Shown: one piece after another, positions 1 through 24,508 of the stretch | Layout of the letters: each line of letters opens with the position of its first letter | How positions within the stretch are numbered: position 1 is the stretch's first letter | From: a virus | DNA: 24,508 nt | Virus record (IMG/VR): IMGVR_UViG_3300007160_000002 | Span: 1 to 24,508 of that record | Direction: 5' to 3' (one strand) | The notes under the pieces: generated by a model | What the model was told of the DNA's origin: nothing | The model's database searches: none | What the model saw: the letters and a program-made list of their open reading frames with translations, nothing else | Position numbers and translations under genes: made by a program

Positions 1-22
1 GGTCTACTGTTACTTGATTCAT
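1..22 (-). CDS. Start of a small leftward gene, cut by the window edge
   Basis: Only seven codons are visible (MNQVTVD). The ATG overlaps the TGA stop of the gene to its right as ATGA, and an AAGGA-type ribosome site lies 7-8 bases upstream, so translation is probably coupled to that gene. Nothing can be said about function. Confidence 0.55.
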
Positions 23-162
23 TGGCTTTTCCTTAGGTGATTGCGGTCACCAGTTAGTTCAAATTGTTTGCGGTGATGTGATTTGACGAAGTACATCACA
101 AGGAACTTAGGAAGGATTAGTGGTGTTGCCATCAGCCACATCAGGTTTTTCATTAGCTTCAT
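19..162 (-). CDS. Small membrane protein, 47 aa
   Basis: The reading frame is open further upstream, but the ATG at 162 is chosen because GGAG lies 7 bases before it. The protein starts MKLMKNLMWLMATPLILPKF, one hydrophobic segment (about residues 5-25), followed by a basic tail rich in K, H and R. This suggests a single-pass inner-membrane peptide with the positive end in the cytoplasm. Its first 56 bases overlap the end of the upstream gene in another frame, and its stop overlaps the next start as ATGA. No family is recognised. A small host-takeover or lysis-related membrane peptide is possible but unproven. Confidence 0.55.
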   Translation of the reverse strand: MKLMKNLMWLMATPLILPKFLVMYFVKSHHRKQFELTGDRNHLRKSQ

Positions 163-406
163 GGTAGTGCTCCATATGTCTAGCGAGTGCGTTGATGATG
201 CCAACTGTGGCACCAAGACGTTGTTGTTTGATTGGTTTAGTAGTTCGGAACTCCACTGCACCAGTGCTGTATATGTCAGCATGGATACCAACATCGAAGT
301 TAACTTGCAGCACATACATGCCGTCACGTTGAACTAGTTCGAAGTCTTCGATACCAAAGGTTGCTTTGTTGTCGCCTAGTGCCGACTCAATCATTGAGTG
401 TGCCAT
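107..406 (-). CDS. Hypothetical protein, 99 aa
   Basis: The start at 406 is set by AAGGAG six bases upstream, and an in-frame start 15 bases earlier has no such support. The protein begins MAHSMIESALGDNKATFG. A predicted beta-rich middle (VQRDGMYVLQVNFDVGIHAD) is followed by an alpha-helical, His-rich stretch (ALARHMEHYHEAN) and a polar tail. No family is recognised. It overlaps the preceding gene by 20 bases and the following membrane-protein gene by 56 bases, which is dense even for this region. Confidence 0.65.
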   Translation of the reverse strand: MAHSMIESALGDNKATFGIEDFELVQRDGMYVLQVNFDVGIHADIYSTGAVEFRTTKPIKQQRLGATVGIINALARHMEHYHEANEKPDVADGNTTNPS

Positions 407-587
407 ATTTTGCTCCTTCATCTATTGCAGGTAGAACGTCTGCTTCAAATACTTTGGCTAACATGATGAATGGTGTGCCTTGTACATACAGACGAACAGT
501 GTCGTCAACATCAGAATACTCAACTGCATCAATGCTGAATGGGTCAAGTAGTAGTAGTGAGTTGTTGATATTAGTTGTACGAATCAT
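387..587 (-). CDS. Hypothetical protein, 66 aa
   Basis: The ATG at 587 has AGGAG eight bases upstream and overlaps the upstream stop as ATGA. The product, starting MIRTTNINNSLLLLDPFSID, is acidic and looks beta-rich: short hydrophobic strands (VRLYVQGTPFIMLAKVF) separated by Asp-rich turns. No catalytic motif or membrane segment is visible and no family is recognised. It reads like a small cytoplasmic domain translated together with its neighbours. Confidence 0.6.
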   Translation of the reverse strand: MIRTTNINNSLLLLDPFSIDAVEYSDVDDTVRLYVQGTPFIMLAKVFEADVLPAIDEGAKYGTLND

Positions 588-835
588 GAGTGTGACTCCT
601 GTTGGATACGTAGTAGGGCTGAGCGTACGAAACGACAAACACCAGAGTAATGAAGTTGGATATTCTTGAAGTCTTCATCATCCATTGTTAGCTCTGCACC
701 GTGGTTTGTAGCTACTAGTTTGGCTAGTTGTTGGCGACTGACATTACCTTGGTCGATTGAATCGAAGATGGTGTTTTTGATGCTGATATCTTTGTCAGCC
801 ATCAGTGCTTTACGTGAGTATTGTTGGTCACTCAT
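584..835 (-). CDS. Hypothetical protein, 83 aa
   Basis: The start at 835 has AAGGA eight bases upstream. The protein is soluble and mainly helical. Residues 33-44 (VSRQQLAKLVAT) resemble the first helices of a small helix-turn-helix, but the pattern is too weak to call DNA binding. The C-terminus (CRFVRSALLRIQQES) forms a basic amphipathic helix. The stop overlaps the next gene's ATG as ATGA. No family recognised. Confidence 0.65.
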   Translation of the reverse strand: MSDQQYSRKALMADKDISIKNTIFDSIDQGNVSRQQLAKLVATNHGAELTMDDEDFKNIQLHYSGVCRFVRSALLRIQQESHS

Positions 836-892
836 TATAGGGTTCCTTGTAGGTTGGATTTAGCGAGGATTTTTAACACGTGGTATGTAGGT

Positions 893-1036
893 TTACTTAG
901 GAGCAATCACTTTCTTGAAATGTCCATAGCGCTGCTTTGCTCTACGTTCAGCAGCTCTCTTGTTGCCGGCTACAACATAGCCGTGCATCACAAAGTTTCC
1001 CATGTAATACACGACTCCCCAGCATTTCATGCTCAT
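893..1036 (-). CDS. Small basic protein, 47 aa
   Basis: This short frame was read directly from the sequence. ATG at 1036 overlaps the upstream stop as ATGA and AGGA lies eight bases before it; the TAA stop is at 893-895. The product begins MSMKCWGVVYYMGNFVMHGY and ends in a strongly basic helix (NKRAAERRAKQRYGHFKK). A hydrophobic or aromatic first half with a basic second half could bind nucleic acid or membrane. No family recognised. It fills what would otherwise be a gap of about 200 bases. Confidence 0.6.
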   Translation of the reverse strand: MSMKCWGVVYYMGNFVMHGYVVAGNKRAAERRAKQRYGHFKKVIAPK

Positions 1037-1335
1037 TTTACGGTTCCTATTAGTGCGTTAATTTTCAAATAGTTACATACTTCCTCATATGACGAAGTCA
1101 TAACTCGTTCTGGCTCAACCTTTGGCATGTCTTCACGATATTCTGATTCGTCAAACGCATCCCAAGGGTCGTCACCCACTGGCCACAATGCTGCATCCTG
1201 ACCATTGTAGCCGCAGAAGTTATTAACTGTGTTTTGGTCATAAACATAGTACCCATACTCATCATCAACAATGACTAGGAAGTGAAACTTACCGTCCTTA
1301 GCTTGCTTACGTTCAATACGATATTGCTTATCCAT
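1033..1335 (-). CDS. Acidic hypothetical protein, 100 aa
   Basis: The ATG at 1335 follows GGAG by nine bases, and the frame continues upstream only through a TTG. After a basic start (MDKQYRIERKQAKDGKFHF) come beta-like segments (FLVIVDDEYGYYVYD), then a Trp/Asp-rich acidic stretch (DDPWDAFDESEYRED) and a C-terminal helix (SSYEEVCNYLKINALIG). Highly acidic small phage proteins often act as DNA mimics or inhibitors of host proteins; that is only a general possibility. A GAA-triloop hairpin at 1088-1102 lies inside its 3' end. Confidence 0.65.
   Translation of the reverse strand: MDKQYRIERKQAKDGKFHFLVIVDDEYGYYVYDQNTVNNFCGYNGQDAALWPVGDDPWDAFDESEYREDMPKVEPERVMTSSYEEVCNYLKINALIGTVK
1088..1102 (-). 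promoter_or_regulatory. GAA-triloop hairpin near a gene end
   Basis: TATGAC/GTCATA around GAA on the + strand, preceded by CCTCA. This resembles the CCTGT-hairpin sites at 3479 and 3903, although the spacing is one base shorter. It lies in the last third of the leftward gene at 1033-1335, about 50 bases before the start of the 47-aa gene at 893-1036, so it could drive the leftmost genes. Confidence 0.35.
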
Positions 1336-1513
1336 GCGTTTGTGCTCCAAGCACGTTGAAGACTTGTACTAGTGTTGGCACCCATATAGCTAGTACTACG
1401 AATGTGACAAAGCTAACACCAGCTTCAAAACCGTTAGCACAATTAAGTACGTTACGGAAACATATGACCATTGCTAGTATTATGGACAGTATTAGTAGAG
1501 CGATAGTTACCAT
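1328..1513 (-). CDS. Two-helix membrane protein, 61 aa
   Basis: ATG at 1513 overlaps the upstream stop as TAATG, with an AAGGA site about ten bases upstream. Two hydrophobic segments are clear: residues about 3-20 (TIALLILSIILAMVIC) and about 31-55 (SFVTFVVLAIWVPTLV), joined by a short loop with two Cys nearby. This predicts a hairpin-like inner-membrane protein. It is adjacent to another tiny hydrophobic gene, so the two may act together, for example in membrane stress, exclusion or antiholin-like roles. No family recognised. Confidence 0.6.
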   Translation of the reverse strand: MVTIALLILSIILAMVICFRNVLNCANGFEAGVSFVTFVVLAIWVPTLVQVFNVLGAQTHG

Positions 1514-1656
1514 TATTGTGTGTCCTTTGGTTTGTTGTACTTTTTGAAGTTGGTTTGGATGATGGTCATTATTGTTACGTTCCATACTGTTACTCCAAGA
1601 CCAACGATATAGTCGCCCTGTACGATGGAATAAATGCCATTGAATAAGCCGACCAT
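1513..1656 (-). CDS. Small hydrophobic protein, 47 aa
   Basis: The start at 1656 is preferred because GGAG lies five bases upstream; an ATG at 1704 would add 16 residues but has no ribosome site and would overlap the upstream gene. The product (MVGLFNGIYSIVQGDYIVGL...) has one hydrophobic stretch around residues 15-35 and a Lys-rich C-terminus. Its TAA overlaps the next ATG, so the two membrane genes are translationally coupled. A GC-rich inverted repeat (GCCACC TT GGTGGC) sits just before the ribosome site and might modulate initiation. Confidence 0.5.
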   Translation of the reverse strand: MVGLFNGIYSIVQGDYIVGLGVTVWNVTIMTIIQTNFKKYNKPKDTQ

Positions 1657-1687
1657 TGCGACTCCGCCACCAAGGTGGCCAAGGATT

Positions 1688-2095
1688 TTAGTCGATAGGT
1701 GCATAGAGTTCTGCCATGTTGATGATGTAGTTCAACCACATCTTACGGTTAGTGATGTACGCTGCACTTCTGTTTTGGCGTATAGGGTTATAGCCTATTT
1801 CACTGATGACATGAGCATAGCTTTCGTCTATGAAATCATTGATGAATGCTGAACATTCTGTTTCGTAGCCGTAGTTGTGATAAACAAACTCTTGTCCAAG
1901 TACCTTCAGTACATTGACTGAGTAATTGCTGTATGCATAACGAGGTAAGCGAACACACGTGTAATGGTGTGGCTTAGCTAGTTGGTTACCAGTGTGAAGA
2001 GTAAGCATACGCTTAGCTGCTTTGGCTATCGTACGTAGTGAATCAGGATTTCTCTTCAAGATATCAATACGCCAAGCGTTAGGTTGTTGGTGCAT
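1688..2095 (-). CDS. Hypothetical protein, 135 aa
   Basis: ATG at 2095 has AAAGGAG eight bases upstream, a strong site. The protein starts MHQQPNAWRIDILKRNPDSL, is basic in its first half (AKAAKRMLTLHTGNQL) and aromatic in its second (EFVYHNYGYETECSAF). It is one of the larger products on this side. The fold appears alpha-rich with no membrane segment. No motif that names a family is visible. It is the first gene after a strong hairpin at 2117-2145, which may separate it from the upstream gene. Confidence 0.7.
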   Translation of the reverse strand: MHQQPNAWRIDILKRNPDSLRTIAKAAKRMLTLHTGNQLAKPHHYTCVRLPRYAYSNYSVNVLKVLGQEFVYHNYGYETECSAFINDFIDESYAHVISEIGYNPIRQNRSAAYITNRKMWLNYIINMAELYAPID

Positions 2096-2116
2096 AATAA
2101 GTTCTCCTTTAAATGC

Positions 2117-2145
2117 GGAAAACACACCAAAGGTGTGTGTTTTCC
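2117..2145 (-). terminator. Strong hairpin, candidate leftward terminator
   Basis: An 11-base arm GGAAAACACAC pairs perfectly with GTGTGTTTTCC; the inner CACACC/GGTGTG bases allow alternative pairing with an AAA loop. Read leftwards, the 3' arm contains TTTT but no long T tract follows. It lies in the 64-base gap between two leftward genes, so it may end or attenuate transcription, or protect an mRNA end. Confidence 0.5.
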
Positions 2146-2159
2146 GACAGGTACATTGG

Positions 2160-2474
2160 CTACTTCTCAAGCAAGAAGCATTTACTGCGTGACAGGTAAA
2201 TCTTCTTACCTATTTTCTCTTCTCTACCAGTTAGTCTGTTCACCATGACTGGTGCATGAATTACGAAGCCCTCTTCATACCCACCAATGGATACATCGTC
2301 ACCATAGATGACATAGTTGATATCGTTGATTTCACACAGTGCTGTGTACTGGTACTTAGTCTTGTCTATCAATGGTTGAGCAGATGCTGTTGGAGCAAAC
2401 ACCAGTGCGAATAGTATGATGCATACCACTATTGCAGCGTAGGCAATAGCTAACTTAACGTTGTTGTCTAACAT
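2160..2474 (-). CDS. Secreted or periplasmic small protein, 104 aa
   Basis: From ATG 2474 the protein has a short N-region with one Lys, a long hydrophobic core (AIAYAAIVVCIILFALVF) and an APTASA|QP signal-peptidase I type site near residue 33. The mature part (about 70 aa) looks beta-rich and contains two cysteines (ALCEIND and SKCFLLEK) that could form a disulphide. GGGAG lies 11 bases upstream, rather far. Export by a phage early gene suggests a periplasmic role, such as blocking superinfection or acting on the envelope, but no family is recognised. Confidence 0.65.
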   Translation of the reverse strand: MLDNNVKLAIAYAAIVVCIILFALVFAPTASAQPLIDKTKYQYTALCEINDINYVIYGDDVSIGGYEEGFVIHAPVMVNRLTGREEKIGKKIYLSRSKCFLLEK

Positions 2475-2698
2475 AGTAATACTGACTCCCAAATATGTTC
2501 AGAGAGGCTGGAGAGTAACTCCTCCACTCTCACCTGATTCGGTTCATAAGGCTTTGCGCTTAGTTCAAGACGGTCACTGATTTCAGTTGTTGGTGTGATA
2601 CCACAACGATTACGATGACCATCGTTTTCAAGGGTGAATGACTTCAACCACTCACCAGTTTGTAGATTGCGAAATGCATACTTAGCTGGTTCTGGCAT
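2468..2698 (-). CDS. Hypothetical protein, 76 aa
   Basis: GAGGAG lies six bases before ATG 2698, so the seven extra upstream codons in frame are ignored. The protein begins MPEPAKYAFRNLQTGEWLKS, with a beta-like N-terminal half and a helical acidic C-terminal half (VRVEELLSSLSEHIWESV). The FRNLQTGEWL stretch resembles small beta-sheet add-on domains but does not name one. It overlaps the next gene by seven bases. The gap upstream holds a perfect hairpin at 2716-2740. Confidence 0.6.
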   Translation of the reverse strand: MPEPAKYAFRNLQTGEWLKSFTLENDGHRNRCGITPTTEISDRLELSAKPYEPNQVRVEELLSSLSEHIWESVLLC

Positions 2699-2715
2699 AG
2701 CTATCTCCTCAAGTG

Positions 2716-2740
2716 CCAATACGCTCAGAGAGCGTATTGG
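2716..2740 (-). promoter_or_regulatory. Perfect 11-bp hairpin with AGA triloop
   Basis: CCAATACGCTC pairs without mismatch with GAGCGTATTGG around an AGA loop. It fills the 51-base gap between two leftward genes. No T tract follows in the leftward direction, so a simple intrinsic terminator is unlikely. The purine-only triloop on the + strand resembles the other candidate hairpin promoters in this window, although the stem is longer. RNA processing or a structured leader are alternatives. Confidence 0.4.
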
Positions 2741-2749
2741 ATAGGTTAA

Positions 2750-2995
2750 TTAGATTATGTCGCTGTACTCGGTAACGATGTCAGAGATTTCATCCATTTC
2801 CATCATTGTGTAATCAAGGTGCTTGAGGTAGCTGTCGCTCTCAACCCCGTACTGAATGTCCATGAACTTATCGAGAATTACTTCATCGACTGGTTGCATT
2901 AACTGAGTAGCTGAGAAGCATGCTGATTGGTTAGTTGCACAGATGATGAACTCATCACCTGCATCAAGTGTTGGAACTGCGATTGTATGTGCCAT
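2750..2995 (-). CDS. Acidic hypothetical protein, 81 aa
   Basis: GGGAG precedes ATG 2995 by nine bases. After MAHTIAVPTLDAGDEFIICA comes a Met/Asp/Glu-rich C-terminal half (LDYTMMEMDEISDIVTEYSD). The strongly negative charge suggests a DNA mimic or an inhibitor of a basic host protein, as with several small early phage proteins, but nothing specific is recognised. It begins three bases after the upstream stop, in the same transcription unit. Confidence 0.65.
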   Translation of the reverse strand: MAHTIAVPTLDAGDEFIICATNQSACFSATQLMQPVDEVILDKFMDIQYGVESDSYLKHLDYTMMEMDEISDIVTEYSDII

Positions 2996-2997
2996 AG

Positions 2998-3189
2998 TTA
3001 TTTACTCCCACGTGTGTCGTCTACTTCGATTGTGCTTAGTAGTGCCATTGCTAATTGGTATGTTTGGTAGTTATCAAGGTGCACAGTAGCTGTGCCCTCA
3101 GTGTCTTTGATAGTGATAAAGGGATTACCATCATAAGTCTCATCATCTACTTCGATGTGACCACTTGGTGTGTTGAAGCGTTTAGTCAT
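2998..3189 (-). CDS. Hypothetical protein, 63 aa
   Basis: ATG 3189 overlaps the upstream TAA (TAATG) and has AAGGA nine bases before it. The product has a beta-hairpin-like start (TPSGHIEVDDETYDGNPFIT) and a helix (YQTYQLAMALLSTIEV). It is small, acidic and soluble. No motif assigns a function. It is coupled to the HTH-like gene upstream. Confidence 0.6.
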   Translation of the reverse strand: MTKRFNTPSGHIEVDDETYDGNPFITIKDTEGTATVHLDNYQTYQLAMALLSTIEVDDTRGSK

Positions 3190-3377
3190 TACTTAAAGTC
3201 CTTCAAGTCACTGTAATCAAGTGAGTACATTGAACAGATGGCCTTACGTGATACACCACTCTTCAGTAGAGTACGGATATTGTTAGCACTCTCAGTATCT
3301 AGTACTCGCTTATGCTGACGTAGTGCATGCATACCACGAGTGAAATGAGGTGCAGTAGTTTTAATGTGCTTGTCCAT
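3189..3377 (-). CDS. Putative small helix-turn-helix protein, 62 aa
   Basis: AGGAG six bases before ATG 3377 fixes the start. The N-terminus is basic (MDKHIKTTAPHFTRGMHALR). Residues about 36-58 (LLKSGVSRKAICSMYSLDYS) fit a helix-turn-helix: a hydrophobic first helix, the SRKAI turn helix, then a recognition-like helix. This suggests a DNA-binding regulator, but the match is by eye only. It is the first gene after the hairpin promoter candidate at 3479-3498, with a leader of about 100 bases. Confidence 0.6.
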   Translation of the reverse strand: MDKHIKTTAPHFTRGMHALRQHKRVLDTESANNIRTLLKSGVSRKAICSMYSLDYSDLKDFK

Positions 3378-3478
3378 AGCTATCTCCTGTAGTGAGATTG
3401 TAGGTTGGATGAATGGAGAGAGTGAGATGTAGGTACAGGGCAAAACACTGCTAGTTAGCCTGATTGTTCACCTGCTCT

Positions 3479-3498
3479 CCTGTATAGCACGGAGTGCT
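3479..3498 (-). promoter_or_regulatory. Candidate hairpin promoter, N4 vRNAP type, leftward
   Basis: On the + strand (template for leftward transcription) CCTGTAT is followed by the stem AGCAC/GTGCT around a GGA triloop centred at 3492. N4 virion RNA polymerase is known to recognise 5-7 bp hairpins with a 3-base loop and a purine at -11 on the template. That geometry puts the start near 3481, about 104 bases before ATG 3377. The site at 3903-3923 shares the same core. The assignment is inferred from structure and from repetition in the window. Confidence 0.5.
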
Positions 3499-3539
3499 CT
3501 CCCTCCATACCAAAGGCTATCTTAGGTGTATTGTTTAGT

Positions 3540-3560
3540 AGGAGCCCATACAGGGCTCCT
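3540..3560 (-). terminator. Hairpin after the gene at 3572, candidate terminator
   Basis: AGGAGCCC pairs perfectly with GGGCTCCT around ATACA, starting 12 bases past the stop of the leftward gene at 3572-3871. The following leftward sequence is A/T-rich without a true T run, so it is at best a weak intrinsic terminator. It lies just before the hairpin promoter candidate at 3479-3498, so the two could separate transcription units. Confidence 0.5.
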
Positions 3561-3571
3561 GAGAGGTATTG

Positions 3572-3871
3572 TTATTCTGCTGTTTTGAACTCTGCGATTT
3601 GAGAGTTGATTTCGTTACGCAGGATTACTTTGACATCCTCTGGAATGTCTGATGTTTCGATGTCTTGTAGCTTGTCAGCTAGTTCTTCTAGTGCATCGAA
3701 GTTATCGTTGAATGTAGTTAGGCGTGACTTGGTAGCTTGTCTGCGTGCTGACCAGTCAGTGTACTCACGTGATGCATCTGCCATTGCGTCACCACCTAGG
3801 TTGATGAAGCCTGTGATGATGTTCATTAGTGAGATGAATGCTTTGAATAGTGCTTTGATTGCTTTGAACAT
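3572..3871 (-). CDS. Helical, possibly membrane-associated protein, 99 aa
   Basis: GAGG eight bases before ATG 3871 selects this start over an open extension upstream. The first 25 residues (MFKAIKALFKAFISLMNIIT) form an amphipathic or hydrophobic helix that could lie on or in the membrane. The rest is a charged, probably coiled-coil region (DNFDALEELADKLQDIETSD). No family recognised. It stands alone between a hairpin terminator candidate on its left and a hairpin promoter candidate 33 bases upstream of its start, so it may be separately expressed. Confidence 0.65.
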   Translation of the reverse strand: MFKAIKALFKAFISLMNIITGFINLGGDAMADASREYTDWSARRQATKSRLTTFNDNFDALEELADKLQDIETSDIPEDVKVILRNEINSQIAEFKTAE

Positions 3872-3902
3872 AGTTGTATCCTCAGTAGTTAGGGCATGAT
3901 TG

Positions 3903-3923
3903 CCTGTATAAGACGAAGTCTTA
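3903..3923 (-). promoter_or_regulatory. Candidate hairpin promoter, N4 vRNAP type, leftward
   Basis: CCTGTA is followed by the stem TAAGAC/GTCTTA around a GAA triloop centred at 3916. It matches the site at 3479-3498 at 14 of the first 20 bases, including CCTGTATA and AC-G-x-A-GT. With the known N4 geometry the start would be near 3905, 34 bases before ATG 3871. It lies in a 150-base intergenic stretch that otherwise holds only a G run and an A/T-rich tract near 3990. Confidence 0.55.
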
Positions 3924-4021
3924 GGTGTAAGTACGGGGGGGTAGGTTCTTTCTGAGGTGTAAAATGTGTTATCACTACAGTCATACAAAATAATTAAAAT
4001 TTTGAAAAAACCTGCGACCCC

Positions 4022-4258
4022 TCAGTTCACTACTACAGGGCTGTTGGTGATGAGTACCATTGTCTGCACATGTTTCTTAATCTTAGGGTCAGTGATGGTT
4101 ACTGTTATGTTTACTTTGCTTTCGTATAGGTGCCCCACTAATCTACGTTTCTTACCTCTACTTCTTTTGAATATTTCAGCGTACTGTTCGCATGACGCTA
4201 GTACAGTGATATAGCAACCATTTGGTAGTAGGGGTTCTATTACATCTTTCAAAGGCAT
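4022..4258 (-). CDS. Tandem-family small protein, last of the array, 78 aa
   Basis: AGGAG lies seven bases before ATG 4258, which overlaps the upstream stop as TGATG. After a short N-region (MPLKDVIEPLLPNGCYITVL) there is a basic loop (KRSRGKKRR) and a C-terminal segment (KKHVQTMVLITNSPVVV) that resembles the array signature helix-LVHDI-strand. It is the most diverged member and has the most basic middle. It is the final gene of the coupled array in the direction of transcription. Function unknown. Confidence 0.65.
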   Translation of the reverse strand: MPLKDVIEPLLPNGCYITVLASCEQYAEIFKRSRGKKRRLVGHLYESKVNITVTITDPKIKKHVQTMVLITNSPVVVN

Positions 4259-4512
4259 CAGTCTGCTCCTATCACACGTATGTCATTTATCGCACAGATT
4301 GTCTGTATGGCTTTGAAGTACTCTGGGTGGGTATCGATATGGTTTCGATTCAATCTAACGACAGCGATTGATACAGGGAGTTTGTTGCGGTCTACCCCTG
4401 ATATGGAGGCAATGAAGTTCTTATCCACAGAGGAGTAGATACCGCCTGTGTCGGGGAATACATTCAAATCATGTGGTTTGAGTGCTAGTGCTAGTTCAAG
4501 TATTGTCATCAT
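4258..4512 (-). CDS. Tandem-family small protein, 84 aa
   Basis: The start at 4512 (ATGATG) overlaps the upstream stop as ATGA and follows GAGGTGAG directly. The C-terminus (EYFKAIQTICAINDIRVIG) is a clear example of the array signature, with Asn-Asp in place of His-Asp. The middle (GGIYSSVDKNFIASISG) matches the paralogues' paired strands. A longer frame upstream adds 29 residues but ignores the coupled start. Confidence 0.7.
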   Translation of the reverse strand: MMTILELALALKPHDLNVFPDTGGIYSSVDKNFIASISGVDRNKLPVSIAVVRLNRNHIDTHPEYFKAIQTICAINDIRVIGAD

Positions 4513-4751
4513 CTCACCTCGAAGCCATGAACGAGTGCTAGGGTCTTGAATAGCGCTTTTACTTCCATGGACAGGTAGTGACTGAAATGGCCTACCCATG
4601 CAATTACAAATGTATCGGAAGTACTATCACCTATGATTCTGGTGGCAGAGTAGTAACCAATCAGTTCGGTATGGCCGTTGGCATAGATACAACCTCCTCG
4701 GAGGTACATAGATTCTTTACGTAGTATTTCGTTTAGTTCATCAGTAGTCAT
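4509..4751 (-). CDS. Tandem-family small protein, 80 aa
   Basis: ATG 4751 overlaps the previous stop as ATGA, with GAGG about ten bases upstream. MTTDELNEILRKESMYL gives the typical N-terminal helix, CIYANGHTELIGYYSAT the strand pair with the family's IGY motif, and EVKALFKTLALVHGFEV the C-terminal signature ending directly at the stop. It is close to a minimal complete member of the family. Confidence 0.72.
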   Translation of the reverse strand: MTTDELNEILRKESMYLRGGCIYANGHTELIGYYSATRIIGDSTSDTFVIAWVGHFSHYLSMEVKALFKTLALVHGFEVR

Positions 4752-5011
4752 ATCTTGAATGCCTCGTCTATTACCCTGAGTGGTATGTCGTATTTCTTGC
4801 AGACTTCTTTAAGGGTTTTGATTTCGTTGACGTAAGGTTGTGCATGCTTGCGTAGAACAATGTGAGTTACTGTTGGTGGTTCCATACCGGTTCTATGAGA
4901 AGCATGGGCAAAAGCTATTGATACAGCTTCCCTGTCAATTTTTATAGTACCGTTCGGATTCAGGTAGATATGGTACTTAGCCAATATTCCTGCTAGATGA
5001 ACCCTTAACAT
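4748..5011 (-). CDS. Tandem-family small protein, 87 aa
   Basis: GGGAG six bases before ATG 5011 supports the start, and the gene overlaps the upstream stop by seven bases. The N-helix (MLRVHLAGILAKYHIYL) and C-terminal EIKTLKEVCKKYDIPLRV fit the family, with YDI instead of HDI and one extra helical turn. A His-rich middle (AFAHASHRTG) is specific to this copy. Confidence 0.7.
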   Translation of the reverse strand: MLRVHLAGILAKYHIYLNPNGTIKIDREAVSIAFAHASHRTGMEPPTVTHIVLRKHAQPYVNEIKTLKEVCKKYDIPLRVIDEAFKI

Positions 5012-5280
5012 GTCAGACTCCCTATTGGTATGTCATGGATTACAGCCAAAGCAGTGATTTGTTTGATAAGGTCATTGAGCTCTTCATGTGCTGCATCATT
5101 TATACCTTGCAAACGTGGTACTGGGATAGGACGGAAGAAGTTAACTTCCTGTTCTTCACTGTGTCGGTTGAAGTCGAGGTAGCCTATACGCATTTGGTCG
5201 TAATACAGGTTGCCCGAGGATGGGAATACTGCCACACCCAGCGGGCCGGTAATGAGTTTGATGAATTGAAGGTAGGTCAT
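5005..5280 (-). CDS. Tandem-family small protein, 91 aa
   Basis: ATG 5280 is in an ATGA overlap and has GGAG six bases upstream. MTYLQFIKLITGPLGVAVF, then NLYYDQMRIGYLDF, then LIKQITALAVIHDIPIG show all three family blocks in order. The insert between the strands (FFRPIPVPRLQGIN) is Pro-rich and particular to this member. Confidence 0.72.
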   Translation of the reverse strand: MTYLQFIKLITGPLGVAVFPSSGNLYYDQMRIGYLDFNRHSEEQEVNFFRPIPVPRLQGINDAAHEELNDLIKQITALAVIHDIPIGSLTC

Positions 5281-5519
5281 GAGTTCTCCAATACTATGAT
5301 TTTGATGTCGTGGACTAGGCAGAGTGTTTGTAGCTCTTTCATATTCGGGCCATCGAGTGATGCTTTAAGAAGGTTTATTTGTACTAGATTTAAGGGATGC
5401 CCCCAGCTAAAAGCACATACGCCAATTTTACTGCCACCATACCGGTACAAACCACCAGAACTAGTTATGTGATAACCCAGTGGATTGAATATGATTTCGT
5501 TAGCTTCGCTTTTGGTCAA
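5277..5519 (-). CDS. Tandem-family small protein with TTG start, 80 aa
   Basis: No early ATG exists in this frame. The TTG at 5519 is chosen because GGGGAG lies nine bases upstream and the resulting start (LTKSEANEIIFNPLGYHI) aligns with its neighbours (MTKQEFEEAC and MTYLQFIKL). A GTG at 5540 with a more distant AGGAG is the alternative and would give 87 aa. The strand block (GLYRYGGSKIGVCAFS) and the ending MKELQTLCLVHDIKIIV are classic for the array. Confidence 0.68.
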   Translation of the reverse strand: MTKSEANEIIFNPLGYHITSSGGLYRYGGSKIGVCAFSWGHPLNLVQINLLKASLDGPNMKELQTLCLVHDIKIIVLENS

Positions 5520-5775
5520 AGAATTGTTCTCCCCATTCACCGCGTATTGATGCTCCTTTTAACTCATGAATCATTATTAGTGTGCGCAACGCTTTAAAGC
5601 ATTCAAGTTCACTGGTAGATTCAAGCAGGAACACCCTTTGTATGTTTCCCTTCCAATCTACAGTTACATAGCCAATTTGATGGGAGTAGCCATAGTTACG
5701 GTAGATACGTAGATTTCTTGGATGGAACCACACCCCGACCCCTCGGCATGCTTCTTCGAATTCTTGTTTAGTCAT
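5500..5775 (-). CDS. Tandem-family small protein, 91 aa
   Basis: GAGGG six bases before ATG 5775 sets the start, and there is an eight-base overlap with the upstream gene. MTKQEFEEACRGVGVWF, NYGYSHQIGYVTVDWKG and ECFKALRTLIMIHELKG represent the three family blocks. After the signature it has an extra C-terminal tail (RGEWGEQFFDQKRS) that overlaps the next gene and may simply be read-out of the overlap. Confidence 0.7.
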   Translation of the reverse strand: MTKQEFEEACRGVGVWFHPRNLRIYRNYGYSHQIGYVTVDWKGNIQRVFLLESTSELECFKALRTLIMIHELKGASIRGEWGEQFFDQKRS

Positions 5776-6046
5776 GAAGTGCCCTCGGTTGGTTACAATA
5801 GACGCTTACTGTGTCTTCTAGGTTGTTGATGAGAATCAGTGCTTTTAGTTCTTTGGTTAGCTCTGGGTCTTCTAAACGGATGCGAAGGCCATAGTCATAG
5901 TCATACGTCATACCACCTACTGCACGACCTTTGTCTGATTTACGTAAGTGCCATACGGCACCTAGTTGACTGTCTTGAATGGCCTGGTATCCGGGCATCC
6001 AAGGTAGGATAACCTTATGTACCAGTTCATAGATGGAGTACCTCAT
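5768..6046 (-). CDS. Tandem-family small protein, 92 aa
   Basis: ATG 6046 is in an ATGA overlap after GGGGG. The N-helix is longer than usual (MRYSIYELVHKVILPWMPG). The middle contains AVGGMTYDYDYGLRIRL and the C-terminal part ELTKELKALILINNLEDTV fits the signature with Asn-Asn for His-Asp. An extension of 15 residues follows. Confidence 0.7.
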   Translation of the reverse strand: MRYSIYELVHKVILPWMPGYQAIQDSQLGAVWHLRKSDKGRAVGGMTYDYDYGLRIRLEDPELTKELKALILINNLEDTVSVYCNQPRALHD

Positions 6047-6294
6047 TCATAACCCCCGAATAAGTGGCATTCCCATATGGTGGTGTTTAATAAAATAAGG
6101 AGTTCTCTGTATTTAGAGCTCTTGTACACAGTTAATGACTTGGCTAAATCATCCTCACGGCTGTAGCGGAAATACCCATAGATTGGCCCTCGTCCGTAAT
6201 CACCTAGCTCGATGATGTACCATTGGGTCTTTGACCGTTCTAACTGCAAGCCATGTACTTCAAGGTCCTTGTTGATTTTGGATAAGGTATTCAT
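6043..6294 (-). CDS. Tandem-family small protein, diverged, 83 aa
   Basis: AAGGA eight bases before ATG 6294 and an ATGA overlap fix the start. The N-helix and strands are recognisable (NKDLEVHGLQLERS, then GPIYGYFRYSRED), but the C-terminal signature is degraded to KYRELLILLNTTIWECHLFG. It is placed in the family by position and order of elements more than by the signature itself. Confidence 0.65.
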   Translation of the reverse strand: MNTLSKINKDLEVHGLQLERSKTQWYIIELGDYGRGPIYGYFRYSREDDLAKSLTVYKSSKYRELLILLNTTIWECHLFGGYE

Positions 6295-6518
6295 TCGATA
6301 ATCCTTTGCTCATGCAGAGTACACATGGCCCTTAGATGATTGGCTCCGTATGCAATAACAAACCCTCTTGGTTTATCGGTCCTACCATCATAGGAAAGGA
6401 AACCTACCCAATCATTTTCGTAATGTAAGTCACGACCATTAGCTATCTTTCCACCAATACGGTATCCAAAGTGACGCTTGAGCATGATTAGGAAGTGACT
6501 TGATTTCATCTGTGCCAT
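6291..6518 (-). CDS. Tandem-family small protein, 75 aa
   Basis: AGGAG eight bases before ATG 6518 favours it over an ATG nine bases later that would form an ATGA overlap. SSHFLIMLKRHFGYRIG, YENDWVGFLSYDG and NHLRAMCTLHEQRIIE give a compact member that ends two residues after the signature. A basic, Gly-rich turn (GGKIANGRD) separates helix and strand. Confidence 0.68.
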   Translation of the reverse strand: MAQMKSSHFLIMLKRHFGYRIGGKIANGRDLHYENDWVGFLSYDGRTDKPRGFVIAYGANHLRAMCTLHEQRIIE

Positions 6519-6808
6519 ACGCCTGGCTCCTCTCGACAGTCGTGCTTTGTAAAAGGGACCCCATGTATAGTGAAGTGAGCCATCAACTCTTTCTCTACCG
6601 GCAACCCTCGTATACTGAGTACTACGTACTCTGTGATTTCTCCAGTGGTCCAGTCACCACTACTACTGAGGATGCCAATGTTAAGACCAGCCCATACAAT
6701 AAAATCCGAATCATCGATACGGCAGGCTGCAGCTTTTACTGCTTTGGCTACGTTCTGGTGAAAGGTATTCATACACGGTACTGATTCAGTATTTGATAAC
6801 TTCGACAT
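6506..6808 (-). CDS. Tandem-family small protein, 100 aa or 88 aa
   Basis: Two starts are possible: ATG 6808 with a weak GGTGG site and a 23-base overlap, or ATG 6772 with no clear site but better agreement with the lengths of the paralogues (MNTFHQNVAKAVKAAACRI). The signature is KELMAHFTIHGVPFTKHD. Strands are seen in IVWAGLNIGILSS and EYVVLSIRG. The C-terminal tail overlaps the next gene. Confidence 0.6.
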   Translation of the reverse strand: MSKLSNTESVPCMNTFHQNVAKAVKAAACRIDDSDFIVWAGLNIGILSSSGDWTTGEITEYVVLSIRGLPVEKELMAHFTIHGVPFTKHDCREEPGVWHR

Positions 6809-7004
6809 TGTTTACCACCATTACTGCAGCTATTTCACGACTACAGGTTTTTACTTGATAGATAGCCTCATCGCTATAGATACCAAAGTGCTCGCCTACG
6901 TCAGCGTAGTAAAAACCATAGGTCATGTTGTTTTTGATTATGTGGCCTTTAAGGAATCGATATCCACTTCCTCTCAGGATTTCTTGAGCTTGATGAAGCA
7001 ACAT
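6786..7004 (-). CDS. Tandem-family small protein, 72 aa
   Basis: GAGG five bases before ATG 7004. At 72 residues it is among the shortest members: MLLHQAQEILRGSGYRFL, then TYGFYYADVGEHFGIYSD, then CSREIAAVMVVNNVEVIKY. Asn-Asn replaces His-Asp in the signature. Its first 56 bases overlap the end of the upstream gene in a different frame. Confidence 0.68.
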   Translation of the reverse strand: MLLHQAQEILRGSGYRFLKGHIIKNNMTYGFYYADVGEHFGIYSDEAIYQVKTCSREIAAVMVVNNVEVIKY

Positions 7005-7266
7005 AATGGCCTCGTTTGGTTATAGTAGTACTGAAGTTGGAACGTTCGATATCGAATATGGCAGCGATAGCGAATATCTTCTTATCGGTTTCTGAAATGA
7101 ACTCTTCCTGGAAGTCACTACAGTTTAGGTCTACTACTTTGAATTCTGAGTTCATACGGAAGATGAGTGGAGAGTTAGGGAAACGTAGGTAGTAACCGCT
7201 ATGCAACACTGGCAAGCCGGAGGCTTCCAGTGCGCCGCGAACGTCTTGCATTGTTGGTTTAGTCAT
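6949..7266 (-). CDS. Tandem-family small protein, 105 aa
   Basis: AAGGA six to seven bases before ATG 7266 sets the start; 24 in-frame residues upstream lack support. TMQDVRGALEASGLPVL, GYYLRFPNSPLIFRMNSE and KKIFAIAAIFDIERS fit the family plan with FDI for HDI. A 25-residue basic and Ser-rich tail follows the signature, inside the overlap with the next gene. The region around its codons 12-20 forms a strong GGA-loop hairpin at 7207-7232. Confidence 0.65.
   Translation of the reverse strand: MTKPTMQDVRGALEASGLPVLHSGYYLRFPNSPLIFRMNSEFKVVDLNCSDFQEEFISETDKKIFAIAAIFDIERSNFSTTITKRGHYVASSSSRNPERKWISIP
7207..7232 (-). promoter_or_regulatory. Intragenic hairpin with GGA triloop
   Basis: CACTGG-C-AAGCC pairs with GGCTT-CCAGTG around GGA, giving 11 pairs with one bulged C. 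It lies near the start of the leftward gene at 6949-7266. It may be a further hairpin promoter for the genes to the left, an RNA structure, or an effect of codon choice. The CCTGTATA core of the two intergenic sites is absent. Confidence 0.3.
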
Positions 7267-7576
7267 AGTAGGTCCTTTTGTGTTGACGACCTTCTTCCCA
7301 CGCGACATGAGGTTTGGAACCAATGGTGCGATGAGCAAGTTCCTCTTTCATGAGGTCAATTGCTTCGCGTATATACTGGTGAAAATCAGGTCTGTCGGCA
7401 TGGGATTCTCTGGTTCTAACCAAGGTGCGTTCGAAAGAATCCAGCATGTTATACAGCCCTTCATCAGTCATAGAGCCCACAGCTTCGTGTAGGTCCAGCT
7501 TTGGGTAAGTCTTCATGATGTTTGGGTTATAGGTAACCCCATCAGACTTACGCTCTAAGTGCGTAGTTTTCGTCAT
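7259..7576 (-). CDS. Helical hypothetical protein, 105 aa, second small family
   Basis: AGGA seven bases before ATG 7576. Unlike its neighbours it is all-helical. After an N-terminal segment (MTKTTHLERKSDGVTYNP) comes MTDEGLYNMLDSFERTLV and, about 35 residues on, IDLMKEELAHRTIGS. The gene at 8625-8840 shows the same two blocks with similar spacing, so these two are probably paralogues inserted between members of the larger array. Function unknown; a short coiled-coil dimer is plausible. Confidence 0.68.
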   Translation of the reverse strand: MTKTTHLERKSDGVTYNPNIMKTYPKLDLHEAVGSMTDEGLYNMLDSFERTLVRTRESHADRPDFHQYIREAIDLMKEELAHRTIGSKPHVAWEEGRQHKRTYYD

Positions 7577-7859
7577 CAGATATTCCTCGTTCCCTAATGC
7601 CTTCAGTAAACTCTATGTCGTGTAATAAACAAAACACGCGAAGCGCTGTTTTTAGTTCCTCAGACGGTTGATTAACGTAGAAAACCCGAATCTTATTCTC
7701 TGCGTGGATATACTGAGCTGCCGCTTTATTTCCCACGATTGGTTCAACAAACAAACGGTTTTTCAAACTAGGGTAGTACGTTACGTGGTACTCGGGCATA
7801 TGCTCGAACAAGTAGTTATTTAAAGTTTGCTCGATTGTCTCGATATCGTCCTTTTTCAT
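7548..7859 (-). CDS. Tandem-family small protein, 103 aa
   Basis: GGAGAAG shortly before ATG 7859 selects this start; the 30 in-frame residues upstream are inside the previous gene. The acidic N-helix (MKKDDIETIEQTLNNYLF), the strands VTYYPSLKNRLFVEP and KIRVFYVNQ, and the signature SEELKTALRVFCLLHDIEF make it one of the best members. The codons for the signature (about 7631-7652) form a GAA-loop inverted repeat. Confidence 0.72.
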   Translation of the reverse strand: MKKDDIETIEQTLNNYLFEHMPEYHVTYYPSLKNRLFVEPIVGNKAAAQYIHAENKIRVFYVNQPSEELKTALRVFCLLHDIEFTEGIRERGISDDENYALRA

Positions 7860-8145
7860 AGTGTTTCTTCTCCAATGGACATGGGTCACGAGTGTAGACA
7901 TACCCCAAAACCTCAATGCCATGTAACATACAGTGCATTCGTACTTCATCCATTTCAGGCGAACGACACCAAAAGTTTACTTTGAGGACAATGGTTTGTT
8001 TATGTATGGTCCTCTTAAAAGCGACGTAGGCTCCGATGATATTCCCGCCGGTACAGTCCTTGTGGTCAAGGAAGATGTAGTTACTTTTACGGTTATGGCG
8101 GATTCGAAGTCTTTGTAACAAGTCGTAAAATTCATCAGCAGTCAT
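7816..8145 (-). CDS. Tandem-family small protein, 109 aa
   Basis: ATG 8145 follows AGGAG by five bases and overlaps the upstream stop as ATGA; a GTG six bases earlier is not needed. MTADEFYDLLQRLRIRHN, then GGNIIGAYVAFKRT, then MDEVRMHCMLHGIEVLGYV carry the family pattern. A basic tail (KKHYEKGRYRDNRAN) of about 25 residues overlaps the next gene. Confidence 0.72.
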   Translation of the reverse strand: MTADEFYDLLQRLRIRHNRKSNYIFLDHKDCTGGNIIGAYVAFKRTIHKQTIVLKVNFWCRSPEMDEVRMHCMLHGIEVLGYVYTRDPCPLEKKHYEKGRYRDNRANFK

Positions 8146-8387
8146 ATCCACTCCTGTACTGTTATCTCATGCAGAACGCACGCGGCGCGGAGCGCAAGGG
8201 TGCGTTCGTCATCAAGATTATCTATATGAACTCCCACCACGTAAAAATCCCCATCCCAATCAACATTATCAGTAACGGTATCTACGTGGGCTATGATTTC
8301 ATCGTCGATGTAAATGGTGTCGTTACCCACGTGGTATTCATAATCCAGTGGTTTAAGTATTTCGAAGAATTGGCGGTCAGTAATCAT
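8142..8387 (-). CDS. Tandem-family small protein, 81 aa
   Basis: ATG 8387 overlaps the upstream stop (ATGA), with GGGGAG about ten bases upstream. MITDRQFFEILKPLDYEYHV, NDTIYIDDEIIAHVDT and RTLALRAACVLHEITVQEW are the three blocks; it is strongly acidic. Its 3' end contains a large imperfect hairpin with a GGA loop (8174-8207). Confidence 0.72.
   Translation of the reverse strand: MITDRQFFEILKPLDYEYHVGNDTIYIDDEIIAHVDTVTDNVDWDGDFYVVGVHIDNLDDERTLALRAACVLHEITVQEWI
8174..8207 (-). promoter_or_regulatory. Large imperfect hairpin with GGA loop
   Basis: The outer stem GAACGCAC/GTGCGTTC (8 bp) and inner stem GCGC/GCGC (4 bp) are separated by a small internal loop and capped by GGA. It lies inside a leftward coding region, about 30 bases before the next coupled start at 8145. 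It could be an intragenic hairpin promoter or an mRNA structure influencing coupling. No conserved upstream core is seen. Confidence 0.3.
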
Positions 8388-8665
8388 TGTAGGTCCACTC
8401 CCCATAAGACCATCCAAACACGCAGTTGTTTACGTGGGCCTGTATTGCCTACGATTTTAACATCATGCACTTTATTGAAAGTTTCTTTGGTAACAGGATT
8501 CATGTGCTCCACAGTTCGAATAGTAGCCAGCATAAGCGGCTGGTCAGTTTGAGTTGGATTACGTTTGCGTGGATTTACAAGCGACCAATATCCATTCCCG
8601 AGGCTTCGAAGTTCAGCCCCTGGCTCAACATCCTCCACCTTCAGCAACAGGTCGGTTATTAGCAT
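8384..8665 (-). CDS. Hypothetical protein, possibly a diverged array relative, 93 aa
   Basis: The ATG at 8665 is chosen since AGGAG lies six bases upstream; an ATG at 8671 would abut the GGAG. The protein starts MLITDLLLKVEDVEPGAELR and contains GNGYWSLVNPRKRNP and KETFNKVHDVKIVGNTG, the latter faintly like the array signature but placed internally. The C-terminus (RKQLRVWMVLWGVDLQ) is Trp-rich. I treat it as an outlier, not a sure family member. Confidence 0.62.
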   Translation of the reverse strand: MLITDLLLKVEDVEPGAELRSLGNGYWSLVNPRKRNPTQTDQPLMLATIRTVEHMNPVTKETFNKVHDVKIVGNTGPRKQLRVWMVLWGVDLQ

Positions 8666-8840
8666 AGTCATCTCCTGCTATTAGGCGCATGGTGAGTTCT
8701 TGTTTGGCTTGGTCAAGCCATTCTTGAACTGTTGGTGCATGTTCTTCAGCTACTGCATCCATCATACTTTCGTACTTTTCCACGGTTTGGCGCAACTGTT
8801 CAGTGGTGAACATACTAAAGTCGTGCTTTTTTTCGCTCAT
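8625..8840 (-). CDS. Helical hypothetical protein, 71 aa, second small family
   Basis: GGGGGAGG seven bases before ATG 8840 is a very strong ribosome site. The blocks MFTTEQLRQTVEKYESMMDA and WLDQAKQELTMRLIAGDD parallel those of the gene at 7259-7576, ending in EL-x2-R-x-I-x-G. The product is soluble, acidic and helical. It overlaps genes on both sides by 26 and 41 bases. Function unknown. Confidence 0.68.
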   Translation of the reverse strand: MSEKKHDFSMFTTEQLRQTVEKYESMMDAVAEEHAPTVQEWLDQAKQELTMRLIAGDDYANNRPVAEGGGC

Positions 8841-9156
8841 GATACACCTCCCCCATGATATGGCACCACGCCGAGAGTCTGGCATCATCTACTAAGAACT
8901 TGTTGTAGTATGGATTGTAAATACCGAGGTAATCGCCATTCAATCGAACATGTACACAGCGCATAGTAAAATGAGGTGAAAATGCCGCTATAGTGACTGG
9001 CATACTAAGGCTGACCTGGAATCCGTGCGATTTTAGTTGAGCCTCCATAGCGTGTCGCAAATCCAACTGCTTTTTGTACGCTGCGTTGCTTTTCTGCCGG
9101 CGCTGATTGAGTTCGGGCAATTCTTGCTGTCCAGTATTTTGCAAGGATGATGTCAT
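8815..9156 (-). CDS. Hypothetical protein, possible array relative with N-terminal extension, 113 aa
   Basis: GGAG lies ten bases before ATG 9156. Residues from about 37 (MEAQLKSHGFQVSLSM, then VHVRLNGDYLGIYNPYYN, then RLSAWCHIMGEVY) follow the helix-strand-strand-helix plan of the tandem array. The first 36 residues (polar, Gln-rich) are extra. Those 36 codons overlap the upstream gene by about 150 bases in another frame, so a start at ATG 9048 is possible, although it lacks a ribosome site. Confidence 0.55.
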   Translation of the reverse strand: MTSSLQNTGQQELPELNQRRQKSNAAYKKQLDLRHAMEAQLKSHGFQVSLSMPVTIAAFSPHFTMRCVHVRLNGDYLGIYNPYYNKFLVDDARLSAWCHIMGEVYHERKKARL

Positions 9157-9385
9157 CGGGGTACTTCTCCAAATAATACTCTTTCACTATTACCAAGGGG
9201 CAATTGTAGAGTGTAAATCCTAGGGCAGTGGCTACACCTTGTAGGTGCAGACGACTATGGTATTCGAGTTCCATAACCTTGCTGTAGTCCGAGATTTTCA
9301 ATTCCGGGTAATAGGGCAAGATACGTGTTTCGAAGTAAGTCTTAGTTGCGTCCCTAACCCGTGAAGGTGTGTTTAAGGTTTTCAC
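9005..9385 (-). CDS. Hypothetical protein with GTG start, 126 aa
   Basis: GTG 9385 follows GAGGG by eight bases. The first two thirds look like a folded helical domain (MELEYHSRLHLQGVATALGF, then VIVKEYYLEKYPDDI). The last 45 residues (TQSAPAEKQRSVQKAVGF...) are low-complexity and basic, and coincide with a 150-base overlap with the next gene. One of the two overlapping segments is probably not under strong selection. No family recognised. Confidence 0.55.
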   Translation of the reverse strand: MKTLNTPSRVRDATKTYFETRILPYYPELKISDYSKVMELEYHSRLHLQGVATALGFTLYNCPLVIVKEYYLEKYPDDIILAKYWTARIARTQSAPAEKQRSVQKAVGFATRYGGSTKIARIPGQP

Positions 9386-9713
9386 TTAGTGTGCCCTCTT
9401 GTTGGACACCGATAAGCCTCATAGCCATATGTTCAAGGCATTGGTCGTATCGGATTAGTAAAAGTTCTGCACGATGTTGTTGGTCTATTTTGCTTTTGTG
9501 CCATTCCAATGCATCCTCAAGGTCTTCTTTACGGCGCTTCAGTTCATTCATGCCTAGGTTTTTACAACCGTATTCACGGTCTTGAATTACTTGAACCCCA
9601 TCACACGTAATCCAGCGATAAGACACATACGATGAATTCATTGAGTCTTTGCACATGTACTCAGGGGTTTCAATAACAGTCCCATCAAGCAGGACTAGTG
9701 TTGGTTTGTCCAT
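9354..9713 (-). CDS. Hypothetical protein with C-terminal coiled coil, 119 aa
   Basis: The ATG at 9713 is strongly supported by GGAAGG eight bases upstream and begins five bases after the previous stop. The longer frame from a GTG at 9848 would overlap the previous gene by 130 bases. The N-terminal half is beta-like (MDKPTLVLLDGTVIETPEYM) with several Cys; the second half is a charged helix (ELKRRKEDLEDALEWHKSKI) ending HMAMRLIG, recalling the EL..R.IG ending of the second small family. Confidence 0.65.
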   Translation of the reverse strand: MDKPTLVLLDGTVIETPEYMCKDSMNSSYVSYRWITCDGVQVIQDREYGCKNLGMNELKRRKEDLEDALEWHKSKIDQQHRAELLLIRYDQCLEHMAMRLIGVQQEGTLSENLKHTFTG

Positions 9714-9718
9714 GTACG

Positions 9719-9934
9719 TTACCTTCCAGTAGGTGACTTGAGTATCCCAATGGTACGTAGAGTCAAAACAGTCTTTAACATATTCATGCGTTTTTCCGTA
9801 GCCAGCGGGGGTAAAGGAAAGCCTCTGTCCATTCTCCAACGAATCCACTCAGTTGAGGCATCGTTGTAGCGTTGCCACACATCGCCTAACTCTGGGTGTG
9901 GGTTATACTGTTGAATCGAATTTTCGCCAGCCAT
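9719..9934 (-). CDS. Hypothetical protein, 71 aa
   Basis: GGGAGG six bases before ATG 9934 fixes the start. MAGENSIQQYNPHPELGDVW is followed by an Arg/Trp-rich helix (ASTEWIRWRMDRGFP) and KRMNMLKTVLTLRTIGILKS, whose end resembles the R-x-IG motif of neighbouring helical proteins. Soluble and basic. No family recognised. Confidence 0.65.
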   Translation of the reverse strand: MAGENSIQQYNPHPELGDVWQRYNDASTEWIRWRMDRGFPLPPLATEKRMNMLKTVLTLRTIGILKSPTGR

Positions 9935-10289
9935 GTTCTGCCTCCCATTTATGACGTTGTGGTCTGAATTGGCTTCCAGTACCGGTAGCCCACCCGGGCA
10001 TACCGATTGCAATTTTGGCCAAGTCTTCTTTACCAATCCCGAATGCCACTGTTCCGTGCGGGTGACAAACCTGAGTCATTTTCTTATATAACGCTTCCGC
10101 GGCTTCATGCACGCTGTGTGGGTAATTAGGGTCGATACGAATTTCTTTGGGACGGCGCATAAATAATTTGCTGCCTTTATACTTGCAGGAACCACTAATT
10201 AAATAGGCTGTGTCTTCCATTAGGTAATTGTACCCATGCTCGTATTTGAACAGGACACGAAACTTATGTTCGGGATTTAGTAACGACAT
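9903..10289 (-). CDS. Hypothetical protein, 128 aa
   Basis: GAGG is about seven bases before ATG 10289. The protein (MSLLNPEHKFRVLFKYEHGY...) is mixed alpha/beta, with a helix in HSVHEAAEALYKKMTQVC and a Gly-rich segment (AFGIGKEDLAKIAIGMPGWA). His and Cys are clustered at VCHPHGTV, which might bind metal, but there is no full ligand set. The C-terminal 32 bases overlap the next gene. No family recognised. Confidence 0.65.
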   Translation of the reverse strand: MSLLNPEHKFRVLFKYEHGYNYLMEDTAYLISGSCKYKGSKLFMRRPKEIRIDPNYPHSVHEAAEALYKKMTQVCHPHGTVAFGIGKEDLAKIAIGMPGWATGTGSQFRPQRHKWEAEHGWRKFDSTV

Positions 10290-10545
10290 TGATGACCTCT
10301 TGGATATCTACCTTAGGTTCATCATGACGACGTGATATTTGAGTAAGTGGAACCCATTGGTCACCAAACTTCATCATCATAATGTCACCGTATTCAGCAA
10401 GGTATTTGTTCAGGGTTGAACGTTGCAGTTTCAGGTGCTCAGCTACGTGAGACTTATTGCCGTAAAATTTGATTAGCAATTCGGAAACCAGTGAGACTTC
10501 CATCTGAGCTGTACGAGGTTCGTGATTATTAATTGCGCGAGACAT
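10264..10545 (-). CDS. NinH/Fis-like helix-turn-helix DNA-binding protein, 93 aa
   Basis: GGAG seven bases before ATG 10545, which overlaps the upstream TAA (TAATG). Residues about 15-50 contain LVSELLIKFYGNKSHVAEHL followed by QRSTLNKYLAEYG, the arrangement of lambda NinH and Fis-type HTH proteins: helix, GNKSxVAExL helix, turn, and recognition helix RSTLNKYL. It is probably a transcription regulator or recombination accessory factor. It is the second gene of the leftward unit, a usual place for an early regulator. Confidence 0.7.
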   Translation of the reverse strand: MSRAINNHEPRTAQMEVSLVSELLIKFYGNKSHVAEHLKLQRSTLNKYLAEYGDIMMMKFGDQWVPLTQISRRHDEPKVDIQEVINVVTKSRT

Positions 10546-11150
10546 TATTCTCTCCAAGGTGGGTGTTGTGTTTTAGTTACTATTAGGGGTTCTTCAGTCG
10601 GTTCAGCATTTCCGTTGGAGTCAAATTCAATGGACTCGTCTGGTCCGGCGTGTACACCAAGCCGTGCTGTGTGACTACCGACAGTTCCGATACCCGTGCC
10701 GCTGCCAAAGATGTTTGCCTTAGGGCTTCCAAATGGGTTGCCTGGGCTGCTGAGAGTAGTGAATTGTGGGCTAGGTTTGCTGCTCTTTCCTGTTGTGGGG
10801 TCAAGCCGAAGAGACTCCTTACGGTCTTCATACAACCAGTCAAATCCAGAGTTCATATCAATGGTTTCTTCAGCCTTGATTTGTTCTTCGGTTACTTTTT
10901 CTAAACGGTCCACACTGAGACAGTCGATGTACTTACGGAGTAAGTGGAACTCATCTTTATCCAACTGGTATTTAGCAGGTACGAGTGTGCAATCTGCAAC
11001 GGGTACTGTTTCTACATGTCGCTGCCCATTAGTAGTGCGCAACGTAATAAATTTTTCTACACCACCTTCTTCGATGGTAACGGCAATCCGCCATTGGTAA
11101 GCTGGGTTCTTTCCATCCCAATGAGGATTTTTCATGCGGTAGTATTTCAC
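10545..11150 (-). CDS. Hypothetical protein with P/S/G-rich tail, about 201 aa
   Basis: First gene of the leftward side. The start is uncertain: GTG 11150 has GGAG nine bases upstream, while GTG 11183 or 11216 would add 11-22 plausible residues, the last lying inside a hairpin; ATG 11135 has no ribosome site. The N-terminal half looks like a folded alpha/beta domain (YQWRIAVTIEEGGVEKFITL) with a helix LDKDEFHLLRKYIDCLSVDR. The C-terminal 80 residues are low-complexity (SSPGNPFGSPKANIFGSGTG). No family recognised; an early protein or a regulator with a flexible tail is possible. Confidence 0.65.
   Translation of the reverse strand: MKYYRMKNPHWDGKNPAYQWRIAVTIEEGGVEKFITLRTTNGQRHVETVPVADCTLVPAKYQLDKDEFHLLRKYIDCLSVDRLEKVTEEQIKAEETIDMNSGFDWLYEDRKESLRLDPTTGKSSKPSPQFTTLSSPGNPFGSPKANIFGSGTGIGTVGSHTARLGVHAGPDESIEFDSNGNAEPTEEPLIVTKTQHPPWRE
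10931..10945 (-). promoter_or_regulatory. Intragenic GGA-triloop hairpin
   Basis: ACTTAC pairs perfectly with GTAAGT around GGA on the + strand. It shares the AC-GRA-GT centre of the two intergenic promoter candidates but not their CCTGTATA core. It lies inside the first leftward gene. Function uncertain; a hairpin promoter for the downstream leftward genes is one possibility. Confidence 0.3.
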
Positions 11151-11203
11151 TGTACATATCTCCAGTACTGTAAATTCTTCCACCTTACTAGTGGAATGGA
11201 ATA

Positions 11204-11238
11204 ACCCTAATACCACCCCTAGCGGGGTGGATTAGGGT
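11204..11238. promoter_or_regulatory. Long GC-rich hairpin in the divergent control region
   Basis: ACCCTAAT-A-CCACCCC pairs with GGGGTGGATTAGGGT (15 pairs, one bulged A) around TAGC. It stands between the divergent leftward and rightward units. No T tract follows on either side, apart from a T5 about 15 bases to the right. It could be a leader hairpin, a terminator against read-through, or part of a genome-end structure. It overlaps a possible GTG start of the leftward gene. Confidence 0.45.
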
Positions 11239-11312
11239 ATCAGGCAATTGTTTTTCTGACTATTCGGAAATTATCGAGGTGTCATTCACGAAAGTTCGGA
11301 AAAACCGCAAAG

Positions 11313-11329
11313 AACCCGCGAAGCGGGTT
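11313..11329 (-). promoter_or_regulatory. GAA-triloop hairpin, possible leftward vRNAP promoter
   Basis: AACCCGC/GCGGGTT, a perfect 7-bp stem with a GAA loop, lies upstream of the whole leftward unit. The purine at the loop centre on the + strand fits an N4-type template-strand hairpin for leftward transcription, with a start near 11310. TATACT and TATGAT sequences at 11329-11339, directly to its right, could serve as -10 elements for the rightward late unit, but no -35 is visible. The alternative is a terminator-like hairpin. Confidence 0.4.
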
Positions 11330-11373
11330 ATACTATGATATTGTTACTACACAATCCCTACAGAGAGACTCTC

Positions 11374-12081
11374 ATGCAAAACGAATTATCCGTTGAAATG
11401 CTTCAAAGTATTGCTCCGAAATCTGTGCAGAAGTTAATCGACCAACAATACGTTGACGACGTCAACGCACTAATTAATGACCCTGATACCGCCAGTTTTG
11501 TCAGAGATACCTTGATTAGTTCGAGTGATGTAATCAAACAAGGTCGTTACACTTTTGAGCAGTACATCAATGCTTGTAAGTACGCCACATTTAAATCAAT
11601 GGGCGAAACCAACATCGCAAGCTTTATCAAGACGTTCCCTGACAAGTATCAAGACTGGCTGGCCCAAGGTAAGTCGGATAAAGAGATTTCACGTTATGTG
11701 TCGGCTTTCGCCAACAGCAAGTGCGTAGAGGAAGTTATTAAGAAAGTGTCTATCAGCTTCTACGTACAGAATATGGACGTACGTCAAAAAGCTCTAAGCG
11801 TACAGGCTGAGCTTATGATGACTGCTACTTCTGAGAAGGTACGTTCTGACGCGGCGAACTCAGTACTTACACACACTAAGCCACCGGAAGAAGACAATGC
11901 CAAGCTTCAAGTTGATATCAATGTCAACGAGAACTCCAGTCATGTTGGTGAACTGCGTGAAACTATGCGCAAGATGGCCGAACTGCAACAATCAATTATT
12001 GCTGGTGGTCAGATGACTGCACAGCAGATAGCCCACACGCCTATTATCGAAGGTGAAATTGAGGACGTAGATGATGAGTGA
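11374..12081 (+). CDS. Putative small terminase subunit, N4 gp69-like, 235 aa
   Basis: The ATG at 11374 is preferred over 11335, which lies within the promoter-like sequence; a purine-rich GAGAG precedes it. The protein is almost wholly helical: an N-terminal domain (MLQSIAPKSVQKLIDQQYVD), a central helical part, then SEKVRSDAANSVLTHTKPPE and a beta or linker segment (KLQVDINVNE) before a C-terminal coiled coil (ELRETMRKMAELQQSIIAGG). The VRSDAANS-L-H-KPPE block and position directly before the large terminase match the gp69-type protein of N4-like phages as I remember it. The role would be recognising genome ends for packaging. The 3' end overlaps the large terminase gene. Confidence 0.6.
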   Translation: MQNELSVEMLQSIAPKSVQKLIDQQYVDDVNALINDPDTASFVRDTLISSSDVIKQGRYTFEQYINACKYATFKSMGETNIASFIKTFPDKYQDWLAQGKSDKEISRYVSAFANSKCVEEVIKKVSISFYVQNMDVRQKALSVQAELMMTATSEKVRSDAANSVLTHTKPPEEDNAKLQVDINVNENSSHVGELRETMRKMAELQQSIIAGGQMTAQQIAHTPIIEGEIEDVDDE

Positions 12082-13693
12082 TTTCGTAATTGAGAAACCA
12101 CCTAAAAAGACGGTAGTTGAATGGCTCAACTCCGTGGATTATTCCGTAGACCCGACCTATGTCCCTAGTGCATTTGCTTTGGAATTCGTGAACTTCATCA
12201 AACTGGTTAATGGTACTGAAGGCGAAGAGAACTTAACCCCGGTAGTTCATTACAAGATGTTGGATAATGTAGCCGGTATGCGTTCGAAGACCATCAACTT
12301 GTGTCACCGTGGTATGGCAAAGACCACACTGCTAGGTGAATACTTGTTCTTGTACATCGCTGTGTACGGTGAACTACCTGGATTTGGCAAAGTTCCACTG
12401 GCTCTGTACGTATCTGATTCCATTGAGAATGGTGTGAAGAACATGCGTAAAAACTTGGAGTACCGTTGGGAAAACTCGGACTTCTTGCAGAAGTATTTAC
12501 CGCGCAAAGGCGTAAGATTCACGGATGTTCGCTGGGAATTCACCAATATCGACGGTGTTAAGACCGTAATTAAAGGATACGGTGCAAAGACCGGTGTTCG
12601 TGGTGCGAAAGAGATGGGTACTCGTCCAGTATTGGCCGTACTCGATGACCTTTTGTCGGATGAGGACGCTAAATCTCCAACAGTTATTGAGAACGTGGAA
12701 GCCACCATCTATAAAGCGGTAGAACACGCACTGGCACCTAGCCGTAAAAAGGTTATCTGGTCAGGCACACCGTTTAACGCTAAAGACCCACTGTATAAAG
12801 CGGTTGAATCTGGCGGTTGGTGGGTGAACGTCTACCCTGTTTGTGAGCAGTACCCGTGTGATGAGGCCGATTTCCGTGGTTCATGGCCAGACCGTTTCAC
12901 ATATGCGTTCATCAAAGAGCAATATGACTTTGCTATGGCTAACGGACGACCAGATACGTTTAACCAAGAATTGATGCTACGAATCATGTCGGATGAGGAA
13001 CGTCTCATCAGCGAAGATGACATCATGTGGTACAACCGAGACGATATCGTCAAGAATAAGCAGTACTACCACTATTACATTACTACCGACTTCGCGACGT
13101 CAGAGAAAATGTCTGCCGACTTCTCTGTGATTTCCGTCTGGGCCTACGACTCTAATGGCCATTGGTTCTGGGTAGATGGCATTTGTGAGCGCTGTACCAT
13201 GGACCAAAACTTTGAGCACCTATTCCGACTAGTGCAGAAGTGGGACCCTAAAGAAGTGGGTATCGAGGTGTCCGGTCAACAAGGTGGTTTCATCTCATTG
13301 CTGCAGAAAGAGATGCGCAGCCGTAATGTCTTGTTCAACTTAGCGTCTGATTCAAATGGTGGTAAACCAGGTGTACGTCCGAACGTACAGAAATTTGTGC
13401 GATTTAATACAGTAGTGCCTTGGTTCAAGCAGAAAATGATTCATTTCCCTGAGCAGATGCGCGATTCGAAGCCAATGTTGGAAGCGTACGAGGAGTTAAG
13501 TCTTGTAGCTCGTGATGGTTTCAAGTCGAAGCATGACGATTTTGCTGATACAATTTCAATGCTATCTGTAATGCGTGCTTGGAAACCTGCGGGTCAAGCC
13601 CTACCCAAACATTATCAGGATGCTGATACTAAATATTGGGGTATGGATGAAGACGACGATGACACATACGGCACCGACTCATATATTGTTTAA
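12071..13693 (+). CDS. terL: Terminase large subunit, 540 aa
   Basis: ATP-driven DNA packaging motor with nuclease. The Walker A-like motif is CHRGMAKTTLLGE (residues about 78-90, with Ala in place of the usual Gly before Lys), as seen in N4-type terminases. Walker B is VLAVLDD (187-193) and the coupling motif probably SGTPF (231-235). The RNase H-like nuclease shows ITTDFA (Asp340), GIEVSG (Glu399) and HDDFADT (Asp489/490/493). Length is close to other N4-like TerL proteins. ATG 12071 or 12074 can serve, both after TGAGGA, and overlap the small subunit's stop, consistent with coupled synthesis. Confidence 0.93.
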   Translation: MMSDFVIEKPPKKTVVEWLNSVDYSVDPTYVPSAFALEFVNFIKLVNGTEGEENLTPVVHYKMLDNVAGMRSKTINLCHRGMAKTTLLGEYLFLYIAVYGELPGFGKVPLALYVSDSIENGVKNMRKNLEYRWENSDFLQKYLPRKGVRFTDVRWEFTNIDGVKTVIKGYGAKTGVRGAKEMGTRPVLAVLDDLLSDEDAKSPTVIENVEATIYKAVEHALAPSRKKVIWSGTPFNAKDPLYKAVESGGWWVNVYPVCEQYPCDEADFRGSWPDRFTYAFIKEQYDFAMANGRPDTFNQELMLRIMSDEERLISEDDIMWYNRDDIVKNKQYYHYYITTDFATSEKMSADFSVISVWAYDSNGHWFWVDGICERCTMDQNFEHLFRLVQKWDPKEVGIEVSGQQGGFISLLQKEMRSRNVLFNLASDSNGGKPGVRPNVQKFVRFNTVVPWFKQKMIHFPEQMRDSKPMLEAYEELSLVARDGFKSKHDDFADTISMLSVMRAWKPAGQALPKHYQDADTKYWGMDEDDDDTYGTDSYIV

Positions 13694-13702
13694 GGGGACA
13701 AC

Positions 13703-14401
13703 ATGACTTTACTAGATGTATTTAACTACTTGGCTTTAGGCCCACTGGCAAATACCGGTGACGTAGTTAATGGGATGATTAAAACAGATTCCTATCAAAA
13801 ATTTGCTAACCTCACGCAGCTTGGTTTGCGTGACATGTACACCCGATTCCCACTCAAGGACAGTGAACTAATTCTTGACCAAGATGACGGTACAGTTATT
13901 TATCATCTGAACTCAAAGCATGCGTACTCAAATACGCAATCCACCGAGCAGAAGTATATCGATGATGATGACGGTAATGAATTTACAGATAATATTCTTG
14001 CTATCACTGGTTTATATGACGAAGCTGGGTGCCTAGTTCCATTGAACGATAATGGCGACACCGAATCATACTACACCCCGACACCAACTACTTTGCAGAT
14101 TCCTCAACCGGTAACTGGTAACAGCACATTCGTACAGTACCGTGCTGACCACCCTAAACTTGGTGATGTGTCTGACCCATCGACAGTAGAACTGGAGTTA
14201 CCTGATGCAGCATTGTCTGCTTTGATTTGTTATGTTACGCACCGTGCATATTTGCCGGTTCAAAGTGCAGAAGCTCAGGCTATTTCGATGAATCAAAAGA
14301 TGATGTATGAAGAACAGTTGTTATTCTTACAGAAGTACATTGCTGTCAATAACTTTTCACCAGAAGCGAACAATGCGTTCCATTCTAATGGTTGGGTTTA
14401 A
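13703..14401 (+). CDS. Putative head-tail connector/adaptor protein, N4 gp67-like, 232 aa
   Basis: AAGGGGA precedes ATG 13703, nine bases after the terminase stop. The N-terminus (MTLLDVFNYLALGPLANTGD) leads to a helix (YQKFANLTQLGLRDMYTRFP), then a beta-rich middle and helices (ALSALICYVTHRAYLP, MMYEEQLLFLQKYIAV) ending in NGWV. Helical ends around a beta middle and a position between terminase and fibre are typical of podovirus adaptor proteins that sit under the portal, and of the 30 kDa protein next to terminase in N4-like phages. The identity rests mainly on gene order. Confidence 0.6.
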   Translation: MTLLDVFNYLALGPLANTGDVVNGMIKTDSYQKFANLTQLGLRDMYTRFPLKDSELILDQDDGTVIYHLNSKHAYSNTQSTEQKYIDDDDGNEFTDNILAITGLYDEAGCLVPLNDNGDTESYYTPTPTTLQIPQPVTGNSTFVQYRADHPKLGDVSDPSTVELELPDAALSALICYVTHRAYLPVQSAEAQAISMNQKMMYEEQLLFLQKYIAVNNFSPEANNAFHSNGWV

Positions 14402-14412
14402 GGAGACTACTC

Positions 14413-17400
14413 ATGCCTCGCGTACCACAAAGCTACAACAATACAACTCCAGTCGAGAAGTTCGATAATACTGCGTATGACGCAGTGGAGTTGGTTGCTC
14501 AAAATATTGATGCAGTCATCGCCGCCGCAGGCGGTGTTGACGTCATGTCACTCTACTTAGGTGCCTATGATACAGAACCAACTCAGGGACATGATGGCGA
14601 GCCATTAGTGTCCGGTAACTTTTACTTAGACACTACATCAAGCTCGTTGAAATACTGGGACGCTGAAAACTCTGTATGGATTGAATCTGACGTTGATGCA
14701 GTTGTATCGGCTGCACAAGATGCTATTGCCGCAAAAAACGCCGCAGAAGGTGCTCAGGAAGCTGCTGAGGCTGCAAGCAATGTTGCTATCAATGAAGCTA
14801 CAAACGCTTCCTCAAGCGCTTCTGCTGCGTCTAATAGTGCATCTAACGCTGCAACCTCTGCGATTAACGCTAACGACTCGGCCCAAGCTGCTTCAGGCAG
14901 TGCTACCTCTGCGTCTCAAGCTTCCACAGCTGCACAGAATTCAGAAAATGCTGCAAGTACATTTGCTGATGAATCGTCAGCTTCTGCAACAAACTCTGAA
15001 AACTCAGCAACTGCTGCGGCTGCTTCTGAAAGTAACGCTGCGTCATCTGCTGTAAGTGCTGCTAACTCTGCTTCACAAGCGGAAGCTGCATTCGACAACT
15101 TCGATGATATGTACCTGGGTCGTAAGACTTCAGAACCAACAGTAGATAATGACGGTAACCCACTTCAAGTAGGTGCTTCTTACTGGCATGACAACGGTGA
15201 CGACACTGGTGAGCAACGTTTTTGGAATGGTGCTACTTGGGAATCACCAGAACTAACTGCTACTCAGGCTGCTCAAGCTGCGGTAGTTGCTCGCGATGAT
15301 GCTCAGATTTCTGAAACGAATGCTCAAAATTCTGCCAATGCTGCTGGTGCAGATGCGAATGCTGCTGGCAACTCTGCTACTGACGCAGCTAACAGCGCAA
15401 GCGCTGCCGCTGCTTCGGAGTCAGGTGCTGAAGGTTTTAAAGATGAGGCCGAAACTGCGCAGGGTATTGCACAATCTGCTGCTAATGCGGCTGGTGTATC
15501 TGAGTCAAATGCTGCAACTAGCGAAACCAATGCTTTAGCTTCTGAAAATAAAGCAGAGCAGTGGGCAGAAGAAGCTGAGGATACTGAAGTTGAACCAAGT
15601 AAGTACTCGGCTAAACACTGGGCAGCCAAGGCCGCTGATTCTGCTGGAGATGTGTCGTGGAAAGTACATACCCGAGGCGAAGCTGAATTAAACCAAATGC
15701 GTGAACAGAACAAAGATGCTCGTGCAGCTTCTGGTTATGACCACTACGGCAAATCATTTAATGCCACAGATATTATTAATGAAGGTATGTGCGTACCAGA
15801 GAGCCATACAGCTACATGGGCTAATCAGATTGCGCTGGGCACCTACAGTAATGCTACTGCTCGTATCGGAACGTCTGAAACAGATTTCCCAGTATCTTGT
15901 ATTGCAGGATTCATTTCTAACATCATTGGTATCTCTCGCTCAGACGGGTTCATTATGAATAGCGGGAGTTTTGTCAAATTCCCAGATGCACCAAATGGCA
16001 CTGTCATCTATGAAAGCACTGGCAATGCTCGTGGTACGGGTTTACGTACTCTAGACTTTACAGTTGATGTTGACCCTAAGTATGGTGATGTTGCGACAGA
16101 CACTAACGAGGCGGTTGCACGTGCTTTCGAAGGACGCGTACTAAATGGTGACTTCCGACGTGATGTGGAATCTTGGCGTGCGGTACAAGGAGCGGTCCTT
16201 GAAGTAACTAACGGGGTAGCTAGAATTACAGAATCCTCTTCATCTTCTGACCCATATATTGGACAAAACATCTCGGTATCCGAGGGGGAAGAACTTGAGT
16301 TGGGATTCTCGTTTAATAATCGTAGTTTGTCATATGCCCACATGTATGTAGAAATTGCTTACGGTGGTACAGCAAGCCATTTCTCCTACACTGCCACTCA
16401 ACTGGGTTACCACAAGGTAAGATTCACCGTACCTGCCGACACTAACGATATTGCCGATATCCGTATCCGTGTAGGAAACACAACATCAGGATGGTTGGAA
16501 ACATCAGGTATGTCGATTAGACGATTAACCGAAGAAGTAGTGATTGACCGTCATGACATGTTCGGTGGTGAGTTCTTCTTAGAGGAAGTATCACAAACAA
16601 ACCCATACGTATATCCCAAGGGTATGATTCAGTCGCAAGTTACTGCAATGAATGGTATTACAGCTGTTCGTTCGAATCGTCCAGATACTTACTATGCTGT
16701 GTACCCTGGTGACACTGGTTCATCTGGTTTGGGTGTAGATTTTTGGGCAGCCACCGACCAAGAGAAGATTGACATGGTTTCTGACTATTCTAACAACATC
16801 TTCTTATTAAAGGACGGAAGACTGTGCCAGTGGCGTATGCGCCAGCGTACATGCCCATCTGTAGGCAATGGTGGTTGGAAGCGTGATGACCAATCGATTG
16901 ACCCAAGTATCCGTAGTCGATACGGACTTACAGCAGGTCGAGATAGTTCTGCTCCTCAAGGATACTTAGATACTGTCCCTGCTTATGGCACCGCTTACTG
17001 GACACCAACCAATGGTACTACTAGTTGGCAGGTTGATAACCCTAACAATGGTGTATTCAAGCCCTCTGGTGGTTATGGAGGAGCACCATTCGGCGGGATG
17101 TTCGGTGAGTGTTACTTCCACGTATGGGGTGTAGTTCGTCGTTTGAACCAAGGCGGTTACCATCCATCACATAACACTTTAGGTACAAGGTCATTCCGAG
17201 CTACTTCACTAGTAGGTGCGTATTGGCACACCCTCAGTCCGAGTGCTCGTCCTAAGTCTACGGCTGATTGTTTCAGAGTGGGTGACAACGAAGGCGAAGT
17301 ACATCCAGACTCAGGTGATATCGATGCAGGTACAAGCGGTGCTAAGTCAGGTCGTCAGGACGACCGTCGCTTTGATGCTATCTACGCAGGCGGTGATGGT

Positions 17401-18882
17401 GGCGTTAATGACTATCGTTTGCCTTCTTGGGACATGTCTAGCAAAGAAGAAGCAAGCAAGGTTTTTCAGAAAGTTGTGGCAGGTACTTACCGAGGTGAGG
17501 AGGAACTTGCTTACATGAGTTCATTTGTTGTTAACCAAACGGTTTCTAGTGCTTCTACGGGTTTCATCCTTGTACCCCAAGCAGCAGTGCAAGGGGACAC
17601 TTCTTGGATTCCGAATGGAACAGGTTCTAGTGCTGCTATTGCGTGCTCAGGTAATGCAGTAATCGAAGGTGTCTCTTACAAAATCAACCGTGTTTACTAC
17701 AATACAACAAGAACAGAATATGCTTTTGAAGTTTTACAAGGATTGGACACAAGTGTAGGCGACTCAGTTAACATCGTGTTTGGTTACTTCAACGGTTCAT
17801 CCGTATCAGGCAAGTTCCAGATGGTTGATGTGTTTGCTGACCCTGCTGATATTCTCAATATTCCAGAACTCTCAAATGGGTGGCAAGGCGGATGGGCAGG
17901 TATACCGGGCTCTGCTCCAAACGGAGACGTAGACTTTACACGTAAGAACGTAGGTGGAACACCAACACGTACTTACTGGACAGGTAGTGGTTGGTCTACA
18001 GGGGCGATGCCTAACTACGACTCTAAGCTTAATGGTTCGACTCGTAACTGGAGTTCTACAGCAGGCTATACCTACATGTTCTTCTACACAGCATTCGCCA
18101 AGCAGACCAAGGAAGCAGATAATGCTCCAGTGCTTAATGGCAGTGAAGGGCTAGGGGTGGTTAAACAGCTTGGTTCATATCTTACAAACTTTGGAAGTCT
18201 CTTCGCTGAGTCATTAATGGGTAAAGTAATCACTAGTTCTGTAACAGATTCTGCAATTACTGGAGAACTGACGGTGCTAGAGCTACCCTTCCGAGCTCAC
18301 CAGGGTATGGTAGGTACAGGTAGCTCTAGACCTCTAAAACATTCTCCTATTTCACTAGAGGCGGTTAACAACGAGTCTCCCGCAGTGAAAGCAATGTGGT
18401 ATCAAACGGCTAACCACCAACAGGTATCATTGAACTTCGCTTGGAATGAGATGGTTTATACCCCGTTTAGTCACAGTGATGTCGTTGTTATTACCCCGTC
18501 TAGTGCGTTCAGCGCACAAGCAGGTGATGTAGGTAAACTGAATGGGTTTGATAACCCTGCGTTTGACCACCTATATGTTCGTTTCTCCTCCGCGACAAGT
18601 GGTACATGGTCAGCGGCTACGTTTGTTAACTACGGTATTTATGACAACCGCATTAAGAACATGGCTGCGGGTGGAACAGAAACCACTTCATACCAACCAT
18701 TCGGTGGTGTGTTAGATGGCTGGGGTGACGAATCAATGTTGCGAGTCACGGGTAATACAAGCACATACACCAACCTAAACGATGAGACGTGTCTAAGTGG
18801 TACGGCTACCTTATCTAAGCCAATTGGTTATACTAAGAATCAAGCCCGTGTTGGGGAACAAGATGAAGGAGTAGATTTATAA
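14413..18882 (+). CDS. Large tail fibre/appendage protein, 1489 aa
   Basis: TAAGGAG, which includes the previous stop, precedes ATG 14413 by seven bases. Module order: virion-attachment N-terminus (1-45); a small YLGAYDTEPT...YLDT...YWD domain (47-92); a long Ala/Ser coiled-coil stalk (about 100-225); a second copy of the small domain, YLGRKTSEPTVDNDGNPLQ (233-281); a second Ala/Ser stalk ending SKYSAKHWAAKAADSAG (about 285-415); a middle region; a CBM4/9-like beta-sandwich from LNGDFRRDVESW (about 575-705); and a long beta-rich C-terminus that probably binds the receptor. It should be a trimer. It has only about eight cysteines, unlike the second fibre. Host-recognition role is inferred from architecture. 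Confidence 0.85.
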   Translation: MPRVPQSYNNTTPVEKFDNTAYDAVELVAQNIDAVIAAAGGVDVMSLYLGAYDTEPTQGHDGEPLVSGNFYLDTTSSSLKYWDAENSVWIESDVDAVVSAAQDAIAAKNAAEGAQEAAEAASNVAINEATNASSSASAASNSASNAATSAINANDSAQAASGSATSASQASTAAQNSENAASTFADESSASATNSENSATAAAASESNAASSAVSAANSASQAEAAFDNFDDMYLGRKTSEPTVDNDGNPLQVGASYWHDNGDDTGEQRFWNGATWESPELTATQAAQAAVVARDDAQISETNAQNSANAAGADANAAGNSATDAANSASAAAASESGAEGFKDEAETAQGIAQSAANAAGVSESNAATSETNALASENKAEQWAEEAEDTEVEPSKYSAKHWAAKAADSAGDVSWKVHTRGEAELNQMREQNKDARAASGYDHYGKSFNATDIINEGMCVPESHTATWANQIALGTYSNATARIGTSETDFPVSCIAGFISNIIGISRSDGFIMNSGSFVKFPDAPNGTVIYESTGNARGTGLRTLDFTVDVDPKYGDVATDTNEAVARAFEGRVLNGDFRRDVESWRAVQGAVLEVTNGVARITESSSSSDPYIGQNISVSEGEELELGFSFNNRSLSYAHMYVEIAYGGTASHFSYTATQLGYHKVRFTVPADTNDIADIRIRVGNTTSGWLETSGMSIRRLTEEVVIDRHDMFGGEFFLEEVSQTNPYVYPKGMIQSQVTAMNGITAVRSNRPDTYYAVYPGDTGSSGLGVDFWAATDQEKIDMVSDYSNNIFLLKDGRLCQWRMRQRTCPSVGNGGWKRDDQSIDPSIRSRYGLTAGRDSSAPQGYLDTVPAYGTAYWTPTNGTTSWQVDNPNNGVFKPSGGYGGAPFGGMFGECYFHVWGVVRRLNQGGYHPSHNTLGTRSFRATSLVGAYWHTLSPSARPKSTADCFRVGDNEGEVHPDSGDIDAGTSGAKSGRQDDRRFDAIYAGGDGGVNDYRLPSWDMSSKEEASKVFQKVVAGTYRGEEELAYMSSFVVNQTVSSASTGFILVPQAAVQGDTSWIPNGTGSSAAIACSGNAVIEGVSYKINRVYYNTTRTEYAFEVLQGLDTSVGDSVNIVFGYFNGSSVSGKFQMVDVFADPADILNIPELSNGWQGGWAGIPGSAPNGDVDFTRKNVGGTPTRTYWTGSGWSTGAMPNYDSKLNGSTRNWSSTAGYTYMFFYTAFAKQTKEADNAPVLNGSEGLGVVKQLGSYLTNFGSLFAESLMGKVITSSVTDSAITGELTVLELPFRAHQGMVGTGSSRPLKHSPISLEAVNNESPAVKAMWYQTANHQQVSLNFAWNEMVYTPFSHSDVVVITPSSAFSAQAGDVGKLNGFDNPAFDHLYVRFSSATSGTWSAATFVNYGIYDNRIKNMAAGGTETTSYQPFGGVLDGWGDESMLRVTGNTSTYTNLNDETCLSGTATLSKPIGYTKNQARVGEQDEGVDL
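14700..15560 (+). repeat. Two Ala/Ser-rich coiled-coil repeat blocks in the fibre gene
   Basis: Two blocks (about 14700-15085 and 15265-15560) encode irregular 7-14 residue units rich in A, S, N, E and Q, such as SASAASNSASNAATSA. They are separated by the second small YLG domain. Such stalks are common in T7-, lambda- and N4-type fibres. The duplicated domain-plus-stalk suggests internal duplication of the fibre shaft. Confidence 0.75.
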
Positions 18883-19268
18883 TGAAGAATCTGAACTATT
18901 TAAATAGTCGATTCCATTACAAGTCCGACGGTCGTACAGACCGTTGGACCCTTATGGAGCCTGACTCAAGAGGTCATCTCAACGGTGACTGTGAGGACTA
19001 TTCCCTATGGATTGCATACTGGCTTATTGCTGAAGGTAGTTGGCTAAAACTGTACTGGATGATTCTGACTCGTCAGGTAAAATTCCATTACGTTCGAGTT
19101 ACATCTACCTGGGAACCACATATGGTTCTAGAGCATAAAGGCATGTGCATTGACAATATTTATCGTAAATGGGTTTCACGTCACAGAATGGAAAATCAAT
19201 TTACTTTCAAACACCGCGCTATCCTCACTACTGTGTGGATTAAGCAGCTTGCTAATCTATGGGGGTAA
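18882..19268 (+). CDS. Transglutaminase-like cysteine peptidase (BTLCP-like), 128 aa
   Basis: ATG 18882 overlaps the fibre stop (TAATG), with AAGGAG ten bases upstream. The segment NGDCEDYSLWIAYWL holds the family's nucleophile Cys37 in a GDCEDY motif; His80 (EPHMVLEH) and Asp91 (CIDNIYRKW) complete the expected Cys-His-Asp triad in the right order. Bacterial transglutaminase-like cysteine peptidases of this kind are usually somewhat longer, so this is a compact version. Between a fibre and a holin it could process or crosslink virion or envelope components; the substrate is unknown. Confidence 0.7.
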   Translation: MKNLNYLNSRFHYKSDGRTDRWTLMEPDSRGHLNGDCEDYSLWIAYWLIAEGSWLKLYWMILTRQVKFHYVRVTSTWEPHMVLEHKGMCIDNIYRKWVSRHRMENQFTFKHRAILTTVWIKQLANLWG

Positions 19269-19270
19269 CC

Positions 19271-19762
19271 ATGGATTGGAAAGACTTAGGTAAAACTGTT
19301 GCATCGGCTGCCCCTGTGTTGGGCGGTCTTTTAGGTGGCCCAGTAGGTACAGCGGCTGGGACACTTATTGCAAGCGTGTTCGGGGCTAACCCGAATCCAG
19401 AAGACGTGGCTAAGGCTATTAAAAATGACCCGGATGCGCTTGTGCGTTTGAAGGAGATTGAGCTGAACCACAAAGAAGAGATTCATAGCATGACAGTGCG
19501 CGAGCTTGAGCTTCGTTTAGCAGATAAGCACAGTGCACGTACCATGCAAATGAATACCCAATCAACCGTTCCTGCACTTCTTACTGGTGGCATTATGGCG
19601 TTGCTCACAGCAGCATTACTAGCCTTGTTCACTGTTAATATCCCTGATGGAAATCGCGATATGGTCAACATGCTTGTCGGTGCCTTAATTGGCTTCGGCT
19701 CGACGGCTATTGCTTTCTGGTTAGGTGCTGACGAACAGAAACGACGAGGCGAAAAACCATGA
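19271..19762 (+). CDS. Holin of the 3TM family (GTA_holin_3TM-like), 163 aa
   Basis: The start at 19271 has a GGGGG site five bases upstream; ATG 19259 would add four residues. A Gly/Ala-rich hydrophobic segment (PVLGGLLGGPVGTAAGTLIA, residues 15-34) is followed by a charged helix (LVRLKEIELNHKEEIHSM) and two transmembrane segments: about 100-122 (LLTGGIMALLTAALLALF) and 131-152 (MVNMLVGALIGFGSTAIAFW). This order matches the 3TM holins that permeabilise the inner membrane. The C-terminal tail is charged (DEQKRRGEKP). Its stop overlaps the next start by ATGA. Endolysin release or membrane collapse is the inferred role. Confidence 0.78.
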   Translation: MDWKDLGKTVASAAPVLGGLLGGPVGTAAGTLIASVFGANPNPEDVAKAIKNDPDALVRLKEIELNHKEEIHSMTVRELELRLADKHSARTMQMNTQSTVPALLTGGIMALLTAALLALFTVNIPDGNRDMVNMLVGALIGFGSTAIAFWLGADEQKRRGEKP

Positions 19763-19968
19763 ACTTACCAGTAAGTACTATTGTGGGCACTGCTCTTGCA
19801 GGCTTGGTAACCGCAGGTGGAATCGGTTTGTTTAGTACACATACCGATACTGCTGTAAACTCTCATTCAATTACTAGCTTGGATGAACGCGTAGATAAGC
19901 TAGAATTAATGGCAAAAGATGTTGCGTACATTCGCGCATACGTCGAGCAACAACAAGAAAATAAATGA
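19759..19968 (+). CDS. Small single-pass membrane protein of the lysis cluster, 69 aa
   Basis: Translationally coupled to the holin through ATGA. The first 26 residues (MNLPVSTIVGTALAGLVTAG) form one transmembrane helix. The rest is a short polar stretch and a coiled coil (LDERVDKLELMAKDVAYIRA). This topology fits a small i-spanin or an antiholin; it lacks a lipobox and is short for a spanin. The functional call is by context only. Confidence 0.65.
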   Translation: MNLPVSTIVGTALAGLVTAGGIGLFSTHTDTAVNSHSITSLDERVDKLELMAKDVAYIRAYVEQQQENK

Positions 19969-19975
19969 GATTAAT

Positions 19976-20710
19976 ATGAAAAAACTAGCTGTGATTATTG
20001 ACGGTGGCTTAGGCCGAGTACTCTGCGCAATTCCTGCGTTAAAAGAGTTGAACAAGAAGCACGAATTGATTGTCCTAACCGGTGGTTGGGAATACGCCTA
20101 TACAGGCTCTGGTTTAAATGTCCTTTCACTTGGCAGTCCGAATTTACAACACAAGCTAGAAGGCTTTGAAGTTGCAAAACCGGAACCATACTGGAATCTG
20201 GACTACCGCTCTGGGAAGCTCAACCTCGTCGAAGCATTCCTAACGGAACTAGGTCTGACCGTACCTAAAGGCGATAACCTACCGTACAGCCCCGACTTAC
20301 GACACATTCCTGCGTCTATTCACTCAGACCGACCAATCCTTATGCTACAGCCTCATGGCTCAGGTGGAGAAGCAGACTCCCGTTCCATGACACGTAAGGA
20401 AGTGGTGGAAGTGGTTGAAAAATACCACAAGGAATACGCAATCTTTATTCTAGGTACTGATGTTGACTTTGGTTTTGAACAAGAAGTTGCTCAGCAGATT
20501 AAAGAAATCTCGGAACCAGTATTTATTCGCTACGTCCAAATCGCAGATATGGTTGTTTCTTGTGACACGGCGGCGCTACACATTGCGGCAGCAATGGGTA
20601 AGCCGCAAGTGACATACTTGTCGTCTACATCCGGCGTGAAGTATTACAAGAAATTAAGTACTATTACTCGTAAAGGCTTTGAAGGCATGCGTGTTAATCC
20701 ACGCCTATAA
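19976..20710 (+). CDS. GT9-like (heptosyltransferase-like) glycosyltransferase, 244 aa
   Basis: ATG 19976 follows only a weak GAG site; in-frame residues upstream lie inside the previous gene. The N-terminal GGLGRVLCAIPALKEL (10-25) matches the start of GT-B family-9 enzymes; the C-terminal half has LQPHGSGGEADSR (124-136), a Rossmann-like strand (YAIFILGTDVDF) and DMVVSCDTAALHIAAAMGKP (191-210), the donor-binding region. At 244 aa it is much shorter than bacterial heptosyltransferases (about 330-350), mainly in the N-terminal domain. It could modify host LPS to exclude other phages or glycosylate a virion protein, for example the adjacent Cys-rich fibre. Acceptor and sugar unknown. Confidence 0.75.
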   Translation: MKKLAVIIDGGLGRVLCAIPALKELNKKHELIVLTGGWEYAYTGSGLNVLSLGSPNLQHKLEGFEVAKPEPYWNLDYRSGKLNLVEAFLTELGLTVPKGDNLPYSPDLRHIPASIHSDRPILMLQPHGSGGEADSRSMTRKEVVEVVEKYHKEYAIFILGTDVDFGFEQEVAQQIKEISEPVFIRYVQIADMVVSCDTAALHIAAAMGKPQVTYLSSTSGVKYYKKLSTITRKGFEGMRVNPRL

Positions 20711-20719
20711 GGGGGTTTC

Positions 20720-23002
20720 ATGTCCATTCGAGTTCTGGGTGTCTTGCAGACACCTATGAGTCAAGTGGTACAGAACGTTCCGATTAAAGTTGTAACCTCA
20801 AGTGGCTTCGGTAATGTCTTAACGACTTCCGAGGCCATTTATTTTACCGATAACCAAGGTAATTATGACTTTAATCTAGCGTTCGGTACTCATGAACTAT
20901 ATGTGATGTTCACAGATACATTCGAGCATATCGGTACAACGGTAGCCAACGATTCTCTGACTGACCCGTCATATACAATTTCGGAGCTGTTGTATTACAC
21001 AACACCGCTTCCGAATGAAAATGAACAATGTATCCGTGATGACTTTGGTGGCTGTATTTCAGCACTTGAAAACGCATTCGATACTTGTATTGTTCAGTTA
21101 TCTCAACAGGTAGTACAAGGTGACACTGGCGTGCGTACCGATATGACTACCTACACTAATGAACGACTACAAGCATGTTCAGCTGAGTTAACAGATACTA
21201 TCGTTGCAGGTGATGCCCGAGTTCTCATTGAGAGCCAGGCTTATGCTGATGCTACCGGGGCTGAGATTAGTTGTTGTACGAATTTGTTGGACACTCGGTT
21301 AGTGGACATTTGCTCTACGCTAACTGCGTACACCACTTCAAATGATGTTGCCATCGCCTGTCTGTGTACTGACATGGATGCGGGGGATGCTCAGGTACTT
21401 CAGACGGCCCAAGCTTATTCAGATACGTGTAATGGGATTACTTGCTCGAACTTGGTAAACATGGTTCAGGCATGTGATGCTGCGGTACAAACCTGTATGG
21501 AAGCCATCAGTAATGAAGATGGTCTTCATCAAGCTGGTTATGAGATTGTTACAACAGCTGGAGATGCTTCTGCAAGTATTGCTTTGGTGGCCACTAGCTG
21601 TACGACAACTGGTGTACAAGAGTCGTGTATCTTGATGCAAGCTGACAAAATCATCATGCACAACGGTAACCCAAATACTCAGAGCTACCCGTTCCAAGTG
21701 GTTGGTAACTGTGTGTACATGGATGCTGCGTACATTCGATGTCTGACTGGTGACAAAATCAAATCGAACACAACCATTCGAGCCGGTTCAGGTAGTTGCA
21801 CGGCAGGTATGAATGGTGATGACTCTGGTAGTGACACATCTAACCGAAACCGACTATATCGATTTTGGGCTGGTGGAGAATACGCTCGTACTTCTGGAGG
21901 TACTCCATGTGCCCCATTCCGTGTGACTAATACCGGTGCCGTAATCGCTACTAATGCCTATATCACAGGCTGTATCAACACTACTTGTTTGGTTTTCTGT
22001 GACGCCTCGGCAGTTCCACCTGAGATTACTAATGCCCAGTTGACGGCAGACACTGCGTGTTCCAAAGCAGTTTCAGCATGTAACTGTGGTATTGCTTGTG
22101 GTAACTCGGCCAAGAGTCAAGCAAGTACAGCCTGCACATGTGGTATTAATTGTGGTAATGAAGCTAAGAACCAAGCTTCTACTGCATGTCAGTGTGGTAT
22201 CAACTGTGGTAACACCGCTAAATGCTGTGCATCCACTGCTTTGGCTAAAGGTTGTGCGGCATGTACCTGTGCTAAAAACTGTGGTAATGCAGCGAAGACC
22301 TGTGCTAACTGTGCGTGTAAGTGTGCAATTAACTGTTCTGCTGCTGCGTGTACTTGGACAGAGAATCGTATCTACCCATGTCAAAGCCAAATCCAGATTA
22401 AATCGGGTAACTATGTTGCTGGTTCAGCTGGTTGGGCAATTGACTGTAACGGTAATGCTGAATTTAACAATGCTGTTGTACGCGGTACTATCAGTGCAGC
22501 TACTGGTTGTTTCTGCGGTACGATTTATGCGAACTGTATTGTTGGTGACGTAACTACTTCAGCTATCTGCTCTATTACAGGATGTTCAGGTGGGTACTAT
22601 AACTGGACTACTAAGGATACGGTAACTGTACAAAGAAACCCACTCTACGATTACCACATGCTTGTGTCCGGTCTACGTACTTATCTATCAGCTAATGCAT
22701 CAGCCTCTGGTGACGTAAATCGTTGGACTCCGAATACTGCGAGGATTGACGTACGTATGCTCACTGGGTCTACGCAATGTGACTGTACATCAGTATCCCT
22801 TACAGGTGGTGATAGTGATGTTTACAGGACAGGTGTTCTTACTACTGGGCCAATGGTAGTTAAAATTCCTAAGGGCAGCGGCTCTATTTCATTTTGTTTG
22901 CAGATTCGAAATTGTGCAGGTTCGAACTATGGTGCTCTTACTTGTGTATGCTCACAATGTGTACAGTACAGTTACTTCCGTCAAGGTACGGTATTTAGTT
23001 AA
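20720..23002 (+). CDS. Cysteine-rich tail fibre/central tail protein, 760 aa
   Basis: AAGGGGG precedes ATG 20720. Residues 1-100 resemble the prophage tail-fibre N-terminal domain (PF08400-like). About 270-430 and 560-620 resemble lambda J/DUF1983-type segments (ESCILMQADKIIMHNGNPN; NAEFNNAVVRGTISAATG; GTIYANCIVGDVTTSAI), and the C-terminus looks beta-rich. I count 58 Cys (7.6%), none before residue 104 and 22 between 447 and 544, where three 18-residue repeats carry C-x-C-x3-C. Cys replace polar, charged and small residues expected in ordinary J-like sequences. Free thiols, disulphides, metal binding or S-modification are open. It probably forms part of the tail or a receptor-binding fibre. 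Confidence 0.82.
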   Translation: MSIRVLGVLQTPMSQVVQNVPIKVVTSSGFGNVLTTSEAIYFTDNQGNYDFNLAFGTHELYVMFTDTFEHIGTTVANDSLTDPSYTISELLYYTTPLPNENEQCIRDDFGGCISALENAFDTCIVQLSQQVVQGDTGVRTDMTTYTNERLQACSAELTDTIVAGDARVLIESQAYADATGAEISCCTNLLDTRLVDICSTLTAYTTSNDVAIACLCTDMDAGDAQVLQTAQAYSDTCNGITCSNLVNMVQACDAAVQTCMEAISNEDGLHQAGYEIVTTAGDASASIALVATSCTTTGVQESCILMQADKIIMHNGNPNTQSYPFQVVGNCVYMDAAYIRCLTGDKIKSNTTIRAGSGSCTAGMNGDDSGSDTSNRNRLYRFWAGGEYARTSGGTPCAPFRVTNTGAVIATNAYITGCINTTCLVFCDASAVPPEITNAQLTADTACSKAVSACNCGIACGNSAKSQASTACTCGINCGNEAKNQASTACQCGINCGNTAKCCASTALAKGCAACTCAKNCGNAAKTCANCACKCAINCSAAACTWTENRIYPCQSQIQIKSGNYVAGSAGWAIDCNGNAEFNNAVVRGTISAATGCFCGTIYANCIVGDVTTSAICSITGCSGGYYNWTTKDTVTVQRNPLYDYHMLVSGLRTYLSANASASGDVNRWTPNTARIDVRMLTGSTQCDCTSVSLTGGDSDVYRTGVLTTGPMVVKIPKGSGSISFCLQIRNCAGSNYGALTCVCSQCVQYSYFRQGTVFS
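22076..22237 (+). repeat. Three 54-base tandem repeats encoding an 18-residue Cys motif
   Basis: Units at 22076-22129, 22130-22183 and 22184-22237 encode A-C-x-C-G-I-x-C-G-N-x-A-K-x-x-A-S-T. The first two keep Gln before AST; the third has CC there. DNA identity is lower than protein identity, so the repeats are old and protein-level selected. More degenerate units continue to about 22351. Confidence 0.85.
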
Positions 23003-23011
23003 GGAGGCCAC

Positions 23012-23299
23012 ATGGCTATTATTTCAGGTAACCTAACCGACCCGATTGGTACAGCCTTGGCTTCCAAGGTTCGCATCAAATGCTTAAAAGGCTCGGGTGA
23101 TGTGTTGGCTACAGCTGAGGCTACGATTACTCTTGCTGCGGGTGGAGCTTATAATTTTACTCTTGGTGAAGGTGATTATTCTATTGAGTTGTTTTCGGAT
23201 GACCAGTGGAATGAGGTAGGCACAGTGCGTATGCCGGCAGGCGCTAGTGATGGGACTATTCAGTTTATTATTGATACCTATCCGATTCCGGCGGCATAA
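23012..23299 (+). CDS. Stand-alone PF08400-like fibre N-terminal domain, 95 aa
   Basis: AAGGAGG precedes ATG 23012 closely. The protein (MAIISGNLTDPIGTALASKV..., GAYNFTLGEGDYSIELFSDD, ending IIDTYPIPAA) aligns by eye with residues 1-99 of the preceding fibre: ISG/LGV start, VRIK/VPIK strand, a GxY-F-L-G segment, the WNEVGTV/FEHIGTT strand and the PIP/PLP end. It has one Cys. It could be an adaptor, a regulator of fibre assembly, or a remnant of a second fibre gene that lost its receptor-binding part. Last gene before the terminator. Confidence 0.7.
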   Translation: MAIISGNLTDPIGTALASKVRIKCLKGSGDVLATAEATITLAAGGAYNFTLGEGDYSIELFSDDQWNEVGTVRMPAGASDGTIQFIIDTYPIPAA

Positions 23300-23300
23300 A

Positions 23301-23330
23301 AATAAGGGGGCGTTAGCCCCCTTATTTATT
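23301..23330. terminator. Bidirectional intrinsic terminator
   Basis: AATAAGGGGGC pairs perfectly with GCCCCCTTATT around GTTA, flanked by A-rich sequence on the left and T-rich on the right. It lies between the convergent late unit and the phoH-like gene, whose stop codon overlaps it, so it can end transcription from both sides. Confidence 0.88.
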
Positions 23331-23997
23331 TCTCTTCGTCTGGGTAGAGCCCAGCCTCATAATCTTCAAATGCCTCAATCCACATCTTACATTGTTCTGA
23401 ACGAACGATGTCTTCGCGACTAAAGCCAATTGTCTGACACGGGATATCCATGACACGAACCATGTGAAGTAACTTGGCTAGGCCAGAGTTAGCAAACTTC
23501 GGTGAAATCTGTGCAATGTCGCCGGCTAGTACGACACGAGCATTGAAACCGGTACGAGTCAGGAATACTTTCAATTGTTCGAAAGTCATATTCTGACACT
23601 CATCGACAATGATAAGTGCATCGTCGAAAGACATACCTTGAACGAACTCAAGAGGGTAGAATAGTAACGTACCATTCTTTTCCCATGATTCAATTTGACC
23701 TGGACTTACTCCCAATTTACCAAGGTTCTGTAGAATCGGACGTACCCACGGTTCCATTTTTTCACGCTCAGTACCTGGTAGAAAACCATTGGTTTGAGCG
23801 AATGAAACATTGGGACGGGTAACAATGATACGTTTAATCTGCTTATCTTGAAGCATCTTAATGCCCGCTTTCAAAGCACCATATGTTTTACCGGTGCCAG
23901 CTGAGCCGTATGCAATTGTTGGGTATAACGCACGAGAGTGCAGAGCAAGCTGATAAGCCTGATGCGTAGGTGTGGTCTGGAGTTGTTTTGTTTTCAT
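23326..23997 (-). CDS. phoH: PhoH-like P-loop ATPase, 223 aa
   Basis: Walker A GSAGTGKT (31-38) follows a PhoH-typical start (TIAYGSAGTGKT). RPNVSFAQTNGFLPGTEREK (61-80) is the family's conserved RP..-LGFLPG-like region, and IIVDECQN (129-136) is Walker B with Cys in place of the common Ala. VVLAGDIAQ (157-165 region) is the sensor motif. Size agrees with phage PhoH proteins, which are common in marine phages; the role in RNA or phosphate metabolism is unresolved. It is a lone minus-strand gene between late genes and the endolysin. Confidence 0.9.
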   Translation of the reverse strand: MKTKQLQTTPTHQAYQLALHSRALYPTIAYGSAGTGKTYGALKAGIKMLQDKQIKRIIVTRPNVSFAQTNGFLPGTEREKMEPWVRPILQNLGKLGVSPGQIESWEKNGTLLFYPLEFVQGMSFDDALIIVDECQNMTFEQLKVFLTRTGFNARVVLAGDIAQISPKFANSGLAKLLHMVRVMDIPCQTIGFSREDIVRSEQCKMWIEAFEDYEAGLYPDEEK

Positions 23998-24018
23998 AGA
24001 AGAGTTCCGTGCTATGAT
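23991..24018 (+). promoter_or_regulatory. Candidate sigma70-type promoter for the endolysin
   Basis: TTTTCA, a 16-base spacer, then TATGAT at 24013-24018 lie just before the endolysin, partly inside the start of the divergent phoH gene. The -35 matches four of six consensus bases. The predicted start is near 24025, about 20 bases before the ATG. Confidence 0.4.
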
Positions 24019-24044
24019 TGGGATATTTCCTAAAGGAGAACATC

Positions 24045-24434
24045 ATGAGTAATTTTAAATTTAGCCAAAAATCATTAACTCGACTAGCAGATTGTGACGA
24101 ACGTCTACAGCGTGTTGCCAAACGTGCGCTTACGCTCACAAAATACGACTTTGGTATTGGTGAAACCCTGCGAACTGTAGAACGCCAAAAAGAGCTAGTA
24201 GCGGAAGGCAAGTCTTGGACTATGGATTCACGCCATTTACCAAACGCCAACGGCGAGGCCGAAGCACTGGACATAGTGGTTTGGGTTAATGGTAGTATTA
24301 CATGGAATCAAAAATACTTTCGTAAGGTAGTACAAGCATTTATTACAGCAGCTATTATTGAAGGTGTTGAAATCGAATTTGGTGGTCTATGGGAATCTGT
24401 CCAAGACTGGCCACACATCCAATTACGTCGCTAA
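24045..24434 (+). CDS. M15-family (VanY/T5-type) peptidoglycan endopeptidase endolysin, 129 aa
   Basis: AAAGGAG six bases before ATG 24045 sets the start; the TTG-initiated extension upstream is rejected. Close in length and layout to the phage T5 L-alanyl-D-glutamate peptidase: MSNFKFSQKSLTRLADC at the start, ALTLTKYDFGIGETLRT, metal-ligand block SRHLPNANGEAEALDI with His64 and Asp76, and final ligand His124 (DWPHIQL). It should cut cell-wall peptides during lysis. It has no signal peptide, so a holin must let it out; the 3TM holin lies about 4.3 kb away. Confidence 0.85.
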   Translation: MSNFKFSQKSLTRLADCDERLQRVAKRALTLTKYDFGIGETLRTVERQKELVAEGKSWTMDSRHLPNANGEAEALDIVVWVNGSITWNQKYFRKVVQAFITAAIIEGVEIEFGGLWESVQDWPHIQLRR

Positions 24435-24449
24435 CCTGGAGTTATCAAG

Positions 24450-24508
24450 ATGGAAGACGAAAACATGAATGCCACTGAGAATGAGAAGTTTAGTAACGGC
24501 CCTACATT
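24450..24508 (+). CDS. Start of a gene cut by the window edge
   Basis: GGAG eight bases before ATG 24450, 15 bases after the endolysin stop. The visible residues (MEDENMNATENEKFSNGPT) are acidic and polar and resemble the flexible start of many phage structural or scaffolding proteins, but no family can be named. Confidence 0.55.
   Translation, partial: MEDENMNATENEKFSNGPT

Follow-up and report, generated by a model that had tools for sequence, protein, structure and literature searches.

Layout of the array and its genomic setting

The DNA analysed here, a window of 24,508 nt, is a fragment of a marine N4-like Vibrio phage: it has the N4-type terminase and gene order of the Schitoviridae (N4-like phages), its terminase is 98.5% identical to that of phage SBP1, which is filed in this family, and a gp69-like gene and PhoH occur in the same order. 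Positions 4022-8387 are filled by 17 minus-strand open frames, g01-g17, which are transcribed divergently from the terminase and, with the starts chosen here, encode products of 72-109 aa. The leading gene, g25, is HTH-like. The side of the terminase on which the array lies corresponds to N4 genes 1-14, and in the compared loci D497 and K477 it leads to the RNA polymerase genes. Adjacent frames overlap at all 16 junctions, by 1-56 nt. The first-pass annotation had described the starts as coupled by ATGA overlaps; this exact 4-nt overlap is present at 7 of the 16 junctions, under half, and elsewhere the description fails, although the frames overlap there too.

Family membership was tested with hhalign by comparing each gene with a core profile from which that gene had been left out, using column-permuted alignments as controls. 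In these profile-profile comparisons 14 of the 17 genes fall into one family, here termed family A, with scores beyond those of both the permuted and the flanking controls, and four helical proteins (g14, g19, g22 and g23) constitute a second, family B. The genes, with their z values and permutation counts, are as follows:

4022..4258, minus strand: g01, the final gene of the array, unassigned (z 4.1 and probability 5.2, on a par with control u6)
4258..4512, minus strand: g02, family A (z 16.5, 0/25 permutations); missing from SBP1
4509..4751, minus strand: g03, family A (z 17.1, 0/25); missing from SBP1
4748..5011, minus strand: g04, family A (z 7.2, 0/25, against the larger core)
5005..5280, minus strand: g05, family A (z 10.5, 0/25)
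5277..5540, minus strand: g06, family A (z 11.9, 0/25); start ambiguous, GTG 5540 or TTG 5519
5500..5775, minus strand: g07, family A (z 11.8, 0/25); the member modelled
5768..6046, minus strand: g08, family A (z 6.3, larger core 7.1; permutations all lower)
6043..6294, minus strand: g09, unrelated gene within the array (z 1.3)
6291..6518, minus strand: g10, family A (z 7.0, 0/25)
6506..6808, minus strand: g11, family A (z 7.0, larger core 10.0; permutations all lower)
6786..7004, minus strand: g12, family A (z 6.4, 0/40, with its unannotated SBP1 orthologue)
6949..7266, minus strand: g13, family A (group g13+S82+D103+X101+K107, z 15.5, 0/15)
7259..7576, minus strand: g14, family B, helical (z 5.7 against the B core, -0.1 against A)
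7548..7859, minus strand: g15, family A (z 11.1, 0/25)
7816..8151, minus strand: g16, family A (z 13.7, 0/25); ATG start at 8145 also possible
8142..8387, minus strand: g17, family A (z 12.2, 0/25); net charge -15
8625..8840, minus strand: g19, family B (group z 12.3 against B); modelled as a two-helix hairpin, pLDDT 71.8
9354..9713, minus strand: g22, family B, its weakest member (z 3.5 against B, 0/15)
9719..9970, minus strand: g23, family B (group z 12.2 against B); in D517, not in D497

Family A and its predicted fold

The first core of family A comprised 11 clear members (g02, g03, g05-g08, g10, g11 and g15-g17; z 6.3-17.1, 0/25 each). To these were added: 1) g04, with the larger core; 2) g12, when paired with its SBP1 orthologue; and 3) g13, which alone is not significant, when grouped with its relatives. 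The tests were negative for g09 and g14, and g01, scoring no better than the flanking control u6 (z 3.8, probability 5.1), was not assigned to the family; the 11 flanking control groups (u1, u5-u13 and g25) gave z of at most 3.5 against family A. At the level of sequence profiles, the tandem expansion of one undescribed small-protein family is thus confirmed as real, with a mean identity of 18% between its members. The proposal of a single expanded family is borne out by this all-member comparison, and the earlier count of about 15 paralogues was nearly right, g01, g09 and g14 being the genes that do not pass.

Family A is built on a scaffold of an N-terminal helix, a sheet and a C-terminal helix ending like LxxxCxLHxI, with the rest of the protein and its charge varying. 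The AlphaFold model of g07 (pLDDT 76.8, pTM 0.67) has the order alpha-beta-beta-beta-beta-alpha-beta, and its best six matches among the independent BFVD viral models are all SBP1 proteins, five of the six at 17-20% identity and the sixth-ranked with a probability of 0.87. These models agree with the earlier suggestion that the members share the same tiny fold, and a common fold across family A is predicted. Among the 50 BFVD matches listed for the g07 model DUF8033 appears three times, at E 0.7-2.2. Searches of the array proteins against Pfam, PHROG, NCBIfam and PADLOC found no family; a HicA-like fold, considered for its order of helices and strands, is unsupported by any Pfam match. Searches of the PDB by fold gave nothing below E 0.28, and Z of 3.6 or less over 594 chains, an absence that does not by itself establish a new fold; the PDB profile search returned one match, at chance level.

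Gene turnover and constraint among relatives

Between close relatives, single genes or small blocks differ, so that copy-number variation, which the first-pass annotation had proposed to check, is indeed seen. Relative to SBP1, g01-g03 are present in the window only, and gp085 and gp088 in SBP1 only; the family B gene g23 distinguishes D517 from D497; and by these tests D497 has about five members of family A and K477 about four. The SBP1 gaps opposite g12 and g15 are apparent ones, with intact unannotated frames at both places, g12 being 76% identical to its counterpart. The orthologue of g04, SBP1 gp092, corresponds over the first 45 residues and is suggestive, though only that, of a g04-like start fused to a g03-like end. 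Scans of IMG/VR with orthologue pairs recovered only SBP1, a scan of genome contigs with such pairs recovered no relative, and a wider profile run against 6,491 frames of the compared loci gave nothing convincing beyond the window, SBP1, D497 and K477.

This turnover bears on a reading in which the members, alone or with family B, form a hetero-oligomer acting on phage DNA, RNA or polymerase, their diversity being subunit specialisation. A fixed complex would not easily tolerate members or blocks missing or added between close relatives, and the few members in D497 and K477 likewise tell against it. On the other side, co-expression as overlapping cistrons would suit such an assembly, and the C-terminal helix is alike in families A and B, with one group matching both, as a shared contact would have it; moreover, two early products of N4, gp1 and gp2, serve as cofactors of polymerase (PMC4496689). 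On balance we consider the hetero-oligomer unlikely.

The expansion had been taken to suggest diversifying selection, which we reject. Of the 11 family A orthologue pairs measured between the window and SBP1, one (g04) is saturated and the other 10 have dN/dS of 0.15-0.45, values that indicate purifying selection and carry no arms-race signature; the flanking early genes outside family A evolve equally fast (0.14-0.54). The divergence of the paralogues is old, not recent, and the constraint on the orthologues implies that each copy is used. A largely neutral expansion, in which duplicates arise, drift and get exchanged with little function, would fit the frequent gain and loss and the uneven synonymous divergence among the 11 pairs (0.33 to 0.70, chi-square p 2.1e-06), a sign of exchange. 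However, synonymous divergence is uneven in late and other genes too (p 0.0015), and with dN/dS far under 1 in all pairs but the saturated one and intact frames in the apparent gaps at g12 and g15, we regard such an expansion as highly improbable.

Probable early expression, possible function and comparison with known systems

The window contains four N4-type hairpins (three-base loop with a central purine), all four on the template strand. Besides the one at 1088, these are:

11313..11329, plus strand: hairpin with GAA loop on the template strand, upstream of the array; candidate virion-polymerase promoter, identical in SBP1
10931..10945, plus strand: hairpin with GGA loop on the template strand, within the gene that opens the leftward unit; absent from the hairpins found in SBP1
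3909..3923, plus strand: hairpin with GAA loop on the template strand, directly after the array; an SBP1 hairpin shares its flank

Across 13 Schitoviridae stretches, two of which have no GRA-loop hairpin, 52 such hairpins lie on the template strand versus 6 on the other, and shuffled sequences yield 0.00-0.35 per stretch. Within the window, -8G, needed by the N4 polymerase, occurs only at hairpin 11313 and +1C only at hairpin 1088; in N4 itself, both bases are present in two of three hairpins. Host sigma-70-type promoters are fewer in positions 1-12000 than in shuffles. Strand-specific GRA-loop hairpins resembling the promoters of the N4 virion polymerase lie on both sides of the array, which makes an immediate-early operon probable; the virion-carried polymerase would transcribe it on DNA entry from the template-strand hairpins.

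An early position would also suit nucleic-acid-binding or transcription-tuning proteins, each acting on a phage or host site or RNA, as would the HTH-like leading gene g25 and a pI above 8.5 in 4 of the 14 window members (g04, g07, g10 and g16). But pI is below 6.5 in 7 of the 14, no array member matches an HTH or RNA-binding family, and the net charges, ranging from -15 (in g17) to +6, argue against one common nucleic-acid ligand; this alternative appears to us distinctly unlikely.

The first-pass annotation had suggested, as an example, that the members inhibit different proteins of the host or of its defences. This is plausible given the early position, the promoter-like hairpins, the single-gene turnover and the range of net charges; scans of PADLOC, Pfam, NCBIfam and PHROG, which are incomplete for anti-defence proteins, linked none of the members to known inhibitors or to families associated with defence. 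We give roughly even odds to the array being a repertoire of small early proteins whose members bind different targets among host or defence proteins. Against it stand, besides the negative scans, the lack of an arms-race signature, the equally fast evolution of the flanking early genes, the single occurrences of -8G and +1C in the window and the two Schitoviridae stretches devoid of such hairpins. At the origin of such a repertoire would stand a small alpha/beta gene, duplicated repeatedly and long ago into at least 14 paralogues that this N4-like (Schitoviridae) Vibrio phage keeps as overlapping cistrons of its immediate-early operon; each member would have its own host or defence protein to bind and block, and single members would be gained and lost as hosts change. 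More tentatively, the array may be a scaffold library: at least 14 copies of one undescribed alpha/beta family within one operon driven by the virion polymerase, every copy redirected to a host or defence protein of its own, with cassettes swapped gene by gene among Vibrio phages and the helical family B sharing the operon and perhaps a C-terminal contact element.

Early phage proteins are mostly unknown one-offs. Here, 14 variants on one scaffold and the differing sets of sister phages would allow sequence change to be linked to target change, and, if the members are inhibitors, they could serve directly to screen for new bacterial defences and for host proteins that are vulnerable. No description of a family A array in Vibrio phages was found in the literature searched. 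Large eukaryotic DNA viruses carry arrays of diverged paralogues of variable copy number near their genome ends, an analogy of arrangement only, these viruses being unrelated and their proteins larger. The N4 early region (genes 1-14) resembles the array in genome position, in having numerous small genes that precede those for RNA polymerase and in its virion-polymerase-type hairpins, but no family A member was found by profile in the N4 stretch compared. The AcrID1 family of the archaeal rudiviruses SIRV1, SIRV2 and SIRV3 belongs to unrelated viruses and is set beside the array by description, with no sequence link in library scans; at least one of its members is a proven anti-CRISPR, whereas the targets of the array are inferred, and SIRV2 early genes have individual promoters in place of overlapping cistrons. 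Like the array, however, this family consists of small early viral proteins with many diverged paralogues clustered in one genome, and comparable expansions have already been described in archaeal rudiviruses.

Setting and membership of the array

The window is a virus contig of 24,508 bases whose terminase protein is 98.5% identical to its counterpart in Vibrio phage vB_VspP_SBP1 (SBP1; Schitoviridae, genus Electravirus) and 80% identical to those of an oyster-associated Vibrio phage set (e.g. D497). The array, 17 overlapping minus-strand frames (g01-g17) at 4022-8387, is divergent from the terminase side and occupies the early region, which in D497 and the related K477 leads on to RNA polymerase genes and whose equivalent in N4 is genes 1-14. 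On the plus strand, 14392-18882 encodes a predicted tail fibre of 1496 aa (the SBP1 gene at the same place is much shorter, 2541 bases), and 20720-23002 a tail-fibre-like protein with a long stretch of cysteine-rich repeats (CNCGIACGN-type), unusual among phage fibres. The SBP1 leftward unit is headed by an HNH homing endonuclease gene (12564-13079, minus strand), to the end of which D497 gp091 is similar (E 3e-5).

All-against-all BLAST revealed weak links among some array members (e.g. g06-g07 and g07-g17, E < 0.001), and a profile from four orthologue pairs recovered 17 proteins, all within the window, SBP1, D497 and K477, with no additional strong member among 6,491 frames. Membership in this small alpha/beta family (family A) was assessed by hhalign of each gene, with its orthologue where known, against a core excluding that gene, using column-permuted copies of the tested gene as controls. 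Eleven array genes lay far outside their own permutations against the first core; g04 joined once the core was enlarged, g12 when paired with its SBP1 partner, and g13 only as a group with its D497, D517 and K477 relatives. The first-pass annotation had proposed a single family of about 15 members, and this permutation-controlled comparison bears it out, placing 14 of the 17 genes in family A. The gene g09 was negative, g01, scoring equal to a control gene, was left out, and g14 was assigned to a second family, B. The upstream genes tested among g18-g25 showed no family A match, and flanking controls reached at most z 3.5 in one run, with u6 at 3.8 in another.

Predicted folds and the second family

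The sole family A member modelled, g07 (15 input sequences), is predicted to adopt a fold of helix, four strands, helix and strand with a low-confidence tail (pLDDT 76.8, pTM 0.67). In a BFVD search the top six matches to it, models made by others, were all SBP1 proteins, the first at 72% identity and the other five at 17-20%; their pairing with genes of the array used only length and identity. Among solved structures there was no convincing match.

Family B, described as helical, comprises g14, g19, g22, g23, D497 gp100 and gp105, and K477 gp103 and gp106 (z 3.5 to 12.3). With modest confidence, g19 is modelled as a two-helix hairpin, and the only good match to this model is g19's own SBP1 orthologue. 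One group of proteins matches both A (24 columns, z 14.1) and B (34 columns, z 4.1):

D497 (L003), 15882-16115, gp107
D517 (L094), 9447-9671, gp106
K477 (L008), 14348-14575, gp109

This double match hints at a common C-terminal helix or at swapped gene ends. Both families share a similar C-terminal helix, its pattern by eye resembling LRTxxLLHGI, which may reflect homology, swapped gene ends or a common contact.

Probable early expression

According to PMC4496689, the N4 virion polymerase uses template-strand hairpins, and the positions it recognises are -11 (a purine), -10 and -8 (both G) and +1 (C); PMC3715699 describes similar hairpins in LUZ7-type phages. Across 13 Schitoviridae stretches, a rule requiring a stem of at least 6 and a GRA loop picked out 52 template-strand hairpins but just 6 on the opposite strand, against a shuffled-sequence expectation of 0.00-0.35 per stretch; two of the 13 had no template-strand hairpin. 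Four lie in the window, -8G occurring in one only and +1C in another only:

1088, GRA hairpin with +1C
3909, GRA hairpin; SBP1 counterpart with the same flank
10931, GRA hairpin
11313, GRA hairpin with -8G; identical copy in SBP1

These promoter-like hairpins, candidate promoters, make it likely that the operon holding the array is immediate-early. The early regions of the marine phages D497, K477, L009 and L011 carry 6, 6, 7 and 10 template-strand GRA hairpins, exceeding the three promoters reported for N4, and early transcription in these phages may start at many sites. The gene g25 (10264-10557, minus strand), which follows 10545-11216 as the leading small gene of the leftward unit and is kept in SBP1, D497 and K477, is HTH-like with NinH and Fis-type matches, and is a candidate early regulator.

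Turnover, constraint and possible function

Gene order is kept between the window and SBP1, with g01, g02 and g03 lacking SBP1 counterparts and SBP1 gp085 and gp088 lacking window counterparts. Two SBP1 (L002) frames absent from the public record's annotation are orthologues of array genes:

8757-8975, minus strand, orthologue of g12
9510-9824, minus strand, orthologue of g15

About 70 bases 3' of the array are conserved in SBP1, so that the three-gene block g01-g03 has clean boundaries, with g04 on one side and the trailer on the other. One family B gene present in D517 is missing from D497, and at megablast level K477 covers just 26% of the D497 array. Of the 11 family A orthologue pairs, ten have a dN/dS of 0.15-0.45 and g04 is saturated; flanking early genes give 0.14-0.54 and the terminase 0.03. 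Synonymous divergence varies by gene (0.33-0.70, p 2.1e-06), which suggests single-gene exchange, with late and other genes varying likewise (p 0.0015).

The small size, early position, overlapping cistrons, single-member turnover, per-copy constraint and the spread of charges (-15 to +6) are more in keeping with a group of binders whose partners differ than with one common nucleic-acid role; we give even chances to the array being an inhibitor repertoire. The main text of the one paper found to include SBP1 mentions neither paralogue, duplication nor tandem, and the literature searched, which largely excluded subscription papers and preprints, yielded no description of this array. Among the described systems consulted, the closest analogue is rudivirus AcrID1, whose close duplicates are interpreted as functional diversification in PMC11065993; the likeness is one of arrangement, not of membership.

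Follow-up and report, generated by a model that had tools for sequence, protein, structure and literature searches.

A GT9-like glycosyltransferase paired with cysteine-rich tail adhesins of marine phages, and the case for dense S-glycosylation

A tail fibre with 58 Cys in 760 residues, encoded by a Vibrio phage, stands next to a gene for a glycosyltransferase of the GT9 type, and the same pairing of enzyme and extremely Cys-rich tail protein recurs in phages infecting Vibrio, Aeromonas and marine cyanobacteria. On the basis of the enzyme pairing, the occurrence of unrelated acceptors, the heptose genes of the cyanophages and a change from GD to GR in the enzyme, we therefore propose that the fibre is probably the acceptor of the adjacent enzyme, and is S-glycosylated at multiple Cys, most likely with heptose. 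The broader reading is favoured by a somewhat smaller measure: dense S-glycosylation (probably heptosylation) of unrelated tail adhesins by a GT9-derived enzyme with Arg in place of Asp may be widespread and so far undescribed among Vibrio, Aeromonas and marine cyanobacterial phages, the cyanophages carrying heptose-nucleotide genes of their own.

The window and its cysteine-rich fibre

The window (the whole stretch analysed, 24,508 nucleotides of the IMG/VR virus record IMGVR_UViG_3300007160_000002) belongs to a Schitoviridae-type Vibrio phage and is colinear with Vibrio phage SBP1 (Schitoviridae, Electravirus). The gene order is terminase, adaptor, large fibre, three small genes, glycosyltransferase, Cys-rich fibre, a 95-aa protein, PhoH and M15 peptidase, with the portal next in SBP1; the glycosyltransferase gene, which did not figure in the original prediction's account of the fibre, ends 9 bp before the fibre start (table 1). 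Cys counts are ordinary elsewhere in the window (TerL 5, PhoH 3), including the other fibre, for which about eight Cys in 1489 aa had been given: eight are counted, in an open reading frame of 1496 aa from the first TTG. The 95-aa protein resembles only an N-terminal domain as found in phage fibres, and lies directly 3′ of the Cys-rich fibre in SBP1 also; it is possibly a collar partner or a filler of the collar ring. On the minus strand, at 4022-8417, about 15 small ORFs (75-130 aa) form an apparent array of diverged paralogues with a C-terminal motif of the type ELKALxLIHDI in common, and a comparable run of small hypothetical genes is found in SBP1.

Table 1. Features of the glycosyltransferase and fibre region, in window coordinates.
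Feature	Coordinates	Strand	Evidence or remark
Glycosyltransferase, GT9/heptosyltransferase-like, 244 aa	19976..20710	+	PF01075, SBP1/K479 homology; start set by the conserved SBP1 start
Cys-rich tail (collar) fibre, 760 aa, 58 Cys; proposed glycosyltransferase acceptor	20720..23002	+	
Cys-free anchoring domain, residues 1-103	20720..21028	+	residues 1-168: phmmer match to XM1 collar spike gp40 (PDB 7kjk), E 1.8e-5
Predicted helical shaft, residues 104-265, 13 Cys, 10 in common with K479 fibre	21029..21514	+	
Phage_Tail_Tip (PF09327) domain, residues 255-350	21482..21769	+	E 5.4e-16
Cys-dense repeat region, residues 447-544, 22 Cys; 18-residue repeat CxCGIxCGNxAKxxASTA	22058..22351	+	
J-like C-terminal module, residues 545-640	22352..22639	+	Cys at columns polar elsewhere
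95-aa protein, phage_tail_N-like, 1 Cys	23012..23299	+	phrog_2636, E 4.5e-8

Recounting bears out the figures originally reported for the fibre, namely 58 Cys in 760 residues (7.6%), none in residues 1-103 and 22 in residues 447-544, and at least 58 Cys in 760 would arise with a binomial probability near 1e-37 given the window background of 0.77%. The ‘steady enrichment’ said to follow residue 103 has to be given up: the Cys come instead in patches that track the modules, with 14 in residues 104-300, 8 in 301-446, 22 in 447-544 and 14 in 545-760. The notion of a Cys-free N-terminal anchoring domain agrees with the match of residues 1-168 to the collar spike of Vibrio phage XM1, in which an Ig-like domain binds the neck and leads into a trimeric coiled coil (PMC10457771), and the long tail fibre gp53 of the Schitoviridae phage DEV likewise has an N-terminal barrel anchor and then a coiled coil (PMC10925440). 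The gp40 match together with the SBP1 synteny indicates a collar-anchored fibre of the Schitoviridae/XM1 type, the coiled-coil part resting on a low-confidence helix prediction. AF2, run with a 3-sequence alignment, returned N-terminal strands and then a helix at low confidence (pLDDT 30); neither this model nor one of residues 431-617 by themselves (pLDDT 36) was good enough to show how the Cys are arranged. The fibre resembles XM1 gp40 and DEV gp53 in its neck-anchored Ig-like or beta-barrel N-terminus followed by a trimeric coiled coil, but for those proteins no Cys enrichment is reported and the receptor-binding parts are unrelated. The J-like C-terminal module is common to more than 500 phage records, and it is for this module that the suggested replacement of surface-type residues by Cys is borne out, the Cys columns being occupied by Lys, Ser, Asp, Asn and Glu in the homologues.

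Comparison with relatives shows that Cys positions turn over between lineages. The homologous fibres of SBP1 (gp62) and K479 contain 41 and 39 Cys, respectively. The window fibre and gp62 have in common 20 of the 22 Cys of residues 104-440 and all five of residues 545-615. In K479, 10 of the 13 Cys of residues 104-265 are kept, against 54% identity at the other residues, an excess that is by itself not significant (Fisher p 0.09), and merely one of the nine in residues 266-440; Cys has therefore been gained and lost at differing columns while its content stayed high. The K479 fibre has 2.4% Cys overall and almost none in its C-terminal third. The 18-residue Cys-rich repeat occurs four to five times in the window fibre; at that place SBP1 gp62 (L003 15001-17778) has a single unit together with an insertion, a module some 200 aa long. 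Among near relatives, then, the tip is of modular build. Colinear homologues that are poor in Cys (0.4-1.2%) are found in phages 1.224.A, PG11 and 1.097 and in the IMG/VR contig L015. Scanning of the genome contigs for the fibre repeat yielded no relatives, and a search across IMG/VR for CxC ahead of the YADG repeat gave chance matches only.

The Cys codons of the fibre gene are 50 TGT and 8 TGC. Other two-fold codons of the gene (20720-23002) display no comparable bias. That neutral drift or a mutational bias towards TGT filled the fibre gene with Cys could be argued from the ratio of 38:24 in the rest of the window, but is scarcely credible: a preference for TGT is a genome-wide habit (104:36 in the rest of SBP1), residues 1-103 of the very same gene are free of Cys, Cys is kept between lineages where other residues changed, and proteins of unrelated families next to this enzyme are Cys-rich as well. 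In the 18-residue repeats, Cys is retained while adjacent codons vary silently. A cause of the TGT excess at the DNA level was also considered and discarded, the excess being in frame and kept amid silent changes.

Binding of iron, copper or zinc by the thiols, for metal storage or sensing, is very improbable. The phages are marine, the tails of marine phages have been proposed to carry iron, and His-x-His iron sites have been proposed for tail fibres of one Schitoviridae phage (PMC11705849), but CxxC pairs, of the metal type, are depleted in the fibre (3 against 6.1 expected) and in its SBP1 homologue (0 against 2.1), the Cys positions drift, and the enzyme would be left unexplained.

The glycosyltransferase

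The enzyme of the window, with the motifs GGLGR, PEPY, QPHG, RS and CDTAALH, matches PF01075 (GT9) at E 1.1e-5 and 25.3 bits, above the cut-off of 22; the P-SSM2 and HJ05 enzymes stay under it (15.4 and 16.8 bits). It is 95% identical to SBP1 gp63 and 53-54% identical to the K479 homologue, both in the same position. The Vibrio and cyanophage enzymes are only 25-30% identical to each other and have the motifs PEPY, QPxG, RS and D..xxH in common. As similarity to PF01075 is moderate in Vibrio phages and weak in cyanophages, we infer both the donor and the fold. The lipopolysaccharide (LPS) heptosyltransferases WaaC, WaaF and WaaQ (PF01075) provide the best Pfam, NCBIfam and PDB matches and share the C-terminal D..xxH motif of the nucleotide site; the phage enzymes differ in scoring far under the equivalog cut-offs (E about 1e-4 and 21.6 bits, against a curated cut-off of 134.6 bits, for the NCBIfam equivalogs of heptosyltransferases I, II and III), in having GR for GD, and in that the gene is tied to tail adhesins.

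At the position of GD in WaaC, 121 of 123 distinct enzymes have GGxGR, which is aligned to the GDV of WaaC through a stretch that alone scores weakly. The O-heptosyltransferase TibC depends on Asp as its catalytic base (PMC4358343), and a thiol acceptor would presumably have less need of such a base. The bacterial autotransporter heptosyltransferases (BAHT) TibC and AAH, which act on TibA and AIDA-I, offer the closest precedent for a GT9-like heptosyltransferase encoded with an adhesin that is decorated at many sites (PMC4358343); here, however, the protein is a phage tail protein, the acceptor would be Cys rather than Ser, and Arg occupies the aligned position of the catalytic base. The BAHT enzymes are further distinguished by an N-terminal beta-barrel, a beta-hairpin thumb and a Cys4 iron finger (PMC4358343), while the window enzyme, with 244 aa, has no room for such accessory modules, starts directly at the GGxGR motif and contains 2 Cys; on account of this architecture and of its catalytic motif it falls outside that family.

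GT9 enzymes of known function attack hydroxyls, which speaks against S-glycosylation. The glycosyltransferase could modify the tail proteins on Ser, Thr or some other residue, the Cys serving something else; the known protein heptosyltransferases of the TibC/AAH group act on Ser (PMC4358343), and Ser and Thr are plentiful in the Cys-rich proteins. We regard this as improbable, given that the unrelated acceptor families have no compositional oddity in common but Cys, and that the change from Asp to Arg takes away the residue expected to activate a hydroxyl.

Co-occurrence of the enzyme and Cys-rich adhesins

An enzyme homologue was found in 54 of 50,697 phage records (31 Vibrio, 19 cyanophage, 3 marine single-cell and 1 Aeromonas), the cyanophage records comprising 14 of Synechococcus, 4 of Prochlorococcus and 1 named only ‘Cyanophage’. 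Each of the 54 also encodes a tail protein that is itself Cys-rich or homologous to one that is, Cys having been counted directly in SBP1, K479, K482, D505, HJ05, S-CAM1, S-CAM3, P-SSM2, S-SSM7, Sf-FS3 and three AG-345 contigs, and the others assigned by homology; tblastn with the Cys-rich adhesins brought up the rest of the cyanophage records, which stem from isolates of these phages or of phages nearly identical to them. Among Vibrio phages, the 31 accessions with the enzyme coincide exactly with the 31 that have this fibre family, and the adjacency of enzyme and fibre is kept in three lineages. Strikingly Cys-rich proteins lie by the enzyme in all nine other phages whose neighbourhood was read: in Aeromonas phage HJ05, a protein of 559 aa with 23 Cys is directly upstream of it, and others are encoded by S-CAM1 (36 Cys in 311 aa), S-CAM3 (36 in 329 aa; 35 in 302 aa), P-SSM2 (36 in 356 aa; 36 in 355 aa), AG-345-F15 (33 in 353 aa) and AG-345-E02 (27 in 219 aa), and by Sf-FS3 and S-SSM7 (three proteins, each with 25-30 Cys in about 260 aa). 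The highest count of the set, 73 Cys in 758 aa, belongs to a protein of AG-345-O18 (L047 10016-12292) with no Pfam match, which adjoins another Cys-rich protein from a family not related to its own.

A scan of IMG/VR seeded with cyanophage enzymes, which took in 80 loci out of at least 478, and a reverse scan from the adhesin, with Cys-containing peptides as queries, extend this picture, both being seeded samples dominated by one adhesin family. Of the 64 enzyme loci that extend 3 kb or more upstream, 58 contain a same-strand ORF with at least 4% Cys (usually 7-12%). Among the other six, five have Cys-rich adhesins elsewhere on the contig and the sixth (L121) is a 19.8-kb fragment, so that enzyme and Cys-rich protein are on the same contig in 63 of 64. 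Such same-strand ORFs number 161 of 706 within 6 kb of the enzyme and 6 of 209 further off. In the reverse direction, the enzyme is found at 60 of 64 Cys-rich loci, including all 51 whose downstream sequence runs to 6 kb or more. At 35 enzyme-free loci, a small mixed sample that serves as a rough control, none of 157 ORFs of at least 200 aa reaches 6% Cys.

The enzyme is absent from the phage records of seven Cys-poor fibre relatives and from the 36-kb contig L015, all searched whole, and no relatives emerged when the genome contigs were scanned for it. Cys-free glycine-rich adhesins, sought as controls by tblastn with the cyanophage adhesins, did not appear among the matches, which were only phages that carry the enzyme or contigs from one and the same single-cell virus.

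Proposed acceptor families and sugar genes

The 180 Cys-rich ORFs cluster into a glycine-rich family of 169, the fibre family of the Vibrio phages, and single ORFs or pairs for which no similarity was detected, one pair being a HAD-like false positive. An S-SSM7 member of the glycine-rich family matches PF21722, and a search of eight enzyme-free phage records for this domain found none. As several acceptor families are without detectable mutual similarity, Cys and the enzyme are what the acceptors have in common. No clear sequon was found around the Cys.

In the cyanophage loci, a kinase and an adenylyltransferase have as best NCBIfam matches the two domains of HldE, below the curated cut-offs; these HldE-like genes are present in 25 of 36 long loci, the other 11 being without them within the flank, and a carbamoyltransferase is present in 80 of 80 cyanophage-type loci. 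The genome segments of SBP1 and the loci of K479 and HJ05 yielded none of the three genes. The LPS of marine Synechococcus is not known to contain heptose, whereas Vibrio makes ADP-heptose, and this difference between the hosts could explain why heptose genes are carried by the cyanophages but not by the Vibrio phages.

Some cyanophage-type loci have further peculiarities. The ‘phosphoheptose isomerase’ annotations in P-SSM2 (L046 19021-19365) and S-SSM7 (L049 23711-24046) match HAD-type phosphatases (TIGR01689). In L115 (9993-11816) and L124 (9989-11790), there come after the enzyme gene one or two genes for a protein of about 300 aa with an SGNH-hydrolase-like start (FGCSYT..WP.W) and no Pfam match, possibly an additional tailoring enzyme, and in L066 (9001-11389) two glycosyltransferase copies alternate with carbamoyltransferases.

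As early as 2010, ‘LPS gene clusters’ were described in cyanophages P-SSM2, S-SM2 and S-SSM7, and whether they are functional or stuffer DNA was left open (PMC3037559). The P-SSM2 and S-SSM7 loci contain T4-GC 304, 305, 307 and 308 named in that work; here they are seen to adjoin the enzyme and the Cys-rich adhesins.

Disulphides or sugars on the cysteines

The main rival of S-glycosylation, although we consider it unlikely, is a disulphide network, in which Cys would be reduced during assembly and oxidized after lysis, so as to cross-link and stiffen the trimeric fibre as in Agrobacterium phage Milano, with the enzyme having another target. In Milano, structural proteins contain 2.1-2.4% Cys with disulphides throughout, and the trimeric tailspike is linked via Cys24/Cys26 (PMC10491603, PMC10811340); no other described virion with a marked Cys enrichment was found, save those of its relatives 7-7-1 and OLIVR4, which share the feature. 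Milano, however, is Cys-rich across the virion, and here it is the adhesins only (2.4-12%), tied to the enzyme; in SBP1, virion-wide enrichment of the Milano type is not found, the other virion proteins being Cys-poor (portal 0.14%, MCP 0.25%, several 0%). CxC pairs are slightly over-represented in the fibre (10 against 6.2 expected, p 0.06), in the direction that disulphides would predict. Over-representation of CxC or CC as a sign of disulphide rings was set aside as weak. A parametric straight-helix trimer of residues 446-546, a crude model, places no Cys in the Ala/Gly core and most beside it, a point for disulphides, and has in the best register no interchain Cys CB-CB distance under 5.5 Å, a point against them, the nearest being about 5.7-6.1 Å at the tightest packing. 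Cys counts are even in 89 and odd in 84 of the proteins, and this parity, like the drifting Cys columns, is unlike conserved disulphide pairs. Above all, disulphides would leave the near one-to-one pairing with a glycosyltransferase unexplained. The original prediction had named disulphide locking, metal binding and covalent modification as options, and the last of these has the strongest support, since in unrelated phages, and with acceptors of unrelated families, a GT9-like gene and a Cys-rich tail protein go together in nearly every case; metal binding loses ground as CxxC is not enriched, and disulphides stay as the rival.

Should S-glycosylation be correct, the enzyme would act on the fibre in the infected cytoplasm, moving a sugar (most likely heptose, with ADP-heptose as donor) to the thiols of many Cys in the shaft and tip, and the product would be a densely S-glycosylated adhesin with tens of modified Cys per chain. 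Vibrio phages would draw ADP-heptose from the host; cyanophages would bring an HldE-like kinase and adenylyltransferase, and decorate a different, glycine-rich adhesin. The sugar coat may alter host binding, guard against proteolysis or mask the adhesin.

A sugar on the sulphur of Cys, as proposed here, is known from glycocins such as sublancin, but these are small secreted peptides, in which GT2-type enzymes modify one Cys or two. In the open-access literature, no report of S-heptosylation or of a link between cyanophages and cysteine-rich proteins was found, and Cys-rich phage fibres were found in the Milano group alone.

Implications

Even if Cys were not the acceptor, the near one-to-one link between one enzyme and extreme Cys content in unrelated proteins calls for an explanation. 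If the proposal is true, the ‘LPS gene clusters’ noted in cyanophages (PMC3037559) would acquire a function, several ‘hypothetical’ adhesin families would become predicted glycoproteins, recognizable by the simple signature of a GGxGR/PEPY enzyme and an adhesin with 4-12% Cys, and the system may supply enzymes for site-dense S-glycosylation. Such dense modification of cysteines would, moreover, be a kind of protein glycosylation that forms a class of its own, new to date, in the proteins by which abundant viruses of the ocean are expected to contact their hosts.
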